Shown here: one piece after another, positions 1 to 64,000 of the stretch
Position numbering within the stretch: position 1 is the first letter of the stretch
Layout of the letters: each line of letters opens with the position of its first letter
Assembly (NCBI RefSeq): GCF_041355105.1
Contig: NZ_JBFUPK010000002.1
Span: 186,001 to 250,000, forward strand
Direction: 5' to 3'
Source: Terriglobus sp. RCC_193
GTDB taxonomy: Bacteria > Acidobacteriota > Terriglobia > Terriglobales > Acidobacteriaceae
DNA length: 64,000 bases
Translations under genes and position numbers: made by a program
The notes under the pieces: model-generated
Database searches by the model: none
What the model saw: only the letters and a program-made list of their open reading frames with translations
What the model was told of the DNA's origin: nothing

Positions 1-180
1 CGAACGCGCTGTGGCTGCCAGGGTTTCGCGTTTTGCGGCCATCTTCTTCACGGCGGCGTCCCGCAGAGTTTCATTCGCAAAAACCTCATGCTTCTGCAGG
101 TGAATCAACTTGCGGTCGTAAAGATCAATTTCGCGATGTAGATCGCGAAGGTAGTACTTATCCTGCACAACAATGCGCAT
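1..180 (-). CDS. conserved hypothetical protein (C-terminus cut by window edge)
   Basis: Sixty codons are visible, starting MRIVVQDKYYLRDLHREID, and the frame is open to the left edge, so the C-terminal part is missing. The ATG at 178-180 is preceded by AGGAG with a spacing of about 9, which supports the start. The visible part is highly charged and looks helical (Glu, Lys and Arg in regular spacing), with no signal peptide or membrane segment. I do not recognise a named domain, so no function is assigned. The gene lies downstream of the cold-shock gene on the same strand, separated by a hairpin. Confidence 0.7.
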   Translation of the reverse strand, partial: MRIVVQDKYYLRDLHREIDLYDRKLIHLQKHEVFANETLRDAAVKKMAAKRETLAATARS

Positions 181-357
181 CCGGTGTGCTCCTGGCCGTG
201 GGCCCGATGAAATTGTGTCTCCGAACATGCAGAGGAACCCGGGAGGTTCAAAATGGGGGATGGCAATCCTGCTGCATGCACACAGTCCGTAAGATGCGCA
301 TTTCACGCTACGCGTCAGCACAGTGAAAAGGTAGCGACGCTTTCTGCTGTAAACGCG

Positions 358-385
358 AAGAGGGCGACCCGAAGGCCGCCCTCTT
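358..385 (-). terminator. hairpin terminator after the cold-shock gene
   Basis: The arms AAGAGGGCG and CGCCCTCTT (358-366 and 377-385) flank a loop that can close further as CC-CGAA-GG. The hairpin starts about 20 bases after the cold-shock stop codon. On the minus strand it lacks a long T run, so termination may be imperfect. Confidence 0.6.
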
Positions 386-405
386 TCCATCAGAAACTCT
401 TAGAG

Positions 406-606
406 TTAGACGGGCTGTACGTTCTCAGCCTGCCAGCCCTTCGGTCCCTTCACGACATTGAAGCTCACGCGCTGGCCTTCCTGCAGCGAGCGGAAACCCT
501 GAGCCTGAATTGCCGTGTGGTGAACGAATACGTCCTCGCCGTTGTCGCGCGAGATGAATCCAAAACCCTTAGCGTCGTTGAACCACTTCACATTACCCTG
601 TTCCAT
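406..606 (-). CDS. cold-shock protein (CspA family)
   Basis: A 66-residue single-domain OB-fold nucleic-acid-binding protein, the usual length for CspA/CspB. It carries the RNP1-like motif KGFGFI and the RNP2-like motif DVFVHH, with the conserved start [10 protein letters not shown]. The frame stays open upstream to 738, but those residues do not resemble the family and the ATG at 606 has AAGG a few bases upstream, so 606 is chosen. Such proteins melt RNA secondary structure and bind single-stranded RNA or DNA in the cytoplasm. The roughly 235 bases upstream of the start hold no other gene and could provide the long 5' leader typical of csp genes; I did not find a convincing promoter. Confidence 0.95.
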
Positions 607-842
607 TTGCCTTGTCCCTGTCCTGATACTTCTTTTTGGTGTTTCGCTGAATCTCTCAATACGGTTTTGCAAGTGCGTTTGGGCAGGGCGAGCAAAGAAC
701 CAAAACTGAGGGTCAAACGATTGGAAACAGCGTAGCACAAACCCTACAAAATATAGTGACTTTTTCTGAGTACATTCCGTCTAAATACAACACACCCTGA
801 CATTTGCACCATTCTCGTTGCAAAATATCAGCGCTTTTTCCC

Positions 843-1883
843 TCAAAATCCGGGGACGCCAGCCGCACGGTAAATCATTTCCATGGCACGAAGGTCCGCA
901 AGCCCATCTTCGCCGGGCGCAATTGTGTCCCGGTCTTCGCGTACCGCAGCCGCCAGCTCTTCCGCCTCCAGACGAAATTCAGGAAAATCCAACTCGCGTA
1001 CTTTGATTTCCAGGGGGCGATGGTATGCCGGGTTATGCACCGTGCCACGGATGCGATATGGGTCCTGCCAGCGGAACGCGGGCGCCATCAACGCACTGCC
1101 AAACTCACCCATAACCCGCAACGTATCAGGAATATCGCGTTCATACGAAGACGTACAGATCGCGCGAGCGCCAGAGGGGAAGACGCTGGTCCAGCGCACC
1201 TCTCGCTCCATGCCGTTTGCATCGCATGTGGCGGAAGCGTCTTCCACGGCAACAGGCTCTTCGTGCAGCAGAAAACGCGCCGCGTTCAGCGGATAAATCC
1301 CCACGTCCCATAGCGATCCACCACCAGCCAAAGTGCCCTGATCGCGCCATCCGGGCTTGAGCGGGAATCCAAATCCGCTTTCAATACGCAACGATGATTG
1401 CGGCCCGAAGGTTCCCTGTTGTATGAACTCCCGCAGACGCTTATGCGGCATCGTGTGCGGGCAACGATAGGCAAGCCCGAGCCGCACTCCGGCCTGGCGG
1501 CATGCGGCAATCATCACTTCGGCGTCTGCGGAGGTGGAAGCCATCGGCTTCTCGCACAACACGTGCTTCCCTGCCGCTGCGGCTCGTTCCGTGTATTCGC
1601 GATGCAGACACACGGGCAATGCCAGGTAGACGGCGTTTATGGCTGGATTGTCCGCGATCCGGTCAAAGTCAGCGTAAGAATAGGTGGCGTCCGCACCATA
1701 TTTCTTCGCGGTGGCAGCCGCCTTCGTGGCATCGCCACTGACCACTGCCGAGACCCGGCAGGTGAGCGAGCCCCGCAGCTCTTCCAGGAAAGGCCTGGCG
1801 ATATGCCCCAACCCCACCACGGCGAAGCCGAATTTTCCTTCAGAAACGGCTTTCGGAGTACGAAAACGATCCAGCAGACCCAT
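843..1883 (-). CDS. Gfo/Idh/MocA family NAD(P)-dependent oxidoreductase
   Basis: A 346-residue oxidoreductase with an N-terminal Rossmann fold (VVGLGHIARPF at about 23-33) and the family signature CEKPMAST at about 110-117, where the Lys of EKP is the usual active-site residue. The C-terminal half matches the substrate-binding beta-sheet domain of Gfo/Idh enzymes (GGGSLWDVGIYPLNAARF). Members oxidise or reduce sugars, cyclitols or related polyols; the substrate cannot be read from the sequence. No secretion signal is seen, so it should be cytoplasmic. AGGGG lies a few bases before the ATG. It stands alone and is not linked to the sugar operon at 11-17 kb. Confidence 0.88.
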   Translation of the reverse strand: MGLLDRFRTPKAVSEGKFGFAVVGLGHIARPFLEELRGSLTCRVSAVVSGDATKAAATAKKYGADATYSYADFDRIADNPAINAVYLALPVCLHREYTERAAAAGKHVLCEKPMASTSADAEVMIAACRQAGVRLGLAYRCPHTMPHKRLREFIQQGTFGPQSSLRIESGFGFPLKPGWRDQGTLAGGGSLWDVGIYPLNAARFLLHEEPVAVEDASATCDANGMEREVRWTSVFPSGARAICTSSYERDIPDTLRVMGEFGSALMAPAFRWQDPYRIRGTVHNPAYHRPLEIKVRELDFPEFRLEAEELAAAVREDRDTIAPGEDGLADLRAMEMIYRAAGVPGF

Positions 1884-2100
1884 GCCCCTAGCCTAAATGC
1901 GCCACATTCCGTTTCTGGCAGCAGGTGGCGCTGGATGCCGGGCCGTTTCGCAACGTTGCCAGCGCAATTGGGTAAAATAAATGAGTAGCGCATCTGGAGC
2001 GGACAAATCGGCATCGGAGAATGCCATTTGCAGGTCGCGAAATGGAAACCCCGCTCAGGCACGACGCTTTACCCAATCCCCCGGACCGGAGCCCTTTCGC

Positions 2101-2772
2101 TTGAACCTTTCTTCGCGCACCAGCCGCACGCTTGCTATTACCCTTACGACCCTCACCACACTTGGAATCGCCGCTGGCGCACGTGCTGTCCGTGCTGCGG
2201 AAGAGGTTCCTGTAACGCCCGTCACCAAACCGGCCGCGGCAAAGCCCACACTGGCAGAGACTTTCCACCTGCATATGCATCATCTGCACACAGGTGAAGA
2301 CATCGACGTGGCGTACAAGACGGAAGGCGAGTATGACCAGAGCGGCATCGCGAAGCTAAACCACTTCCTGCGCGACCATCGCACGCAGAGCGCCGCCGAC
2401 TACGATCCGCGCGAGTTTGATCTGCTACACGCCCTTCTGGTGAAGCTGGGCAAGCCGGACGCCACCATCGACATTGTTTGCGGCTATCGCACGCCGTGGT
2501 CCAATCACTTCCTGCGCACACGTTCCGCTTCGACCGGTGTGGCCGAGCATTCGCAGCACATGCTCTCCAAGGCGATTGACATTCGCATTCCGGGCGTCAG
2601 CACGCTGGCCCTGCGCAATGCGGCACTCTCGCTGGGCATGGGCGGCGTGGGTTATTACCCCACCAGCCAGTTCGTGCACGTGGATGTGGGGCCGGTGCGC
2701 CAGTGGCAGTACGGCGGACGATCACTGCAGACTGCATCGCGCAAGAGTTCGCATCGCAGTCGTCGCGCGTAG
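2101..2772 (+). CDS. exported M15-type murein peptidase (DUF882/YcbK-like)
   Basis: A cell-wall peptidase of the Peptidase_M15_2 (DUF882) family, related to MepK-type murein endopeptidases. The Zn-binding pattern is visible as EHSQHMLSKAIDIR (His and Asp ligands) and FVHVDVG (C-terminal His). The TTG at 2101 is proposed as the start: it has GGAG nine bases upstream and gives a clear signal sequence (MNLSSRTSRTLAITLTTLTT..., 223 residues). The longer frame from ATG 1981 has no ribosome site and a poorly ordered N-terminus. The protein probably acts in the periplasm on peptide cross-links. A strong terminator follows. Confidence 0.85.
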   Translation: MNLSSRTSRTLAITLTTLTTLGIAAGARAVRAAEEVPVTPVTKPAAAKPTLAETFHLHMHHLHTGEDIDVAYKTEGEYDQSGIAKLNHFLRDHRTQSAADYDPREFDLLHALLVKLGKPDATIDIVCGYRTPWSNHFLRTRSASTGVAEHSQHMLSKAIDIRIPGVSTLALRNAALSLGMGGVGYYPTSQFVHVDVGPVRQWQYGGRSLQTASRKSSHRSRRA

Positions 2773-2795
2773 CAGATATAGATGTCTCGGAATAG

Positions 2796-2822
2796 AAGGA
2801 GCGGCCAGCGGCCGCTTCTTTT
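2796..2822 (+). terminator. rho-independent terminator
   Basis: Arms AGCGGCC (2800-2806) and GGCCGCT (2810-2816) with an AGC loop are extended by GU and AT pairs on both sides and followed by TTTT. It lies 24 bases after the peptidase stop codon. Confidence 0.8.
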
Positions 2823-2844
2823 CGTTTATAGAGATGCGAAAGAA

Positions 2845-3924
2845 TTAAGGGGTCACAAATCCCTTTGTCAGCAGTGGCTTCAATTGCGCCCACGACAACA
2901 CCGTATCTTCAGGATGAAACATGCGCGGCGCAATGGTGTAGTCCGGATAGCTAATGTGCAAGCCGTCGGCCTCAAGCGTCCAGTTCGTTACATCGTTCAA
3001 CACATCCTGTAGCGCTTTCACCTGCGGACCGTCCACGTTGTCATAGAGAAACTTTTCCTTCTTATTGCGCGCACTGAGATCGGCCCACACCATCTCGGCC
3101 AGCCGATGTTTCCATGCTGCATCGGCAAACACATCCTCTGCACGCAACGCTCGCTTTTCCTTGAACAGCCATGTCAGCGTCTCAGACGTTTCGTAAGGAT
3201 GCGCTGCGCCGTGGCCCATGCCAAAGGCAGCAATGATGGTGGTTACGCGATCATGCTCCACGCTGTGCAACACACCTTTGATCTGCGAATCTGCGCCCGC
3301 AGCCATTGCGTCATCCCATGTCTTTGGCAGTGTGCGTTTTGTGCCATTGATAAGTTCCTGCTCTTGTCCTGCGCCCGCAGTCTTCAGCATGTGTGCCTCC
3401 ACAGCGGCGCTCCACGTGATCCATTCCTCCACATCAGTGTCCGCCGCTGGCCATGTCGCCTGCAGTGTGCCGTAGCCTGGATGCTCGCCTGACGGCATAT
3501 CGGCATTAGTACCTGCAACGTCTGCTTCCGCAAGGAATTGTGACCGCGTGAGAAACGCTACGCCATCACGAGCGCCCACGGCGCCGCGCAACTGTTTTAT
3601 GCGCGTGTCATACAGCGGCTTCAAACATGTTGCAGCATTTGATCGCGTCATCGCAGGTTCATTCACACGGCACACCTGCTGCGCATACGCCAGCCACTGC
3701 ACCTGATCGACGCGCAACAAGCCAACACTGTTGGAAGACAACCGCGACAGATCATTGCGATATGTAACACTCATCGCAGAATCCGCTGCGCTGAGTTTCG
3801 CGTCGCTGCAAATGGCGTGCTCCATGGGGCGCTTTGCCTTTGCGCAATCAAAGCTGGCTGCGTGCGCCGCCATGAAATTCATTGCACCGCACAGCAGCAG
3901 CGTTTTCCAGAAATTTCTCCGCAT
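2845..3924 (-). CDS. exported LprI-like/DUF3298 protein
   Basis: A 359-residue exported protein. A signal peptide (MRRNFWKTLLLCGAMNFMAAHAA) is followed by an LprI-type Cys-rich segment (FDCAKAKRPMEHAICSD, then WLAYAQQVCR and ATCLKPLY), known from lysozyme-inhibitor-like proteins. The C-terminal half resembles DUF3298/RsiV-like domains (FGMGHGAAHPYETSETLTW, about residues 226-245). The LprI part suggests binding of a periplasmic or cell-wall protein, but no target can be named. It is convergent with the M15 peptidase and separated from the glycine-zipper gene upstream by a strong terminator. Confidence 0.75.
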   Translation of the reverse strand: MRRNFWKTLLLCGAMNFMAAHAASFDCAKAKRPMEHAICSDAKLSAADSAMSVTYRNDLSRLSSNSVGLLRVDQVQWLAYAQQVCRVNEPAMTRSNAATCLKPLYDTRIKQLRGAVGARDGVAFLTRSQFLAEADVAGTNADMPSGEHPGYGTLQATWPAADTDVEEWITWSAAVEAHMLKTAGAGQEQELINGTKRTLPKTWDDAMAAGADSQIKGVLHSVEHDRVTTIIAAFGMGHGAAHPYETSETLTWLFKEKRALRAEDVFADAAWKHRLAEMVWADLSARNKKEKFLYDNVDGPQVKALQDVLNDVTNWTLEADGLHISYPDYTIAPRMFHPEDTVLSWAQLKPLLTKGFVTP

Positions 3925-3953
3925 ATTGTTTGAGATGCAAGTCTACGCAAAAC

Positions 3954-3983
3954 AAAAACGCCGCACAGCGAATCTGTGCGGCG
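3954..3983 (-). terminator. rho-independent terminator (T tracts on both sides)
   Basis: A perfect 10-bp stem (CGCCGCACAG at 3959-3968, CTGTGCGGCG at 3974-3983) has a 5-base loop. On the minus strand it is followed by a T tract (A run 3954-3958 on the plus strand). It ends the glycine-zipper gene that stops at 4007. The plus side also has T6, so it could work in both directions. Confidence 0.9.
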
Positions 3984-4006
3984 TTTTTTGTGGATAACAA
4001 TTGCTA

Positions 4007-4363
4007 TCAGTAACGGCGACCGTACGCATCGTAACGTGCCTCGTCGCGATGGCGACGATCCGCATTGGCGTGGCCAACCAGTGCGCCGCCGCCCGCGCCT
4101 ACGGCACCGCCAATCAAAGCACCTTTGCCACCGCCTGCCAGTGCACCGATGCCTGCGCCCGCAGCGCCACCAATCAACGCGCCTTTGCCAGTGCCAATGC
4201 CGCTGTGACGTTTATGCCAGTTTCCATGACTGTCGCGATAGTAGTAACGCGAATCGTGATGTTGCGCATTTGCATTCTGCGACACCACCAGAGGAGCAGC
4301 CACCCCCATCGCCATGACGCTGCCCAAAACCAGACCCGAAAGTTTCTTTCCAAAGGTATTCAT
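4007..4363 (-). CDS. exported glycine-zipper protein
   Basis: A 118-residue protein with a signal peptide (MNTFGKKLSGLVLGSVMAMG, cleavage likely after ANA) and two glycine-zipper blocks (GALIGGAAGAGIGALAGGG and GALIGGAVGAGGGALVGHA). These blocks pack as membrane-inserting helices in outer-membrane or spacer proteins. The C-terminus is basic and Tyr-rich. The frame is open to 4402, but GGAGG just upstream of ATG 4363 fixes the start. A role in the envelope is inferred from composition only. A site resembling the TetR operators at 19.5 and 20.1 kb lies about 50 bases upstream. Confidence 0.8.
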   Translation of the reverse strand: MNTFGKKLSGLVLGSVMAMGVAAPLVVSQNANAQHHDSRYYYRDSHGNWHKRHSGIGTGKGALIGGAAGAGIGALAGGGKGALIGGAVGAGGGALVGHANADRRHRDEARYDAYGRRY

Positions 4364-4414
4364 CTTCCTAACCTCCTCGCCGCCATTCTTCGTGGGCAGC
4401 ATCTATCCTTACCA

Positions 4415-4425
4415 ATCTGGTAGAT
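4415..4425. promoter_or_regulatory. possible TetR-type operator
   Basis: ATCTGGTAGAT differs by one base from the palindrome ATCTAGTAGAT upstream of the TetR gene at 19488. It lies 52-62 bases upstream of the glycine-zipper start codon. Short motif, so chance is possible. Confidence 0.25.
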
Positions 4426-4596
4426 GCGGATATGCTCTGAGGGTTTCCCCGGGAGCTACGTTCTGTTCCATGAAGATGGTCGTGTTGTAACAAGGTATTT
4501 GCTTTGTCGCATATCAACATGCATCCCTGCGCATACTCATGGCATCGCGAGGGTTGCGTGATGTATGACTACACATGTAGAGAAAGGAAGGCTTGC

Positions 4597-4890
4597 GTGG
4601 CCCGCTTGATTCTTCGCATTGCGGCGTTGGTGTTTTTGATTGTGTGTGTGATCGTTGCTGCCGATTGGATTGTGTGGCGCATCCAGATGGCGCGCGGTAA
4701 CGGCACAGCAGACGTTACCGTCACACAGGTAAGCGCTGCGGAGTTGAAGCGCAACAAGGAAGAGTATTACTTCGACGGCAGCATCACCATCACCTGTGCG
4801 CGCAGCCTCTTCCCTCCGCTTACTTCTAACGGATGGTTGCCGCCCTGCTGGTATCTCCGCAGACACACCACCGTGGTCACGCACATTTAG
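4597..4890 (+). CDS. small membrane-anchored protein of unknown function
   Basis: A 97-residue protein starting at GTG 4597, which has AAGGAAGG six bases upstream; the longer frame from 4504 has no such site. One N-terminal transmembrane helix (RIAALVFLIVCVIVAADWIVW) is followed by an exported or cytosolic domain of about 65 residues with two Cys and clustered aromatic residues (CARSLFPP, NGWLPPCWYLRRH). I believe similar small proteins occur in related acidobacteria, but I cannot name a family. It is convergent with the Ig-like lipoprotein, five bases between stops. Confidence 0.6.
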   Translation: MARLILRIAALVFLIVCVIVAADWIVWRIQMARGNGTADVTVTQVSAAELKRNKEEYYFDGSITITCARSLFPPLTSNGWLPPCWYLRRHTTVVTHI

Positions 4891-4895
4891 TTCAC

Positions 4896-5576
4896 TTAGT
4901 TCACCGTTATAGTGGCGGCGCTGGAGGTGCTGGAAGCGTATGTGCTGTCGCCTTCGTAGGTGGCCGTCACCGAATCGGTCCCAACGGGCAGTGCCGTTGT
5001 TGTGATGCTTGCCGATCCACTGGCCACTGTGCCAGACCCCAGCAGCGTGGAGCCGTTGTAGAAGTTCACGCTGCCTGTGACAGCAGAAGGCGATACGGTT
5101 GCCGTCATGGTGACCGAGCCACCGGATGCGATGCTGCTGGAGGAGAGACTCAGCGACGTCGACGTGGCCGTAAGACTGCTGCTACTTGCAGTGATGGTGA
5201 TGGTCTTGCCTGGCGATGTGCCCTGATTGTAAGACGACGAGCCATCAAACACTGCGTATACCGTGTGTGTCCCCACCGCCAGTGTGGTCACCGCGAGGGA
5301 AGCGGTTCCACTGCTGAGTGTGCCCGTCCCCAGATCGGTATTGCCATCGTAGAAGTCGACGCTGCCTGTCGGAGTGCCCTGTGAGGTCTGCGCTGCCTGA
5401 TCGGCTGCGGCCACCGTGGCTGTGAGCGTGATGCTGGTGCCATAGGTGGCATTGGTAGCAGAGGGTGTCAGCACAACATTCACACCAGTGCCAAAGAAGA
5501 AACCACTGCAGCCCGTAAGCGTAAAACAGCCCACAGTCACAGCCAGCGCCGCAGTGGCACGAATCCAGAATCGCAA
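4896..5576 (-). CDS. Ig-like repeat lipoprotein (Big_3-type)
   Basis: A 226-residue lipoprotein. The proposed start is TTG 5576, with GGGAGAGA just upstream; it gives a short signal peptide ending in the lipobox LTGC. Upstream frame to 5795 overlaps the neighbouring gene and is rejected. Two Ig-like beta-sandwich repeats follow, each with the pattern GSVDFYDG or GSVNFYNG then GTASLAV or GSASITT, typical of bacterial Ig-like domain 3 repeats, separated by a Ser/Thr-rich linker. Such repeats act in surface adhesion or as spacers. It lies downstream of the VWFA-related gene on the same strand. Confidence 0.75.
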   Translation of the reverse strand: MRFWIRATAALAVTVGCFTLTGCSGFFFGTGVNVVLTPSATNATYGTSITLTATVAAADQAAQTSQGTPTGSVDFYDGNTDLGTGTLSSGTASLAVTTLAVGTHTVYAVFDGSSSYNQGTSPGKTITITASSSSLTATSTSLSLSSSSIASGGSVTMTATVSPSAVTGSVNFYNGSTLLGSGTVASGSASITTTALPVGTDSVTATYEGDSTYASSTSSAATITVN

Positions 5577-5685
5577 GTGAATCTCTCCCGAGGCATCCGC
5601 AGAGAACGAAAGTGGCCTCGTCCTCATTGGACGTGACCACTTTGCATTTCGGCTACTCCATGAATTGCCAGATAGAACCCAATGA

Positions 5686-6696
5686 TCATTTTTCGACATC
5701 CGGCGGAGGCGTATTGCCTGCGTAATAGTTTCTGCGCGCGCGGATGTCTGCCCTGGGATACTCGGGCACACTGACACGAATCTCATGGAGGCCATCCTCT
5801 GCGCCTTTGGGGACGGGGAAGCTCAGCAGATAGTAGTTGTGTACACGATTGCTGAGCCGGGTCAGACTTTCATCGAAACCATTGCGGTTGTGGAAGCTAA
5901 AGTAATCGCCACCGGACTGCGCAGTGAGCCACCTGGCTGTATTCTTCTTCATCGCCTGGACGGCCATCAGCAACAGGCCAATGGGGCCAGAGCCACCGCG
6001 AAAATGTGTCGCTTCTTCACGCAATTCGTTGGTGCCAGGTGAATAAGCTACAGCATCCACCACGGTGTTACTGCGGCCAAGCTGCGCGATCAGCTCCGCC
6101 TCTTTCACCGTGGAGCCGTGATCGCGCTCTTCGCCAATCAACAGCACTGCATGACGATTGTGGCTGTCGCGATTCTCAAGAATCGAACTTGCATAGCTGA
6201 CGGCGTCGCGTGTGGCATTCTTGTCGTCTTCGCATGGGCCGATCTTCTGCATGGCAGCATCAATCTTTGTGATGGAGCGTGTGAAGGGCTGCACCAGTTC
6301 CGGATGGCTTCCGTAACGGACCAGCGCGATTTCACGTTTGCCGCCGCCGACAAGGTTCTCAAGCAGTTGCGGTAGTCCTTCCAGCTTCTCGTATTCCATG
6401 ATGGCCATGCGCGAGCACTGCACCGCGACAACAAGAGATAATCCCAGCGAATCCGCATCTTCATCCAGCGTTACGGGCTGGTCCACGCCGTTGTCGGTAA
6501 TGCGGAATTGATTCGCCTTCAGGCCGTAAATGATCTGACTCTTCAGACTGACCGTGGTGGGTACCACCACAATTTTTGCGCTGGTCTGCAAGGTGTACGG
6601 CTGATCTGTCGCTGCCGGTGGCGTGGCCTGCTGTTGTCCATGCAGAACGCCACCCACCATTATCAGAAGACCGCAACCCCATCCACGTAAACTCAT
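5686..6696 (-). CDS. VWFA-related acidobacterial protein (TIGR03436)
   Basis: A 336-residue exported protein with a signal peptide (MSLRGWGCGLLIMVGGVLHG) followed by the acidobacterial VWFA-like fold. The order fits TIGR03436: an N-terminal segment with IYGLKANQFRITDNGVDQPV, a degenerate metal-site strand (SLVVAVQCSRMA), the core strand HAVLLIGEERDHGS, and a C-terminal NYYLLSFPVPKG strand. The classical DxSxS metal site is not conserved, so binding without a metal site is likely. Function of the family is unknown; many copies per genome are usual in acidobacteria. Confidence 0.85.
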   Translation of the reverse strand: MSLRGWGCGLLIMVGGVLHGQQQATPPAATDQPYTLQTSAKIVVVPTTVSLKSQIIYGLKANQFRITDNGVDQPVTLDEDADSLGLSLVVAVQCSRMAIMEYEKLEGLPQLLENLVGGGKREIALVRYGSHPELVQPFTRSITKIDAAMQKIGPCEDDKNATRDAVSYASSILENRDSHNRHAVLLIGEERDHGSTVKEAELIAQLGRSNTVVDAVAYSPGTNELREEATHFRGGSGPIGLLLMAVQAMKKNTARWLTAQSGGDYFSFHNRNGFDESLTRLSNRVHNYYLLSFPVPKGAEDGLHEIRVSVPEYPRADIRARRNYYAGNTPPPDVEK

Positions 6697-6761
6697 GCTG
6701 CTATTGTGACGGCGTTACACTCAGTTGGCGAGCCGTAAATTTTCATGCCATGGAGCTGGAC

Positions 6762-8885
6762 ATGCATTGGCGCATTGCCACAATTTTGCTGATGGCCAGC
6801 ATGTCCACCGCCCAGACACCCAGGAGTACCACCGCCTTGCACTATCCCACACCGCACATCGTTCCGCAGGTTGACGACTACTTCGGCACCAAGATCAGCG
6901 ACCCGTATCGCTGGATGGAAGACCTGGATTCGCCAGAGACAAAGGCATGGGTAGACGCAGAGAACGAAGTCACTGCCGCCTACTTCAAGCCGCTGACATT
7001 TCGCGACGGCATTCACAAGCGCATGATGGACCTGGCGAACTACGAACGCTTCTCCATGCCGCAGAAGCGTGGCAGCCGCTATTTCTATTCGCGCAACAGC
7101 GGATTGCAGAACCAATCCGTCGTCTACTGGACGGAAGGTCTGCATAGTGAACCGCGTGAGTTGATTGACCCAAACACGTATCTTGCCGACGGCACCATGG
7201 CGATTGGATCACTCTCCATCACACACGATGGACGGCTTGCTGCCATTGCGCTGAGTGAAGCGGGAAGCGATTGGCAGAAGATTATTGTCCGCGATGTGGC
7301 AACAGGGAAAGACTTGCCCGATGTCATCCAATGGACGAAGTTTGGCGGTGCCGCATGGCTACATGACGGTAGCGGCTTTTACTACAGCGGCTACGACGCT
7401 CCGCCGGATGGCGATGTACTGAAGGCCGCAAACTTCAACATGAAAATCTTCTTTCACAAACTGGGCTCACCGCAGAAGAATGATCCCGTTATCTTTGAAC
7501 GCTCGGATAACAAAGAGATCTACATTTTCAGCGGCGTTACGGATGATGGGAATTATCTCCTCATCACGCAGCAACAGGGCACCAGCCCGAACAATGAACT
7601 CGCTGTGCTGGACCTGACCGATCCCAAGGCGAAAGTGCAACGCCTGATCACAAATGCCGATGCCACTTACTCACCCATTGGTAACGATGGATCGCGCTTC
7701 TGGCTCTACACCACGCTGAACGCCAGCAATGGCAAGGTGATTGCCATTGATCTGAAACAACCGGGGCGCGAACACTGGACCACCGTCATTCCGGAAGCGA
7801 AGAGCAAGCTGGACAGCGTATCGCTGGTACATCGCACATTGATTGCAGAGTATCTGAAGGATGCGCACACGCAGGTCGAGTTGTTCGACGAGAAGGGTAA
7901 GCACGTACACACACTTTCGCTGCCGGGCATTGGAACTGCTACTGGTTTCGGCGGCGAGCGTGATGATGAAGAAACCTTCTATAGCTTTGCGAATTTCACA
8001 ACACCGAACGTGATCTTCCGGCTGGACATGAAGACGCTGCAATCCAGTGTGTATCGCGAACCCAAGGTTGCATTCGATCGCACGCAGTATGAGTCGAAGG
8101 AAGTATTTGTTACCTCTAAAGACGGCACAAGGGTTCCTGTTTTTCTGACTTATAAAAAAGGTCTCAAGCTGGATGGGAATAATCCAACGCTGCTGTATGC
8201 ATATGGTGGTTTCAATGTTTCCTTATCTCCTTACTTCTCTGCAACGCTGATTCCGTGGCTGGAACGCGGTGGTGTATATGCATTGGCCTGTCTGCGTGGT
8301 GGCGGCGAATACGGTGAAGCATGGCATCAGGCAGGTATGAAACTGAACAAGCAGAATGTCTTCGACGACTTCATTGCCAGCACGGAATGGCTGATCACGA
8401 ACAAGTACACATCATCGAAAAAGCTTGCCATTCGCGGTGAATCGAATGGCGGCCTGTTGATGGGAGCCATGATTACGCAGCGGCCCGATTCGTTTGGAGC
8501 AGTGGCGGCAGGTGTTGGTGTGATGGATATGCTGCGCTTCGATAAGTTCACCGTGGGATGGGGATGGAAGGCTGACTATGGCTCGCCCAGTGAGAATGAA
8601 GCGGAGTTTCACGCGATCTATAAGTACTCGCCGCTGCATAACTTGAAACCGGGCGGTAAGTATCCGTCCACGCTTATCTTCACTGCGGATCATGATGATC
8701 GCGTCTTCCCTGCCCATAGCTTCAAATTCGCTGCACAGATGCAGAAGGACCAGGCTGGGCCTGCGCCGGTGCTCATTCGCATTGAAACGCGTGCCGGACA
8801 TGGTGGCGGTATGCCTCTGTCCAAGCGTCTGGATGTGGAGGCAGACATCCAGGCATTCTTCCTGCACGAACTTGGCGTCGAATAA
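6762..8885 (+). CDS. prolyl oligopeptidase, S9A family, exported
   Basis: A 707-residue serine peptidase that cleaves short peptides after proline. The start at ATG 6762 has GGAG six bases upstream and gives a signal peptide (MHWRIATILLMASMSTA); longer frames start inside the VWFA gene. The N-terminal part is the beta-propeller domain (YPTPHIVPQVDDYFGTKISD onward). The catalytic triad is clear in the alpha/beta-hydrolase domain: Ser561 in GESNGG, Asp in TADHDDRV (643-648) and His680 in RAGHGGG. These positions agree with the numbering of classical POPs. The signal peptide places it outside the cytoplasm, unlike the cytosolic mammalian enzyme. Confidence 0.93.
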   Translation: MHWRIATILLMASMSTAQTPRSTTALHYPTPHIVPQVDDYFGTKISDPYRWMEDLDSPETKAWVDAENEVTAAYFKPLTFRDGIHKRMMDLANYERFSMPQKRGSRYFYSRNSGLQNQSVVYWTEGLHSEPRELIDPNTYLADGTMAIGSLSITHDGRLAAIALSEAGSDWQKIIVRDVATGKDLPDVIQWTKFGGAAWLHDGSGFYYSGYDAPPDGDVLKAANFNMKIFFHKLGSPQKNDPVIFERSDNKEIYIFSGVTDDGNYLLITQQQGTSPNNELAVLDLTDPKAKVQRLITNADATYSPIGNDGSRFWLYTTLNASNGKVIAIDLKQPGREHWTTVIPEAKSKLDSVSLVHRTLIAEYLKDAHTQVELFDEKGKHVHTLSLPGIGTATGFGGERDDEETFYSFANFTTPNVIFRLDMKTLQSSVYREPKVAFDRTQYESKEVFVTSKDGTRVPVFLTYKKGLKLDGNNPTLLYAYGGFNVSLSPYFSATLIPWLERGGVYALACLRGGGEYGEAWHQAGMKLNKQNVFDDFIASTEWLITNKYTSSKKLAIRGESNGGLLMGAMITQRPDSFGAVAAGVGVMDMLRFDKFTVGWGWKADYGSPSENEAEFHAIYKYSPLHNLKPGGKYPSTLIFTADHDDRVFPAHSFKFAAQMQKDQAGPAPVLIRIETRAGHGGGMPLSKRLDVEADIQAFFLHELGVE

Positions 8886-8905
8886 TTACATTCGACGCCA
8901 AGTTC
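8868..8905. terminator. hairpin formed by the 3' ends of two convergent genes
   Basis: A perfect 15-bp inverted repeat (8868-8882 and 8891-8905) with an 8-base loop contains the end of the peptidase gene, its TAA (8883-8885) and the last bases of the ABC permease gene. No T tract follows, so termination on either strand is inferred, not certain. Confidence 0.55.
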
Positions 8906-10514
8906 ATGCGGTGCGTGCCACATTCATAAGCGCTTCAGCCTGCAGGATATCGCCGTTGTACGCCGTATGACGAAGGCTCTTGCGGTACACCAACACGCTG
9001 GCAATGGCGCAAGGAAGCATCACCAGCGGTGCCAGCGCCGGTATGTGCAGCCAGAAGCTCAGCCCGATGGCAACGCCTCCAACAGCGGCTCCCCCAAGGA
9101 TCAACAGCAAACCTGTCCAGCTTCCACCACCACCGCTGCGGCGTGCGCGTCGCACGTCGCGCAGCGTGACTTTGCCTGTGGGAACAAATGTGGGCCGCCG
9201 CAGCGAGCGCTGGTTCCCCAACGTGAATGCAGTGCATGCATAGGCAACCATCCACAGCGGAGTAAACGCCAAAGGCGCAATGCTGATTCGATGCGTTACC
9301 AGCACCAGCACAACAGACCCCAGCAAGACCTGAGCTGCATAAAGCATTGCCGCAAACAGGTTCTTGCCCAGCAGAATGGTGCGCAGCGGTACGGGTGCTA
9401 ATAGATACATCTGCACCCCCGGCCCGTCTTGTCCAAACACATTCACAGACCGCAACGACAGAGCGAGATACCCCGCTGCGATCGGAACAAGCCATGTGCC
9501 CAGTGGGCCACGGGCTAATCGCACACCAAAAAACACGAGATATAGCAATGGTGAAAGAGAGGCGTAGATGGCAGCACCACCGTGGCGCAGCTTATCCCAT
9601 TCGCACACGGCAATCGCACTCACCAGCGGTCCATCGCGTTGATCGTTTTTCCTCTTACGGGTTGCAATGGAGTCCGATGCTACCGCGCGAAACTCGTGCG
9701 ACTCTTCACCCAGGAATGCACGATGCAACCCCAGCAAAAGCACGCCTGCGGTAGCGGCAGTCCACGCCAACAGCAGGAATAACGACGTGCCATAGGCAGG
9801 CTGCAATGCTTTTGCGGCAAGGTATCCCGGGGTTGCATGCAGGGCATGCGCGAACCATGGCGGCAGAGCGATCTTTTGCATCCATCCGGCAATGCGTTCG
9901 CGCTGCATGCGCAGAAGTTGCGGTCCGATGCTCAGCAGCGACGTGAGTATGAGAACGATGTCACGTGCACGCCGACTGGCCAACATGCGCCCCAGCCACA
10001 GAAAAACAGAGCGTGTCATGAATAGATTCAACGCATAAAACAGCAGCATCACGATGACGCTGCGCAACACATTGCCACCGCCCGCGATGATGCCGATGAA
10101 CATGCCCAGGCAGATCCACGATCCCATGAGTGTGAGCCCTTCAAACGCACCCGCGGAAAGCCACAGAAGGACATACGTACGGAAGCGCAGAGGGAAACGA
10201 TAGAGTTCTGACTCAGCTCCCTGCGGCAGCGAGCCGCGAAAGAGATTCATTAACTGCCAGCCAACAAACACTATGTGGAAGGCAGCAGAAAGCGACTTAC
10301 CTTGCGATTGCATGAGATACAGCAAAGCAGACGCCACAACACCCAATCCCGCAGAAAACAGCAGAACCAACAAGCGCCCGGTAAGCCACAGTACAAAGGA
10401 AACCTTGGCTTCATCGCGCCTCATGTTTCGGACAAAGAGACGCCACCGCATTTCAAACAATGCCGCTAACTGGTCGCGCTCGCGTGGCAACGTGAGATCG
10501 TTCAGGCCAGCCAT
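8904..10514 (-). CDS. ABC transporter membrane subunit
   Basis: A 536-residue polytopic protein with roughly ten to twelve hydrophobic segments, for example FVLWLTGRLLVLLFSAGLG, VIVMLLFYALNLFMT and LLLILGGAAVGGVAIGLSF. Its start overlaps the ATP-binding gene by 13 bases, so the two are translationally coupled and form one exporter. No periplasmic binding protein is nearby, which favours export over import. The substrate is unknown; lantibiotic- or drug-export systems use similar two-gene pairs. Confidence 0.8.
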   Translation of the reverse strand: MAGLNDLTLPRERDQLAALFEMRWRLFVRNMRRDEAKVSFVLWLTGRLLVLLFSAGLGVVASALLYLMQSQGKSLSAAFHIVFVGWQLMNLFRGSLPQGAESELYRFPLRFRTYVLLWLSAGAFEGLTLMGSWICLGMFIGIIAGGGNVLRSVIVMLLFYALNLFMTRSVFLWLGRMLASRRARDIVLILTSLLSIGPQLLRMQRERIAGWMQKIALPPWFAHALHATPGYLAAKALQPAYGTSLFLLLAWTAATAGVLLLGLHRAFLGEESHEFRAVASDSIATRKRKNDQRDGPLVSAIAVCEWDKLRHGGAAIYASLSPLLYLVFFGVRLARGPLGTWLVPIAAGYLALSLRSVNVFGQDGPGVQMYLLAPVPLRTILLGKNLFAAMLYAAQVLLGSVVLVLVTHRISIAPLAFTPLWMVAYACTAFTLGNQRSLRRPTFVPTGKVTLRDVRRARRSGGGGSWTGLLLILGGAAVGGVAIGLSFWLHIPALAPLVMLPCAIASVLVYRKSLRHTAYNGDILQAEALMNVARTA

Positions 10515-11275
10515 GATAGCTCCTGCATGTTTTCGCGTTCGCCCACTACGCGCAGAAATATCTGCTCCAGCGTCAGGCGTTCTCCTTCATGCGCCACACC
10601 GGCACGCAGTTCCTCCAGCGATCCCTGCGCCACCAGCGAACCTTTATCAATGATGGCAACGTGCGAGCAGAGCGCCTCCACTATCTCCAGCACATGCGTT
10701 GTAAGAAAAATAGTGACGCCGCGCTCTGTCATGCGTTGCAACATACGTTTCAGCGTCCCTGCAGCAATCGCATCCACGCCTTCAAATGGCTCGTCGAGAA
10801 AGAGAATGCGCGGTGTGTGAATGACCGCTGCGGCCAGCGCCAGCTTGCGCTGCATGCCATGCGAATAATCCGCAACCAACTTACGCGGTGCAGAAGCAAG
10901 GTCCATGAACTGCAATAATTCCTGCGCACGTTCCTCCGCCTGTCCGCGCGTTAATCCATACATGCGACCGACGAAACGCAGGTACTCAAAACCGGTAAGC
11001 CGTCCCATCAGCGCCATGCCTTCCGGAACTACACCGATGAGTCGCTTCGCCTCCAAAGAGTGCGATGCCATGTCCATTCCGGCAATTACCACTCTTCCTT
11101 CGGAAGGAGCCAAAAGGCCAGTTAACATCTTGATCGTGGTGGACTTCCCTGCTCCGTTTGGCCCCAGGAAACCGAAGAAGCGGCCCGCTTCCACGGAAAG
11201 GTTTACGTCGCGCACCGCAATCGTCTCGTCAAAACGACGAGTCAGTCCAAACGTCTGCACCGCAATGTCAGGCAT
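10502..11275 (-). CDS. ABC transporter ATP-binding protein
   Basis: A 257-residue ATPase that powers the membrane protein encoded downstream. Walker A is GPNGAGKS (38-45), the ABC signature is YSHGMQRK, Walker B is ILFLDEP, and the H-loop is LTTHVLE. The Q-loop position is occupied by Glu (VVPEG, residue 85) where Gln is usual. The domain resembles the CcmA/DrrA-like exporter group, with a short C-terminal tail. The start ATG has a weak AGG upstream. Confidence 0.92.
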   Translation of the reverse strand: MPDIAVQTFGLTRRFDETIAVRDVNLSVEAGRFFGFLGPNGAGKSTTIKMLTGLLAPSEGRVVIAGMDMASHSLEAKRLIGVVPEGMALMGRLTGFEYLRFVGRMYGLTRGQAEERAQELLQFMDLASAPRKLVADYSHGMQRKLALAAAVIHTPRILFLDEPFEGVDAIAAGTLKRMLQRMTERGVTIFLTTHVLEIVEALCSHVAIIDKGSLVAQGSLEELRAGVAHEGERLTLEQIFLRVVGERENMQELSWLA

Positions 11276-11355
11276 GCGCCTGATGATAGCGATGCCTCAC
11301 CGTTTCGCACACATTTTTCTGCGGAGGTACAACGATTCAGAAGCGCCGAATTGCG

Positions 11356-12156
11356 CTACAGTCTCGGCAGGGTCATACCGCCATCCAGAACCAATACGGC
11401 GCCCGGAGCATAAGGGAGGCTGCCGCAGGCCAGCATGGCGACTGCCGTTCCAATGTCATCCGGCGTGCCCCAGCGCTTGTCCAGCAGCAGATCCGTCTCC
11501 ATCAAAGCGTCGTACTTACCCTTAACTCCGGCGGTCATATCGGTGGCAATCACACCCGGCTGCACTTCAAAGACACCGATGCCATGCTGTGTAAGCCGTG
11601 ACGCCCAAAGCTTCGTGGCCATAGCAATGCCAGCTTTGCTGATGCAGTAATCGCCGCGATTGATGCTGGCGACGAAGGCAGAGACAGAGCTGACATTCAC
11701 AATTGTGCGCCGCTCGCGTTGCGTCTCCTGTAACTGCACCATCCATTTCGCGATGGCCTGTGTCAGAAAGTACGGCCCTTTGAGATTGGTGGAGATAAGT
11801 TCATCGAAGCTCTCTTCCGTTGCTTCCAGAAGGTCGGCGCGGACGCGCGGTGCAATCCCCGCATTGTTCACCAACACATCGATCCGTCCGAAACGATCGT
11901 TCACAAAACGAACCAATGCCTCACGCGCAGTAGCACTACTTACATCGGCTGCCGTGTACTCAATCTTCTGTGATGCCTCGGCACGCGCCGCTTCCAAAGC
12001 AGCAATGGCATCCGCAACGTCGGTCCTGTCGCGACGCCCGGTGATGACAACATCAAATCCGCTGGCTGCAAGTTGTTTCGCAATGCCGAAGCCGATGCCA
12101 CGTCCGCCGCCTGTTACCAGTGCCACACGTCCTTTGTTTTCCACCGGATTTGTCAT
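11356..12156 (-). CDS. short-chain dehydrogenase/reductase (SDR)
   Basis: A 266-residue classical SDR with NAD(P)-binding TGGGRGIG (15-22), NNAG (97-100), the Ser in NVSS (154-157) and the catalytic YxxxK as YCISK (170-174). The ATG at 12156 has GGAG seven bases upstream; a GTG one codon earlier is possible. It lies three bases after the stop of the GH88 gene and is the last gene of the sugar operon, so it probably reduces or oxidises a sugar-derived intermediate, not a fatty-acyl substrate, although annotation pipelines may call it 3-ketoacyl-ACP reductase. Confidence 0.88.
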   Translation of the reverse strand: MTNPVENKGRVALVTGGGRGIGFGIAKQLAASGFDVVITGRRDRTDVADAIAALEAARAEASQKIEYTAADVSSATAREALVRFVNDRFGRIDVLVNNAGIAPRVRADLLEATEESFDELISTNLKGPYFLTQAIAKWMVQLQETQRERRTIVNVSSVSAFVASINRGDYCISKAGIAMATKLWASRLTQHGIGVFEVQPGVIATDMTAGVKGKYDALMETDLLLDKRWGTPDDIGTAVAMLACGSLPYAPGAVLVLDGGMTLPRL

Positions 12157-12159
12157 CAC

Positions 12160-13536
12160 TTACTCCGCATCAAAGAAGGTGTAGTACTTGTCCTGAGCGA
12201 GCCGGTGCAGTAACAGGCCTAGCTCCAGCATGTGATAGTCGCCCCACATACTCGACTCTCCCTGCGGAATTTTCGCGCCGGGGGGCGTGTAATCCCAACC
12301 ATTGGGCCGATGATAAATGCTGTGCAGCAAGATGCCTTCGTGCTCGGCGCCAGTCGAAAGATACGGCTCCTGCAGTAATGCATCTGCAACGGCGAGGCCG
12401 GCCTGGAAGTATGCTTCTCCATCTTTGCCAAGTACACGTCCAAGTCGTAGAAGTCCCTGCGCTGCAATCGCACTTGCAGACGAGTCCACTGGTTCGTAGT
12501 CATTGAACGGGTCCGCAGGACGGCTCATCCAATCACCGAGTTTATGCATCTGTGGCGCGCCGGTATCCCAGTAGCAAATGCCATCGCTTGCCGTTCCCTG
12601 CTGTATGTAGAAGTCGCAGGTAGCGCGCGCGGCTTTCTCCATCAGTGCAAGCGCGTCGGCCTTGTTCTCTCCAATTGCAGTAAAGTCGCTCTCGGGAAGT
12701 GTCGCGAGAAACTCGAGCTCTTCTGCAAAGCCCAGCATTGCCCATGCCAGGCCGCGTGTCCATGTGGTGAATGCGGAGTAGCCTTGCTGCGTGGAGGGAC
12801 AACGAAAGGTCCCACTCTTCGGATTGAAGACCGCTTCATGAACGGTGCGTCCGCGCAGTTCCGGCGTGTCGTAACTGTCGCGTCCTTCGCCGTAATAAAT
12901 ATTGAACCGCGAGGATGTCTTCGCGTGTGTGAGCAAACGCTCCAGCAGCGAGATGTTGCGATCCTGCTCACCCAGCAGCGTGTGTCCCAGTGTGTGTGCC
13001 ACACCGCAGATGCGGATGGTGCGCATGGTGTCAATGAACAGCGAATGCGATCCGTTGAAGGAATGAATGAAACCTGCGCCCTCTGGCAGATCCGTCCAGC
13101 GTGCGGCCTGCACCGCGCCACTGCTCTTTAACGCGAGTTCGTAGAAGTTCATCTCCCACTCGTTATGCGGGATGATGCCTTCCTGCATCAGGCGGCGAAG
13201 CTGGCCATAGGTCGACAGGTTATTGAAGCCGTGATCGTGTACGCCGATGTGCGTGATGTGTTCCGCCATGTGTTGCAGCGTGTTGTCGCGACCAATCTGC
13301 AACAGCCTCGCATCGCGCGTGATGTCGTAGCAGAGGATGGCATTGCCGTATGCGAAACCCTGCGTCCACTGTGTCCAGTTGCGGCCTGCATATTCGCCAG
13401 CGCGCGTCACTACCGGTGCGCCCATGCTCACTTCCCAACGCGCAGCAATACGCTGCGTTTTCTCCGAAGCCAGTTCAAATAGGCGCGCTACGGCGGGCGC
13501 AAGTTCCTGCGGTGTCCTCTGGCGTTCAACCTTCAT
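12160..13536 (-). CDS. GH88-type unsaturated glycoside hydrolase
   Basis: A 458-residue (alpha/alpha)6-barrel-type hydrolase of the GH88/UGL group. These enzymes hydrate the double bond of unsaturated uronyl residues produced by polysaccharide lyases. The acidic sites expected are in HDHGFNN (Asp101) and FIDTM (Asp169), matching the two catalytic Asp positions of UGL. No signal peptide is seen, so oligosaccharides would be imported first. AAGGA precedes ATG 13536. Its place behind an MFS transporter, an oxidoreductase and an isomerase points to breakdown of a lyase product such as pectin, glycosaminoglycan or related polymers; which one is not shown. Confidence 0.85.
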   Translation of the reverse strand: MKVERQRTPQELAPAVARLFELASEKTQRIAARWEVSMGAPVVTRAGEYAGRNWTQWTQGFAYGNAILCYDITRDARLLQIGRDNTLQHMAEHITHIGVHDHGFNNLSTYGQLRRLMQEGIIPHNEWEMNFYELALKSSGAVQAARWTDLPEGAGFIHSFNGSHSLFIDTMRTIRICGVAHTLGHTLLGEQDRNISLLERLLTHAKTSSRFNIYYGEGRDSYDTPELRGRTVHEAVFNPKSGTFRCPSTQQGYSAFTTWTRGLAWAMLGFAEELEFLATLPESDFTAIGENKADALALMEKAARATCDFYIQQGTASDGICYWDTGAPQMHKLGDWMSRPADPFNDYEPVDSSASAIAAQGLLRLGRVLGKDGEAYFQAGLAVADALLQEPYLSTGAEHEGILLHSIYHRPNGWDYTPPGAKIPQGESSMWGDYHMLELGLLLHRLAQDKYYTFFDAE

Positions 13537-13553
13537 CGTCGTGAATCCTTCAG

Positions 13554-14366
13554 CTACACAAGTTTTGTAAATCGTTCCACCACGGTTGCAAGAACGTGGT
13601 CACCATCGCTGTCCCACAGCGCCTGGTTAAAAATTTCCACTTCAATGGGCCCCATGTATCCAGCAGCTTCCACCGCCATGCGGAAACCGTGGTTATCAAT
13701 GGCGCCATCGCCCATCATGCCGCGGCCCAGCAGCATGTCTGGCATGGGCACGATCCAATCGCAGACATGAAATCCGAAGATGCGGCCTGCAGCACGTTCG
13801 ATTTGCTCGTACGCATACGGATCCCACCAGAAGTGAAACGTGTCTAAGATCAGGCCCACTTCATTGGCAGGATACGAGGATGCCATCGCTAATGACTGAT
13901 CGATCGTGTTCAACACAGAGCGATCACCCGCATACATGGGATGCAATGGTTCCAAACCAATCTTGACGCCGTGTTGGCGTGCGTAAGGAACAAGCTCTGC
14001 GAGACCGTCGCTCACCATTTTGCGCGCGTCGACGATGGCTACCTGCGGCGATGCGCCCACTACCATCACCAATGAATCTGCCTGCAACGCAGCAGCTTCG
14101 TCGACAGCACGGAAATTATCCGCGATGCGTTCGCGCCGCTCTTCCGCCGTGGGCGCAACGAACATGCCACCACGGCACACGCTGGACACATGCAAGCCGG
14201 CATCGCGCACATGCTTCGCAGACGCATCCAGACCAGCCTCTGCAATCTTGTGCCGCCATAGCGCGATGGAAGGAATGCCATGACGCACGCATCCATCCAC
14301 GGCCTGTTGCACGCTCCAGTTCTGCACCGTTGCCTGGTTCAGGCTTAGTCTTTGCAGGTCTGCCAT
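13554..14366 (-). CDS. sugar phosphate isomerase/epimerase family (TIM barrel)
   Basis: A 270-residue AP_endonuc_2-type TIM barrel. The metal-binding residues of this family are visible: Glu139 in IGLEP, Asp175 and His178 in ILDTFHF, His200 in GFHVCDW, and Glu242 or 244 in PIEVEIF. Members isomerise, epimerise or dehydrate sugar derivatives. The start has AAGG at good distance and lies four bases after the Gfo/Idh stop. Next to a Gfo/Idh enzyme, it could handle a 3-keto sugar intermediate; this is inference. Confidence 0.88.
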   Translation of the reverse strand: MADLQRLSLNQATVQNWSVQQAVDGCVRHGIPSIALWRHKIAEAGLDASAKHVRDAGLHVSSVCRGGMFVAPTAEERRERIADNFRAVDEAAALQADSLVMVVGASPQVAIVDARKMVSDGLAELVPYARQHGVKIGLEPLHPMYAGDRSVLNTIDQSLAMASSYPANEVGLILDTFHFWWDPYAYEQIERAAGRIFGFHVCDWIVPMPDMLLGRGMMGDGAIDNHGFRMAVEAAGYMGPIEVEIFNQALWDSDGDHVLATVVERFTKLV

Positions 14367-14369
14367 CGC

Positions 14370-15545
14370 TTATGCCTTCAGCACTTCTGCATCGTTGATC
14401 GCAGGCACATCCAGCCAGCGACGTTCGGCCCACGACTTCAATCCAAGCTCTGCAAGCTGCACGCCACGCGCTCCATCCACAAACGTATGCGGGAAGGGCG
14501 TATCCAGAACTACGTGCTTCAGGAACATCTCCCACTGCACCTTGAACGCGTTCTCATACACGGTATTGTCCGGCACTTCCTGCCAGTGCTCGCGAAACTG
14601 GAACGGATTCGGCAGATCAGGATTCCACGTGGGGCGCGGCGTGTTCACACGATGCTGTGTCTTGCAATCACGCAGACCCGCGATGGCGCTGCCTTCTGTT
14701 CCGTCAACGTGCAGGTTGAACAACTCGTCGCGATAGACGCGCGTGGTCCACGAAGAGTTGATCTGCGCGAAGATATCGCCTGCAAGTTCAAACGAGCCAT
14801 AGGCCGCGTCATCCGCAGTTGCATCGTACGTCTTGCCCTCTTCATCCACGCGCGTGGGGATGTGGGTTTTGCCTGTGCAGGAGACGGATTGCACATTGCC
14901 AAACGTGTGATCCAACACGTAACGCCAGTGGCAGAACATATCCAGGATGATGCCGCCATCGTCTTCCTTGCGATAGTTCCACGAAGGACGCTGCGCAGGC
15001 TGACCACCCCAATCGCCTTCAAAGACCCAATAACCAAACTCGCCGCGTACAGAAAGAATGCGTCCGAAGAAGCCCGAATCAATCAGCCGTTTTAACTTGC
15101 GAATGCCGGGCAGAAAGAGTTTGTCCTGCACGATGCCCTGCTTCACACCTGCCTGCGCGGCTTTCTTCGCAAGACGCAGCGACGATTCCACGCTGGTGGA
15201 CAGCGGCTTTTCGCAATACACGTCCTTGCCCGCATCAATGGCCTGCGAGACAAACTGCTCGCGCAGGCCCGTGGTGCCAGCGTCAAAGTAGACCGTGTCG
15301 TTCTTATCGCCCAACGCACGGGCCAGGTCGGTTGTGTAGCGCGTGAGACCATGCTCATCCGCAATCTGTTTCAGCTTGGCTTCGTTACGGCCAACAAGAA
15401 TGGGATCAGGCATGATCGTGTCGCCCTTGCCGATGGCCACGCCACCCTGCTGTCGAATGGCAAGGATGGAGCGGATCAGATGTTGATTCAAACCCATGCG
15501 TCCGGTGACGCCGTTCATGATGATGCCTACGCGCTTCGCTGCCAT
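14370..15545 (-). CDS. Gfo/Idh/MocA family oxidoreductase
   Basis: A 391-residue NAD(P)-dependent oxidoreductase. The C-terminal signature YCEKPLSTS (about 113-121) and GGIILDMFCHWRYVL are clear. The N-terminal nucleotide-binding motif is unusual: IIMNGVTGRMG instead of GxGxxG, and a 25-residue insertion precedes strand beta-2. AGAGGA precedes the ATG. It is the second gene of the sugar operon and likely oxidises a hydroxyl of the imported sugar for the downstream isomerase and hydrolase. The substrate is not known. Confidence 0.88.
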   Translation of the reverse strand: MAAKRVGIIMNGVTGRMGLNQHLIRSILAIRQQGGVAIGKGDTIMPDPILVGRNEAKLKQIADEHGLTRYTTDLARALGDKNDTVYFDAGTTGLREQFVSQAIDAGKDVYCEKPLSTSVESSLRLAKKAAQAGVKQGIVQDKLFLPGIRKLKRLIDSGFFGRILSVRGEFGYWVFEGDWGGQPAQRPSWNYRKEDDGGIILDMFCHWRYVLDHTFGNVQSVSCTGKTHIPTRVDEEGKTYDATADDAAYGSFELAGDIFAQINSSWTTRVYRDELFNLHVDGTEGSAIAGLRDCKTQHRVNTPRPTWNPDLPNPFQFREHWQEVPDNTVYENAFKVQWEMFLKHVVLDTPFPHTFVDGARGVQLAELGLKSWAERRWLDVPAINDAEVLKA

Positions 15546-15572
15546 GTGGTCCTCTTGTGGTTGAATTTCTGA

Positions 15573-16880
15573 TCAGGCCTGAGCGTGGTCGGGCCGTTTC
15601 ACAATTGCATAAATTGCCAGCGAACCAAGCACGGCTGCGGAAGCCATCACCTGCCACGCCAGGTCGTAACTGTGGTGCGCATCATAGATGCGACCTGCGA
15701 TATATGGGCCTGCCCACTGACCAATTGAATACGCCACGATGATCAACGCAAGCAGTTTGCCCAGCGAAGCCAAACCAAAACACTCTGCCGTAACCAGCGG
15801 AATCAGCATGTAATCCGCGCCCATTGCAAAGCCGAAAATAATGGCAAACGCGGCTGCGGCCACAGGCTGCTTCGCAAGAAACAGAAGCGGAATGGCCGCG
15901 CCCAGAACGAAGTAAAAGATAGCCATGATGTTCTTCTTGCGGAAACGATCCGCGATGTAACCCACGATGACACGTCCCCCCAAGCTGGCAGCCAGCAGCA
16001 GCGAAAGAAAACGCGAGGCCGATGACGCATCGTAACCAATGCTCTTCAGGAAAAGGATGAAATGCTGAATCACCGCGTTCATCGCACCAATCACCAGTGA
16101 GGAACCGATCACGATGAGCCAGAAGTTTCGGTCGCGCAGTGCCCCTCCGATGATGCCGAAGACAGAGTTGCTGGCTGCCGTGTGCCTTATCAATGGACCA
16201 GTTGCTCCATCAGGATTCAGTCCCATGTCATGCGGCATGGAACGCGTAAGGAAGATTGCCACCGGGAAGAGCACCACGATGATGGACGCGCCAACCGCGA
16301 TGATGGAGTTGCGCCAACCATAATCGCGAATGAGCATGTTGATCACCGGCGGCGCCACTGTTCCGCCAAGTCCCAAACCGAGATAGGCAAGGCCCATGGC
16401 ACGGCCGCGCCGTTCGCGGAACCACTGCGCAATCAGCACCTGGTTGGAGATGGGGCCGGCCAGCACATACCCAATCACTTCGAGAACGCACAGCACCTGA
16501 TACTCCCAGAACTGATGCATGAAACCCATCAGGATGAGCGACCCGCCGGTGAGCAATGCGCCCGCAAAGATGACCCAGCGGGCACCGATCTTGTCGATGA
16601 GAATGCCGGTGACAAGTCCTGTTGGCAGGCCGATCGTCAGGAAGCCGAGAAAGAATCCCTGTGTCACCTGCGTGCGATTGAAACCCAGCGCCGATACAAA
16701 CGACGGATAAAAAACCGGGAAGCCATAGAAGATGATGCCCACGGCAAAAAACAGGTTCAGGAAGGCGGCCACCACAATCCACCAGCCGTAAAAAATCTTT
16801 GATTCGCGCTCTGCGGCCACTCTGCGGTTCTCCCGGTTTGAATCCTTTGCAACCGCGGTGCGGCCGCGCAGATTCGACAT
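15573..16880 (-). CDS. MFS transporter (oxalate/formate-antiporter-like)
   Basis: A 435-residue carrier with about twelve transmembrane segments, starting at ATG 16880 with AAGG five bases upstream; a TTG 39 bases earlier is in frame but lacks a site. Motifs fit the major facilitator superfamily (GILIDKIGARW after TM2, GYIADRFRKKN after TM8). The first gene of the sugar operon, it is likely to import the sugar acid or oligosaccharide that the following genes process. A LacI-type palindrome lies 25 bases upstream of the start. Confidence 0.87.
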   Translation of the reverse strand: MSNLRGRTAVAKDSNRENRRVAAERESKIFYGWWIVVAAFLNLFFAVGIIFYGFPVFYPSFVSALGFNRTQVTQGFFLGFLTIGLPTGLVTGILIDKIGARWVIFAGALLTGGSLILMGFMHQFWEYQVLCVLEVIGYVLAGPISNQVLIAQWFRERRGRAMGLAYLGLGLGGTVAPPVINMLIRDYGWRNSIIAVGASIIVVLFPVAIFLTRSMPHDMGLNPDGATGPLIRHTAASNSVFGIIGGALRDRNFWLIVIGSSLVIGAMNAVIQHFILFLKSIGYDASSASRFLSLLLAASLGGRVIVGYIADRFRKKNIMAIFYFVLGAAIPLLFLAKQPVAAAAFAIIFGFAMGADYMLIPLVTAECFGLASLGKLLALIIVAYSIGQWAGPYIAGRIYDAHHSYDLAWQVMASAAVLGSLAIYAIVKRPDHAQA

Positions 16881-16905
16881 TGGCCTTGAAAATTCGCTGT
16901 GGGGC

Positions 16906-16917
16906 GGAAGCGCTTCC
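16906..16917. promoter_or_regulatory. LacI-family-type operator in front of the sugar operon
   Basis: GGAAGCGCTTCC is a perfect 12-bp palindrome with a central CG and AA/TT flanks, the usual shape of LacI/GalR-family operators. It lies between the MFS start and the upstream terminator. No LacI-type gene is in the window. Confidence 0.5.
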
Positions 16918-16939
16918 AATTGGCGCTCCCATACTAGCC

Positions 16940-16959
16940 AAAAACCTGTAGGACAGGCT
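16940..16959 (-). terminator. hairpin terminator after the methyltransferase gene
   Basis: On the minus strand AGCCTGT-CCT-ACAGGTT forms a short stem (7 pairs, one GU) followed by TTTTT (A run at 16940-16944 on the plus strand). It separates the methyltransferase from the sugar operon. Confidence 0.55.
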
Positions 16960-16991
16960 AGCCCCGCGAATTTTCTTTTTCCGGCAGAACT

Positions 16992-17714
16992 CTACGTTTC
17001 CAACCGCCAGATGCCACAGTCTTCGTAGCCTGTGGTGACGTACATGTCGCCTGCGTCGTGCTCGATGATCGCTTTATCCGCGATGCGGTCTTCCCGAGAA
17101 TGATGGATGCGACCGCGCCACAACTCGCGAAAACCCTTGTGATAATCCTGCATCAATTCGCGCTGCTCGTCGTTTACGTACAGCAGATCCAGTTCGCCGG
17201 GACGGTTGCGGAACTGCTCTTTCAGCCGATCCAGCAACCGATCCAGCAACACCATGTCAAACGGATTGAACAGGAACAGCAGGCATGGACCCGTCGGCAT
17301 ACGAAGGCGCATGGCATCTGCCTCTTCCAGCCGCATCGGCGGTGTGTTGTGCGCAACCTGCCATATCTCGATGTTGCTGCGAGTGGCCGCCGCCAACGCT
17401 GGGTGCAACTCCACCCCAACGATGCGGCGAAACGGCATTTCCGATGCCAGCAGCATCGCCCGCCCTTTACCTGCGCCAATATCGATGAACACCGTTCGCT
17501 CCACCGGATGCTGCGCAAACGTCTGCCATCGCGCCATCAGCTTGCGAAACAACGACGGCGCCACGCCGTGATACGCGGTGATGTGGCGGTCATGCGCGTG
17601 GCCGGTTTCCAGGTCTTCTCCGGGAATCAGGTTGCCGGTGTCGGTCCCGTGTTGCAGGTCAAACGGATGACGCGGTGTGGGGCCCTTGCGGCGTTTGCGG
17701 CGTGCAGGAATCAT
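16992..17714 (-). CDS. class I SAM-dependent methyltransferase
   Basis: A 240-residue protein (from ATG 17714; a GTG at 17753 is in frame). The SAM-binding motif FIDIGAGKGRAMLLASE is a good motif I, followed by the acidic end of strand beta-2 in IVGVELHP and the motif-IV-like FLFNPFD. A basic N-terminus (IPARRKRRKG) may bind nucleic acid or membrane. The methyl acceptor is unknown. The gene is divergent from the TPR gene, with about 75 bases between starts. Confidence 0.72.
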   Translation of the reverse strand: MIPARRKRRKGPTPRHPFDLQHGTDTGNLIPGEDLETGHAHDRHITAYHGVAPSLFRKLMARWQTFAQHPVERTVFIDIGAGKGRAMLLASEMPFRRIVGVELHPALAAATRSNIEIWQVAHNTPPMRLEEADAMRLRMPTGPCLLFLFNPFDMVLLDRLLDRLKEQFRNRPGELDLLYVNDEQRELMQDYHKGFRELWRGRIHHSREDRIADKAIIEHDAGDMYVTTGYEDCGIWRLET

Positions 17715-17788
17715 TACTTGGCGAGTGTAGCAATCCTGAATGCTGGAAAGCACTTGCGAGGTGTACTGGACGCGCCTAATCTTGCGCC

Positions 17789-19387
17789 ATGCTCCGCATT
17801 TTCGGCACCCTTCTGCTGACCGTCTCCACCATCAGCCACGCGCAATCCATGGCTTCCATGCCCGGTATGGAGAACCATCCGCATAGCCATGCCTCTACAG
17901 AACAACTTGGGCACGTGACGTTTCCCACGTCCTGCAAACCTGCTTCAAAAGCAGGATTAGAACGCGGCGTCGCGTTGCTGCATTCGTTTGGCTACACCGA
18001 GGCGCAACAGCAGTTCGCTGCCATTGCACAGAGCGATCCCACGTGTGCGATGGCGCATTGGGGTCTGGCAATGGAACTCTTTCAGCCGCTCTGGTCTGTG
18101 CCGAACGCCGCAACATTGGCAGCCGGTGAAGAGGAGATTGCCAAATCTCGAACAACTGCCGCAGCGCAATCTTCTACGACACAGTTAGAACATGGATACA
18201 TCGGTGCGTTGAGCGCGCTCTATGCGCCCGCAAAAGATTATGCGGAACGCACCACGCGCTATGCCAACGCAATGGATGCGCTGCACGCTCGCTTTCCCGC
18301 GGATGTAGAAGTGGCTGCCTTCGATGCGCTTGCCATTCTTGCATCGGTACAGCCGTCTGATACTAGTTTGATGAAAGAGCGGAGGGCACTTGCGATTCTG
18401 ACGCCGCTGTTTGCAGCGCATCCACAGCACCCCGGCCTGGCGCACTACATCATTCACACCTGCGACACACCCGCGCTGGCAAAGGATGGTCTTGCAGCCG
18501 CACGTGAATACGCGAAGATAGCGCCGTCCTCCGCACACGCGCTGCACATGCCCGGACATATCTTTGCGCGTCTCGGCATGTGGCAAGAGGACATCGCTTC
18601 CAACGAAGCGTCGGTGCGTGCCTCGCTACATGCTCTGGCCACACACCAGCCCGGCGGCGCGCACCAGATGCATGCCGATGAGTTCCTCATCTATGCCTAT
18701 CTGCAAACCGGGCAGACGGAAAAATCCCGCCTGCTGCTGAGCAGAATTCGCGGCATCGGCCAGCAGATGCACAACATGCCCGGCATGGATGACATGAAGG
18801 ATGATGGTCCGTTCTTCGACGGAGAACTGCACGCCATCTACGGCATCGAAACGCACGACTGGAAGGTGCTTGCCAATGCCACACCGCCGCCCGGCGCAAG
18901 CATTGGCGAAGATTTTTTAACGTGGTGGGGCATGGGTGTGGCCGCGGGACACCTTAAGGATGAGTCGACGGCGAAACGCGCTCTTGCCGGTATCGATCAG
19001 GCACGCACAAAGGTCGCAGCGTCGCCGTTCTCGTGGATCGTGCCCTCCGTCGACATTAAGCGGAATGAGGTGCTGGCCTGGTTGCAGTTCGCTCAGAACA
19101 AACCGCAAGACGCCGCAGCCACGATGCGCGCAGCCGCCGATGCGCAGGACAAGAAGGGACAGGATGAAGTGGATATTCCCGCACGCGAAATGCTGGGCGA
19201 TCTGCTGATGCTGGAGAACAAGCCGAAAGAGGCGTTGGCGGAGTATCAGGCGTCCATGAAGCTAAGCCCAAACCGCCTGAATGGATGGAGAAGTGCAGCA
19301 CTCGCCGCCGATAAATCGGGAGACGCCACACTGGCCGCACATTACCGAACGATGGCAACGAAACAGACTACCCAAAAGCCGTCCTGA
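17789..19387 (+). CDS. exported TPR protein with Met/His-rich stretches
   Basis: A 532-residue exported protein with a signal peptide (MLRIFGTLLLTVSTISHAQ). Mature N-terminal sequence is Met/His-rich (SMASMPGMENHPHSHAS) and a second such stretch (QQMHNMPGMDDMKDD) lies near residue 330. The rest is tetratricopeptide-like helical repeats, e.g. AMAHWGLAMELFQPLW and EALAEYQASMKLSPN. TPRs mediate protein contacts. The Met/His stretches resemble metal-binding, especially copper-handling, segments, but this is inference. It is followed by the TetR gene. Confidence 0.75.
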   Translation: MLRIFGTLLLTVSTISHAQSMASMPGMENHPHSHASTEQLGHVTFPTSCKPASKAGLERGVALLHSFGYTEAQQQFAAIAQSDPTCAMAHWGLAMELFQPLWSVPNAATLAAGEEEIAKSRTTAAAQSSTTQLEHGYIGALSALYAPAKDYAERTTRYANAMDALHARFPADVEVAAFDALAILASVQPSDTSLMKERRALAILTPLFAAHPQHPGLAHYIIHTCDTPALAKDGLAAAREYAKIAPSSAHALHMPGHIFARLGMWQEDIASNEASVRASLHALATHQPGGAHQMHADEFLIYAYLQTGQTEKSRLLLSRIRGIGQQMHNMPGMDDMKDDGPFFDGELHAIYGIETHDWKVLANATPPPGASIGEDFLTWWGMGVAAGHLKDESTAKRALAGIDQARTKVAASPFSWIVPSVDIKRNEVLAWLQFAQNKPQDAAATMRAAADAQDKKGQDEVDIPAREMLGDLLMLENKPKEALAEYQASMKLSPNRLNGWRSAALAADKSGDATLAAHYRTMATKQTTQKPS

Positions 19388-19463
19388 CTCTGTCTTGAAA
19401 ACGTGGCAATGTCTGTACGGCATCGTCGTGCATTGAAAACAATAAATTTCCTGCATCCTGACC

Positions 19464-19474
19464 ATCTAGTAGAT
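19464..19474. promoter_or_regulatory. TetR-type operator upstream of the TetR gene
   Basis: ATCTAGTAGAT is a perfect palindrome around a central G, 13 bases before the GTG start of the TetR gene. A related site at 20113 precedes the next gene, so autoregulation with control of the neighbour is likely. A second inverted repeat, AGATA-GTCA-TATCT, overlaps it at 19471-19484. Confidence 0.55.
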
Positions 19475-19487
19475 AGTCATATCTAAC

Positions 19488-20060
19488 GTGAAAGGTGAAA
19501 CCGCAGATCGCATTCTCTCCTCCGCTCGCCAGCTTATGACGGAGCGTGGCTATTCCGCGTTTAGCTACGCTGATATTGCTGATGCCATTGGAATTACCAA
19601 GGCAAGCATCCACTTCCATTACGCCACCAAAGCGGCGCTTGCCGTTGCTGTTCTGAGAGCGCATCGACAGGGGTTGGTGCAGTCCATGGAGACGCTGGAC
19701 ACAAATTTCCCAAACCCTGCACAGCGCTTACAGACCTATGTGAAGTACTGGGAGGGCTGCATTCGTGACCGATCCATCTCATTCTGTGTAGCTGCGCTGC
19801 TGGCGGCAGAACTGCCATCACTGCCCGATAAGGTACAGGCGGAGGTTCGGCTTCATTTCCAAGACCTTGCTGCCTGGATACAACGAACGATGGTAGCGGG
19901 CGCGCAACACGGAAGCATCCGGCTGGAATCTTCAATCGAATCGGAAGCGCAGTTATTTATGGCGACTGTCCACGGCGCCATGCTTTCCGCGCGCGTATCC
20001 GGTAATTGCGAAGTTTTTCAACTGGCTACAGATGCTGCCCTGAAGCGCATTACACCGTAA
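19488..20060 (+). CDS. TetR/AcrR family transcriptional regulator
   Basis: A 190-residue one-component repressor. The N-terminal HTH is typical (ADRILSSARQLMTERGYSAFSYADIADAIG, then KASIHFHYATKAALAVAVL at about 38-56). The C-terminal ligand domain is not specific. The start is GTG 19488 without a strong ribosome site. A perfect palindrome just upstream and a similar site before the next gene suggest it represses itself and the downstream membrane protein. Confidence 0.9.
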   Translation: MKGETADRILSSARQLMTERGYSAFSYADIADAIGITKASIHFHYATKAALAVAVLRAHRQGLVQSMETLDTNFPNPAQRLQTYVKYWEGCIRDRSISFCVAALLAAELPSLPDKVQAEVRLHFQDLAAWIQRTMVAGAQHGSIRLESSIESEAQLFMATVHGAMLSARVSGNCEVFQLATDAALKRITP

Positions 20061-20112
20061 TCCTCTGCGACGCCCACTATGCAAGGCATCGTTTTGGGCT
20101 CTCCGATTAACC

Positions 20113-20124
20113 AACTAGTAGATT
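20113..20124. promoter_or_regulatory. TetR-type operator upstream of the membrane-protein gene
   Basis: AACTAGTAGATT shares CTAGTAGAT with the operator at 19464-19474. It sits 14 bases upstream of the ATG at 20139. Confidence 0.5.
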
Positions 20125-20138
20125 GAAAGGCTTTGAAC

Positions 20139-20681
20139 ATGCAAGCAAGAACTCGCATCCTTCGTAACCTGTATCTCACCCGCACATTGGTCCAGATTGT
20201 CTGGGCGGCTTTCGTGATCAAAGGCTCCCTCGGTCCTGGCATTACGGCAGCGCTGCTCGTGCTGTATCCGCTCTGGGATGTCGCCGCCACCTTGTTTGAC
20301 CTACGCTCGGCTTCAGAAGGCCGCGTGATTCTGCAGGCAAATGTTGCGCTGGGTGTGCTGACCGCGATCTCTATCGGCGTAACGAATGTTTCGCATCCGG
20401 CGTATGCCATCGCATCTTTTGGTGCATGGGCGCTTGTGGCTGGCCTGCTGCAACTTGCCGTTGGAATCGCGCGCCGTAAGCAGCTCGGCGGTCAGTGGGC
20501 CATGATCCTCAGCGGAGCGCAGTCCACCGCGGCAGGTGTAGCGTTCACGCTGGGTGGCCTAAGCGGTAAGCTGCACGCGAAAGACCTTGGCGGCTACGCT
20601 GTTTTCGGTGCGGTTTACTTTCTTATCACCGCGTTGCTGTTGCAACGCAAACTCCATCAACAACCTTTGGAATCGCGGTAA
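20139..20681 (+). CDS. small integral membrane protein, TetR-controlled
   Basis: A 180-residue polytopic membrane protein with about six hydrophobic segments (IVWAAFVIKGSLGPGITAALLVLY, VILQANVALGVLTAISIGV, YAIASFGAWALVAGLLQLAVG and others). It resembles the DUF308-like group only loosely. ATG 20139 has AAAGG eight bases upstream; a TTG six bases earlier is less likely. Co-regulation with the TetR gene is suggested by the shared operator. Function is unknown. Confidence 0.65.
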   Translation: MQARTRILRNLYLTRTLVQIVWAAFVIKGSLGPGITAALLVLYPLWDVAATLFDLRSASEGRVILQANVALGVLTAISIGVTNVSHPAYAIASFGAWALVAGLLQLAVGIARRKQLGGQWAMILSGAQSTAAGVAFTLGGLSGKLHAKDLGGYAVFGAVYFLITALLLQRKLHQQPLESR

Positions 20682-20698
20682 GAGATTCGCACAAGCAA

Positions 20699-20726
20699 AA
20701 AGGCATCCGGTTCACCGGATGCCTTT
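20699..20726. terminator. bidirectional rho-independent terminator
   Basis: AAAGGCATCCGG-TTCA-CCGGATGCCTTT (12-bp perfect stem) lies between the convergent ends of the membrane-protein gene and rplI and can end transcription on both strands. Confidence 0.85.
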
Positions 20727-20747
20727 CTTGTTCCTGCAGCAGAAGAA

Positions 20748-21251
20748 TTACTCTTCGGTTGCGGTCTCTTCCTCAGCGACAACAACGGCGCTGGGAACGT
20801 AGTTCGGGTCGTCGCTCTTGACGGTGACCTTCACGTGGGCCGAAACCTCACGGTAGATCTTCACCGGCACGTGGAACTCGCCGATCTGCTTCAGCGGCTC
20901 CTCCAGGTGCACCTTGCGGCGATCGATCTCGTAGCCCTGCTTGGCAAGCTCAGCAGCAATGTCAGCCGAGGTAACCGAACCGAACAGCACATCGTTCGCG
21001 CCGACCTTGCGCTCGAACGTGAGCTCGACAGCGTTCAGCTTCTCTGCCTGCTCCTGCGCAACAGCCTTGTCCTTGGCTGCCTTGCGGGCTGCGGATTCCT
21101 GCATCTGCTTGATGACTGCCTTGTTGCCAGCGGTGGCTTCAATCGCCAGGTGCTGCGGCAGCAGATAGTTGCGGCCGTAGCCGTTTGCAACCTTAACGAC
21201 GTCGCCACGGTGACCGAGGCTTTCGACGTCTTCCTTCAGAATGACTTCCAT
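20748..21251 (-). CDS. rplI: 50S ribosomal protein L9
   Basis: A 167-residue bL9. The N-terminal rRNA-binding domain is diagnostic (MEVILKEDVESLGHRGDVV, then GYGRNYLLPQHLAIEAT), followed by the long connecting helix and the C-terminal domain (LFGSVTSADIAAELAKQG). It has an acidic tail (AEEETATEE). AAGGAG lies a few bases before ATG 21251. It is the last gene of the rpsF-rpsR-rplI group, ahead of a terminator. Confidence 0.97.
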   Translation of the reverse strand: MEVILKEDVESLGHRGDVVKVANGYGRNYLLPQHLAIEATAGNKAVIKQMQESAARKAAKDKAVAQEQAEKLNAVELTFERKVGANDVLFGSVTSADIAAELAKQGYEIDRRKVHLEEPLKQIGEFHVPVKIYREVSAHVKVTVKSDDPNYVPSAVVVAEEETATEE

Positions 21252-21333
21252 GTTCTTTCTCCTTGCGGACGCGCGTCGTGCGCTGTCCGGTGGAGCGCGA
21301 CTTACTCGTTAAGTCACGCTGAGTAAGTTCGAC

Positions 21334-21651
21334 TTAGTACTTCGCGGCAAACGGCAGCAGGGCGATGTTACGCGACTGCTTGATGGCCTGCGAGAGCTGG
21401 CGCTGGTGCGTGGTGCAGACACCGGTCAGACGACGCGGCGTGATCTTGCCGCGCTCCGCCACGAAGCCCTGCAGCAGGCGAACGTCGCGGTAGCTGATGT
21501 TGTCGATCTTTTCCACGCAGAACTTGCAGACCTTCTTGCGGCGGAAGAACTTGCGGCCGCCGGGGCCGCCCGCCGGACGGGGAGGACGCGATCCACCCTG
21601 CGCCGGAGCGGAGGAAGTCGGGGTGCTAGGGGTGCTGGTTTCGTCAGCCAT
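21334..21651 (-). CDS. rpsR: 30S ribosomal protein S18 (zinc-binding form)
   Basis: A 105-residue bS18. The core [29 protein letters not shown] is diagnostic, and the CxxC and CxxH pairs mark the zinc-binding (C+) form. An N-terminal extension of about 30 residues (Ser, Thr, Pro, Gly-rich) is longer than usual. ATG 21651 has AAAGGA upstream; the longer frame to 21702 is rejected. In the ribosome S18 pairs with S6 on the platform. There is no ssb gene between rpsF and rpsR here, unlike many bacteria. Confidence 0.95.
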
Positions 21652-21797
21652 TGTTGCCAATCCTTTCATCGGGTTCGGCGGCGTCATGCTCCGGGATTGC
21701 ATTGAATCCCATGGTCATACGGAAGCAGATCGTCGCAGGTACTTAACCAAACTTCTAAGTTCCGTAGTTAGCGGAACCAGAAACTTAACAGGCTAAC

Positions 21798-22271
21798 TTA
21801 GACAGCAGCAGCTTCAGTCTCAGCCGGAGCTTCCACTGCGACCGGAGCTTCCACCGCAGCTACAGCAACCGGTGCTTCTGCTGCGACGGCGGCCGCTGCG
21901 GCAGCGGCTGCAGCAGCCTGCTGGTCGGAAACCTTTACGCGGCTATCGCGGTGGGCCTTGATCTTGGCCAGGCGCTTGTTCTCCTCGTCGGTGCGGACAG
22001 TGATGAACTTGATCACCTGTTCCGTCACGCGGAGACGACGCTCCAGCTCAGCCACCAGGGGACCGTCTGCCGACACGTGCATCAGCACATACAGGCCGTC
22101 CTGGAACTTGCGGACGACGTAAGCCAGACGGCGACGTCCCAGCTTCTCAGTCTGTGTAACTTCGCCGCCACCATTGGTCACAACGGCGGTGAAGCCTTCG
22201 ATCAGCTTATCCAGATCCGCCTCTTCGAGGTCGGGGCGAATGATGTACATCACTTCATACGTACGGTTCAT
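21798..22271 (-). CDS. rpsF: 30S ribosomal protein S6 with Ala-rich tail
   Basis: A 157-residue bS6. The core (MNRTYEVMYIIRPDLEE..LAYVVRKFQDGLYVLMH..RVTEQVIKFITVR) is complete within about 100 residues. A tail of roughly 45 residues follows, consisting almost only of Ala, Val, Pro and Glu (QQAAAAAAAAAAVAAEAP...). The start is ATG 22271 with AGAGAAG upstream. S6 and S18 form a complex on the 30S platform and often regulate their own mRNA; two hairpins lie in this leader. Confidence 0.96.
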   Translation of the reverse strand: MNRTYEVMYIIRPDLEEADLDKLIEGFTAVVTNGGGEVTQTEKLGRRRLAYVVRKFQDGLYVLMHVSADGPLVAELERRLRVTEQVIKFITVRTDEENKRLAKIKAHRDSRVKVSDQQAAAAAAAAAAVAAEAPVAVAAVEAPVAVEAPAETEAAAV

Positions 22272-22287
22272 TTTTGCTTCTCTTTCT

Positions 22288-22321
22288 GCGGAGTAAACTC
22301 CGCACCTTCGCAACGGAAGGT
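22288..22321 (-). ncRNA. candidate S6:S18-type leader of rpsF
   Basis: On the minus strand, ACCTTC-CGTTGC-GAAGGT is immediately followed by GCGGAG-TTTA-CTCCGC, ending 16 bases before the rpsF start. Position fits the S6:S18 autoregulatory leader known from many bacteria; I did not verify its conserved bulge. Confidence 0.35.
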
Positions 22322-22361
22322 ATGGAAAGTAAGTGGTATGCAGGCTCTTAGTTACTTACAA

Positions 22362-22961
22362 CTAAGACTTACAACTGTCTTTCTGATTGAAGCGGTTCAT
22401 CGCCGCTGCGATGCCCTCTCCAACCACCATCTCGACTGCCCGTGCCGCACAATCAAGTACTTCATCCATCACCGCGAGTTCTGTCTTGCGCATGGGAGTT
22501 AGTAAGTAATCCTTACCCCCTGCCTTGATCTCGCGGCCATCCGACAGGGCAGGTTTCCCTACGCCAATCCGGATGCGAATCCAATCTTCTGTTCCAAGCA
22601 CGCCGGTGATGCTCTTCACACCGTTGTGCCCGTTGCTGCTGCCGTTGGGCCGCAGCCGAAGCTCGCCCAGCGGAAAGGCCAGTTCGTCATACAGCACGAT
22701 CAGGTCTTTTGCCGGGTCCAGCCCGTATTCCTTCATCAGCGGAGCGACTGCGAGGCCACTCAGATTCATGAAGGTTTCCGGCTTCACCAGAAGGCACTCT
22801 TCTCCGGCGATTACTGCCTTGCCGGTAAGTGCCTTGCTGCGCCGGTTCACCACCATCGCACCGCGATCTTCTGCGATGCGATCGATGGCGAGAAACCCTG
22901 CATTGTGCGGCGTGAAAGCATACTCCGGGCCCGGATTTCCAAGTCCCACAATCAGCTTCAC
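22362..22961 (-). CDS. pth: peptidyl-tRNA hydrolase
   Basis: A 199-residue Pth that releases tRNA from prematurely dropped peptidyl-tRNA. N-terminal MKLIVGLGNPGPEYAFTPHNAGF contains catalytic His19 and Asn20. FMNLSG and the Asp of LYDELAFPLG, then GSSNGHNGVKSI, complete the active site. The length matches the E. coli enzyme. It lies between rplY and the rpsF group on the same strand, an arrangement that is common in bacteria. Confidence 0.96.
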   Translation of the reverse strand: MKLIVGLGNPGPEYAFTPHNAGFLAIDRIAEDRGAMVVNRRSKALTGKAVIAGEECLLVKPETFMNLSGLAVAPLMKEYGLDPAKDLIVLYDELAFPLGELRLRPNGSSNGHNGVKSITGVLGTEDWIRIRIGVGKPALSDGREIKAGGKDYLLTPMRKTELAVMDEVLDCAARAVEMVVGEGIAAAMNRFNQKDSCKS

Positions 22962-22966
22962 GGTCG

Positions 22967-23051
22967 CGTTCCTCTCGTTGCTCTCGTTGGCTATCGTTAC
23001 TCCCGTTTCGTTTCACGAGAGCAACGAACAGCGGGAGAAACGAGAGAAACG
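22967..23051. repeat. nested inverted repeats between pth and rplY
   Basis: CGTTGCTCTCGT (22976-22987) and ACGAGAGCAACG (23015-23026) are perfect inverted arms. An outer pair, 22967-22979 and 23039-23051, matches with one mismatch, and CTCCCG (23000-23005) pairs with CGGGAG (23032-23037). The stretch consists mostly of short CTCTCGTT-like units. No gene lies here. Confidence 0.6.
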
Positions 23052-23056
23052 AAGGT

Positions 23057-23707
23057 TTACTTCTTTGCCGGTTCGGCAGCCTTGGTTGCGCCCTTCGTCA
23101 CTTCCGGCTCAGCAGCAGGAGTGGCCTCAACGGGTGCAACTTCCTTGATGATCGTCACGTGCGCAACCATCGTGTCTTCCGGAACCAGGAACTTGTACTT
23201 GCCAGCGTGCGGCAGGTCTGACACGTGGATGGAGCCATGCAGTTCCAGTCCGCTCACGTCCACGTCGATGTGCGACGGGATATCGCCCGGCAGGCACTCC
23301 AGTTCCACTTCGCGCAGCAACTGATCCAGAATGCCGCCGCTGTTCTTCACGCCCGTCGGCACGCCTTCCAGCATGACCGGAACGCTAACGCGCATGGCCT
23401 TGTCCATAGCAATACGCTTCAGGTCAACGTGCAGCAGCTTGCCCTTGATGGGCTCATACTGCCAGTCCACGATCATGGCCTTTGCTGCAGTGCCGCCTTC
23501 AACGTCCAGGTCGAAGATGGTGTTGTGGCCGGATTCCGAGTGCAGGATCTTCGTGATGACCTTGGGGTCCAGCGCAACCGCCACCGACTCCTGTCCCGCA
23601 CCGTATACAACGGCGGGAATCTGACCGGCCACGCGCACGCGACGCGCTGCATTCTTGTTGAACTTACCTGAGCGGAGTGTTGCTTTTACTGCTTCTGTGT
23701 TTGCCAT
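23057..23707 (-). CDS. rplY: 50S ribosomal protein L25/general stress protein Ctc
   Basis: A 216-residue bL25 of the long TL5/Ctc type. The N-terminal 5S-rRNA-binding domain (VKATLRSGKFNKNAARRVR, then IPAVVYGAG) is followed by the C-terminal TL5 domain (GKLLHVDLKRI, MLEGVPTGVKNSGGILDQLL, DVSGLELHGSIHVSDL). The tail is Ala, Pro and Lys-rich. AAAGGA precedes ATG 23707. It sits between prs and pth. Confidence 0.95.
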   Translation of the reverse strand: MANTEAVKATLRSGKFNKNAARRVRVAGQIPAVVYGAGQESVAVALDPKVITKILHSESGHNTIFDLDVEGGTAAKAMIVDWQYEPIKGKLLHVDLKRIAMDKAMRVSVPVMLEGVPTGVKNSGGILDQLLREVELECLPGDIPSHIDVDVSGLELHGSIHVSDLPHAGKYKFLVPEDTMVAHVTIIKEVAPVEATPAAEPEVTKGATKAAEPAKK

Positions 23708-23730
23708 GTTTTCCTTTCGGGCGCGAGAGA

Positions 23731-23759
23731 CAGGGAACAGGATTCAGGGAACAGGGAAT
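23731..23759. repeat. CAGGGAA heptamer array (reverse orientation)
   Basis: CAGGGAA-CAGGATT-CAGGGAA-CAGGGAA-T: three perfect and one degenerate unit. It is the inverse of the array at 23879-23913, so the two could pair across about 120 bases. Confidence 0.7.
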
Positions 23760-23878
23760 AGCATCCTTGCTCTCCGCGCCTGATTCCTCGCTCTTACTCC
23801 CTTCGCGGATTTTCGCCGCTGTTAGCTGCTTGCCTTGCAAGTCAGTCGTTGCGTTATAAACCGGCAACGGACAGGCTG

Positions 23879-23913
23879 TTCCCTGTTCCCTGTTCCCTGT
23901 TCCCTGTTCCCTG
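23879..23913. repeat. TTCCCTG heptamer array, five units
   Basis: Five perfect tandem copies of TTCCCTG lie just beyond the prs stop codon. The same unit recurs at 60662-60702. The units are directly adjacent, with no spacers, so this is not CRISPR. Confidence 0.85.
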
Positions 23914-23917
23914 AAAC

Positions 23918-25003
23918 TTACGAGAAGAGCGTCGAAACGCTCGTCTCCATATGGATGCTTTCAATGGCGCGGCCCAACAGGCCAGCCACCGAAAGCACCT
24001 TAATCTTGTCCACCGCAGCCGCCTCTTCCGAGAGCGGAATGGTGTTGGTCACAACCAGTTCTTTCAGGTTGCTGTTCTTAATTCGTTCCACCGCAGGACC
24101 AGACAGCACCGCGTGCGATGCGCAGGCGTAAACATCCGTGGCACCGTTCTCCAGCAGTGCATCCACCGTCTTGGTGAGCGTGCCTGCGGTGTCCACAATG
24201 TCATCCAGAATGATGCAGGTGCGACCGTTCACATCGCCGATTACGTTCATCACTTCTGTCACGTTGATATCGGTACGGCGCTTGTCCACAATGGCCAGCG
24301 GCACGCCCAGCTTGGTGGCGAAGAAGCGCGCACGCTCCACGCCACCTGCATCCGGCGAAACCACGGTCAGGTTCGGCAGATTCAAATCGCGGAAATAACC
24401 GACCAGTACCGGCGATGCGAACAGGTGATCCACCGGGATATTGAAGAAGCCCTGAATCTGCGCCGCGTGAAGATCGACGAGCAGCGCGCGGTTCGCACCG
24501 GCGGTCTGCAACAGATCAGCCACCAGCTTCGATGTAATCGCAACACGTGGGCGGTCCTTGCGATCCTGGCGAGCATATCCGTAGTACGGAATCACCACCG
24601 TGATGCGACCTGCCGATGCACGCTTCAGCGCGTCAATCATGATCAACAGTTCCAGGATGTGGCGTTCCACGGGAGCGCAGGTCGGCTGGACCAGAAATAC
24701 ATCGGCGCCGCGCACATTCTCCAGCAACTGGAAGTGGATCTCGCCATCGGAAAAGCTGATGAGCTTGGTCTGGCCCATGGGCACACCCAGGAACTGGCAG
24801 ACCTCTTCGCACAGCGCCTTATTTGCGGAGCCGCAGAAAATCTTGAAGCGGCGATCATCCGCCAGACGGCTGGAACGCTTCTTCTCCGGAGCGGGCTGTT
24901 TCGCGGTGCCGCCTGCGGCAATCAGCGTTGCGCGGTCAGTAATGGGTTCGGTGATGACGGGAGTAGCGGTTGCGGCGGTTGACATGGATTCGGGTGTGGT
25001 CAC
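23918..25003 (-). CDS. prs: ribose-phosphate pyrophosphokinase
   Basis: A PRPP synthase, about 361 residues from GTG 25003 with GGAGG eleven bases upstream; ATG 24985 and TTG 25021 are alternatives. The catalytic core begins at FKIFCGSANKAL and contains the ATP loop YYGYARQDRKDRPR, VDLHAAQIQGFF, SPDAGGVERARFFA and the PRPP loop ILDDIVDTAGTL. An N-terminal extension of about 50 residues is unusual for the family (typical length about 315). It makes PRPP for purines, pyrimidines, His, Trp and NAD. Position next to tRNA-Gln and rplY-pth is conserved in many bacteria. Confidence 0.95.
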   Translation of the reverse strand: MTTPESMSTAATATPVITEPITDRATLIAAGGTAKQPAPEKKRSSRLADDRRFKIFCGSANKALCEEVCQFLGVPMGQTKLISFSDGEIHFQLLENVRGADVFLVQPTCAPVERHILELLIMIDALKRASAGRITVVIPYYGYARQDRKDRPRVAITSKLVADLLQTAGANRALLVDLHAAQIQGFFNIPVDHLFASPVLVGYFRDLNLPNLTVVSPDAGGVERARFFATKLGVPLAIVDKRRTDINVTEVMNVIGDVNGRTCIILDDIVDTAGTLTKTVDALLENGATDVYACASHAVLSGPAVERIKNSNLKELVVTNTIPLSEEAAAVDKIKVLSVAGLLGRAIESIHMETSVSTLFS

Positions 25004-25108
25004 TGCGGTACGAGCCTCCAAGCCGTTTAGCGTTGGTTGGTTCTGCCGGATTGTCCTGCCTCTGCCCCCTCTCGTAGAACTCTGCCGCTGGGGAGCATCG
25101 ACGCTTGA

Positions 25109-25182
25109 TGGCTGGGCGACTAGGATTCGAACCTAGACAAAGTGCGTCAAAGGCACTTGACCTACCATTAGTCGATCGCCCA
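25109..25182 (-). tRNA. tRNA-Gln (anticodon TTG)
   Basis: The cloverleaf is complete: acceptor TGGGCGA/TCGCCCA, D arm with GGTAGG, anticodon stem AGTGC/GCACT with loop CTTTGAC, T arm CTAGG-TTCGAAT-CCTAG, discriminator G and an encoded CCA (25109-25111 on the plus strand). Anticodon TTG lies at 25148-25150 and reads CAA. It lies between ispE and prs on the same strand. Confidence 0.95.
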
Positions 25183-25227
25183 AAAAGTCCGTCGCGCCGT
25201 TTGACGCTTGGGAACTCTGCCAGTTCC

Positions 25228-25254
25228 AGTGTACTAAAGACATTGGCCTGACAA
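25228..25254 (-). promoter_or_regulatory. candidate promoter for tRNA-Gln and prs
   Basis: On the minus strand TTGTCA (25249-25254) is separated by 15 bases from TACACT (25228-25233). The spacer is shorter than ideal. It lies about 45 bases before the tRNA. Confidence 0.3.
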
Positions 25255-25293
25255 CCCCGGCGATTTGCCGCAATCCGCCGGAAGCCACTGGCT

Positions 25294-26325
25294 TCAGACG
25301 AACATGGAACTCCAGTACGCCTCGCGAGTAAGGGAAATGGTCTTAAAAGACCGTCCTGCAAACCCCGCGGTGCGTGCCTGTGCCGCTTCTGCGTCTGCCT
25401 CCGTCCGGTATAAACCGAACAAGGACGAACCGGAGCCGGAAAGCGCCGCCATCATCGCGGACGATTCCCCGAGAGCCTCATCGCCCCGAAGGGCATGCAG
25501 AATGTCGCGCAGGAAGGGGTGTTGCTGGAAGACGACCTCTTCGAAGTCGTTCGCAATCCCGGTACGGACAAGCGCAGGAAGAGGATTCCCGGCCAGGCTC
25601 CCGGATCGTTGCAGGTTCTTATGTCCCGCATCGAGTGTTCCGAAAGCACCGGAGGCGCCGGTCTGACTGTCTGCTCCCGTACAGGCGAATGCGGACGCGT
25701 AGACGCGGCTCAACTCATCAAGTCTATCCTGCGCGGCTTCGGGGGTCAATCGAGAAACCTGCTCGTCCCAGGCCTTAAACGCCAGCGGAGTGCTTGATCC
25801 CACCGTGGGCGCGAAAACCACACAATGCATCGTTGGTAGATCAGGGTACGGCAGCACAATCTGCCCCCGGTTATGCCCGTAAACCGTTCCTCCCAAAAGA
25901 AATAGTGGGACATCGGAACCGATGCGCTCTGCCAGCGCCATACGCTGCGGACCCGGCAGCGCAGTGCCCAGTTCTCTCTCCAGGCCGAGAAGCGCCGCCG
26001 CTGCATTGGCTGATCCGGCTCCCAGCCCACCCTGTACCGGCAGGTTCTTGGTCAGCGACAGGTGAACTTCCGCCGCCAGACCCATCGCCTCCAACGCCAT
26101 CTCTACAGTGCGGAAAGCAGTATTGCGAGCGTCCGTGGGCACCCGGGGATCGGTGCAGTCCATGGTGATGCGCGTAGCCGCTGCCGCCTTCGCCCTGACC
26201 GTCACCTCATCGTGCAGGCCAATGGTCTGGTACAGCGTATGCAATTCGTGGAAGCCGTCCGCGCGTGGTGGGCCGATCCTCAGGCCGAGGTTGATCTTTG
26301 CGTAGGAGCGGACGGTGGTGGACAT
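25294..26325 (-). CDS. ispE: 4-diphosphocytidyl-2-C-methyl-D-erythritol kinase
   Basis: A 343-residue GHMP kinase of the MEP isoprenoid pathway, which phosphorylates CDP-methylerythritol at the 2-hydroxyl. The N-terminal RSYAKINLGLRIG, the ATP-binding LPVQGGLGAGSANAAA and the C-terminal MAALSGSGSSLFGLY are diagnostic. About 50 extra residues (YASAFACTGADSQTG region) sit between the two lobes, making it longer than the usual 280-310. ATG 26325 has AAGAAG upstream. Confidence 0.93.
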   Translation of the reverse strand: MSTTVRSYAKINLGLRIGPPRADGFHELHTLYQTIGLHDEVTVRAKAAAATRITMDCTDPRVPTDARNTAFRTVEMALEAMGLAAEVHLSLTKNLPVQGGLGAGSANAAAALLGLERELGTALPGPQRMALAERIGSDVPLFLLGGTVYGHNRGQIVLPYPDLPTMHCVVFAPTVGSSTPLAFKAWDEQVSRLTPEAAQDRLDELSRVYASAFACTGADSQTGASGAFGTLDAGHKNLQRSGSLAGNPLPALVRTGIANDFEEVVFQQHPFLRDILHALRGDEALGESSAMMAALSGSGSSLFGLYRTEADAEAAQARTAGFAGRSFKTISLTREAYWSSMFV

Positions 26326-26407
26326 TGCTTCTTGAGTGTACCGATGCCACACGGAATCCTGCCGCGCCCGCTGGTTTCTGCATCACAGCAAGGCAGGAGA
26401 ATCTACG

Positions 26408-26737
26408 ATGAAAGCCTTCCCCTGGTTGATTGCCGGACTTGCTGTTGGCGCTGCCGCTGTGGTCGTTGCCGCACTGAACGAACCGGAAAACACCTACAGC
26501 GATCCTGACGTGGAACATGCTGCAAATCGCATTGGCGCATGGGGTGCAAAGCAGCGCGTCAAGGGTGGCGGCGAAAGCATACTCGGCGCGGCCAAGCAGA
26601 AGTTCGGTGAAGCCACGGGCAATTATGATCTGGCAGACGAAGGCGCAGGCGAGCAGACCGTTGGCCACATCAAGGATGCCGCAGGCAAGGCTGCAGATGT
26701 GGTCAGTGACACCATCAAAGACCTGAACCGCCCGTAG
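26408..26737 (+). CDS. CsbD-like protein with membrane anchor
   Basis: A 109-residue protein starting at ATG 26408 with AGGAG eight bases upstream. An N-terminal hydrophobic segment (WLIAGLAVGAAAVVVAAL) precedes a CsbD-like domain (RVKGGGESILGAAKQKFGEATGN..AGEQTVGHIKDAAGKAADVV). CsbD-like proteins are stress-induced, of unknown mechanism; the anchor is less common. It is divergent from ispE. Confidence 0.75.
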   Translation: MKAFPWLIAGLAVGAAAVVVAALNEPENTYSDPDVEHAANRIGAWGAKQRVKGGGESILGAAKQKFGEATGNYDLADEGAGEQTVGHIKDAAGKAADVVSDTIKDLNRP

Positions 26738-26743
26738 ACTTTA

Positions 26744-27337
26744 TTAGTTTCCAGCAAGTTCGCGGCTGCGGAAGGTGGCGGTGATGGCGCGCAACGCCTC
26801 ATCCCACCGCTGCGCCGCTTCCGCTTCATCCACACCCACGCCCTTGGCGTACAGCGTAATGGCAAAGCCCTCCGCCACCGTTCCTTCCAGGTCGAGCACC
26901 GCCGGCCGCATCGTCAGTTCCGCCGCAGCCAGCGAGTAAGGAAGATCCGTGAGTATCCGGTCCAGCCGGTGCAGCATCTGTTCCATGCGATGGCGCGAGG
27001 CAAAGATGGTGCGGTCGCGCCACAGCAGATCGATATAAGAAGCAAGGCCCGCCGTGGCAACTTCCTCATCCAGCAGAAGCTCGTCGCGCATGGCATCCAG
27101 TTCATCCGCATCCATCGCCCACACATCGCACTTTGCGGTGAACACAGGCGAACGTGAACCGTTCAACGCACGCAGGGCCGCGAGCAGAGCGGGATAGTCT
27201 TCCCCCTCGGGAATCTCATTCACGGCATACGGGTCTTCGCGCAGGTCTACCCACTGCAGCAAACCATCCGGCGATGCCCAGGGCACCACCAGGACGGGGT
27301 CGTCCGGGCCACATGCGGCATTCCAGTCGGTCAGCAT
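26744..27337 (-). CDS. conserved hypothetical protein coupled to the YheT-like gene
   Basis: A 197-residue soluble, acidic protein. The start ATG 27337 overlaps the end of the upstream hydrolase by seven bases (ATGCTGA), so translation is coupled; the longer frame to 27496 lies inside that gene. No signal peptide or transmembrane segment. Composition is rich in Asp, Leu and Ala, with no motif I can name. Coupling suggests a shared role with the hydrolase. Confidence 0.65.
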   Translation of the reverse strand: MLTDWNAACGPDDPVLVVPWASPDGLLQWVDLREDPYAVNEIPEGEDYPALLAALRALNGSRSPVFTAKCDVWAMDADELDAMRDELLLDEEVATAGLASYIDLLWRDRTIFASRHRMEQMLHRLDRILTDLPYSLAAAELTMRPAVLDLEGTVAEGFAITLYAKGVGVDEAEAAQRWDEALRAITATFRSRELAGN

Positions 27338-28392
27338 AGCGGCACCCGCTCCCGCGCAGAATCGGCAGCGCGGTCTTTCACAAAATCCAGCAACAGGCGT
27401 TCCGCATAATAGCCGTCGTAATCCTGCGTGGGTTGTTCGAGGAAGGCGCAGTGGCCACCGTTCTGCGGCTCCAGCAGCGTGATGTGCGGATTGCATACCA
27501 GCTTCTGCCGCGTGTTGGCAGTCAGTCGGATGAAGGGGTCGTCACATGCATGCAGCACCAGCGTCGGCACCATAATGCGATCCAGAACCCGCGCCGAAGC
27601 AGCGCGATGGTAATAGTCACTGGCGCCAGTGAAGCCACATGCAGGGCCGGTGATGTACTCGTCAAAATCGCGGATGGATTGCACACGTGCGGCAAGCTCC
27701 GGCGCATACACTGCGGGATACAAACGACACTTAAGCCGATAACGCTGCAACAGAGCGCGCAGAAAGCGGCGTTCATAGAGGCGATTCTGCGACTCATGCA
27801 GTGCGTCGGCACTCTCTCCCAGATCCATCACGGGCGAAACGGCGACGCATCCGATCAGCTGCCGCGGAGCTTCGTCTGCGAACTCCCCCACCGCCTTCAG
27901 CATCAGGTTACCGCCCATGCTGTAGCCCGCCAGAACAACGCGGCCGCAACCGCGCGCAATGAGCCACGCCAGCACAGCCTTTACATCGCCAGACATACCG
28001 GAGTGGTACAGCGTGGGCGAAAGCGCATCGGTGCCTCCGCAGTTGCGCATGTTCATGCGGACCACGTTGCATCCCGCTGCAAAGAGGCGGTTCGCATTTC
28101 CCACCACGTACTGTGAGTACGACGATCCCTCAAGACCATGCACCAGCACGACCGTGACACGGCCTTCCGGCTCCGGTTGCCAGTGGCAATGGCAAAGAAT
28201 GCGGCTGGGCAGATGCTGATCCAGCGCCACGGCTTCGGGCAGCGACTGCATCTCCTGCGGCAATGGCACGGGAACCAGTTCCGTCGTGGCCACGGGCAGG
28301 CGATCCATGCGCGGCAGAAAGTTGCCGACGATCGTCTGCAGGTGGCCGTTGCGGAGCCAGCGGCGCGGTTGAAATGGACTCGTTGCGTTCAA
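27331..28392 (-). CDS. alpha/beta hydrolase, YheT family
   Basis: A 353-residue hydrolase of the YheT/ABHD1-3 type. The N-terminal motif RNGHLQTI is characteristic. The nucleophile Ser158 is in AGYSMGGNL, the acid is in HACDDPF and the His is in GGHCAF; the oxyanion segment is VLVHGLEGSS. The start is TTG 28392 without a clear ribosome site. Family members hydrolyse esters of unknown identity in bacteria; the animal relatives act on lipids. Confidence 0.88.
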   Translation of the reverse strand: MNATSPFQPRRWLRNGHLQTIVGNFLPRMDRLPVATTELVPVPLPQEMQSLPEAVALDQHLPSRILCHCHWQPEPEGRVTVVLVHGLEGSSYSQYVVGNANRLFAAGCNVVRMNMRNCGGTDALSPTLYHSGMSGDVKAVLAWLIARGCGRVVLAGYSMGGNLMLKAVGEFADEAPRQLIGCVAVSPVMDLGESADALHESQNRLYERRFLRALLQRYRLKCRLYPAVYAPELAARVQSIRDFDEYITGPACGFTGASDYYHRAASARVLDRIMVPTLVLHACDDPFIRLTANTRQKLVCNPHITLLEPQNGGHCAFLEQPTQDYDGYYAERLLLDFVKDRAADSARERVPLC

Positions 28393-28448
28393 AATGCGAT
28401 CTTTTTATTGCACCACATTTGCACAAAGAGCGTGCGCTTCGGAGTGCC

Positions 28449-29219
28449 TCAACCCCTGACAGCGACGATAGCGGCCTTACCCAACGCGTAAATAAGCCAT
28501 GTAACCAGGACCATCACCACGCCATTTTTCACCTTCACACGCGCCACAATGGCCCCGCCAATCGCCATAAGAACCAGCGTCCACAGCGAGAACACATCCA
28601 CCGAACCAAGAAGAGTCTTCAGGAAAACAGAAGAGTCAGTGCCGAGATAGAAGCCCGGATTGGTACCGACGGGGTCGTTCAGGTTGAAGTTTTCCGTCTC
28701 GCCAAAGAGCAGTACCGCCGTACTCAGCACGGATCGGAAGATGCCCGGTAAATACGCAAAGATCATCACGGCAAACATGCCGGGATATGTGCCGGATCCG
28801 CCAAGAATAAAGTTGAACCCCAGCCACAACAGCAGAGCACCAATGGCCGCCGAAACCAGCACAAAGACCGGCCATGCCCACAGCGAAACCTGCATGATGG
28901 AAGCCGTGATGGAGATCATCTGCGCACGGCCTTCCGGTGAGGCGTTCTGCATCCTCTCCGTCTGAGCGGGACTGTTACGGATGGAAGATTCCGCCAGTCC
29001 GCGCGGCCCAACCTTGGTCAGCGCCGTGGTGCTAAAGAGATAACCGAAGATGGCCATGACGACGAATGCAAGCCACCAGGAGCGGTTGCGACGAAGATCC
29101 GCGAAGGTCTTCGAGGGCGCATAAAAGATGTTGAGGACACGCTGAACAGGCGTGAGTGGCGGCTGATTATCGTACTGGTCGATGGGGCCCGGCGGGAGTG
29201 CTTCAGGATAAGCGGACAT
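28449..29219 (-). CDS. Yip1-domain membrane protein
   Basis: A 256-residue membrane protein with about five to six transmembrane segments and a Pro-rich cytosolic N-terminus (EALPPGPIDQYDNQPPLTP). The N-terminal FYAPSKTFADLRRNRSWWLAFVV is the usual entry to bacterial Yip1-type domains. GGAG lies eight bases before ATG 29219. Function is unknown; eukaryotic relatives work in membrane trafficking. Confidence 0.8.
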   Translation of the reverse strand: MSAYPEALPPGPIDQYDNQPPLTPVQRVLNIFYAPSKTFADLRRNRSWWLAFVVMAIFGYLFSTTALTKVGPRGLAESSIRNSPAQTERMQNASPEGRAQMISITASIMQVSLWAWPVFVLVSAAIGALLLWLGFNFILGGSGTYPGMFAVMIFAYLPGIFRSVLSTAVLLFGETENFNLNDPVGTNPGFYLGTDSSVFLKTLLGSVDVFSLWTLVLMAIGGAIVARVKVKNGVVMVLVTWLIYALGKAAIVAVRG

Positions 29220-29258
29220 GAATCGTCTCCGGTATGCGGTGTGGAGGATTGTACCGCT

Positions 29259-30473
29259 CTATCTACGATCCGGCAGAGAAGTAAGTTCCGCAGGGTGGGG
29301 TGCGCCGCGGAGACGGCGATTCATGGGCTCAGAAAAGCAGGTGGCAACAAGCCATCCAAAGGCAGAGCTGAGCAGCAACGTGAACAGGCTCCACGCCACC
29401 ATGCCGCGGCCCAGACCCTTACCGGTAGTGTGGCCGATATGCAGCGCCAGGAGCGTGACGCCGATCACGAAAAACTCGTGTGTAAGGTAAACCTCGTAGC
29501 TAAGACGGCCAAGCCAACGAATTGGCACGACCCACTGCGAACCCGCACGATTACGGGCGACGAGGCCGAAGATGACCATGCAGGCGCCGAACGTAAGCAG
29601 CGAATCATCCAGATCACGTACAGCAATCCAGTGCATGAACGGGCGGATGGCGGTAACGCGAAACGGCATCTCCGCAAAGAGCATGAGCGCCCCACCGGAC
29701 CATGCGAGTGCAAGAAGTTTGGTGGGGGAAGGCAGGGTCCGGCGCATTTGCCAGCGTTGCAGAAGAAGCGCGGTGAGGCAGCCCATGGCAATGGCACCCA
29801 TGCCGCCGAGGTAGGACTTTTCTGCCTCGAGTTCGTTGGCCGCCCAGAGGGTTCGGCCCAGCGGGGCAAGCACGATCAATGTGGTAAGCAGAAGGCAGAA
29901 CAGCAGCATACCGACGCGGCGTATACGCAGAAGCAGAAGGCACGCAAGCGGAAAGAAAAGATAGAACATCTCCTCAATCGAGAGAGACCATAGGACATCC
30001 CAATTCGCTGGGAGATAACCGCGCTTTGCTTCGAGCCAGTTGAGATGAAAAGTGAGTGCAGCAATGAGAGCTTGTGGAAGTGTTGCGCGCTTTGGGGAGA
30101 TGTAAAACGCATTGATGTGCAGCAGGTGCAGGATACTGAGGAGTGCAAGCAAAGCCAGCAGCAGAGGCGCAATACGTGCAAAACGAATGCGATAGAAAAC
30201 ACGTGGCTTCAGATGAGTGAGTGAGCCAAAGCGGCGCAGTGAAATGTAAGTGATGAGGAAGCCGGAAACGGCGAAGAAAACCGTGACACCGTTGCCTCCG
30301 TTGAGGAACAGTATTCGCCATAATGCCTGTGGCAGAACATGGCCGAGATCGTGTCCTGCAATTACGAAGCGGATATAACAGTGATGCAGCACCACCGCCG
30401 CGATGGAGATGCCGCGCAACACATCCACGCTGTCAAAACGCTGTGTCGCGGGCGGCACCCCAGTCTGCGGCAA
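29259..30473 (-). CDS. acyltransferase family 3 membrane protein
   Basis: A 404-residue membrane acyltransferase of the OafA/NodX type. RFDSVDVLRGISIAAVVLHH at the N-terminus carries the family His, and the WSLSIEEMFYLFFPL motif is typical. About ten transmembrane helices follow. These enzymes acetylate or acylate exported glycans. The start TTG 30473 lies three bases after the DUF5715 stop, so the two are probably co-transcribed. Confidence 0.9.
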   Translation of the reverse strand: MPQTGVPPATQRFDSVDVLRGISIAAVVLHHCYIRFVIAGHDLGHVLPQALWRILFLNGGNGVTVFFAVSGFLITYISLRRFGSLTHLKPRVFYRIRFARIAPLLLALLALLSILHLLHINAFYISPKRATLPQALIAALTFHLNWLEAKRGYLPANWDVLWSLSIEEMFYLFFPLACLLLLRIRRVGMLLFCLLLTTLIVLAPLGRTLWAANELEAEKSYLGGMGAIAMGCLTALLLQRWQMRRTLPSPTKLLALAWSGGALMLFAEMPFRVTAIRPFMHWIAVRDLDDSLLTFGACMVIFGLVARNRAGSQWVVPIRWLGRLSYEVYLTHEFFVIGVTLLALHIGHTTGKGLGRGMVAWSLFTLLLSSAFGWLVATCFSEPMNRRLRGAPHPAELTSLPDRR

Positions 30474-30476
30474 GTG

Positions 30477-32318
30477 CTAACGCACTCCGGCAGCAAGCAA
30501 TGCGGAGATATGCCTGCGGCGCCTGGAGGGTGCCGGCACAGCCTTTACCAGTTCCATCCTGCGCTGCGGCAAAGCGTCCGGTGTGGGCGCATTCTTCTTC
30601 TGCGGCAATCCAAGGTAGCGGCGATAGACGCTGATATGGAAGCAGGCCTGCTGGAACTCTTCTTCAACGTCAACCTTTCCGGCAACTTCCACCGGCGTAA
30701 GGTAGGCACGCATCCATGCGATTTCCGTCATGCTCATGCCACGTTTGCCCAGGTCAATGGCCTGTCCATAAAGATGCGGCGAAGCGACATCACCAGTGGG
30801 TGGTGCTGCATTGCCGTTGATGCGGACCAGATGCTTCTGAAACTCGACCGTACGCACGGCGGAGGTGATGACCAGCGGCGTATGGAAGCGCGCATAGTGG
30901 GCGCGCGCCAGATCGTTCAGAAAACGAACCGTCCACGGACGCGCATACCGCCGGTTCGCAGGCATGGTGTCGTTCACCATGATGGACTCGTTATTCGGCA
31001 GTGACACCAGCAGCTTGTAATGCCGCATCTGCTGAAGCTGGTCGTCATCTTCAATGCGATCCAGACCGTCGGCAACTGCCATCTGGTTCTGGTGCACCAG
31101 GATTTCGTGGCTGCCCTTCATGGCGGGCAACATTTTGATGCGTCCGCGCGTATCGTACAGATCGACCTTGACGGCAGGAATCACGGCTGCATCCGCCGCA
31201 TCCTCATCGCTGGCAGCAACAGCGCGCCGTACTACAGGAGCAGCCTTAACGGTGCGAGTGTTATCTGTCGGAGCATCGCCGTCATCGTCAAACGTGGCGT
31301 CGGTAAGCGCCTGTGTGGTTTGCGGGTCCAGTTCCGGCTTCCTGGCCGCAGTCTTCACCGCAGCGACTGCAGAAGCAGCATCCTTGCGAATCACAATCGG
31401 TTTAGGAAGATTCGCTTTTGTTGTATCCACAGATGCCGTGTCGACGGTGTTTGTACGAACACGCTCTGGCGGCGCAACATCCGGCACAGCAGTGTCCTGG
31501 TCGCTGGCGGCCTGAGCCAGCAAATCGCCATGGACGAACGGCAAAGCAACGCGGGCTGTGGGCGCGGTACGGGGAATCTGCGTGGCAGCCTCGGCGGCGT
31601 CATCGTCGTCCGTGGTGCGAGCAAGATTTTGCGCCTGCGCCGTACGGAGGGCCTGCCGCTGCTGTTCCAACGCACGATCAAAGTCTTCCACCGTGGCTTT
31701 GCGTGGTGTCGGAGAAAGATCCGGTGCAACCACCTGCTTTACCGGCTTTGCCTTCGCCGTTGCGGGCTTGGCAGGTGCAGCAATATCTGCCGTTTCATCA
31801 GAGGACGCAGTCGTGTGCGACTTGTACCACGCATGAACACGGTCCTGCGTGGCGCGATCGACAGTTGCCGCTTCCGCCGGGGCGCCTGCCTTGCGGCTGG
31901 GGGCCTCGGCTACGGCAGCAGACTTCGTCTGAGCCGCTGCATGTGCGCCTCGCACTTCGGCACGCGCCGCCTCAATGGCTTCGCGTCCGGCAGGCCGTTT
32001 TATGGCGACTTCCGGTTTCGCAGCAGTCACCCGCTTCGCAGCGTGTCCCTTCGCAGGTTTACGAGAGGCTGCTTCCGCGCGCTCCAGTTCCGTATTGCGA
32101 TGGGACTTCGCGGATTTGGCAGCAGTCGTGTGAGCAGGCGCAGCCTTTCCATGCTTTGCAGCAGGATGCGCGGCGGTGTGACGGGTGGCAGCATGACTCA
32201 GGGTGGGCAGCAGCGTTGCCGCAAGGGCGAGCGCCACCGTGCGCACCGAAAGAGAGCGGGAGACGGTTCCGTTGGGGGTCGCGGGCATGCCGTTGGCCGG
32301 CCGCGGAGAATCATACAT
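30477..32318 (-). CDS. DUF5715 family exported protein with Ala/Lys-rich linker
   Basis: A 613-residue exported protein. The C-terminal 200 residues match DUF5715, a relative of M15 cell-wall peptidases (LVITSAVRTVEFQKHL, SPHLYGQAIDLGKRGM, and CFHISVYRRYLG, keeping His/Asp-like positions). A signal peptide-like N-terminus (RTVALALAATLLPTLSHA) precedes about 350 residues of Ala, Lys, Pro and Thr-rich low complexity, including a histone-H1-like basic block. AAAGGG precedes ATG 32318. Role in murein processing is inferred. Confidence 0.75.
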   Translation of the reverse strand: MYDSPRPANGMPATPNGTVSRSLSVRTVALALAATLLPTLSHAATRHTAAHPAAKHGKAAPAHTTAAKSAKSHRNTELERAEAASRKPAKGHAAKRVTAAKPEVAIKRPAGREAIEAARAEVRGAHAAAQTKSAAVAEAPSRKAGAPAEAATVDRATQDRVHAWYKSHTTASSDETADIAAPAKPATAKAKPVKQVVAPDLSPTPRKATVEDFDRALEQQRQALRTAQAQNLARTTDDDDAAEAATQIPRTAPTARVALPFVHGDLLAQAASDQDTAVPDVAPPERVRTNTVDTASVDTTKANLPKPIVIRKDAASAVAAVKTAARKPELDPQTTQALTDATFDDDGDAPTDNTRTVKAAPVVRRAVAASDEDAADAAVIPAVKVDLYDTRGRIKMLPAMKGSHEILVHQNQMAVADGLDRIEDDDQLQQMRHYKLLVSLPNNESIMVNDTMPANRRYARPWTVRFLNDLARAHYARFHTPLVITSAVRTVEFQKHLVRINGNAAPPTGDVASPHLYGQAIDLGKRGMSMTEIAWMRAYLTPVEVAGKVDVEEEFQQACFHISVYRRYLGLPQKKNAPTPDALPQRRMELVKAVPAPSRRRRHISALLAAGVR

Positions 32319-32430
32319 CAGAGCCCTTTCAGACTAGGCGCGCTCCCCTGATTCCCGTAAGTGACTGGCGTGAGTCGTTACCAGTTTGTTACGTGTGAGG
32401 AAATGGCGCATCTATTCCGACAAACGCATG

Positions 32431-32453
32431 CGTCAGGCCGTGGAACCCTGACG
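32431..32453 (-). terminator. weak hairpin downstream of the HD gene
   Basis: CGTCAGG and CCTGACG (7 bp) close a 9-base loop about 30 bases after the HD-domain stop. Only a short T run follows on the minus strand, so function is doubtful. Confidence 0.3.
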
Positions 32454-32482
32454 TTTCTGAGAGAAGGCTTAACGTTCCGCTC

Positions 32483-33109
32483 TTAATCCAGCAGGCCACC
32501 CGATTCCCACTGCAGTGAATCCAGAAAACTGCGCAGCGCGGCGATGCGCGGCATGGCGAGTTCCCTCGTCTTTTCCAGCCGGATCTGCGGCGGCACCGTG
32601 ACAAGCGCCTTTTCCAGCGAGCGCGCCGCATCGGCAAAGGTAACGAACCGCGTATCCTGCGCAATCTTTGCCGTCGTCCGCATCACTGCGACGGCACCCA
32701 GTTGCTCCAGCAGATCGGCGTCGCGAAGAATCGTCCCCTCCACCGTGGTGGGTTCTCCATGAGCCTCGTGCGTGCGTATGCACTCAATCACAGCCGCAAT
32801 CTTCTCTGCCGGAAACCCGCATTCGCGCAGAACTTCGCCTGCGTGCGCCACGGTGTAGGCTGTGGAGTCCCACCGCTTCAACGCCTCCGGCTCCGATGGC
32901 CGATGCCCGAGAAACACCCCCAGATCATGCACCCAGGCCGCGCCAAAGAGGACATCGTCATCCACAGGCTCGCGAACACTGGCGGCGATCTCCCGCGTCA
33001 GCGCATAGAGACGCGCTTGGTGAGAGAACTTTTCCGGAGGCAGGGCCTCTGTACGAATGCGCTTCACCAGCGTGCCGCGCCAGCCCTGGTACGTCTCAAA
33101 GGGTTCCAT
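32483..33109 (-). CDS. HD-domain phosphohydrolase-like protein
   Basis: A 208-residue cytosolic protein with the HD metal-dependent phosphohydrolase motif: His30 in SHQARLY, His61-Asp62 in AWVHDLGVF, and Asp in LRDADLLEQLG. Such proteins hydrolyse nucleotides or cyclic dinucleotides; the substrate is not clear. The gene starts at ATG 33109 without a strong ribosome site and is divergent from the HdeD-like gene. Confidence 0.85.
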   Translation of the reverse strand: MEPFETYQGWRGTLVKRIRTEALPPEKFSHQARLYALTREIAASVREPVDDDVLFGAAWVHDLGVFLGHRPSEPEALKRWDSTAYTVAHAGEVLRECGFPAEKIAAVIECIRTHEAHGEPTTVEGTILRDADLLEQLGAVAVMRTTAKIAQDTRFVTFADAARSLEKALVTVPPQIRLEKTRELAMPRIAALRSFLDSLQWESGGLLD

Positions 33110-33185
33110 CGCCGCAGACTACATGTTTTTACGGTGGACTTGTATCACAGGAAGGCACACCATGAGGGCCGGGAGGAATTTTGAT

Positions 33186-33743
33186 ATGGCTGGAACAGAA
33201 GTTGTCGCAACGGAACGTTCTCACGGCGTCTCCATCGCCATCAGCGTGCTGATGATTGTGCTTGGATTCCTTGCCCTGGCAATGCCTCTGGTAGCAGGCG
33301 TGGCGGTGACAGCCATCTTCGCCTGGGGCCTGATCCTGATGGGATTCCTGCACCTGGTATTCGCATGGCAGGTGCGCGGCGTGGGAGCACACCTGTGGGA
33401 ATTTCTGGTCGCACTGGTCTATCTCTTTTGCGGCATTTATACCTTCATGCACCCGCTGGCCGGACTGGTGGGGCTGACCGCAATCCTCGGCGTCTATCTG
33501 CTCATCAAGGGCATTATGGAGATTGTGGGCGGCCTTGCAGCGCGAAGCATTCCCGGCTCCGGATGGCTGCTGCTGGACGGTGTTATTTCGCTCGTACTGT
33601 CCTGCATCATCTGGGCACACGTGCTGGCCGCTGCCACATGGGTCATCGGAACGCTGCTGGGATTTTCGATTCTGTTCACCGGCTTCTCGCGACTGCTGTT
33701 GCTGATGAGCGTGAAACGCGCCTACAGAACCGCAACCGTATAA
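33186..33743 (+). CDS. HdeD/DUF308 family membrane protein
   Basis: A 185-residue membrane protein with six transmembrane segments in three pairs, typical of DUF308/HdeD (ISVLMIVLGFLALAMPLVAG, VTAIFAWGLILMGFLHLVFAW, and so on). ATG 33186 has GGAGG nine bases upstream; the longer frame to 33057 lies inside the divergent gene. HdeD helps acid resistance in enterobacteria. Here the role is inferred only from the family. Confidence 0.85.
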   Translation: MAGTEVVATERSHGVSIAISVLMIVLGFLALAMPLVAGVAVTAIFAWGLILMGFLHLVFAWQVRGVGAHLWEFLVALVYLFCGIYTFMHPLAGLVGLTAILGVYLLIKGIMEIVGGLAARSIPGSGWLLLDGVISLVLSCIIWAHVLAAATWVIGTLLGFSILFTGFSRLLLLMSVKRAYRTATV

Positions 33744-33745
33744 CC

Positions 33746-34423
33746 TCAGCGGCCTAACTGTCTCCGCACCAGGGCAGCGACCTGCGCAGCCTGCAGATCG
33801 CTGCCTGCCGCGTTCCAGTGAACGTCGTCAGAATGCATGTCCGCGTGTGGCTGCATCAACGCATGTTGATCGTCCACGGAGATGTTGAGCCGCTGCATGA
33901 CCTGCGCCGCATCGCGATTGCGCTGGTCAATGCGAGCATTCGTAGCGCCTGTATCCGAGTCTTTGCGGACAGGTGTCGTATCGGTCCACACCAGACGTGC
34001 CTGCGGCTGCAGCTTCTTCAACGTGCTGACAACGCCCGGCAGCGATGCCGCATATTCCGCCTCAGTAAATCGCCATCCATGCATGCCGTTGTTGAAATGG
34101 ATCACCGCAAACGGCACTGCCGCAAGCGCCATGTAGTCCTTTAACTGTGCCGTATAACGCGGGTCCGCGCTGCATGCCGAAGTAGCGAAGAGATACACAT
34201 TCGCAACACCTTCCAGCGCCTTCACCGTTGACGGATAGTAAGCACGCGTAATGGAATCGCCCAGCAGCAAAACATTTGGCAGCGCCGGATTGGGTGATTC
34301 GGGCCGATCGGCCCACGTCCACTCAATCTTTTCCGTGCGCAGATCCGGTATATGTTTTGCCTGTGCACTGGCTGCAACAGGCAGGATGAGGCACAGTGCG
34401 AGAACATGGGGCGTCAGCTTCAT
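33746..34423 (-). CDS. exported SGNH/GDSL hydrolase
   Basis: A 225-residue exported esterase-like protein. From ATG 34423 it has a good signal peptide (MKLTPHVLALCLILPVAASAQA); GTG 34438 is an alternative. Block I is LLLGDSITRA (Ser57), block III is the Asn in IHFNNGMHGW, and block V is DDVHWNAAG with the catalytic Asp and His. SGNH enzymes deacylate sugars or lipids. It is convergent with the HdeD-like gene, two bases apart. Confidence 0.88.
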   Translation of the reverse strand: MKLTPHVLALCLILPVAASAQAKHIPDLRTEKIEWTWADRPESPNPALPNVLLLGDSITRAYYPSTVKALEGVANVYLFATSACSADPRYTAQLKDYMALAAVPFAVIHFNNGMHGWRFTEAEYAASLPGVVSTLKKLQPQARLVWTDTTPVRKDSDTGATNARIDQRNRDAAQVMQRLNISVDDQHALMQPHADMHSDDVHWNAAGSDLQAAQVAALVRRQLGR

Positions 34424-34473
34424 GCGAACGATGGTCACATTCCTGCCGCGCCACTGGCAACTGCATCACCCCG

Positions 34474-36108
34474 TCAATTTGTGGCAGCAATCGCCGACAC
34501 AATCCGATCCATCGCCTTCATGTCATCGCTGGTGCGTGGCGTATGCGCGTTCACCATCACCGAGAAGATCAACGTCTGCCCGCTGGCGCAATCAATATAT
34601 CCCGACAGCGCACGCGCTTCGCTTAATGTTCCCGTCTTCGCGAACACATGGTCCTTCATGGGCGCACCGGGGAAACGCGCGCGCAATGTTCCGTCTTCGC
34701 CGCCCACTGGCAGAGTCGCCTTCCATGCCGCAAACCACGGCTGCGTGGCTGCATATTGCAGCAGCGTGGTGATCGCGCGTGGCGTGACAAGATCATGCCC
34801 GCTCAGCCCCGAGCCGTCGAAGAAGATGAAATCTTCCGGATCCACTCCTGCCCGCTGCGTCACAAACGTACGCACCACACGCGCCCCGCTCAACGTGGAA
34901 CCATTACCAAACGCCGCGCCAAGCTGATGCAGAAAAATCTCCGCATGAAGGTTCTGCGAAATTTTATTGGTCAGCATCATGTCCGTCGCAACAGTCTGCG
35001 ATGCAAATGATGCCAACACAACGTCACTGCCATTCGTAGAAGCCGAAGGAACATTTTCAGACGAAACAGCCGGGCGATGCGCCAATACGCCGGCCTCTGG
35101 CAGCGTCACCGGCTTACGCGCCTCCACGGTAAAACTGCCTTCATTCTGCGGCAGCCGATGCTTGCTCACAGGCTTCCCATCCACCTTGATGCCACGCTGT
35201 TCCAGCAGCATCTTGAACGCCGTAGCCGCATAGTCTGCGGGATCATTCATCGCAAGCTCTTCATTGTCCGGCGCGCTATCCACTGCAATCGAGCCATAGA
35301 TGCGGATATTGCGCGAATCCGGCATACGGTCGATGACCAGGTGCGAACCGCTCTTCGCATCGCCCGTCTTCGCATCCACCGTGTCGATGGAGTACCACGG
35401 CATTGCAGGTGAAAGCTCATACGTGATGGGGTCGCCAACCTTCGCACCCGGCTTCAGTTTGATGTTGATCAGGTTGTCATTGATGGTCAGCGCGGAGACA
35501 GGTGCACCATAACCCCAGACCGCATCGTCAATACTCCAATCCTCGGGATACGGCTCATAAGGGAACAGCGTGTCATCACCAACGATATTCCCCGCAACAT
35601 GTTTCAACCCCGTCGCAGCAACCTTATCCGCAAGCTGCGCCAGATATCGCAGCGGATCAACCGGCGGTGCATTCGGGTCAACCTTTGGTCGCTGCGCAGG
35701 TGAGAGATACGGCAACGTGGTGCCCGAAAGATTCGGGTCACCGTCACCCGCCAATTCCAGATCGCCTTCCAGATTGCCGTCGTGTATCGGCTTGAGAGGA
35801 TTTGCGATCACGCGCGTTTCAAAGGTCGTATCCGCACCAAGCAGCGCTATTGCCGTAGCCGTGGTGAACAGCTTCGCATTCGACGCGGGCTGAAATAGCT
35901 GCACATCGTTCATGGTGAACACCGGCGTTCCGTCCAGCTTCGTCACACGCACGCCCCAGTGTGCACGCACCACATTCGGCTCGCTGGTAATGCGCTGCAC
36001 ACGCTCCGACAGGGGCAGGCCGTCATACGTGGGTAGCGCCTGCGTCTGCCCACTGGCAGATGCAATCGACACAGAAAGCAACAGAACAGGCAGAAACCGG
36101 AAGCTCAT
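34474..36108 (-). CDS. dacB: D-alanyl-D-alanine carboxypeptidase/endopeptidase (PBP4, S13)
   Basis: A 544-residue exported penicillin-binding protein of the S13 family. The signal peptide is MSFRFLPVLLLSVSIASASG. The active-site motifs are in order: SxxK as SNAK (Ser76), SxN as SQN, and KTG as AKTGTL. Domains II and III are inserted between them, giving the usual S13 length. The longer frame to 36837 overlaps folP and is rejected. It trims or cuts peptidoglycan cross-links in the periplasm. It is divergent from folP by about 60 bases. Confidence 0.93.
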   Translation of the reverse strand: MSFRFLPVLLLSVSIASASGQTQALPTYDGLPLSERVQRITSEPNVVRAHWGVRVTKLDGTPVFTMNDVQLFQPASNAKLFTTATAIALLGADTTFETRVIANPLKPIHDGNLEGDLELAGDGDPNLSGTTLPYLSPAQRPKVDPNAPPVDPLRYLAQLADKVAATGLKHVAGNIVGDDTLFPYEPYPEDWSIDDAVWGYGAPVSALTINDNLINIKLKPGAKVGDPITYELSPAMPWYSIDTVDAKTGDAKSGSHLVIDRMPDSRNIRIYGSIAVDSAPDNEELAMNDPADYAATAFKMLLEQRGIKVDGKPVSKHRLPQNEGSFTVEARKPVTLPEAGVLAHRPAVSSENVPSASTNGSDVVLASFASQTVATDMMLTNKISQNLHAEIFLHQLGAAFGNGSTLSGARVVRTFVTQRAGVDPEDFIFFDGSGLSGHDLVTPRAITTLLQYAATQPWFAAWKATLPVGGEDGTLRARFPGAPMKDHVFAKTGTLSEARALSGYIDCASGQTLIFSVMVNAHTPRTSDDMKAMDRIVSAIAATN

Positions 36109-36168
36109 GCGGCTGAGTGTACCGCGTTCTGTGGCGTTTTCAACGGCAAGACCAGTTCGTTTCCTACA

Positions 36169-37086
36169 ATGGAAACTATGCAGATTGCACACCGCGGCGA
36201 ATATGAGTGGAAACTGCGCACACGCGCGTTGACGCTGGGGAAACGCACACTGGTCATGGGCATCCTCAATGCCACGCCGGACTCTTTCTCTGACGGCGGC
36301 GAGTACGTGTCCCCCGACACTGCCCTGCAACACGCGTTGTACATGCTGGACCACGGCGCCGACATCATCGACATTGGCGGGGAATCCACCCGCCCCGGCA
36401 CGGCAGCAGGCACCACAGACGCGGTGAGTACAGACGAAGAACAGGCCCGCATCCTGCCCCTGATTCGCAGTCTTATACACACGCGACCGGACACGATCAT
36501 CTCCGTAGACACCTACCGCGCCTCCACAGCGCGTGTTGCTATCGATGCAGGCGCAGAGATCGTCAACGATGTGAGCGGAATGCTGTGGGACCGCGACATG
36601 GCCTCTACCTGCGCGGAGTTGCGCTGCGGCGTCGTTGCCATGCACACACGCGGCCTGCCTTCTGAATGGGCCACGCAACCACGCCTGGAACCAGGCCGGA
36701 TCATTCCCACGGTGATGGACGAGCTCCGCGAAACCGCCTCGCGGCTGATGCTTGCAGGATGCAACCAATCCAGCATTGTCCTTGATCCGGGCTTTGGCTT
36801 TGGCAAAATCGGCAATGAAAACTGGACGTTGCTGCACGAGATGGATCGTCTTCAGGAACTCGGCTTCCCTCTGCTTGCAGGGCTTTCACGTAAAGGCTTC
36901 CTTGGCGACACGCTGCGAGACCCGGCTGGAGCAACACCTCCCGCGCCGCAGCAACGCGATGAAGCCACCGCAGCAGCAAACGTCATGGCCGCAATCGCGG
37001 GCGCACACATCGTCCGCGTTCACGATGTCCAGCGCACACGTGAAGCTGTCACCATCGCAGACAGACTTCGCGAAGCTGCTCTTTAA
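36169..37086 (+). CDS. folP: dihydropteroate synthase
   Basis: A 305-residue TIM-barrel enzyme that joins hydroxymethyl-dihydropterin pyrophosphate with p-aminobenzoate in folate synthesis; it is the target of sulfonamides. VMGILNATPDSFSDGG, ADIIDIGGESTRPG, ISVDTYRA, IVNDVSG, VLDPGFGFGK and GLSRKGFLG are all present, in this order. ATG 36169 and ATG 36178 are both possible starts. It is convergent with the DUF4175-like gene, seven bases apart. Confidence 0.97.
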   Translation: METMQIAHRGEYEWKLRTRALTLGKRTLVMGILNATPDSFSDGGEYVSPDTALQHALYMLDHGADIIDIGGESTRPGTAAGTTDAVSTDEEQARILPLIRSLIHTRPDTIISVDTYRASTARVAIDAGAEIVNDVSGMLWDRDMASTCAELRCGVVAMHTRGLPSEWATQPRLEPGRIIPTVMDELRETASRLMLAGCNQSSIVLDPGFGFGKIGNENWTLLHEMDRLQELGFPLLAGLSRKGFLGDTLRDPAGATPPAPQQRDEATAAANVMAAIAGAHIVRVHDVQRTREAVTIADRLREAAL

Positions 37087-37093
37087 ATCGCGT

Positions 37094-40000
37094 TTATCGG
37101 CTGCTGTTCTTGCTCAGCCGCCGATAATAATCCGCAACGGAATCGCTATATCCCGCCGGGATGGTCTGCGGAGTTCCCGTATGCGCTGTAGTTTCACCAC
37201 TGCGCTGTAACTCCAGTTCCAGGCGATCCACTGTGCGCAACACGTCGCTGTGCATCTGTTCCACCATCGCAGGATTCCCCGGGAACCGTTTCGGGTCCAG
37301 GTTCTGCATCTGCCGGGTCAACTCGGCAAGATCCTTCTGCGCCTGCGGATCATCCCGCACCATGCCGCGCAACGCCTGCAACTGTCGCAACGACTGCTGG
37401 AAATTTCGTTCCGTATCCGCGGGATTATCCGAGGTGTCTTTCGCGCCAACCGCAGTACCGCCACCAGCATAGGTGTTGTTGCCTGTATTGACGCCGCCAA
37501 AGACCGTGCCCCGATTTCCTCCGCCAGCATTCACGCGATTACCCAGATCACCAAGCTGGCCACCACGATCATCGGTAGCACCGTCGCGGCTATTACCGCG
37601 AGTCAAAGCGCCACCGCTACGATTGCCCGCTGTTTGCGCATTGCCGCTCTGACCTCCGCCATTTTGGCCGGACTGCGCACCGCCGCCTTGTTGCGATCCA
37701 TTGCCCTGCTGCTGTCCTTGGCCTTGCTGTCCGTTGCGATTCTGCGAATCATTCCCCTGCTGACCGCTGCCACCACGATTCAAGCCATTGCCCTGCCGCG
37801 AAGCCTGCATTGCCTGCAACTGCGAACGCAAACGCGCCACCTGCCCCAGTGCCGCTGTCTGATCAGGCTTGCCAGCGTCACCTGTGCGTTGTCCATTGCC
37901 ACTACCCACGGCGCCGGATGCTGCATGAAGTTGTTGCGACAACTTCGACAAGCCATCTGCAATGCCCTTCTCAGTACCGTTGCTGTTGGGATTAATGCCG
38001 CTGCGCAACCAATCCGCGCTACGCTGCATGCGATTGTCGAGATCGCTGTTGTCCATCTCCGACAACGCATCGCGCACCTTCTTCGCCGCATCCGGCTGGT
38101 TCGAAGCCATGCCCGACGCTGCGTCGCGCATGTTCTTCTGCAGCTTCGATAAGCTATCCGACAACTCTTGCCGATCACTCGCAAGCTGGTTTCGCTGCCG
38201 CATGAAGTTCTGAATGTCCTGCGGATTGAAACTGTGATTCTGTGTCTGCTTCGTGAAGTCATCCACGCGCTGCGCCTGCGCCTTTTCCTCCTGCTGAATA
38301 CGATCAGCCTCACGTGAAAGCTGTCCCATGCGATTGCCCGCAAGGTTCTGCTGCGCACCACCAAGCAAGCCCGTTGCCTCACGCAAACGCTCCGCCGCCT
38401 GCCGCTGCGCCTCCGCACTGCTGCTGTTTGCACCAGGCGCTCCCGCACGCTTCATCGCATCGCTGGCAGAGCGAACACGATTCAAAGCCTGTTCAATCCT
38501 CTGATCCGCACTCCCTTGCGATCCGCTACTACTACTGCGGGCCTGTTGCTGGCCGTTGTTGCCGGAAGAGGAAGTGCCCTGACCATTCTGCTGGCTTCCC
38601 TGTTGTCCACGTTGAGAAGAAGATTGTCCGCCCTGCGAAGAAGACTGCCCCTGTTGCCCGCTTTGCGATGAGCCCTGCTGACCATTCTGATTATTCTGTG
38701 CAATCTGCTCCATCTGCCGCTGCAACTGCTCCGCCTCACGACGCAACATCTCTTGCTGCCAACGCTCTTGAAACGCCTGCTGCGGATTCTTCTGTTGCTG
38801 CGCCAACTCCTCTTGTCGCTTCGCCAACGCATCCAGCTTCGCCAGCGCATCCTCCACCTGTTTCTGATGTTCTTCCTGCGGAGACGAGGTGCGGGCCGTC
38901 TCATACTGATTCTTCTCGGTATCTAACTCCAGGTCGAACAGCGAAGCCAGGTCGCGCCCCGTGCTGTTCCCACCACCACCTCCCCCACCTCCCTGCTGTC
39001 CAAATGCCACCTGGATCTGCCGGAACGTGGCCTCTGCGCGCAGCAACGCCTGCAATGCTTTCTGTTCTGATGCGAGAGCGCCCTGCCACTTCGTCACAGC
39101 CAGCTTCTCGCTTGCAGGCAGCATGTTCTTCGCTGCCTCCTGCATGGCTTTGTCAAAAGTAGTGAACTCCTCATTCGCTTCAGAAAGATCGCGACTGTTC
39201 ACGCGCACACTCAACGCATTCACCTGATCTCGCAGCTTACTCTGCGCGCCGGACAGAAAATCTCCCTGCGCCTTTGCAGTCTTCTCCGTGGCAGTCTTGT
39301 CGTTGATCTGCTTCCACGTCTGCTCAATCAACTCTTTCTGTCGCCGCGAAATATCCGTCTGGTTGCTGCCCTGCTGTCCGCCTCCTCCTCCACCGCCACC
39401 ACCCTGCTGCGACTGCGAAAACTCACGCTCAAACGGGTCCGCCTGGATAAACGAAATATCCGTGCGCGACTCCGCATGACCATCGCGCGCCGTCGCATAC
39501 AGGCTGATGAGGTCACCCGGCTGCATTTTGAAATCTTCCAGCCGCAATGTGTACTTCCCATCGGCATCGCGCGCACCCGGCTTGTTCAATATGGCAATGT
39601 CTTTATCCGGGCCACCATTCACGCTGTAATGCAGATGCATATCGCGCAGTCCAAACTGCGCACCGCCCTTCACGCCGATCGTCACCTCCTCGATCGGACT
39701 GGCACGATAGTCGCGCCCCGGCTTCTCAATCGCAATCTGCGGTGGTTCTGCCTTATCGGTTGCAATGAAATAGTCCTCGCTCAAGCGCACCGGCTTGCCA
39801 TCGGCGGTTCCTGCAACGTGATACGCCCCATCCTTGGCCATCGCAATCGTTCCCTTGTAACGATTGCCTTCCACAGGCTGCAGATGAATCGTGCGCCCAT
39901 CATCCAGCGAAAGGTTGCCATCCTTCAGAGGGCGGTCCATCTCGATCTGTAACTCTGCCTGCGTGCCTTCAATCGCGCGCAGATCGCCTGCATGTTCCTG

Positions 40001-40894
40001 CGTCTCTGTCTTCAACCCCGTCCACGCAGGATAGTGATACGTCACCTTCACTGATTTCACCGCGGCAAGATCCGCCACGCGCACTGTGTGATGTTCGGAA
40101 GTCAACGGCCCTGCAGTAACGTAATACTCCACATCCTCAGGCAAACCGGTAAATGTGAACTGATAGCTCGCATTGCCCGTTGCCGATGGAATCGCCTGCA
40201 TCGCCACCGGCTCCCATCCATTGCTGCTGTGAAAACGCGCAAACAACTCCACGCGTTCCGGATGCAGATTCGTCACCTCTGCCGTGATGAGTTGATCGCT
40301 ATTACGACGCACCGTCACATCGCCGGGCTGCACCGCAATCGCATACAACGGCTGCACAGCTTTTCGTTCACCACGCCACAGCAGCGACGCTCCATAACCC
40401 ACATACCCCGGCGCAGCAAAAATCATCCACAACAAGGCCGCAAGACACGCAACGCCAGCACCAGCGAACATCGCCAGCGTGGACGCTGACACAACTGAGT
40501 GCGGTTCTACATTTTCTGTGCGCGTCAGCGTGTCCGCAGCAAGCAACTCAACAAACGGATTCGCCTCTTCCTCACGCTGACGGAACGTCGTTAAACGATC
40601 TTCAAGTTCAGGATGCGAAGCCTCCACACTCGCGATCGCACGCGATGCCGTCATCCGCCACAATGGCCATGCAATCCCTGCACACGCAACAACAACAAGC
40701 ACTGCAAGCAAAACCGCGCGCGACTGCACCGTGCCCGCATGAGGAAACGCATAATGATTCAGCAGCAACACCAGCACCAGCGTCATCACCAGCGCTGTTG
40801 CAAAGAAGATCGCCACGCCACGCACGCCGGCCCGCACCTGCAACCGTTGCTGGATGCGTGCAATATAACTGCGGAGTTCGCCCTGATAACTCAT
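37094..40894 (-). CDS. DUF4175-like membrane protein with disordered Gln/Gly-rich tail
   Basis: A 1266-residue protein, last gene of the MoxR operon. It starts at ATG 40894, overlapping the BatA-like stop by four bases (ATGA); the longer frame to 40984 is rejected. The N-terminus has three transmembrane segments (GVAIFFATALVMTLVLVLLL, AVLLAVLVVVACAGIAW, MFAGAGVACLAALLWMIF). A beta-rich, probably periplasmic part follows, then long coiled coils (KRQEELAQQQKNPQQAFQER and similar). Large stretches are rich in Gln, Gly, Ser and Asn. DUF4175 membership is judged by layout and length. Role is unknown; a scaffold is likely. Confidence 0.72.
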   Translation of the reverse strand: MSYQGELRSYIARIQQRLQVRAGVRGVAIFFATALVMTLVLVLLLNHYAFPHAGTVQSRAVLLAVLVVVACAGIAWPLWRMTASRAIASVEASHPELEDRLTTFRQREEEANPFVELLAADTLTRTENVEPHSVVSASTLAMFAGAGVACLAALLWMIFAAPGYVGYGASLLWRGERKAVQPLYAIAVQPGDVTVRRNSDQLITAEVTNLHPERVELFARFHSSNGWEPVAMQAIPSATGNASYQFTFTGLPEDVEYYVTAGPLTSEHHTVRVADLAAVKSVKVTYHYPAWTGLKTETQEHAGDLRAIEGTQAELQIEMDRPLKDGNLSLDDGRTIHLQPVEGNRYKGTIAMAKDGAYHVAGTADGKPVRLSEDYFIATDKAEPPQIAIEKPGRDYRASPIEEVTIGVKGGAQFGLRDMHLHYSVNGGPDKDIAILNKPGARDADGKYTLRLEDFKMQPGDLISLYATARDGHAESRTDISFIQADPFEREFSQSQQGGGGGGGGGQQGSNQTDISRRQKELIEQTWKQINDKTATEKTAKAQGDFLSGAQSKLRDQVNALSVRVNSRDLSEANEEFTTFDKAMQEAAKNMLPASEKLAVTKWQGALASEQKALQALLRAEATFRQIQVAFGQQGGGGGGGGNSTGRDLASLFDLELDTEKNQYETARTSSPQEEHQKQVEDALAKLDALAKRQEELAQQQKNPQQAFQERWQQEMLRREAEQLQRQMEQIAQNNQNGQQGSSQSGQQGQSSSQGGQSSSQRGQQGSQQNGQGTSSSGNNGQQQARSSSSGSQGSADQRIEQALNRVRSASDAMKRAGAPGANSSSAEAQRQAAERLREATGLLGGAQQNLAGNRMGQLSREADRIQQEEKAQAQRVDDFTKQTQNHSFNPQDIQNFMRQRNQLASDRQELSDSLSKLQKNMRDAASGMASNQPDAAKKVRDALSEMDNSDLDNRMQRSADWLRSGINPNSNGTEKGIADGLSKLSQQLHAASGAVGSGNGQRTGDAGKPDQTAALGQVARLRSQLQAMQASRQGNGLNRGGSGQQGNDSQNRNGQQGQGQQQGNGSQQGGGAQSGQNGGGQSGNAQTAGNRSGGALTRGNSRDGATDDRGGQLGDLGNRVNAGGGNRGTVFGGVNTGNNTYAGGGTAVGAKDTSDNPADTERNFQQSLRQLQALRGMVRDDPQAQKDLAELTRQMQNLDPKRFPGNPAMVEQMHSDVLRTVDRLELELQRSGETTAHTGTPQTIPAGYSDSVADYYRRLSKNSSR

Positions 40895-42924
40895 GCATCC
40901 TCCCGCTGTGTGGCCATGTAGCTGCCGGAGAGCGTTGTCTCCGCAATCGCTACGAGGAGTGCCAGCAGCATAACCCACCACCACAAGCTCACGCGCTGAA
41001 ATTTCGCATCATTAGTCGCTGCAACAGTTTGACTCTGCGCTTCACCGCTGTTGCTTCCCGCCCACAACTGCTGCAAATCCTGCGGCATCGGCTCCAGATC
41101 GCTTTCCAGTCGATTCGCATTCACGCCAATCACCGCATCCCGACTGCTGGCAAAATGCACACTGTAAAAACCAGTGCGCTCCAACCGGAATGTCTGCGCC
41201 GTACGCGTTTCCTCCAACGACAGCGCACGCTTCATGTCCGGATCGATTACTTCGACATTCGCTGTCGATGCATTTCCAGAACGCAATACTACAAAGCTAT
41301 CCACCATGCGCGAACCAGCCAGTCGCTCTGCACCGGCAAGATACCGCGCGCTGCGATCGACAAACGCAACAAACACCGGATGCAGCGGCAGATCGTTCGT
41401 CAGGTTATCTAACCCTGTGGTCAGCAGCAGTACATGCCCTTCGCCCATCGCACGATCCAGCAGCAACGGCGTTCCATCATTCAGCCGCGCCAGCACACGC
41501 GCATTCGACGCATCCACCTGCGATGCATAAAGGATCTTCGCCTCTGCCCATCCGCCGTTGTCACGCCCCGGCTGCGCATCCTGCAGCGCAGGATGTGTAA
41601 AGTCCACCTGCCCCACCGTTGCCGGCGCATTCGCACTATAGCTGCGCGTATCCTTCACATCGCTGCCCCACAGCGGGATACGCGCATGATGCCCCGCAGC
41701 CGTTCCCAGCGCGATCAGGACATTGCCACCCTTCTGCACGTAGTCCTGCAGATTGTGTTCAAAGATGGAAGGCAGCGCCACCGCATCCGACAAGACCACA
41801 AACGCAAATCGCGAAGGATCAAGATCATTCGCAGCAGCCGCACTCGTACTCTGCAACGTGAATGAAGCACGCGCCGCGGCCGCCAGCGCCGAACCGTAAT
41901 ACACCTCCGAACGAGCATCGCCAATGCCATGCAGAAACAACACCTTCTCCGGATCAGAACGTCGGATCGCAAAATAACTCACATCGTCTGCAGCAAACGC
42001 ATCGCCGCCATCAATGCGTGCCTCACAGCGATTGAATCCATAAGCCACATCCAACGGCGCAAACTCCACCGTGGCACTGCCGTTCTCCGGCACGTCCACC
42101 TGCTTCGTTGCAACAATGTGCCCATTCACCAGCAGCGACACACTTTTCTTCGCCGCACGCGCATGGAATCCAGTCACCGTAACGCGTGCGCGTGACTGCT
42201 TCGGGTCTTTCACATCCGCAATCTCCGCGGGCGCATCCACACTGGCCACAGTCCAGTTCTCCGTGGAATTCCCTTTTGCCACCTGGTGCAACGTCAGCAC
42301 CACATCCGGCGGCAACACCATGTCCGCAAAGCTCGCAGGCACTGCAGACTTCTGCATGTCGCTGAACAGATGCAGGTCCGCAGGCTGCCTGCTCCCCTCG
42401 CGCAGCGAACGCAGCGTGCGCGCCAGTTCGCCATAACTCGCATGGCCATCGCCTGGCTGAATGCTCTCCAGCGCGGACCGCAGCTGCGACCCATCTTCCG
42501 TCGCTTGCGTCAGCACCTGGACTTGGCCACCCAACGCAATCACCTGTGCCCGCTGCGAAGCAGTCCGTTTCGCCAGCATCTCCAGCGCCGCACGCTTCGC
42601 ATCTTCAAAGCGAGTACCCGCACGCATGCTGTACGAGTTATCCAGCACAATCATCAGCAACCGTCCGGCAGGATCAGCCGCAGGCCGCTTCACAAATGGA
42701 TTCGCAAATGCCAGCACCACCAGCAACACCAGCGCCGCACGCAATACAAATAACAACAGGTACTTCAATCGCCGATGCTTCGTGGAGCTCTGCGTGCCGC
42801 GTTCAAAAAACATCAGCGACCCGACAGGACGCGGCACCGTGACATGACGCCGCAGCAGGTGCACAAACACCGGCACCCCCAGCGCAAGAAATCCCCCAAG
42901 AAACCACGGCGCAAGAAATCCCAC
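40891..42924 (-). CDS. BatA-like VWA membrane protein
   Basis: A 677-residue protein. The N-terminal double-membrane-segment domain is of the BatA type (FLAPWFLGGFLALGVPVFVHLLRR, YLLLFVLRAALVLLVVLAFANPF). A VWA domain follows with the metal site DNSYS (95-99). The C-terminus has a glutamine-amidotransferase-like segment and a last transmembrane helix (WWWVMLLALLVAIAETTL). GTG 42924 has AAAGGAG twelve bases upstream. It likely binds substrates or partners of the MoxR ATPase at the membrane. Confidence 0.85.
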   Translation of the reverse strand: MGFLAPWFLGGFLALGVPVFVHLLRRHVTVPRPVGSLMFFERGTQSSTKHRRLKYLLLFVLRAALVLLVVLAFANPFVKRPAADPAGRLLMIVLDNSYSMRAGTRFEDAKRAALEMLAKRTASQRAQVIALGGQVQVLTQATEDGSQLRSALESIQPGDGHASYGELARTLRSLREGSRQPADLHLFSDMQKSAVPASFADMVLPPDVVLTLHQVAKGNSTENWTVASVDAPAEIADVKDPKQSRARVTVTGFHARAAKKSVSLLVNGHIVATKQVDVPENGSATVEFAPLDVAYGFNRCEARIDGGDAFAADDVSYFAIRRSDPEKVLFLHGIGDARSEVYYGSALAAAARASFTLQSTSAAAANDLDPSRFAFVVLSDAVALPSIFEHNLQDYVQKGGNVLIALGTAAGHHARIPLWGSDVKDTRSYSANAPATVGQVDFTHPALQDAQPGRDNGGWAEAKILYASQVDASNARVLARLNDGTPLLLDRAMGEGHVLLLTTGLDNLTNDLPLHPVFVAFVDRSARYLAGAERLAGSRMVDSFVVLRSGNASTANVEVIDPDMKRALSLEETRTAQTFRLERTGFYSVHFASSRDAVIGVNANRLESDLEPMPQDLQQLWAGSNSGEAQSQTVAATNDAKFQRVSLWWWVMLLALLVAIAETTLSGSYMATQREDA

Positions 42925-42962
42925 GGCTTAACGCATCTCCTTTCCACGCTGATCGTTCGTCG

Positions 42963-43853
42963 TCACGCATTCCCTCGCTGGCGCAGCGTCAAATACTCAC
43001 GCAACGCTTGATCCAATGGCTGATCCGTTAGCAACAGCCGATAATCCAGTCCGGCAGCACGCGCCTTCGAGCGCAGCGCTTCGATGTGCGCCTGCATTTT
43101 TTGTCGATACGTCGTCTTCGCATACTCCGGAATCACTTCAATGCGTTGGTCCGTTTCAAGATCAACAAGCACTGAGGCTGATCTCAACTCCATCTGCACT
43201 TCCTGCGGGTCCAGCACATGAAACAGCACCACTTCATTCCCGTGAAAGCGCAACGGCTCAATCGTCTTCACAATCAACTCCGGCTCTTCATAAAAATCCG
43301 AGATCACCACGGCAATCCCGCGCCGGTGTAACAACTGCTGAAAGTGATGCAGCGGCTTACCAAAATCCGTCCGCGCTCGCGGCTCTGCGTGTTCGAGCCC
43401 GCCCAGTAATCGCGCCATCTGCCCTGACCGCGCGGAAGGCCGCACATACTCGCGCACCTCGTCATCAAACACGATCAGCCCCGCGGCATCACGCTGCTTC
43501 TTGATCGCCATGTAAAACAACGAAGCCGCAAGATATCGCGCATAATCCATCTTGGAAACATTCGCGCTCGCCAACTGCATGCTGTTGCTGGCATCCAGCA
43601 GCACCGTCAACTGCGAATTCGTCTCGCCGCGATATCGCTTGATGTAAGTGCGATCGGTGCGTCCAAACAGGTTCCAGTCCACATGCCGCAGATCATCACC
43701 CGGCGTATACGCGCGGTACTCCGCAAACTCCTGCGAGAAGCCGAAGTCTGGTGACCGGTGCAGCCCGCCCACAAAACCATCCACCACCGTCTTCGCCAGC
43801 AAGTCCAGCGAAGAGATGGCCGACAACACCGCAGGTTGTAAAAATCGCTGCAA
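42963..43853 (-). CDS. DUF58 protein
   Basis: A 296-residue protein with the DUF58 signature YTPGDDLRHVDWNLFGRTDR (about 49-68), followed by a VWA-like strand with DASNS (87-91), a good metal site. The start is TTG 43853 with AAGGAG six bases upstream. DUF58 proteins are constant partners of MoxR ATPases. The stop of the MoxR gene lies three bases upstream. Confidence 0.92.
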   Translation of the reverse strand: MQRFLQPAVLSAISSLDLLAKTVVDGFVGGLHRSPDFGFSQEFAEYRAYTPGDDLRHVDWNLFGRTDRTYIKRYRGETNSQLTVLLDASNSMQLASANVSKMDYARYLAASLFYMAIKKQRDAAGLIVFDDEVREYVRPSARSGQMARLLGGLEHAEPRARTDFGKPLHHFQQLLHRRGIAVVISDFYEEPELIVKTIEPLRFHGNEVVLFHVLDPQEVQMELRSASVLVDLETDQRIEVIPEYAKTTYRQKMQAHIEALRSKARAAGLDYRLLLTDQPLDQALREYLTLRQRGNA

Positions 43854-43856
43854 CCG

Positions 43857-44879
43857 TTACTCCTTCGGCCGTGGCACAGTGGCAATCAACCGCGTAAGAA
43901 TGTTGTCCGCATCCACACGCTCTGACTCCGCATGGAAATTCAACAGGATGCGATGCCGCAGCACAGGAATCACTACGGCAGTAATGTCCTCCTGCGCCAC
44001 GTGATATCGCTTCCGCGACAACGCACGCGCCTTCGCAGCCAACACAATAAACTGCGCCGCACGGATACTGCCGCCATAGCTCACATACTTCTTTACAAAC
44101 TCCGGCGCATTGTCACTCTTATGTCGCGTCGCACGGACAATGTCCACCACGTAACGCGCCAGCGTCTCCGAGATGGGCACCTCACGCACCAGGCTTTGAA
44201 AATCAAGCAGCTCTTCCGCAGAAGTAACAGGAGTAATGATGGGCACGCGTGTTGTCGTGGTTAAATCAACAACCTTCAACTCATCCTCAGAACTCAGGTA
44301 ATCCAACACCGCATTGAATAGGAAGCGATCCAACTGCGCCTCCGGCAGCGGATAGGTCCCTTCCAGTTCAATCGGGTTCTGCGTAGCCAGCACAAAGAAG
44401 GGCGACGGCAGTTTGTAAATATGCCCACGCACCGTGCATGACCGCTCCTGCATCGCCTCCAGTAGCGCAGCCTGCGTCTTTGGCGGTGTGCGATTGATCT
44501 CATCGGCAAGAATCACATTGCCAAAGATTGGCCCCTGCACAAACGTCCATCGACGATGCCCGGTCGAAGCGTCTTCTTCAATAATGTCCGTGCCGGTAAT
44601 GTCCGAAGGCATCAGGTCAGGCGTGAATTGAATGCGCCGAAACTCCAGCCCCAGCGCCTCTGCAACCGTGCGCACCATCAGCGTCTTCGCCGTCCCAGGC
44701 ATACCGGTCAGCAAACAATGACCACCGACAAACAATGCGATGAGCACCTGCTCAATCACATCATCCTGCCCAACAATGACCTGGCGAACCTGCTGGACAA
44801 TGCTCTCGCGCACCGCATGGAATCGTTCAATGCGCTGCTGAAGTTGTGCTGCATTCGGAGGAAGATCGGTGAAAGCCAT
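43857..44879 (-). CDS. MoxR-family AAA+ ATPase
   Basis: A 340-residue MoxR ATPase, a chaperone-like AAA+ protein. Walker A is GMPGTAKT (59-66), Walker B is ILADEINR (123-130), sensor 1 is FVLATQNPIE, and the C-terminal lid has GGSIRAAQFIVLAAKARAL. A GTG at 44900 extends the frame by seven codons; ATG 44879 has AAGGA upstream and is preferred. It uses ATP to mature or remodel partner proteins, together with DUF58 and VWA proteins encoded next to it. Confidence 0.93.
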   Translation of the reverse strand: MAFTDLPPNAAQLQQRIERFHAVRESIVQQVRQVIVGQDDVIEQVLIALFVGGHCLLTGMPGTAKTLMVRTVAEALGLEFRRIQFTPDLMPSDITGTDIIEEDASTGHRRWTFVQGPIFGNVILADEINRTPPKTQAALLEAMQERSCTVRGHIYKLPSPFFVLATQNPIELEGTYPLPEAQLDRFLFNAVLDYLSSEDELKVVDLTTTTRVPIITPVTSAEELLDFQSLVREVPISETLARYVVDIVRATRHKSDNAPEFVKKYVSYGGSIRAAQFIVLAAKARALSRKRYHVAQEDITAVVIPVLRHRILLNFHAESERVDADNILTRLIATVPRPKE

Positions 44880-44896
44880 CTGGTCTCGCGTTCCTT

Positions 44897-47071
44897 TCAC
44901 TTCGTTTGTTGCAATTCAAGTAAGAGCTTCTGCGCAGGACGAAAATTCGGAGCTGCCTCAAGCGCCAGCAACACCGTCTCCTGCGCCTTATCGCGTTGTC
45001 CCGCTGCCATGTATGCAGATGCCAGGTCATACTGCGCGCCCGCCATATCCAGCGGATGCGTTGCCACTGCCGCCGCATATTCACGCACTGCGCCGTCATA
45101 CTGCTTCGCGGCAATTAACAGCGAGCCAAGATGCTTATGCAGCTCCGTGTCCCGCACGGGATAGACATAAAGGATGTGCGTCAACGTTGCGATAGCAGCA
45201 GGCGCGTCTCCGGCCTTCTCCTGCAATGCTGCAAGCCTTTTCAACAATTGCGGCTGCTGTCCACCCGCATGCATGTAGGCGTTCAACGCCTTCACTTCTT
45301 CCGCAGCATTGCCCTTCACATGCTGCGCATCCGCAAGCAACTCATACGCATTCGCATCGCCCGTGTACTCGGGATACAGAGCAATCACCGCAGGCGTATT
45401 CGCAATCACATCGTCATACTGCTTCGCTTCAGCAGCAGCCACCAGCGCTTTCAGCTTCGCGCGCCACGCATCAAAGCCCTGTGCTTCCTTGCCGTACTGC
45501 TTATCGATCGAAGCAAGGAACTGGGTATCAAATTCCTCCGGCGAAAGATGCAGTACCGACTGCAACGCCTGCTTCGTATCCTGCCCCGCTGCATACGCGC
45601 GCACCATCTCCAGCAGCTTCGCCTCACCTGCCGTGTTGCTGATGTAATCGCAAATGGCACCGGCCTGAAAGTAACTCACCAGCACCTGCCCCGGATACTC
45701 CTGGTGTACAAATCCGCGGTCCAACTTCTCCACTGGCATCAACTTCTTATCGCGGATGGCCAGCAGAATATCCGGTGTCACACGGTCTCTCCACTCCGCC
45801 GAGCGCTGCCCTTCCTCATGCACCGCAAGCCCTTCCGTAAACCATCGTGGCACGCGTTGATTCGTCGCCGTAATGATGTACGCATGACTCATCTCGTGCC
45901 ACAGCGTCGCGCCCCAATTGAACTCGCCCGGCTTGCGTCCTGACGGCGAATCCATCGCGATCACCTGCCCGAACGTCACGCCCAGCGCACCCAGCCCCGG
46001 CATGCCCATAGTGCGCACAGCAAAGTCTTCATGGTTGGGATACATCTCCACCTGCACTGGGCCATGCAGTTCCATCGCATACTTCTTCGAGTACGTCGCA
46101 AGAATGGTATGCAGTTCAGCCTGCACATAGGGCGCCAGCAGATCGCTCTCCTTCGGATCAAGGATAAGAACTGTGTCCGCATCCTTCACCGTCTTAAACT
46201 TCGCCAGCGAATCCAGCAACCGCAGACTGTTCACTGTTGCTGGATCGCGGTAGCCATTGTTATAGGCAAGCTCCAATTCTTTTTGCGGTTCATCCGCGCG
46301 TCCCAACCGCATCTCCTCGATACCCAACGCTGAATGCGCTGCCCATAACTCCGGCTGCTTTTCTGTTGCCTTGCGGTAACATTCGGCCGCATCGTTAAAC
46401 CGGTAATGCAGCTCCAGGTGATGCGCCATCTGCATGTACGCCGCACCATCCTGCGGATTCACCGCAGCAATCTTCGCCGTCCATACATCTGCAGAACGAT
46501 CTGCGATCAACTCCAGCGCGCCATGTGTCGCCATAGCGCTGGTCGCTTCCGCATCCAGTGCGAGTGCGGCATCCGCTTCCTTTACTGCCAATTCGCGATT
46601 GTCGTTATCCAACGCAATCTTCGCTGCAAGCTCATGCGCCGCAGCCAGCTTCGGATCATGCTCCAGCGCCTTTGCAATCGAGGCATTGGGATTGCCGCTG
46701 TAATCCTCCGCCTCCACAATGGCCAGCCCCAGATACGCCTGTGCATTATTCGGATCTTCCTGCAATGCCTCGCGAAACAGGTCCGCCGCCTCGGCATTGT
46801 TGAAACGCTCATGCAGCAACATGCCCCAGCGCACCTTGTAGATCGCAGGACTATTCGCAGCCGTCGTAGCATCGCGGAAATTCTCATTCGCGCTTTGCCA
46901 ATCCTCTAACCCCCAGGCACCTTCCGCACGTTCGTACGTACTGCCGCTCTGCGTCAACTGCGTAAAACAGGCGCGCGCGGACTGGCCATGATGCACCAGT
47001 TTCCAGCAGTCCGCAGGAGTCACGGCGTGCGCAGATGAAGCAAACATCACGAAGGCGAGAAGGGATTTCAT
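44897..47071 (-). CDS. exported TPR protein with HExxH metallopeptidase domain
   Basis: A 724-residue exported protein with a signal peptide (MKSLLAFVMFASSAHA). It has TPR repeats on both sides of a gluzincin-type peptidase (MA-like) domain: HEMSH at 392-396 with the third ligand Glu413 in FTEGLAVHEE. N-terminal repeats end near residue 270 and C-terminal repeats run from about 560. The start overlaps the caspase-like stop by four bases (ATGA). It should act in the periplasm, with TPRs binding partners or substrate. The end overlaps the region of the MoxR start. Confidence 0.85.
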   Translation of the reverse strand: MKSLLAFVMFASSAHAVTPADCWKLVHHGQSARACFTQLTQSGSTYERAEGAWGLEDWQSANENFRDATTAANSPAIYKVRWGMLLHERFNNAEAADLFREALQEDPNNAQAYLGLAIVEAEDYSGNPNASIAKALEHDPKLAAAHELAAKIALDNDNRELAVKEADAALALDAEATSAMATHGALELIADRSADVWTAKIAAVNPQDGAAYMQMAHHLELHYRFNDAAECYRKATEKQPELWAAHSALGIEEMRLGRADEPQKELELAYNNGYRDPATVNSLRLLDSLAKFKTVKDADTVLILDPKESDLLAPYVQAELHTILATYSKKYAMELHGPVQVEMYPNHEDFAVRTMGMPGLGALGVTFGQVIAMDSPSGRKPGEFNWGATLWHEMSHAYIITATNQRVPRWFTEGLAVHEEGQRSAEWRDRVTPDILLAIRDKKLMPVEKLDRGFVHQEYPGQVLVSYFQAGAICDYISNTAGEAKLLEMVRAYAAGQDTKQALQSVLHLSPEEFDTQFLASIDKQYGKEAQGFDAWRAKLKALVAAAEAKQYDDVIANTPAVIALYPEYTGDANAYELLADAQHVKGNAAEEVKALNAYMHAGGQQPQLLKRLAALQEKAGDAPAAIATLTHILYVYPVRDTELHKHLGSLLIAAKQYDGAVREYAAAVATHPLDMAGAQYDLASAYMAAGQRDKAQETVLLALEAAPNFRPAQKLLLELQQTK

Positions 47072-47991
47072 TGATCCAACTCCCCCTGCACCCGCGCCAG
47101 TTCCAGCAACGCTGCCGTCAACTGTTTCTTGTAGTCGGCGGCATCCATCGCGGCCTTGTTGTACTTCAGCACATCAATCTTCTGTTCCAGCTCTTCCTTC
47201 TTTGCCAGCAGCGACTGCTTCCCAGGATCAGCCGCTGCCTTCTGCGCCGCACCATAACGCAGCAGCGTAAAACTGGCCATCAACTGCCCTTGACCATTCC
47301 CTGCATCGCGCACTGCATCCCCGCGGCCGGTGTCGTTGAACACTGCATGTTCTGTTGCCAGCCGCTTCTGCGACTCATAAAACGCAGCCGTCTTACGCGA
47401 CGCATATGTGTAAGCCTCTGCCGCCGTCAGCGATTCATTCTTGTCCACATCCGCGGAAGTATCCTGCAACGCCTCGACAAAGTAGCGCGCGAAGACGGTT
47501 GCGTTCTTCTCCGTGCCGGACTTCGTCGCAGCAATCACAATGCGTCCGCTGCGTTCCAATGCCGCCACAGCGCCGCCGCTCGAACTCGTCGTGTCCACCA
47601 CCAGTTGGCGTTTCGCCGCAATGCGATCGCACATCGCAGCAATCTCTGTCGCGGTCAGATCCGGACCAACCAGATTGAACTTGTATTCCGTTCCATCAAA
47701 CGATCCGTGACCAATCAACACCAGCACAAAGTCATCGGTCGCCGTGGCCTGCTGCGCTACGTTCGACAATGCCGTACGTAACTGTGCCGCGGTAGCCTGC
47801 GCTCCGGTCAGAGTGACAACATGCGCCGCTGCCACACTACGAAAAACCTTGTCCAGGTCCTTGGCATTCGCGTTGAAGCGCTGCTCATAATCCGGCTCAC
47901 CTCCCAACCCCGCAACGGTGACATAGTACGTCGCAGCCGCGGCATGCATCGTGAAGACGAAGCTCGCAAGGGACAACAGAAGTCGCTTCAT
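47068..47991 (-). CDS. exported caspase-like (C13/C14) protein with Cys-to-Ser change
   Basis: A 307-residue exported protein with a signal peptide (MKRLLLSLASFVFTMHAAAA). It keeps the caspase-hemoglobinase fold features, with catalytic His95 in VLIGHGSFDG. The strand that normally carries the Cys (DACHSGG-like) reads DTTSSSGG, placing Ser136 where Cys is expected, so peptidase activity is doubtful. A C-terminal coiled coil (LAKKEELEQKIDVL) follows. ATG 47991 overlaps the upstream stop by four bases, which fixes the start. It could bind substrates or act as a regulator for the TPR peptidase. Confidence 0.7.
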   Translation of the reverse strand: MKRLLLSLASFVFTMHAAAATYYVTVAGLGGEPDYEQRFNANAKDLDKVFRSVAAAHVVTLTGAQATAAQLRTALSNVAQQATATDDFVLVLIGHGSFDGTEYKFNLVGPDLTATEIAAMCDRIAAKRQLVVDTTSSSGGAVAALERSGRIVIAATKSGTEKNATVFARYFVEALQDTSADVDKNESLTAAEAYTYASRKTAAFYESQKRLATEHAVFNDTGRGDAVRDAGNGQGQLMASFTLLRYGAAQKAAADPGKQSLLAKKEELEQKIDVLKYNKAAMDAADYKKQLTAALLELARVQGELDQ

Positions 47992-50282
47992 ACGACACCC
48001 CATTTCCGTCGCATCAGCCATTCTGCCAATGGCAGCGCCAGCAGCAGCACAAACACAATCGGCATGTTCCAAAGCTCTTTGATGGAACGAACGGAGATAC
48101 CTGCCTCGGAATACGAGATATCCTGCGGCAGATTTTTTAGGTTGTTCCCGGCCCAGGCACTGCCGCCCGTATCGCGTGCAAGCTGCTCCAGCAGCTTCGG
48201 ATTTGCCTCCGTGTGAAATGCCTCTGCCACACCGTCCTCGCGCTGAAACGTGGCGGTATCGCGACCAAGCTCATCCTTCTCAGAGGTAGCCGTAACCTCT
48301 GCAAGATACGGCCCCGCTTTCTCCGCTGTATAACTCGCGGTGTACAACCCCGGAGTCTCTTGTGATGGCTTCATCTCCAGCGCCGCATCCACGCCAGCAG
48401 GCCCGGTCACATGCGCCATCACATGCGCATCGCGCGCCGGTTGAAACTGCTTGTCATACACATTCGCCGTAATGTCGATGTGTCCCGTATCCGACAGCGT
48501 GCGCGCCGATGTGTTCACGCTCACAGCGCCCGGTGTATCCGCCACCAGCCAGCGCAGCAACTGCTGAAAGAACAAATTGTGCGAAGGATCACCCAACGCC
48601 TCACTCATCTGCCATCGCCATGTGCCGCCGCTCGCCAGGATTGCGGTGCGCCCATTGCCATAGTTCTGCGTAATAAGAAACGGCATACGCTTGCCGCCGC
48701 TGCTCATCTCCGCAAGCACCGTCGCACCCGGTTTCGCGCTGCCGGGATCTTCGAAGTCCGCAAGATACGTTAGTTTTCTCCAACGCTCCGCATTCTTCTG
48801 CGGGTCTTCCAGCAACCGTGTCATAGGCGATGCCACCCCAGCGTCCGTCAGATTCACCACGGCCGCATTGCGTTTGAAGTGATTCGTCCCTCCAGGAAGA
48901 AACGTGGGCATCAATTCATTGAGTGATGACGCAGTCCATCCACCATCACTCAATGACTGCCTTCCCCCAAGAAACAGGACGCCGCCGCCGCGCCGATCCA
49001 CATACTCGCGTATCAACTCCTGTTGTGCCGGCGTGAAGTAATCCGCCGCAACGGAGCCAATGATGATGCCGCTATACGCAAACAAGTCTTCAGCCTTCGT
49101 GGGGAATCCGTCGGCAAGTTCATCCGGCCCGCTGATGCCCTGCCGGTAAATTTTGTTCTCGCTGGTGCGCAGCATGGACACAATCTGCACGGAGGGATCA
49201 TCTTCCTCTGCGCGACGCAGAAAACGGAACTGCCATCGCGGTTCGCCTTCCACATACAGGATGCGGCGCTTCGCATCACGCACCAGCACAGGCCGCGTCA
49301 ACGCATTGTTCTTCGCGTTGCTCTCATCTGCGAACGGCTCCACAGAAAACACCAGCGTCCGCGCGTCCGCATCGCCAGCAGAGAAGAACAGCGGCTCTGT
49401 CTGCATCACACCATCGCGTTGCAACGTGACGCTTTTCGCCGCAAGCGTTCGATCACCGTCACGAATCGTCAACGTCGCCTGCCGATTCGCATAGCCATGC
49501 TGCACGAACGTCAGCGACGCAGTGGTGCGCGCATTCACCACTGTGTTTGGCGCTACGCTAACGTCTTCCATTTCGAGATCACGCAACGGCTTGTCTGAAC
49601 CAAACACAACGGTATGCACCGGCAGTCGGCGATTCCGCAACGCCTGCATTGCTGCCAATGAAATACCGCTGCCGCCAAGCCCCGCAGCGTTCTCGCTGCC
49701 GTCCGTGAGCAGAACAACAGCGCCCACAGGCAGGTCCGCAGTCTCCGTAGCAAGCTGTTGCAACCCATCGCCCAGGTGCGTTGCACTTCCCGTGGCTGCA
49801 ACACCATGCAGCGAATCGATTTTCGTCAGCTTGCTGTCCAGTGTGTATAGCCGCGTGTGAAATCGCTTGTTTAAACCATCCAGAACGCCGCCATGCAACG
49901 CATTCAGCGCAGCATCCACGCGCGGTTTACCATTCACATCCGCTGTCGCCATGGAACGCGAATCATCCACCACCACCGCAATGATGTTCTGCTGCGAACT
50001 CAGTTCCGCAACCGACAGCGCAGGCTGCCACAGCAGCAGCAGAATCAGCGCCACCAGCGCTGACTGCAACGCCCACACACTCCACGCGCGTCGATGCGTC
50101 ATTGCCGGTGTTTCTTTCCGGTACGGCTTGATCTGCCGCAAACGATACCGAATCAAAACTCCAAGCCCCACCAGCGCAAGCACCACAAGCAACGGCAGCA
50201 GCCACACAGGCCACCGCGACAGGAACACAAGATGCCCCTTCGCAAACACCGTACTCGGATACTTGAAGAGCAGCGGAAACAT
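47988..50282 (-). CDS. membrane VWA/glutamine-amidotransferase-like protein
   Basis: A 764-residue protein. Two N-terminal transmembrane segments (WLLPLLVVLALVGLGVLI, ALQSALVALILLLLW) are followed by a VWA domain with the metal site DDSRS (106-110). Then a beta-rich region and a GATase1-like domain follow (IIIGSVAADYF, GGGVLFLGGRQSL). A transmembrane helix ends the protein (IVFVLLLALPLAEWLM). It shows the layout typical of large VWA proteins of Bat-type operons. Start ATG 50282 lies fifteen bases after the DUF4159 stop. Confidence 0.82.
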   Translation of the reverse strand: MFPLLFKYPSTVFAKGHLVFLSRWPVWLLPLLVVLALVGLGVLIRYRLRQIKPYRKETPAMTHRRAWSVWALQSALVALILLLLWQPALSVAELSSQQNIIAVVVDDSRSMATADVNGKPRVDAALNALHGGVLDGLNKRFHTRLYTLDSKLTKIDSLHGVAATGSATHLGDGLQQLATETADLPVGAVVLLTDGSENAAGLGGSGISLAAMQALRNRRLPVHTVVFGSDKPLRDLEMEDVSVAPNTVVNARTTASLTFVQHGYANRQATLTIRDGDRTLAAKSVTLQRDGVMQTEPLFFSAGDADARTLVFSVEPFADESNAKNNALTRPVLVRDAKRRILYVEGEPRWQFRFLRRAEEDDPSVQIVSMLRTSENKIYRQGISGPDELADGFPTKAEDLFAYSGIIIGSVAADYFTPAQQELIREYVDRRGGGVLFLGGRQSLSDGGWTASSLNELMPTFLPGGTNHFKRNAAVVNLTDAGVASPMTRLLEDPQKNAERWRKLTYLADFEDPGSAKPGATVLAEMSSGGKRMPFLITQNYGNGRTAILASGGTWRWQMSEALGDPSHNLFFQQLLRWLVADTPGAVSVNTSARTLSDTGHIDITANVYDKQFQPARDAHVMAHVTGPAGVDAALEMKPSQETPGLYTASYTAEKAGPYLAEVTATSEKDELGRDTATFQREDGVAEAFHTEANPKLLEQLARDTGGSAWAGNNLKNLPQDISYSEAGISVRSIKELWNMPIVFVLLLALPLAEWLMRRKWGVV

Positions 50283-50297
50283 GTTCAGGAAAGCGCC

Positions 50298-51101
50298 TCA
50301 GTGCGTCATGCCATACAGGATGTAGTCCAGCCCCACACGAAACGCCATGGAGGCAAACGGTTCCGGGTAGTAAGGATCATCGGCCCACTCCCACGCGTCG
50401 CCCAGGTGCATGTTGTGACAGATCGCCACCATGATGCGGCCATCCTTATCGCGGATGGCGCGCCACTTCGGCTGATAGCCATCCTTCTCATAGGTGCGAT
50501 GCGTGCGGATGTAATGCTCGCCGGGAATCTGCATCTTGTCGTCCACGTCATACAGCGTGTGAAATATCTCATCGTTCGATTGCAGATCTTCCACCGGGCT
50601 GTCTGGCAACACCTGTCTCATGCCGCGCATGAAGTTGTCCCAGTCTTCCGTGCCATGGAAGTCATCCACCATCAGGAAACCGCCCTTCAACAGATAGTCG
50701 TGCAGCCGCTTCGCTTCAGCATCCGTAAAGGTCCACGTCTGCACCTGCACCGCATAAATCCATGGATAGTTGAAGATGTCATCGGAATCCAGGTTCACCA
50801 CCTGCTCATAAGGCCGCCCATCAATGCGCGTAAGCCGATGCATGGCAATCAGGAACTGCCGATCGGCCTTGGGATAATCGCGCGCCCAGGAAGAGCGTCC
50901 GAAGTACCCACCGCCATATCCGCCATAGCTTGCAAGAGAAGACGCAAACGCCAGCCGCGACCAGTAAAACTCTGACTTCACATTGGAAGGCGAATCGTCA
51001 CTGCCAAAGCCGAAATTGCCCACGCGCTGCCACGCACGAACACCAACAGCACACACGATTCCGCACAGGGCGGCGAGCAATGCAATGCGCGAAAGCTTCA
51101 T
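50298..51101 (-). CDS. DUF4159 exported protein, first gene of the MoxR operon
   Basis: A 267-residue exported protein with a signal peptide (MKLSRIALLAALCGIVCAVGVRA). The DUF4159 domain is recognisable by GGYFGRSSWARDYPKADRQF, FMLV-like KGGFLMVDDFHG and the C-terminal FRVGLDYILYGMTH. DUF4159 has a GATase-like fold and travels with MoxR/BatA genes. GGAGG lies about fifteen bases before ATG 51101. The promoter should lie in the 200-base divergent gap with the multicopper oxidase. Confidence 0.85.
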   Translation of the reverse strand: MKLSRIALLAALCGIVCAVGVRAWQRVGNFGFGSDDSPSNVKSEFYWSRLAFASSLASYGGYGGGYFGRSSWARDYPKADRQFLIAMHRLTRIDGRPYEQVVNLDSDDIFNYPWIYAVQVQTWTFTDAEAKRLHDYLLKGGFLMVDDFHGTEDWDNFMRGMRQVLPDSPVEDLQSNDEIFHTLYDVDDKMQIPGEHYIRTHRTYEKDGYQPKWRAIRDKDGRIMVAICHNMHLGDAWEWADDPYYPEPFASMAFRVGLDYILYGMTH

Positions 51102-51305
51102 CGGGAGGCGTCCTCCAAACAGAAAGCGGTATGCGTGCGTGTGCGGCTGAGACTATCAGATATCGCCTGCGTCTTACCGATACAGACGAACGACAACGCG
51201 CAGTTGTTGCAGTGTTATCGAAACAGTTGCAGCGCCTATCTGGCGCATGAGACGATGCACCCACCCGGCACGTGAGCGGCATTTCCAAAGAAATGTGAGG
51301 AAGCC

Positions 51306-52724
51306 TTGGACCGGCGACACCTTCTGAAGATGGGATCTCTCGCCGCGCTCGGCCACCTTGCCCAGCCGTGCGTCCCCCTCTTTGCGCAACAGCAACAAAC
51401 CAAAGCCGACTTTGAACTCCGTATCGCTCCCGTGCAGGTTGACCTGGATCAGCAGCGCTCGCTCTCCACCATTGGCTATAACGGCTCGGCCCCCGGCCCG
51501 CTATTGCGCATGAAGGCAGGCAAGCCCGTCACCGTGGATATCTTCAACGACACCGACACCCCAGAACTCGTCCACTGGCACGGCATGACCATACCCGCCG
51601 AGGCCGACGGTACCGAAGAAGAGCAATCGCCGTTCGTTCCTCCGCACGGACATCGACGCGTCACCTTCACGCCCGGCCCTTCCGGGCTGCGCTGGTACCA
51701 CTCGCACGCCATGGCCATGGACGACCTGCACAAAGGCGGCTACACGGGCCAGTTCGGCCTGGTTTACGTGGAAGACGGCAACGATAAAGGCAGTTACGAT
51801 CAGGAACTCTTCCTGACCCTGCGCGACTGGGAGCCGTTCTTCTCCGGCAGCATGGAAGACGATGACGACGACACGCATGACGCCCCCATGCTGGAACAAC
51901 CGCCAAAAATCAACAACGATCCCAACGGTCTCGAAGTCGTCTCCGTCACGTACAGCATCAATGACAAAGCGCTAGGCGCAGGTGATCCCATCCGCGTGAA
52001 ACAGGGGCAGAAGCTGCTCATTCATTTCTGCAACGCCAGTCCCATTGAAAATCGGCGCGTCGCTCTTGCGGGCCACACCATGCGGGTCATCGGCATGGAC
52101 GGTAATCCCGTTCCCAGGCCCACAGAACGCAGCAGCGTCTTTCTCGGCGCAGGCGAACGCATCGATGTGGAAGTCACCATGAACAACCCCGGCGTCTGGA
52201 TTCTGGGCGGTACAGAAAAGATGGTGCGCGAAGGCGGCCTCGGCTGCATCGTGGAATACGCCGGACAAAAGAAACAGCCCACGTGGATCGATCCGAAAAA
52301 AGAACCGTGGGACTACAGCAACTTCGCGCTGCCGCAATCCACGCAGCCTGCACCGAAGAACATCCTCGACATGCACTTTGAGAAACTGCCGCGCGGCATG
52401 GGCAAATTCAACGTGTGGACCATCAACGGCAAACCCTACCCGCACGAAAACGAATACGCGCTGCAACGGGGCGAGCGCTATCGCCTCATCATGCGCAATT
52501 GGAGCGACGATGCCCACCCCATGCACCTGCACCGCCATCTTTGGGAGGTCGTCGAAATGAACGGTAAGAAGATGGGCGGATTGATGAAGGACACCGTCGT
52601 CGTCCCCTACTACGGTCGCGCCGTCGTTGACTTCACCGCAGACCAGCCCGGCCTTTCGCTCTTTCACTGCCACATCCAGCAGCACATGGACTACGGCTTC
52701 AAGGCCCTCTTCCGTACCACATAG
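51306..52724 (+). CDS. multicopper oxidase
   Basis: A 472-residue exported multicopper oxidase with a twin-arginine-like signal (MDRRHLLKMGSLAALG). All copper motifs are present: HWHG (90-93), HSH (132-134), HPMHLHRH (404-411) and HCHIQQHMD (454-462). The residue ten after the type-1 Cys455 is Phe465, where CueO has Met. An acidic run (EDDDDD) near 184 is unusual. TTG 51306 has GAGG six bases upstream and is chosen. It may oxidise copper(I), phenols or metals. Confidence 0.9.
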   Translation: MDRRHLLKMGSLAALGHLAQPCVPLFAQQQQTKADFELRIAPVQVDLDQQRSLSTIGYNGSAPGPLLRMKAGKPVTVDIFNDTDTPELVHWHGMTIPAEADGTEEEQSPFVPPHGHRRVTFTPGPSGLRWYHSHAMAMDDLHKGGYTGQFGLVYVEDGNDKGSYDQELFLTLRDWEPFFSGSMEDDDDDTHDAPMLEQPPKINNDPNGLEVVSVTYSINDKALGAGDPIRVKQGQKLLIHFCNASPIENRRVALAGHTMRVIGMDGNPVPRPTERSSVFLGAGERIDVEVTMNNPGVWILGGTEKMVREGGLGCIVEYAGQKKQPTWIDPKKEPWDYSNFALPQSTQPAPKNILDMHFEKLPRGMGKFNVWTINGKPYPHENEYALQRGERYRLIMRNWSDDAHPMHLHRHLWEVVEMNGKKMGGLMKDTVVVPYYGRAVVDFTADQPGLSLFHCHIQQHMDYGFKALFRTT

Positions 52725-52899
52725 ACGCAGGCGTATCGTTCCTCCTATGCGGAGAAAGCAACTGGCTGGAAGCTTCTGTACGACAGCACAGGACCACGAC
52801 TTTCCGGTTCAGTTTCGCAACATCAAGCTGCGCAAAATGCCATAGCCCAACAAGTTTTCCGCAGCAGAAAAATCTGGCCACAGCGTATGCTGAAGGTGA

Positions 52900-54513
52900 A
52901 TGGAAAGCGAAAACATGCTGCTGGCCGTCCTGGCGCTTCAACTCATCCTTCTGGTTCTTCTGGTCGTTCTGCTGACGCGTAAATTCGGCGCGAACGCTGG
53001 CACCGATCCGCGCCTTGCCGCGTTGCCGGATGCCATAATTCAGCTCACCGCCAAGCTCGACGCAAACGATACTGCGATGCGCAACCATGTCGTCGAACTG
53101 CGCCGCGAGCAGGCTGAAAATGCCACGCAGGCACGCCAAGCCGCCGAACAGACCAGCCGCAACCTCCGCGAAGAAGTCAGCAGCTCCATCGCAACGTTAT
53201 CGAAGGCCATCAACGAAGGCATCTCCGCATCGCGCACGGAAAATGCCACCGCCTTCGGCAGCTTCCGTACCGACAACACCGAAGCCGCGAACAAGCTACG
53301 CGAAGCCGTTGCCAGCGAACTTACTCGCATCGCACAGCAGCTCCAAATGAACTTTGCGGAAACGGCGAAGCAGGAACGCGAAGCACGTGTGGCGCTGAAT
53401 AACTCGCTCACGGAGCTCGCGACAAAGAACACGGCCAACAACGATGCCCTGCGTGAAACGCTGCAGCGCTCGCTTGCGCTCATCGGCGCAGAACAACGCG
53501 AGGCGGGCGAAAAGCTCCGTACCACCGTCGAATCCGGTCTCCGCACCCTGAACACAGACAACGCCGCCAAGCTCGACGAGATGCGCGTCATCGTCGACGA
53601 AAAGCTGCAATCCACATTGAACGAGCGCCTCACCGCCAGCTTCAGCACCGTCAGCGATCAACTCACCAAAGTCCACTCCGGCCTGGGTGAGATGAAAGAA
53701 CTCGCCACCGGCGTTAGCGACCTCAAAAAAGTTTTCTCCAACGTGAAGTCGCGCGGCGTCGTCGGTGAATTCCAACTCGGCATGCAGCTTGAACAGATGT
53801 TCAGCCGCGCGCAATACCTGGAAAACGTCGCCATCAAAGAGGGTTCCACCGAGCGTGTGGAATACGCCCTTAAAATCCCCGACGGCGACAACAGCCACAC
53901 CCTGCTGCCCATTGACGCGAAGTTCCCCCGCGAAGATTGGGAACGCCTCGAACACGCCTACGAACACGGCACCAAGGAAGAGCAGGACAAGGCCGGGGCC
54001 GACTTCGAGCGCGCCATCCGCCGCGAAGGCAAGCGCATCCGCGACAAGTACATTGACCCGCCCAGAACGCAGCCCTACGCCATCATGTTCCTGCCCACCG
54101 AGGCTCTATATGCAGAGGTGATGCGCCGCCCCAGCCTTCAGGCCGAACTGCAAAGCCAGCACCTTGTCACCGTCGCAGGCCCATCCAGCTTCATGGCCAT
54201 CCTCACCAGTCTGCAGATGGGCTTCCGCACGCTCGCCATCCAGAAAAAGGGCAATGAAGTCTGGAACGTCCTTGGCAACGTCAAGAAAGAGTTCAGCAAC
54301 TTTGAGCTACTGATGAACAGGGTGGAGCGCAATGTCACCACCGTACAGAACACCCTGAGCGAGATCGGCACGCGCACACGCGTCATCAACAAGAAACTGC
54401 ACGACGTAAGCGAACTGCCCTCGCTCGAAGAAGCCCCAAAGAGTGGCCTGCTCTCGTTTGAAACCGCCAGCGTTGCGCCAACCCTTCTCGCTGCCGAAGA
54501 AGACGAATCCTAA
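52900..54513 (+). CDS. rmuC: DNA recombination protein RmuC
   Basis: A 537-residue protein with one N-terminal membrane helix (LAVLALQLILLVLLVVLLT), a long coiled coil from about 45 to 270 rich in Ala, Glu and Thr, and the RmuC nuclease-like domain (SRGVVGEFQLGMQLEQMF, LPIDAKFPREDWERL, PYAIMFLPTEALYAEV). RmuC limits recombination between inverted repeats. ATG 52900 is the only sensible start. Its stop overlaps the stop of the convergent cyclase gene. Confidence 0.94.
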   Translation: MESENMLLAVLALQLILLVLLVVLLTRKFGANAGTDPRLAALPDAIIQLTAKLDANDTAMRNHVVELRREQAENATQARQAAEQTSRNLREEVSSSIATLSKAINEGISASRTENATAFGSFRTDNTEAANKLREAVASELTRIAQQLQMNFAETAKQEREARVALNNSLTELATKNTANNDALRETLQRSLALIGAEQREAGEKLRTTVESGLRTLNTDNAAKLDEMRVIVDEKLQSTLNERLTASFSTVSDQLTKVHSGLGEMKELATGVSDLKKVFSNVKSRGVVGEFQLGMQLEQMFSRAQYLENVAIKEGSTERVEYALKIPDGDNSHTLLPIDAKFPREDWERLEHAYEHGTKEEQDKAGADFERAIRREGKRIRDKYIDPPRTQPYAIMFLPTEALYAEVMRRPSLQAELQSQHLVTVAGPSSFMAILTSLQMGFRTLAIQKKGNEVWNVLGNVKKEFSNFELLMNRVERNVTTVQNTLSEIGTRTRVINKKLHDVSELPSLEEAPKSGLLSFETASVAPTLLAAEEDES

Positions 54514-55811
54514 ACCGATTGCAACTGCGCCACACGTTCTGACGATCCGCGGTTGCGCCGCAGAGAATCACGCAGCGACTTCTGTTGATACATGCGCTGG
54601 TCCGCCAGGCGCATCAGCGCACCCTGCTCTTCAGCATCCAGCGGGAACATCGCCACTCCAATACTTGCCGAAACTCTCACCGTGCGATCCGCATAGCGCG
54701 GCCCCAGGTTTACCGGCTCTTCCACAGCCTCCAGCAGAAGCCTGCGGATGTGCTGGTTCTCCATCTCATCCGCACCAGCCACAACGACAGAAAACTCGTC
54801 GCCACCCTGCCGCGCCACCAAACCGAGCGGCTTCGCCGTCGTGGCCAGGCTCATGGCGACGGCCTTCAGCAGAATGTCGCCAGCATCATGCCCCAGCGTG
54901 TCATTCACCTGCTTGAACCCATTCAGGTCCAGCGTGAATACGCTTACGCTGTAGTGCTCCAGTCCCGCACGTACCAGCAGCGAATGCAGCCGATCATCGA
55001 AGTGCCTGCGATTCGGCAGCCCGGTCAGTTCATCATGCCGCGCCAGCCACTCGCTGCTGGACAACTGGTCCTCCAGCATCACCACCAGCAGCCCCACCGT
55101 AATGATGAACTTCTGCATATCCCACACTTCGCGGGCAAAATCATTCCACTGCGGGTGCTTCTGCGAGATCCAGGGATGCAGGGCGAAACAGAGTGCCCAC
55201 ATGGCAAACCCGCCGATCACAGCCACGCTTCCGCGGCTGCTCCTGGGCAGCGATTGGTAAAAAGCAATGGCGCACAACAGGTAGACCAGCGCCAAGCTGA
55301 CATAAACGGCGTTCCGGTACTGCGCCTCAAACACGAAATAGGCGATCGAGCCCCACAGGATGGTAAGCACGGCAAAATGAAGCCAGCTTCTCATGCGCAG
55401 GCAGGAGATCATCTTCACCCCCGCGCCGATGACGATGCATCCCCAATAGACAGCCGGCTTCCTTCCGTCTACCCCGTAGTAGGCCAGCATCACCAGCAGA
55501 GGAAGAGAGTTCGTACAGACCACCAGCATCCGGCGCGGGACCCCGCGCAGCGATGGCACCGCTGAAAACACGAACAGTATCCCCGCCAGCAGGTACGCGT
55601 CCAGTGCGATGGCGTGTGCCGCACGATGTACCGGCAATGGCGCGTCACGCAGCATGTAAATGATGTGGGCAGCGCATTCCGCCAGGATCAGCATCAGTCC
55701 GCCAATCCACAAACGCAGACCCTCACGGTCGCGATGCCGCTGGCGCACCGCCAACAGCACCCCCACCAGCAGCGACATCGCGAAAAAATCCGGCAGCAAG
55801 AGGTAATTCAT
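54510..55811 (-). CDS. membrane GGDEF diguanylate cyclase
   Basis: A 433-residue protein with about seven to eight transmembrane helices followed by a GGDEF domain. The active site is intact: GGDEF at 336-340, with DELTGLPNRRHFDDRL, DLNGFKQVND and SIGVAMFP. The RxxD inhibitory site upstream is not seen. It makes cyclic di-GMP from two GTP. ATG 55811 is chosen, since the first 49 residues of the longer frame look non-coding. The membrane region may sense a signal of unknown nature. The gene overlaps rmuC tail to tail by four bases. Confidence 0.88.
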   Translation of the reverse strand: MNYLLLPDFFAMSLLVGVLLAVRQRHRDREGLRLWIGGLMLILAECAAHIIYMLRDAPLPVHRAAHAIALDAYLLAGILFVFSAVPSLRGVPRRMLVVCTNSLPLLVMLAYYGVDGRKPAVYWGCIVIGAGVKMISCLRMRSWLHFAVLTILWGSIAYFVFEAQYRNAVYVSLALVYLLCAIAFYQSLPRSSRGSVAVIGGFAMWALCFALHPWISQKHPQWNDFAREVWDMQKFIITVGLLVVMLEDQLSSSEWLARHDELTGLPNRRHFDDRLHSLLVRAGLEHYSVSVFTLDLNGFKQVNDTLGHDAGDILLKAVAMSLATTAKPLGLVARQGGDEFSVVVAGADEMENQHIRRLLLEAVEEPVNLGPRYADRTVRVSASIGVAMFPLDAEEQGALMRLADQRMYQQKSLRDSLRRNRGSSERVAQLQSV

Positions 55812-56133
55812 TCCATCTCTTTTGGCTTTTCTTCGTTCATCCACCAACGGCGAATCAGGAAATTCGCCCTCGAATGCCTCGAAAAACCACTTGCAGGTTA
55901 CTTTAGATGCCGTAAGATGACGCTTTGTGAAAATGTATTTACAGTACCCGCGCGGCAAAAAGCCGTCGGGAAAATGGCTCCTCTCTGGTAACGCGGCTCC
56001 GCGCTCTGTACACTGGTTAGCGGTTCAGCATGCCGAAAAGGGCATCCGGAGGTCCGGCACATTTGGTGTCCGGATTCCGCATCCAAAGGGTTTGCAACAA
56101 TCATTTTTAATAGGTTCTGTTTAGGAGAAAGCA
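55812..56133. other. intergenic region before acpP (322 bases)
   Basis: Both genes next to it point outward, so it should hold the promoters of the cyclase and of acpP-fabF. I see no further gene. An imperfect inverted repeat (TCCGGCAC-ATTTG-GTGTCCGGA, about 56053-56075) and a ribosome site (TAGGAGAAAGCA) before acpP are the only visible signals. No clear -35/-10 pair was found. Confidence 0.4.
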
Positions 56134-56376
56134 ATGGCATCGGTTGACGAGAAGGTGAAAAGCATCATCGTGGAGCAGCTCCAGGTGGACGAGGCCGAGG
56201 TGACCCCCGGCGCCAGCTTCCAGGAAGACCTGGGCGCGGACTCGCTCGACGTGGTGGAGCTCGTGATGCAGTTTGAAGAAGCCTTCGACATTCAGATCCC
56301 TGACGAAGACGCTGAGAAGATCAAGACCGTCAAGGACGCAACAGACTACATCGAAGCGCACGCAAAGGCGAAGTAA
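56134..56376 (+). CDS. acpP: acyl carrier protein
   Basis: An 80-residue acidic ACP. The phosphopantetheine site is Ser37 in GADSLD, and [21 protein letters not shown] is typical. AGGAGA precedes the ATG. It carries the growing acyl chain in type II fatty-acid synthesis and is followed two bases later by fabF, as in many genomes. Confidence 0.97.
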
Positions 56377-56378
56377 TC

Positions 56379-57644
56379 GTGGCACAAGCAACAATTCCCG
56401 CGCGGCGAGTCGTCGTAACGGGCATCGGACTGATCTGCGGCATCGGCAACACGGCTCCGGCTGTGTGGGAATCGCTGATGGCTGGCAAAAGCGGCATGGC
56501 AGGGATCACGGCCTTCGACCTCGAAGGCCATTCCGTGCTGTTTGCCGCGGAAGTCAAAGACTTTGACCCGCATGTGTTTGTGGATAAGAAAGAGGCCCGC
56601 AAGATGGGCCGCTTCATCCACTTCGCAATGGCTGCGGCTGCTGAAGCCATGGCCCACGCCGGCCTGCAGGTCACACCGGAAAATGCAGAGATGGTTGGAG
56701 TTCATATCGGCTCCGGCATCGGCGGGTTCGACATCATTGAGCGCGAGCACACCAACCTGATGAACGGTGGCCCCCGCAAGGTGTCGCCCTTCTTCATCCC
56801 GGCGTCCATCGTGAACCTCGCCGCAGGCCACGTCTCCATCAAGTACGGAGCGAAGGGCCCTAACGAGGCCACGGCGACCGCCTGCACCACCTCGGCGCAC
56901 GCCATCGGCAACGCCTACCGCACCATCCAGCGCGGCGATGCCGATGCCATGATCGCGGGCGGATCAGAAGCTGCCATCACGCCCCTGGGCGTTAGCGGCT
57001 TCGCGAACATGAAGGCGCTCTCCACCCGCAACGACGCCCCGGAAAAGGCCTCCCGCCCCTGGGATAAGGATCGCGACGGCTTCGTCATTGGCGAAGGCGC
57101 GGGCATCCTCATTCTGGAAGAGTTGGAGTTCGCCAAGGCACGCGGCGCAAAGATCCTGGGTGAAGTCGTCGGCTACGGCATGAGCTCCGACGCATTCCAC
57201 ATGACCGGCATGGCCCCCGAAGGCGAGGGCTGCGCACGCGCCATGCGGAACGCGCTGAAGTCCGCGGACCTGCAACCGGAACAGATCGACTACGTGAACG
57301 CCCACGCCACCTCCACGCCGCTCGGCGACGCAATGGAGAGCAAGGGCATGGAGACGATCTTCGGCGAACACGCCCTGAGCCACAAACTGCTTGTCAGTTC
57401 CACCAAGTCCATGACCGGCCACCTCCTTGGCGGCGCAGGCGGATTGGAAGCAGGCATCACGCTCATGGCGCTGCAGAAGGGCATCGCTCCACCGACCATC
57501 AACCTGGACGAAGTGGACCCCGAATGCCGCCTGAACTACGTGCCCAACAAGCCCGTGGAAAAAGAGATGACCTACGCCCTCTCCAACTCCTTCGGCTTCG
57601 GCGGCACCAACGGTTCACTCATCTTCAAGCGCTGGACGGAATAG
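56379..57644 (+). CDS. fabF: 3-oxoacyl-ACP synthase II
   Basis: A 421-residue thiolase-fold condensing enzyme. The catalytic Cys169 is in TACTTSAH, the His residues are His309 in NAHATSTPLGD and His348 in KSMTGHLLGGAG. It elongates acyl-ACP with malonyl-ACP. GTG 56379 lies two bases after the acpP stop. A terminator follows. Confidence 0.97.
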   Translation: MAQATIPARRVVVTGIGLICGIGNTAPAVWESLMAGKSGMAGITAFDLEGHSVLFAAEVKDFDPHVFVDKKEARKMGRFIHFAMAAAAEAMAHAGLQVTPENAEMVGVHIGSGIGGFDIIEREHTNLMNGGPRKVSPFFIPASIVNLAAGHVSIKYGAKGPNEATATACTTSAHAIGNAYRTIQRGDADAMIAGGSEAAITPLGVSGFANMKALSTRNDAPEKASRPWDKDRDGFVIGEGAGILILEELEFAKARGAKILGEVVGYGMSSDAFHMTGMAPEGEGCARAMRNALKSADLQPEQIDYVNAHATSTPLGDAMESKGMETIFGEHALSHKLLVSSTKSMTGHLLGGAGGLEAGITLMALQKGIAPPTINLDEVDPECRLNYVPNKPVEKEMTYALSNSFGFGGTNGSLIFKRWTE

Positions 57645-57692
57645 GTACTTCGTACCGTTCTCGACGCCCTTCGGCGTGAAGCAAACACGAGA

Positions 57693-57720
57693 AAGCCCGG
57701 TGCAAGCCGGGCTTCTTTAT
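57693..57720 (+). terminator. rho-independent terminator after fabF
   Basis: AAGCCCGG and CCGGGCTT (57693-57700 and 57707-57714) close a six-base loop, followed by CTTTAT. It lies about 50 bases after the fabF stop. Confidence 0.8.
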
Positions 57721-57821
57721 TTGTCTTTTACGATGACTGCAACGTCGCTGTCGACAAGCCGCTCATCGTTACGCATCTGGGCTGGGCTACCTAGTGACTA
57801 GGCAACCACCTGATTTTCCGC

Positions 57822-58916
57822 CTATCTAGTCTTCTGCCGGACGGCAGACCATTGGCCATCAGCACGGCCTTCCACCTTCATGCGGCCTGCAGCCTTATCG
57901 TCGTCGATCCATCCGGCCAGCGTAGCCACGGCAGGAACCGGCGTGGACTTTGGATCTTCCTGCCAGCCTCCCATGAAGCGAAGTTCGACATAACCGTCGC
58001 GCCAGGTCCCGGTGACTGCCAGTTCTTTTCCAAACGCTCCGCTCCATGTGCCAGTGATCTTCGTGCCGTCGCGATGCAGGTTCATCACGCCTTCGAAGCG
58101 CCCGTAGTCGCTCGCGAACACGGCGTTCCATATCCCGTCAGCTTCGCCACCGTTTTTAATCGGGAGCGGATTCGAGGGAGAGATGTGGAGATTCGAGAAG
58201 TAGGACTCCTCGCCGGGATAGCCCCAAAGCGCAACACCGCCCTGTAGCGCCTCGCCTTTGAGTCCATTGACGACAAGGCTGGGAGAATTCGACCGGTTCA
58301 GGAATAACTGTGCGGTCCGTCCATGGATTTCAACCTTCACATGTGTCCATGTTTCAGGTTTGAGGTCGGCCCAGGATTCGTAAACCCACGGCCACTGGCG
58401 ACGAAGCGGATACCAGTCGTAGTCGGGCTTGGCCACATACTGCACAGAGTGATTGCGCATCGCCTGGTCGTCGGATTGGGCGTTCCTGGGACGGAAATAA
58501 AACATGTCATATTGCGAGCCATCCCGGCGTGTACGGAAGGCGAGGCCAGTGAAACCTGGCATGCGAACGCCGGGAGGCGTGGTGATCTTCACTGCAATAT
58601 CGACCTCGATTGTGCCGTCCTGGATGGAAGAGCCATTCACGTAGGCGAAGATGTCGCTGTTGGCCTGTGTCGTAAGGCGAACGGCTTTTCGACCCAGATA
58701 TTCAACAGGTTCTGCTTTGCCACCGATAACAGAAAGGGAGGCGGTGTCAGCTAGTGCAAAATTCTGCTGGGCAGGTGGAGCAACACCAGAGGGATTCTGG
58801 GAACAGCAGGGACGCGCTGCGAACAGAAGAAACAAAAGAGAAAGAGTGAGAGCGAACCTGCTCTCAAGCTGACCGGAGAAAACAGAACCAAAGAACACCA
58901 TACGATGAGTTTTCAT
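57822..58916 (-). CDS. exported LamG/DUF1080-like protein
   Basis: A 364-residue exported protein with a signal-like N-terminus (FALTLSLLFLLFAARPCCSQ). A concanavalin-like beta sandwich (about residues 50-250: DGTIEVDIAVKI, GFTGLAFRTRRDGSQYDMFYFRP, WTHVKVEIHGRTAQLFLN) is followed by a roughly 100-residue beta-rich domain (GVMNLHRDGTKITGTWSG). It resembles DUF1080/laminin-G-like carbohydrate-binding modules. No catalytic residues can be named. GAGG lies four bases before the ATG. Confidence 0.7.
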   Translation of the reverse strand: MKTHRMVFFGSVFSGQLESRFALTLSLLFLLFAARPCCSQNPSGVAPPAQQNFALADTASLSVIGGKAEPVEYLGRKAVRLTTQANSDIFAYVNGSSIQDGTIEVDIAVKITTPPGVRMPGFTGLAFRTRRDGSQYDMFYFRPRNAQSDDQAMRNHSVQYVAKPDYDWYPLRRQWPWVYESWADLKPETWTHVKVEIHGRTAQLFLNRSNSPSLVVNGLKGEALQGGVALWGYPGEESYFSNLHISPSNPLPIKNGGEADGIWNAVFASDYGRFEGVMNLHRDGTKITGTWSGAFGKELAVTGTWRDGYVELRFMGGWQEDPKSTPVPAVATLAGWIDDDKAAGRMKVEGRADGQWSAVRQKTR

Positions 58917-59269
58917 TTCGCCTCGGAATCGAAAGCAATTAAAACCTAAACGGATGCAGGCACAGTGCCATTGGAACGTAAAGATAAGTCACAGATTAGA
59001 AAAACTTTGTCGGATCCAGAATATGGCGGGAACACGTGCCGATGTGCGATCACGCACAAAACTGTTCAGAATGGAACAGAGACGAAGTGGCTTTAAAATC
59101 AAGATCAGGCTTTTCGTTCGAGCCGCGATCACTGGCCGCCAGCGACCGTGGGTTGCGGCCAGCTTGGCTCAACTCTCGCCTTCAGCCAATGCACTCATTG
59201 ACCGGGCCTGTGCGCGTTGGGATCATCATTAATCCCGAGAACCCCGTTAACGTCGCAGCGCAATTCCAG
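58917..59269. other. intergenic region with two inverted repeats (353 bases)
   Basis: No gene is seen. Two adjacent inverted repeats, TGTGCG-ATCA-CGCACA (59043-59058) and CTGTTC-AGAATG-GAACAG (59062-59079), suggest regulator binding. Genes on both sides run on the minus strand, so the stretch should contain the promoter of the LamG-like gene. Confidence 0.5.
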
Positions 59270-60469
59270 CTACACCTTCACCAGAAACATCCACGTCCCG
59301 CAGCAAATCCCCTGCGACACCAGCGCCGTCAGCATCGTAGCCAGGAACAGCTTTCGCTGCGGCGTCTCGCTCGCGTCTGCAAACACACCCGCAGCAAACG
59401 TCAGCAGAAACGGATACGCCCACAGCGCCGGCACCGTCGTTACCTGCGTGGTCACCAGCGGCAACATCGCCAACGCCACCAGCAGCGGCACCACGTTGCC
59501 GAAGTAGCGCGACCGCCGCATCAGCACAAACAGCACCACTGCAATCGCCAGGATGCCCGTTACGGCCACCTGCATGGGGTCACGCAGCAGCTCCAGCGCC
59601 GGATGGTAGTCCAGCGTGAACCGCGCCGCACCCGCGGTGAACACATACAAAAACAGGCTCACGTGAAACACGTACGACGCCAGCACCATCAGCATGGCGC
59701 CGAACGATGACACCAGCAGCAACGGAAACACCAGCGTCCTGCGTCGCTCCGCAATCCACAGCATGAACACGGCGGAAGCGATCACGCCAACCAAAGCCGC
59801 CAGAATATGCGAGCACGCCGTAAGCCCCAGCGCAACGGTGAACAGCACAATGCGCGGACGCCACTTCCGCAGCGGCCCGTACATGGCATGGGCAATGCCG
59901 ATGGCCGTATACACCACGGCAAACAAGCCCCACGCAGCGAGAATTTCGTTATTCGGCGTCGTCGCGTAGCGCAGCACCACAGGCGACAGGCAATACAAGC
60001 CCAGCGCAAATGCTCCGGGGATATTCCCAAACAGTCTGCGGCTCACCCACCACAGCCCTGCTCCCAGCAGCACTGCCGCCAGCGCAAACGGCACACGCAG
60101 CAGGAACCGTGTCCCTACAATCTGGTGCCGCAGATCATAGATCGAGCCACCCGTGGGCTCCTGAGTATCAGCGCCATGCCGCTTGGCATCTACCCAGTCA
60201 GCAACCTGCAGGGCCTTCACGTAGACCGTCAGCGGCAGTCCGGCGGCGCGATACGCCAGCGTTCCATCGCCCTGCATATTCCCGCAGGTGGTGAAATACC
60301 CGGCAGTGGGCACCGGCTTCTCCCACATCTCGCGTCCGCACAGGGCGTACCGATAGTCGCGGTCGCTAAGCTCCGTCCGCCCGATCAGGTAGAGACATTC
60401 CGCAAAAAAGAACAGAAGGATCAGCGCCGCAACCCGTTGCGGCCTGCCGAAGTGGAAATGAAAATTCAT
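59270..60469 (-). CDS. polytopic membrane protein, GT-C glycosyltransferase-like
   Basis: A 399-residue membrane protein with about ten transmembrane segments. After the first helix comes an exported loop with the acidic motif ELSDRDYRYALCGREMWE, similar in place to the catalytic loop of GT-C (ArnT/PMT-like) glycosyltransferases. The rest is hydrophobic with basic short loops. Start ATG 60469 gives NFHFHFGRPQRVAAL; the longer frame to 60508 is less likely. Function remains a guess. Confidence 0.65.
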   Translation of the reverse strand: MNFHFHFGRPQRVAALILLFFFAECLYLIGRTELSDRDYRYALCGREMWEKPVPTAGYFTTCGNMQGDGTLAYRAAGLPLTVYVKALQVADWVDAKRHGADTQEPTGGSIYDLRHQIVGTRFLLRVPFALAAVLLGAGLWWVSRRLFGNIPGAFALGLYCLSPVVLRYATTPNNEILAAWGLFAVVYTAIGIAHAMYGPLRKWRPRIVLFTVALGLTACSHILAALVGVIASAVFMLWIAERRRTLVFPLLLVSSFGAMLMVLASYVFHVSLFLYVFTAGAARFTLDYHPALELLRDPMQVAVTGILAIAVVLFVLMRRSRYFGNVVPLLVALAMLPLVTTQVTTVPALWAYPFLLTFAAGVFADASETPQRKLFLATMLTALVSQGICCGTWMFLVKV

Positions 60470-60560
60470 GGTCGATACGCATCTTCGAGTGTTGCAGCTT
60501 GAGCGCAAGTCAGCAAGTCAGTAAGTCTCCGCGGCCATTCCTTTTACCACCACCGAACCC

Positions 60561-60600
60561 GTCATTCTGACCCTGAGCTTGTCGAAGGGGAAGAATCCCG
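60561..60600. repeat. dispersed intergenic repeat, CATTCTGA...GAAGAATCCC type
   Basis: GTCATTCTGA and GAAGAATCCC flank a variable core. The same frame occurs at 62209-62235 with a shorter core. Such motifs are common between acidobacterial genes, as far as I know. Confidence 0.6.
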
Positions 60601-60661
60601 CCCCCCTCACAAGATGCCCATACCTCATCCAGTTCGCGCACGAATCCAACCACCGCCGCTG

Positions 60662-60702
60662 TTCCCTGTTCCCTGTTCCCTGTTCCCTGTTCCCTGTTCC
60701 CT
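60662..60702. repeat. TTCCCTG heptamer array, five units plus a partial one
   Basis: Five complete TTCCCTG units (60662-60696) and a partial sixth occupy the gap before the DUF2251-like gene. The same unit occurs at 23879-23913 and inverted at 23731-23759. Confidence 0.85.
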
Positions 60703-60725
60703 AAAATCCTCGTACCCTGAAAGAC

Positions 60726-61175
60726 ATGGATTCCCTCACCTTCCGCGTAGGCTCCGGCCGTCTCGTCAGCTATTCCCCCACCCGCGAACTCCCCTGGCGC
60801 GTGGTCTTTGAGGATGAGGGCGTCGCCGCCTACAGCTATGCCTGCGACGGTCGTCTGGCCACCGTGGAAGACGCCTTCGACGTCACCGTCCTCGACTCCA
60901 TGCTGGTTTACAACGTCGCCGCCATGCGCCGCGAACCCGAAGGCGACCGCGAACGCCTGCTCACCGTGGAATGGAGCCGCGACGGCCAGCAGGCCGCCCT
61001 CCGTCTCGACGGTGTCCCGCAGGTGCTCATCGACTTCGAGCGCCGCGAAAGCTTCTGCCGCAGTGACTTCCCCAACTTCATGGACGACGGCAGCCACCGC
61101 TGGCGCACCACCACCCACGCCTGGGACGACGCCGCCATGACCCGTTTTGAAGAGGCCGCCCTCGCCACGCAGTAA
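60726..61175 (+). CDS. DUF2251-like hypothetical protein
   Basis: A 149-residue soluble protein, start ATG 60726. The segment PWRVVFEDEGVAAYSYACD resembles DUF2251. Many acidic residues and Trp occur toward the C-terminus (HRWRTTTHAWDDAAMTRFEE). No signal peptide. A minus-strand frame at 60510-61190 overlaps it completely but is Gly-rich and lacks domain features, so the plus-strand reading is preferred. Confidence 0.65.
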   Translation: MDSLTFRVGSGRLVSYSPTRELPWRVVFEDEGVAAYSYACDGRLATVEDAFDVTVLDSMLVYNVAAMRREPEGDRERLLTVEWSRDGQQAALRLDGVPQVLIDFERRESFCRSDFPNFMDDGSHRWRTTTHAWDDAAMTRFEEAALATQ

Positions 61176-61334
61176 GCTGTATCGCGCCATACACGGGGCT
61201 TGGGCCTTCCGGTCATCGAAAGCGCACTGCCTCCGCAGCTATGCTGTCTTTCTCAGCCATCACAGAGATTTCTGAAAGCCCAAACGCCCCAGCAGGCGTC
61301 CCTCTCTGTAGAAGCGGCCGGAGATGGAGGCATC

Positions 61335-62105
61335 ATGATCAGGGCTGTGGCATTGGGTATCGTCATGGCGGCAGGCGTCGCCGCGGCACAATCCCCCGCG
61401 ACCAGCTTTGAGGTCGCCACCATTAAGCCGGTGGATCCAGGCCCCAAGGCGGGCCGGTTCCTCCGCATGGAAAACGACCACCGCTTCGTTGCCACCAACT
61501 TCACACTGAAGCTGCTCATCGCCGCAGCCTATGATCTGAACCCGCGCACCATCTCCGGTGGCCCCGGCTGGGTCGACGCCGACAAGTTCACCATTGAAGC
61601 TCTTACCCCCGGCGATAAGCGTCCTGACCATGACCAGCAGATGCTCATGCTGCGCACGCTGCTGCACGACCGCTTCCATCTCGCCTTCCACCGCGTGTCA
61701 AAGGTCTTCTCCATCTATGAGATCACCGTGGCCAAAGGCGGCATCCAGTTCGACACCACCGGCGCTCCCAATCGCGACCCCATGGTCACCAGCGTCGTCT
61801 ACCCCGACCATCTCGAAATGCCTGCACGCAACGCAAGCATGGACGACCTGGCACGCGTGATGCAGCGCGCCATCCTCGATCGTCCCGTCGTCAACAAGAC
61901 CGGCCTCACCGGCCATTACGATTTCGCTCTGGATTGGGCGCCCGATGAAACCCAGTTCGGCGGCGCCATCCCCACTCCACAGGATTCCAAGAGCCCGCCG
62001 CTCCTCGTCGCCATGCGCGAACAACTCGGCCTGGAAATGAAAGCCACCCGCGGCCCCATCGACACACTCGTCATCGACAAGGCCGACAAACCGGAATCAG
62101 ACTGA
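61335..62105 (+). CDS. TIGR03435 family exported protein
   Basis: A 256-residue exported protein with a signal peptide (MIRAVALGIVMAAGVAAAQ). It matches the acidobacterial TIGR03435 family (FEVATIKPVDPG, LIAAAYDLNPRTISGGPGW, LHDRFHLAFHRVSKVF, VNKTGLTGHYDFALDW). ATG 61335 has GGAGG five bases upstream; the longer frame to 61200 is rejected. Members often occur in many copies per genome; function is unknown. Confidence 0.9.
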   Translation: MIRAVALGIVMAAGVAAAQSPATSFEVATIKPVDPGPKAGRFLRMENDHRFVATNFTLKLLIAAAYDLNPRTISGGPGWVDADKFTIEALTPGDKRPDHDQQMLMLRTLLHDRFHLAFHRVSKVFSIYEITVAKGGIQFDTTGAPNRDPMVTSVVYPDHLEMPARNASMDDLARVMQRAILDRPVVNKTGLTGHYDFALDWAPDETQFGGAIPTPQDSKSPPLLVAMREQLGLEMKATRGPIDTLVIDKADKPESD

Positions 62106-62147
62106 ATGGAAACTGGAAGACACAGGTCCAAAATGGGAACCGGGTGC

Positions 62148-62396
62148 CCCAGGTTCGCGAAGCTAACCTGGGTATCGCGGCTACGGCGCGATCCTACGGT
62201 CGAAGACCGTCATTCTGAGCAAAGCGAAGAATCCCGACGAACTTCACTGCTCCAATACCGTCCGTCCCTTTCAGCCAGGGAAGCCAAAACCAGCTTCGCG
62301 ACGCGAAGCTCCAACGCACGAAGTGCGTCTGCTTTCGGGAAGGGCAGGGCTTCAGCCCTGCCGTGAAAACCGCAACAACAAGGGGCTTTAGCCCCT
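62148..62396. repeat. intergenic hairpin array
   Basis: Between the TIGR03435 and DUF885 genes lie several perfect inverted repeats: CCCAGGTT/AACCTGGG (62148-62172), AGCTTCGCG/CGCGAAGCT (about 62293-62311), ACGCAC/GTGCGT (about 62315-62329), GGCAGGGC/GCCCTGCC (62343-62362) and AGGGGC/GCCCCT (62381-62396). The CATTCTGA-type repeat lies at 62209-62235. No gene is seen in 62106-62406. Confidence 0.65.
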
Positions 62397-62406
62397 GAGG
62401 GGATCC

Positions 62407-64000
62407 CTACTGCACAAAGCTAGCCGGAACCGGCGGCACATCGCTCACATCCCCCAGCAACTCCCACCGCTGCAGGCTGAACGGCACACTGCCATTGCTC
62501 CACACATAGTCCTGATACTTCTGCAACGAGAACGCCGCACCCTGCTTCAACTTCGCAGCCGCCAGCCCCTTCATGATGTCGCTCTTGCCAATCTGGTAGG
62601 TGATCGCCTGTCCCGGCGTCGTCGAAAACATCGCCGCTTCACTCCGTGCCGTTCCCTCATCCATAGGCACCGTGTTCTTCAGGTAATCCGCCGCCTGCTG
62701 TAGCGTGAACTGTCCGGTAGCCAGCTTCACATCCACCTCCACACGCAACGCACGTAAACGGTTCAGCGCATAGATGGCTTCCTTCATCTTTGGCTGTGTC
62801 TCATACAGCCCGGCAATCATCATCATCTCTTCCGCGTAGAAGCCAATGCCCTCCTGCGACTCCGAGTCGTAGTACATCCGCCGCACCGGATCAGGATGAT
62901 GCATGGCCCACGCCATCTGGAAGTAGTGGCCCGGCGTGCCCTCATGGTTCGTTAGCGGACGCACATCGCGCGAGGTAATGTTCGCCCAGAAGCCGCCCAG
63001 CCGCGGCGTGCTCTTGTAGCTCGAACCGTCTTCATCCAGGCGGTTCACGCTGGTCAGGTCATCCTCGACACCGAGAAAGCCAAGCGCCCCAATGTATTTC
63101 GGCGTCGGCACATAGTAGTAGTGCTTCACACCTGTCGGATCGCCGTTCAGCACACCGTGCTCCGTCATGTACGAGCGCATCGCCGCTTCCTGCTTCTTCT
63201 CATCTGCAATCTGCGCACCCAGCGACGGATACACCGGCACATCCGGCACGCCCTTGTTCGCCGCCTGCGCCAGCGCCTCAAAGGTCACGGCACGATCAAA
63301 CTCCAGCTTGCCCGTCTGCAGAATCTGCTCTGGCGTGTAGCTCATCAACGCAACATTCTTCAGAAACCACACATAACCATCGCGCCCCACCGCTGTCTGT
63401 TGCTTCATGCCCGCCACCTGCGGGCGCAGCCATTCGCGATATGCCACCATCGCCTTCACGGCAGCATCTTCGGCCTTGTCGAACTCCGCAAGCTCCTTCG
63501 TATCAAAGCCTGCCTCCGCATGAACACCGTCTTTGAAGCGGCCCATGCGATCCTCAATCTTCGCCAGATTCTCCATGCAGATCACGGCATACGGCTGCCG
63601 CATATCCGTCAGGTTCGACTTGCCCTCATCCAGCAGACGCGGCAAACTCGCCAGCCGCAGCACCACGTCGTGCTGCATCTGCGGCGTGAACTTCCTGTGC
63701 TGCAACAGCAATGTGTACGTGGCAGTCAGCCCCTGATCGACGTAGAAGAACGGGTTCCGCTGCCACACCGGCAGCACATCCAGTTCCCAGTACACGCGCG
63801 CAATCGCCGAACCCACCAGCCGATAATCCACCCGCGTACTCACCGGCTGTTGAGTCACATCCAGCGCTCGCCACTCCTTCTCAAACGCTGCAATCTGCTT
63901 GCGATACCCCGCCACATCCGCCGCCGACCAGTGCGCCACAAACCCATGCGCGCGGTCGATACGCGGAATGTCGTCATTCGTAAAAGGCTGCTCCGTCGCG
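62407..64000 (-). CDS. DUF885 family protein (N-terminus cut by window edge)
   Basis: The frame stays open through the right edge, so the N-terminus is missing; at least 530 residues are visible. The DUF885 motif HEGTPGHYFQ, followed by an EGIGFYAEEMM helix, is clear and resembles a zinc-peptidase HExxxxH arrangement. Such proteins are probably peptidase-like carboxypeptidases but few have been studied. GTG 63939 is only an internal codon. The stop is TAG at 62407. Confidence 0.85.
   Translation of the reverse strand, partial: ATEQPFTNDDIPRIDRAHGFVAHWSAADVAGYRKQIAAFEKEWRALDVTQQPVSTRVDYRLVGSAIARVYWELDVLPVWQRNPFFYVDQGLTATYTLLLQHRKFTPQMQHDVVLRLASLPRLLDEGKSNLTDMRQPYAVICMENLAKIEDRMGRFKDGVHAEAGFDTKELAEFDKAEDAAVKAMVAYREWLRPQVAGMKQQTAVGRDGYVWFLKNVALMSYTPEQILQTGKLEFDRAVTFEALAQAANKGVPDVPVYPSLGAQIADEKKQEAAMRSYMTEHGVLNGDPTGVKHYYYVPTPKYIGALGFLGVEDDLTSVNRLDEDGSSYKSTPRLGGFWANITSRDVRPLTNHEGTPGHYFQMAWAMHHPDPVRRMYYDSESQEGIGFYAEEMMMIAGLYETQPKMKEAIYALNRLRALRVEVDVKLATGQFTLQQAADYLKNTVPMDEGTARSEAAMFSTTPGQAITYQIGKSDIMKGLAAAKLKQGAAFSLQKYQDYVWSNGSVPFSLQRWELLGDVSDVPPVPASFVQ

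Follow-up and report, generated by a model that had tools for sequence, protein, structure and literature searches.

The eight consecutive minus-strand genes at positions 37094 to 51101 of the window (the whole 64,000-nucleotide stretch of Terriglobus sp. RCC_193 DNA that was analyzed) are best read as a new version of the MoxR/DUF58/BatA envelope operon, one that also holds genes for a TPR metallopeptidase and for a caspase-like protein lacking the catalytic Cys. We give roughly even odds (about 0.5) to the reading that the eight products make up one envelope machine, a variant on the MoxR/DUF58/BatA/VWA-GATase operon, in which the pseudo-caspase would act as an adaptor that joins a live metallopeptidase to a membrane VWA protein. 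A check of open reading frames placed all eight genes where the earlier note had located them (Table 1), and their nearly gapless arrangement was borne out. ATGA overlaps were read at three junctions (47988/47991, 47068/47071, and 40891/40894) as that note had described, but the total of 4-base overlaps is four, the fourth being GTGA at the TPR peptidase/MoxR junction (44897/44900). The remaining intergenic gaps are 15, 3, and 38 bases. From this gene spacing only, we infer that the eight genes may share a single transcript; scans of the locus for terminators (18 sites versus 13.2 expected; SD, 4.0) and promoters (2 sites versus 5.6 expected) gave numbers not clearly above those of shuffled sequences.

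Table 1. Genes and sequence features of the eight-gene set (positions in the window)
Feature	Position	Strand	Support
DUF4159 protein, 267 aa	50298..51101	-	PF13709, E 1.3e-40
VWA/GATase1-like protein, predicted inner membrane, 764 aa	47988..50282	-	PF07090 GATase1_like, E 1.2e-07
Caspase/legumain-fold pseudo-protease, 307 aa, with C-terminal two-helix extension	47068..47991	-	PF00656 Peptidase_C14, E 0.0002
TPR - Peptidase_MA - TPR metallopeptidase, 724 aa	44897..47071	-	PF13485 Peptidase_MA_2 + TPR, E 5.4e-12
MoxR-type AAA+ ATPase, GTG start	43857..44900	-	PF07726 AAA_3, E 2.5e-61
DUF58 VWA protein, predicted cytosolic, TTG start	42963..43853	-	PF01882, E 1.9e-40
BatA-type VWA protein, predicted membrane, GTG start	40891..42924	-	PF07584 BatA, E 2.2e-13; PF13519 VWA_2, E 5.7e-16
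DUF4175-like protein, predicted membrane, 1266 aa, Q/S/G-rich C-terminal half	37094..40894	-	PF13779, E 0.00021, below cut-off; orthologues at equivalent place
HEMSH zinc motif, H392-E-M-S-H396 (third ligand Glu413 at 45833-45835)	45884..45898	-	Sequence alignment
His95 of caspase-like protein, G-H-G motif, catalytic-His position	47707..47709	-	153/153
Ser136 of caspase-like protein, aligned with catalytic Cys of metacaspase-4 and same-phylum caspases	47584..47586	-	S in 137/153
EF-hand-like loop of caspase-like protein, D-x-D-x-N-x-x-x-x-x-x-E, residues 181-192	47416..47451	-	153/153 fit D1 [DN]3 [DNSG]5 E12

The order of the genes is conserved well beyond the window. The search of other acidobacterial genomes that the earlier note had proposed recovered it in the loci of 40 relatives, as far as their contigs reach, and again in 80 named loci, where the caspase-like gene directly follows the VWA/GATase gene in 80/80 and the TPR peptidase gene comes next in 75/80. 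Because the order is conserved across families, chance is excluded as the source of the eight-gene set. Phylum-wide, the VWA/GATase-caspase adjacency was found in 115 of 142 places, and the generalization that the pair always lies beside the VWA/GATase gene, true of the named loci, was therefore dropped. Sixteen of the 27 places without a downstream caspase gene were inspected: 12, in more distant families, are MoxR operons without the caspase-TPR pair; one is a permuted operon with no caspase gene after the VWA/GATase gene (L301); two carry a VWA/GATase gene that has diverged, accompanied by DUF58, BatA-type, and weakly matching genes, and no caspase-like gene (L302 and L303); and one stretch is too short to judge (L300). 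The same 12 genomes carry caspase-like and TPR genes elsewhere, so linkage is not obligatory and co-presence is nearly so. Other rearrangements were also seen. A circularly permuted operon held all eight genes in 8/8 loci fetched for that order; the TPR peptidase and caspase-like genes occur as a detached pair; two MoxR operons have the caspase-like gene and lack the TPR gene (L251 and L255); two second copies lack the peptidase and MoxR (L176 and L177); and DUF4159 was not found at the head in 7/31 and 7/63 loci with room for it. The VWA/GATase-caspase adjacency persists in permuted operons and partial copies.

Co-occurrence is tighter than linkage. In a sample of 396 Acidobacteriota genomes (limits of E <= 1e-40 for the caspase-like protein, E <= 1e-60 for VWA/GATase, and E <= 1e-50 for the TPR peptidase), the caspase-like protein was found in 112, all of which (112/112) also encode the VWA/GATase protein and the TPR peptidase, the genes being arranged in several ways or the pair detached. 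Conversely, it is present in 112/116 genomes with the VWA/GATase protein and 112/114 with the TPR peptidase. The caspase-like matches listed were ordered by E-value and extend well past the 1e-40 limit, at which 284/396 genomes lack the protein; the set is therefore dispensable in general. Among 150 relatives, for which genome sets were read by eye from match listings and then tallied, a caspase-like or TPR protein occurs in 48 and a BatA-type orthologue (E <= 1e-20) in precisely the same 48, and thus close relatives with MoxR operons lacking both exported genes, the finding named in advance as contrary, did not turn up. Given this near-exact co-occurrence, and a position that does not vary within the class where contigs are long enough to show it, we count the two putatively exported genes as members of the MoxR operon. 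To call them an insertion is not supported, since most lineages in which the set was found have the pair as part of it, and the pair is no peculiarity of the window. All eight genes also lie on one Gemmatimonadota megaplasmid (Gemmatirosa record), with the caspase-like gene reading in two frames; genomes outside Acidobacteriota were reached only via plasmid records and one scan, of which the best 80 loci were kept. We conclude that the eight-gene unit is old.

The other six proteins resemble, for the most part, the known companions that had been named for them. DUF4159, GATase1_like, AAA_3, DUF58, and BatA pass Pfam cut-offs, whereas DUF4175 (19.9 versus 27.3 bits) and the VWA part of the VWA/GATase protein (17.9 versus 27 bits) do not. 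The MIDAS motif is nevertheless invariant in the VWA/GATase protein (DxSxS; 36/36 aligned sequences, the window copy among them), in the DUF58 protein (33/33), and in the BatA-type protein (32/32), and MoxR keeps the Walker B DE in 35/35 and the Walker A G, P, G, A, K, and T in 35/35 each. The residue after Gly409 of the VWA/GATase protein, near which a glutaminase would presumably carry its Cys, is S in 33, T in 2, and N in 1 (n = 36), and by alignment the protein appears to be without a glutaminase-type Cys. Three hydrophobic segments were predicted in the VWA/GATase protein, three in the DUF4175-like protein, and none was found in DUF58; one N-terminal segment (residues 3-21) predicts that the DUF4159 protein is exported or anchored. 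The term "DUF4159" was not found in the literature searched.

Two kinds of known operon are among the closest systems. The Rhizobium leguminosarum operon RL3499-RL3502 has four genes, with DUF58 and membrane VWA partners, and we know of no caspase-like protein or TPR metallopeptidase in it. The MoxR AAA+ ATPase described here likewise adjoins DUF58 and membrane VWA proteins, and RL3499-RL3502 (cmdA-D), itself a MoxR (MRP subfamily) operon, is reported in the available parts of two papers to be required for an intact membrane and a normal cell shape, its mutants having envelope and cell-shape defects (PMC3893208, PMC5700661). Bat (Bacteroides aerotolerance) operons, found also in Leptospira and Borrelia, share MoxR, DUF58, BatA-type VWA, and TPR proteins, but in the accessible portion of the source the TPR proteins are not termed peptidases (PMC5700661). 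Moreover, only BatA was recovered among the eight proteins, with no BatB, BatC, BatD, or BatE model over its cut-off (BatC_Lepto, 16.3 versus 175 bits). A literature search on MoxR, DUF58, and caspase gave a sole match, concerning bifidobacteria, and no title or abstract opening in the literature searched describes the eight-gene set.

The TPR protein is apparently an intact-looking gluzincin of the Peptidase_MA family (HExxH plus downstream Glu). The HEMSH motif of the earlier note was confirmed and extended by Glu413: H392, E393, and H396 are present in 140/140 TPR peptidases and E413 in 138/140, the remaining two being gapped there, in an alignment that left out sequences shorter than 500 residues. 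An AF2 model (pLDDT, 93.7) retrieved repeat scaffolds in its 50 best Foldseek rows, none titled peptidase. BepA-type periplasmic metallopeptidases are likewise envelope proteins in which TPR arms accompany an HExxH peptidase; here the peptidase domain is of the Peptidase_MA kind, takes Glu for its third ligand, and is flanked by a TPR arm on each side. A crude hydrophobicity test for export was passed by 21/38 TPR proteins and also by 15/36 MoxR proteins, so the test has little power, and export of the TPR protein is weakly supported.

The caspase-like protein barely passes the Peptidase_C14 cut-off (21.6 versus 21.4 bits), and its AF2 model (pLDDT, 91.5) matched MALT1 paracaspase and legumain in Foldseek (probability, 1.00); on the strength of the model, we assign a clan CD (caspase/legumain) fold with confidence. 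Caspases, metacaspases, and orthocaspases (C14) and legumain (C13) share this fold and the His with the protein but have a catalytic Cys, which the family lacks at the aligned site (n = 153). For the alignment, identical sequences were dropped (230 matches giving 152 distinct). Across the protein alignments of this analysis, the first residue of some rows is an estimated start or comes from a codon other than Met. Thr135, at a strand end, was considered as the Cys site and displaced by Ser136 on HMM alignments to metacaspase-4 and weak-match same-phylum caspases; among the matches listed, 10/16 of the latter ORFs have C-x-S-G in the aligned stretch, and in the other 6 the stretch is not reached or differs (e.g., L278 and L284). 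Site 136, where not Ser, is P in 7, A in 3, N in 3, and E, T, and G in 1 each. Cys is present in 0/153 at sites 135 and 136 and occurs nearby in 14 cells (site 137 in 8, 133 in 4, and 134 in 2). An active cysteine caspase is thus ruled out, and the label pseudo-caspase was upheld. Residues 181-192 are labeled EF-hand-like by the EF-hand pattern, and this acidic loop may bind calcium. Bacterial pseudo-orthocaspases also combine a caspase fold with the loss of catalytic residues, and in some of them, as here, Ser stands where the Cys would be, but those with YS, YA, FS, and QC pairs are all described, in the part of the source available, as without His (PMC6426788). The present family therefore falls outside the YS type, in which His and Cys are both lost. 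The word stem "Acidobacter-" is absent from the text of PMC6426788.

Caspases with Ser in place of the Cys generally have next to no activity. That the caspase-like protein is a working hydrolase, using a His-Ser dyad within its caspase fold and giving the operon two active peptidases, is improbable, even though His95 and Ser138 are invariant (153/153 each) and Ser is frequent at the Cys-equivalent site: P, A, N, E, or G stands at site 136 in 15/153 sequences, position 135 is Ala in 8, and Ser138 aligns with the S of C-x-S-G, which is not the nucleophile. By alignment, neither Thr135 nor Ser136 would be a strictly conserved nucleophile. Of the proteolytic module proposed in the earlier note, the TPR peptidase with its intact zinc motif stands; the caspase-like member has no active-site Cys, so that only half of the module can be proteolytic.

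Alternatively, the locus could consist of two loosely related units, a MoxR/DUF58/BatA core and a caspase-TPR pair merely sharing its promoter in many lineages. We hold this to be a minority possibility: the detached pairs and pair-less MoxR operons count in its favor, but of the 112 genomes with the caspase-like protein, none lacks the VWA/GATase protein or the TPR peptidase, and the VWA/GATase-caspase adjacency outlasts permutation and partial copying. Much less probable still is a system for cell death or phage conflict in which the caspase-like protein would be the effector. MoxR-vWA ternary systems, as far as the available text describes them, likewise join MoxR, VWA, and caspase-like domains (PMC7159879). 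However, the PADLOC output was limited to two weak AAA+ matches, both to MoxR, and the phage-defense reading was rejected on that account; MoxR scores 205.8 bits against AAA_3 and 45.2 against the conflict-system bpMoxR, whose cut-off of 27 it still passes; the putative effector has no Cys; and some parts look exported. Pfam and PADLOC searches of the eight proteins did not find a third component from the list in the available text (VMAP, iSTAND, FtsH, or beta-propeller; PMC7159879), Pfam matches including no VMAP, STAND, FtsH, or beta-propeller family, and the word "Acidobacteria" is absent from the main text of that paper.

In the envelope machine that we favor, MoxR and the DUF58 VWA protein would sit in the cytosol, and the BatA-type, VWA/GATase, and DUF4175-like proteins in the inner membrane with their large domains facing the periplasm, as the positive-inside pattern of the BatA-type and VWA/GATase proteins suggests. 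The DUF4159 protein, caspase-like protein, and TPR peptidase would be exported. Powered by ATP, MoxR and DUF58 would together remodel the VWA proteins of the membrane. The caspase-like protein would tether the peptidase to the VWA/GATase protein and bind a peptide or client, and an exported client would be cut or matured by the TPR metallopeptidase, the sole intact-looking peptidase of the eight. More tentatively, the machine might be driven by ATP and act across the inner membrane: MoxR and DUF58 in the cytosol would switch the VWA proteins of the membrane, and a pseudo-caspase that senses calcium would pass the signal on to a TPR metallopeptidase acting on envelope proteins. If so, the dead caspase would be an ancient bacterial protease regulator, retained as one of eight parts in all acidobacterial lineages that have the system and found in at least one further phylum.

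Widespread as MoxR/BatA operons are, what they do in the envelope is only vaguely understood. The near-invariant partner set suggests what their missing periplasmic parts may be: one intact-looking peptidase and one dead caspase with a calcium-type loop, beside a usual VWA neighbor. A vague operon thereby becomes a set of testable protein pairs. Moreover, a bacterial family that keeps the caspase fold and the His without the catalytic Cys across a phylum bears on the origin and purpose of pseudo-proteases.

The window (G000:C2:186001-250000), from a genome of 4.2 Mb, carries a unit of eight genes on the minus strand that spans 51101 down to 37094. Adjacent genes overlap by 4 bases at four junctions, and the remaining gaps are 15, 3, and 38 bases. 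A convergent folP-like gene lies 7 bases from the 3′ end of the unit, and a divergent multicopper-oxidase-like gene lies about 200 bases from its 5′ end. The same divergent gene flanks the operon in four more loci of the genus (L096, L098, L103, and L105), and the dacB-like and folP-like genes remain close, 0.25 to 0.7 kb apart, in two relatives that lack the operon (L289 and L290).

Eight-gene unit in order of transcription, and flanking genes (window positions)
Feature	Position	Strand	Remark
DUF4159		minus	first gene, 51101 end
VWA/GATase	47988-50282	minus	764 aa, predicted membrane protein
Caspase-like	47068-47991	minus	307 aa, predicted to be exported
TPR peptidase	44897-47071	minus	724 aa, possibly exported
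MoxR		minus
DUF58		minus
BatA-type		minus
DUF4175-like	37094-40894	minus	long Q/S/G-rich stretches within C-terminal half
folP-like and dacB-type (D-Ala-D-Ala carboxypeptidase-like) genes	34474-37086		3′ of unit; presumed names
Multicopper-oxidase-like gene	51306-52724		divergent; presumed name

Among 150 relatives, the caspase-like protein was found in 46, the TPR peptidase in 47 (E <= 1e-30), and the BatA-type protein in 48 (E <= 1e-20). The genomes with either the caspase-like or the TPR protein were exactly those with the BatA-type protein, and therefore the unit is wholly present or wholly absent in these relatives. The mismatching genomes (G102, G137, and G145) are drafts of 75 to 85% completeness, and the contig of G145 stops inside the TPR gene. 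The DUF4159 set had one genome extra (G048) and one missing (G099). Forty operons fetched from relatives were identical in gene order as far as their contigs extend, namely, DUF4159-VWA/GATase-caspase-TPR-MoxR-DUF58-BatA-DUF4175, which is the order of the window's class. The unit was present in 13 of 19 genomes of the window's genus, and in five of the six unit-less ones no trace of it was detected in 15 to 19.5 kb around folP (E <= 1e-5).

Within a sample of 396 Acidobacteriota genomes, the caspase-like protein (112 genomes; E <= 1e-40), the VWA/GATase protein (116; E <= 1e-60), and the TPR peptidase (114; E <= 1e-50) occurred together in the same 112. The exceptions were G339 and G503, of one genus with a divergent VWA/GATase protein; G225 and G274, with partial VWA/GATase and TPR matches, respectively; and G298, which has the VWA/GATase and TPR proteins and a caspase fragment (E 9.7e-11) just upstream of the TPR gene. 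Relaxing the caspase-like threshold to E <= 1e-3 gave matches in at least 143 of the 396 genomes, the additional ones including generic caspases.

Gene order was also compared locus by locus. In the best 80 of 229 loci found, the VWA/GATase gene directly preceded the caspase-like gene in all 80 and the TPR gene followed it in 75. Three of the other five were cut off by a contig end, and two (L176 and L177) were second, partial copies, VWA/GATase-caspase-DUF58-BatA and DUF4159-VWA/GATase-caspase-BatA, with neither MoxR nor TPR peptidase. Their genomes also carry a copy with both exported genes, with all eight genes in L270 and the first six to the contig end in L271. The partial copies hint that the VWA/GATase, caspase-like, and BatA-type proteins may function without an adjacent ATPase gene. 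DUF4159 was the least constant member; among loci with room for it, 24 of 31 and 56 of 63 had it immediately upstream. The order VWA/GATase-caspase-TPR-DUF4159-MoxR-DUF58-BatA-DUF4175 was found in 6 of 20 deep loci; another 4 had this order preceded by an additional DUF4159 gene. A circular permutation, TPR-DUF4159-MoxR-DUF58-BatA-DUF4175-VWA/GATase-caspase, was found in all eight loci chosen and fetched for it. In some families about 1.2 to 1.4 kb of extra DNA splits MoxR from DUF58 or the caspase-like gene from the TPR gene (L119 8733-9951; L125 ~5340-6750).

Sixteen loci were fetched because no caspase gene followed the VWA/GATase gene, and in 12 of them (L293-L299 and L304-L308) the MoxR operon contained neither exported gene. 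All 12 genomes carry both genes elsewhere. In G353 they lie on separate contigs, and in the other genomes they are either part of a permuted operon or form a detached TPR-caspase pair. The detached pair was seen in L309 and L310, by coordinates in G162, G277, and G398, and, outside the 12, in G442. In L251 and L255 the MoxR operon has the caspase-like gene without the TPR gene, which lies in a permuted operon of the same genomes. In one family (L294, L306, and L307), the DUF4175-like gene is followed by two additional DUF4159 genes, with which the MoxR operon ends. We conclude that linkage of the exported pair to the MoxR operon is optional and that co-presence in the genome is nearly obligatory.

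To look outside the phylum, 72,556 plasmid records were searched by tblastn with the exported proteins; one record matched each of them, the 1.1-Mb plasmid 1 of Gemmatirosa kalamazoonensis (Gemmatimonadota). All eight genes are present there (L319, NZ_CP007129.1 732172-762840), in the order of other acidobacterial families. The TPR peptidase has HELAH and SEG, and the caspase-like gene lies in two frames, the N-terminal part in one and about residue 76 onward in another, which indicates that either the sequence contains an error or the gene is broken. The second part retains the His, a site without Cys, and the acidic loop. Six loci titled as Rhodanobacteraceae, Acidimicrobiia, or Gammaproteobacteria MAGs (L168, L186, L191, L194, L198, and L206) encode caspase-like proteins 54 to 62% identical to the Terriglobus one, and those titles are probably wrong.

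The AF2 model of the caspase-like protein (mean pLDDT 91.5, from 76 sequences) had as its best Foldseek PDB matches MALT1 paracaspase (E 5.5e-08) and legumain, with probability 1.00 and, among the matches listed, a legumain TM-score by target of up to 0.63. Peptidase_C13 matched 16 of 32 family members and C14 matched 5 (E <= 0.1). His95, Ser138, Asp181, Glu192, and Glu214 were each invariant in 153 distinct sequences. Alignment with metacaspase-4 (SDSCHSGG) and acidobacterial caspases (LDTCASG in L283, DCCYSG in L274) placed the catalytic Cys site at Ser136, which is Ser in 137 of the 153 and otherwise Pro (7), Ala (3), Asn (3), Glu, Thr, or Gly (1 each). A nearby Cys occurs at position 137 in eight sequences, 133 in four, and 134 in two. 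All 153 have an EF-hand-like, putatively calcium-binding loop at residues 181 to 192 and at least 40 residues past position 255, an extension modeled mostly as two long helices (256-277 and 284-306).

In the AF2 model of the TPR peptidase (pLDDT 93.7), an alpha/beta core (residues ~293 to 423) is flanked on both sides by helical repeats. HExxH was found in all 140 sequences and Glu413 in 138, the other two being gapped there. The TPR peptidase alone of the eight proteins looks like a working peptidase. In the GATase-like domain, the residue after the conserved Gly, the place of the Cys in a glutaminase, is Ser in 33 of 36 sequences and otherwise Thr or Asn. Three VWA proteins have an invariant MIDAS DxSxS, and the MoxR Walker motifs are intact. 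Topology was predicted from hydropathy and charges, which suggest for the VWA/GATase and BatA-type proteins two N-terminal segments joined by the basic loop, plus a single segment at the C terminus; MoxR has one marginal hydrophobic segment just ahead of Walker A, and DUF58 has none. Elsewhere in the genome, two more MoxR genes exceed the Pfam cutoff (L216 and L217; 37 to 41% identical to that of the unit), and no neighbor resembling the unit's partners was found in 14-kb stretches around them (E <= 1e-8).

The MoxR/DUF58/BatA core is already known. MoxR proteins are described as chaperone-like, and RL3499 of Rhizobium leguminosarum is reported to have an important role in cell morphology and in the integrity of the membrane (PMC3893208). 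Pseudo-orthocaspases of another type are likewise known (PMC6426788), and neither the eight-part set nor the present family of pseudo-caspases was found described in the literature searched. The gene evidence makes it very likely that the genes of the unit share a function; the division of labor among their products is one that we infer. Given the combination of membrane VWA parts and exported partners, the unit is most simply interpreted as an ATP-driven machine for envelope maturation. The TPR peptidase would be its periplasmic output, and the pseudo-caspase, whose most constant neighbor gene is that for the VWA/GATase protein, would be an adaptor linking the latter to the peptidase.
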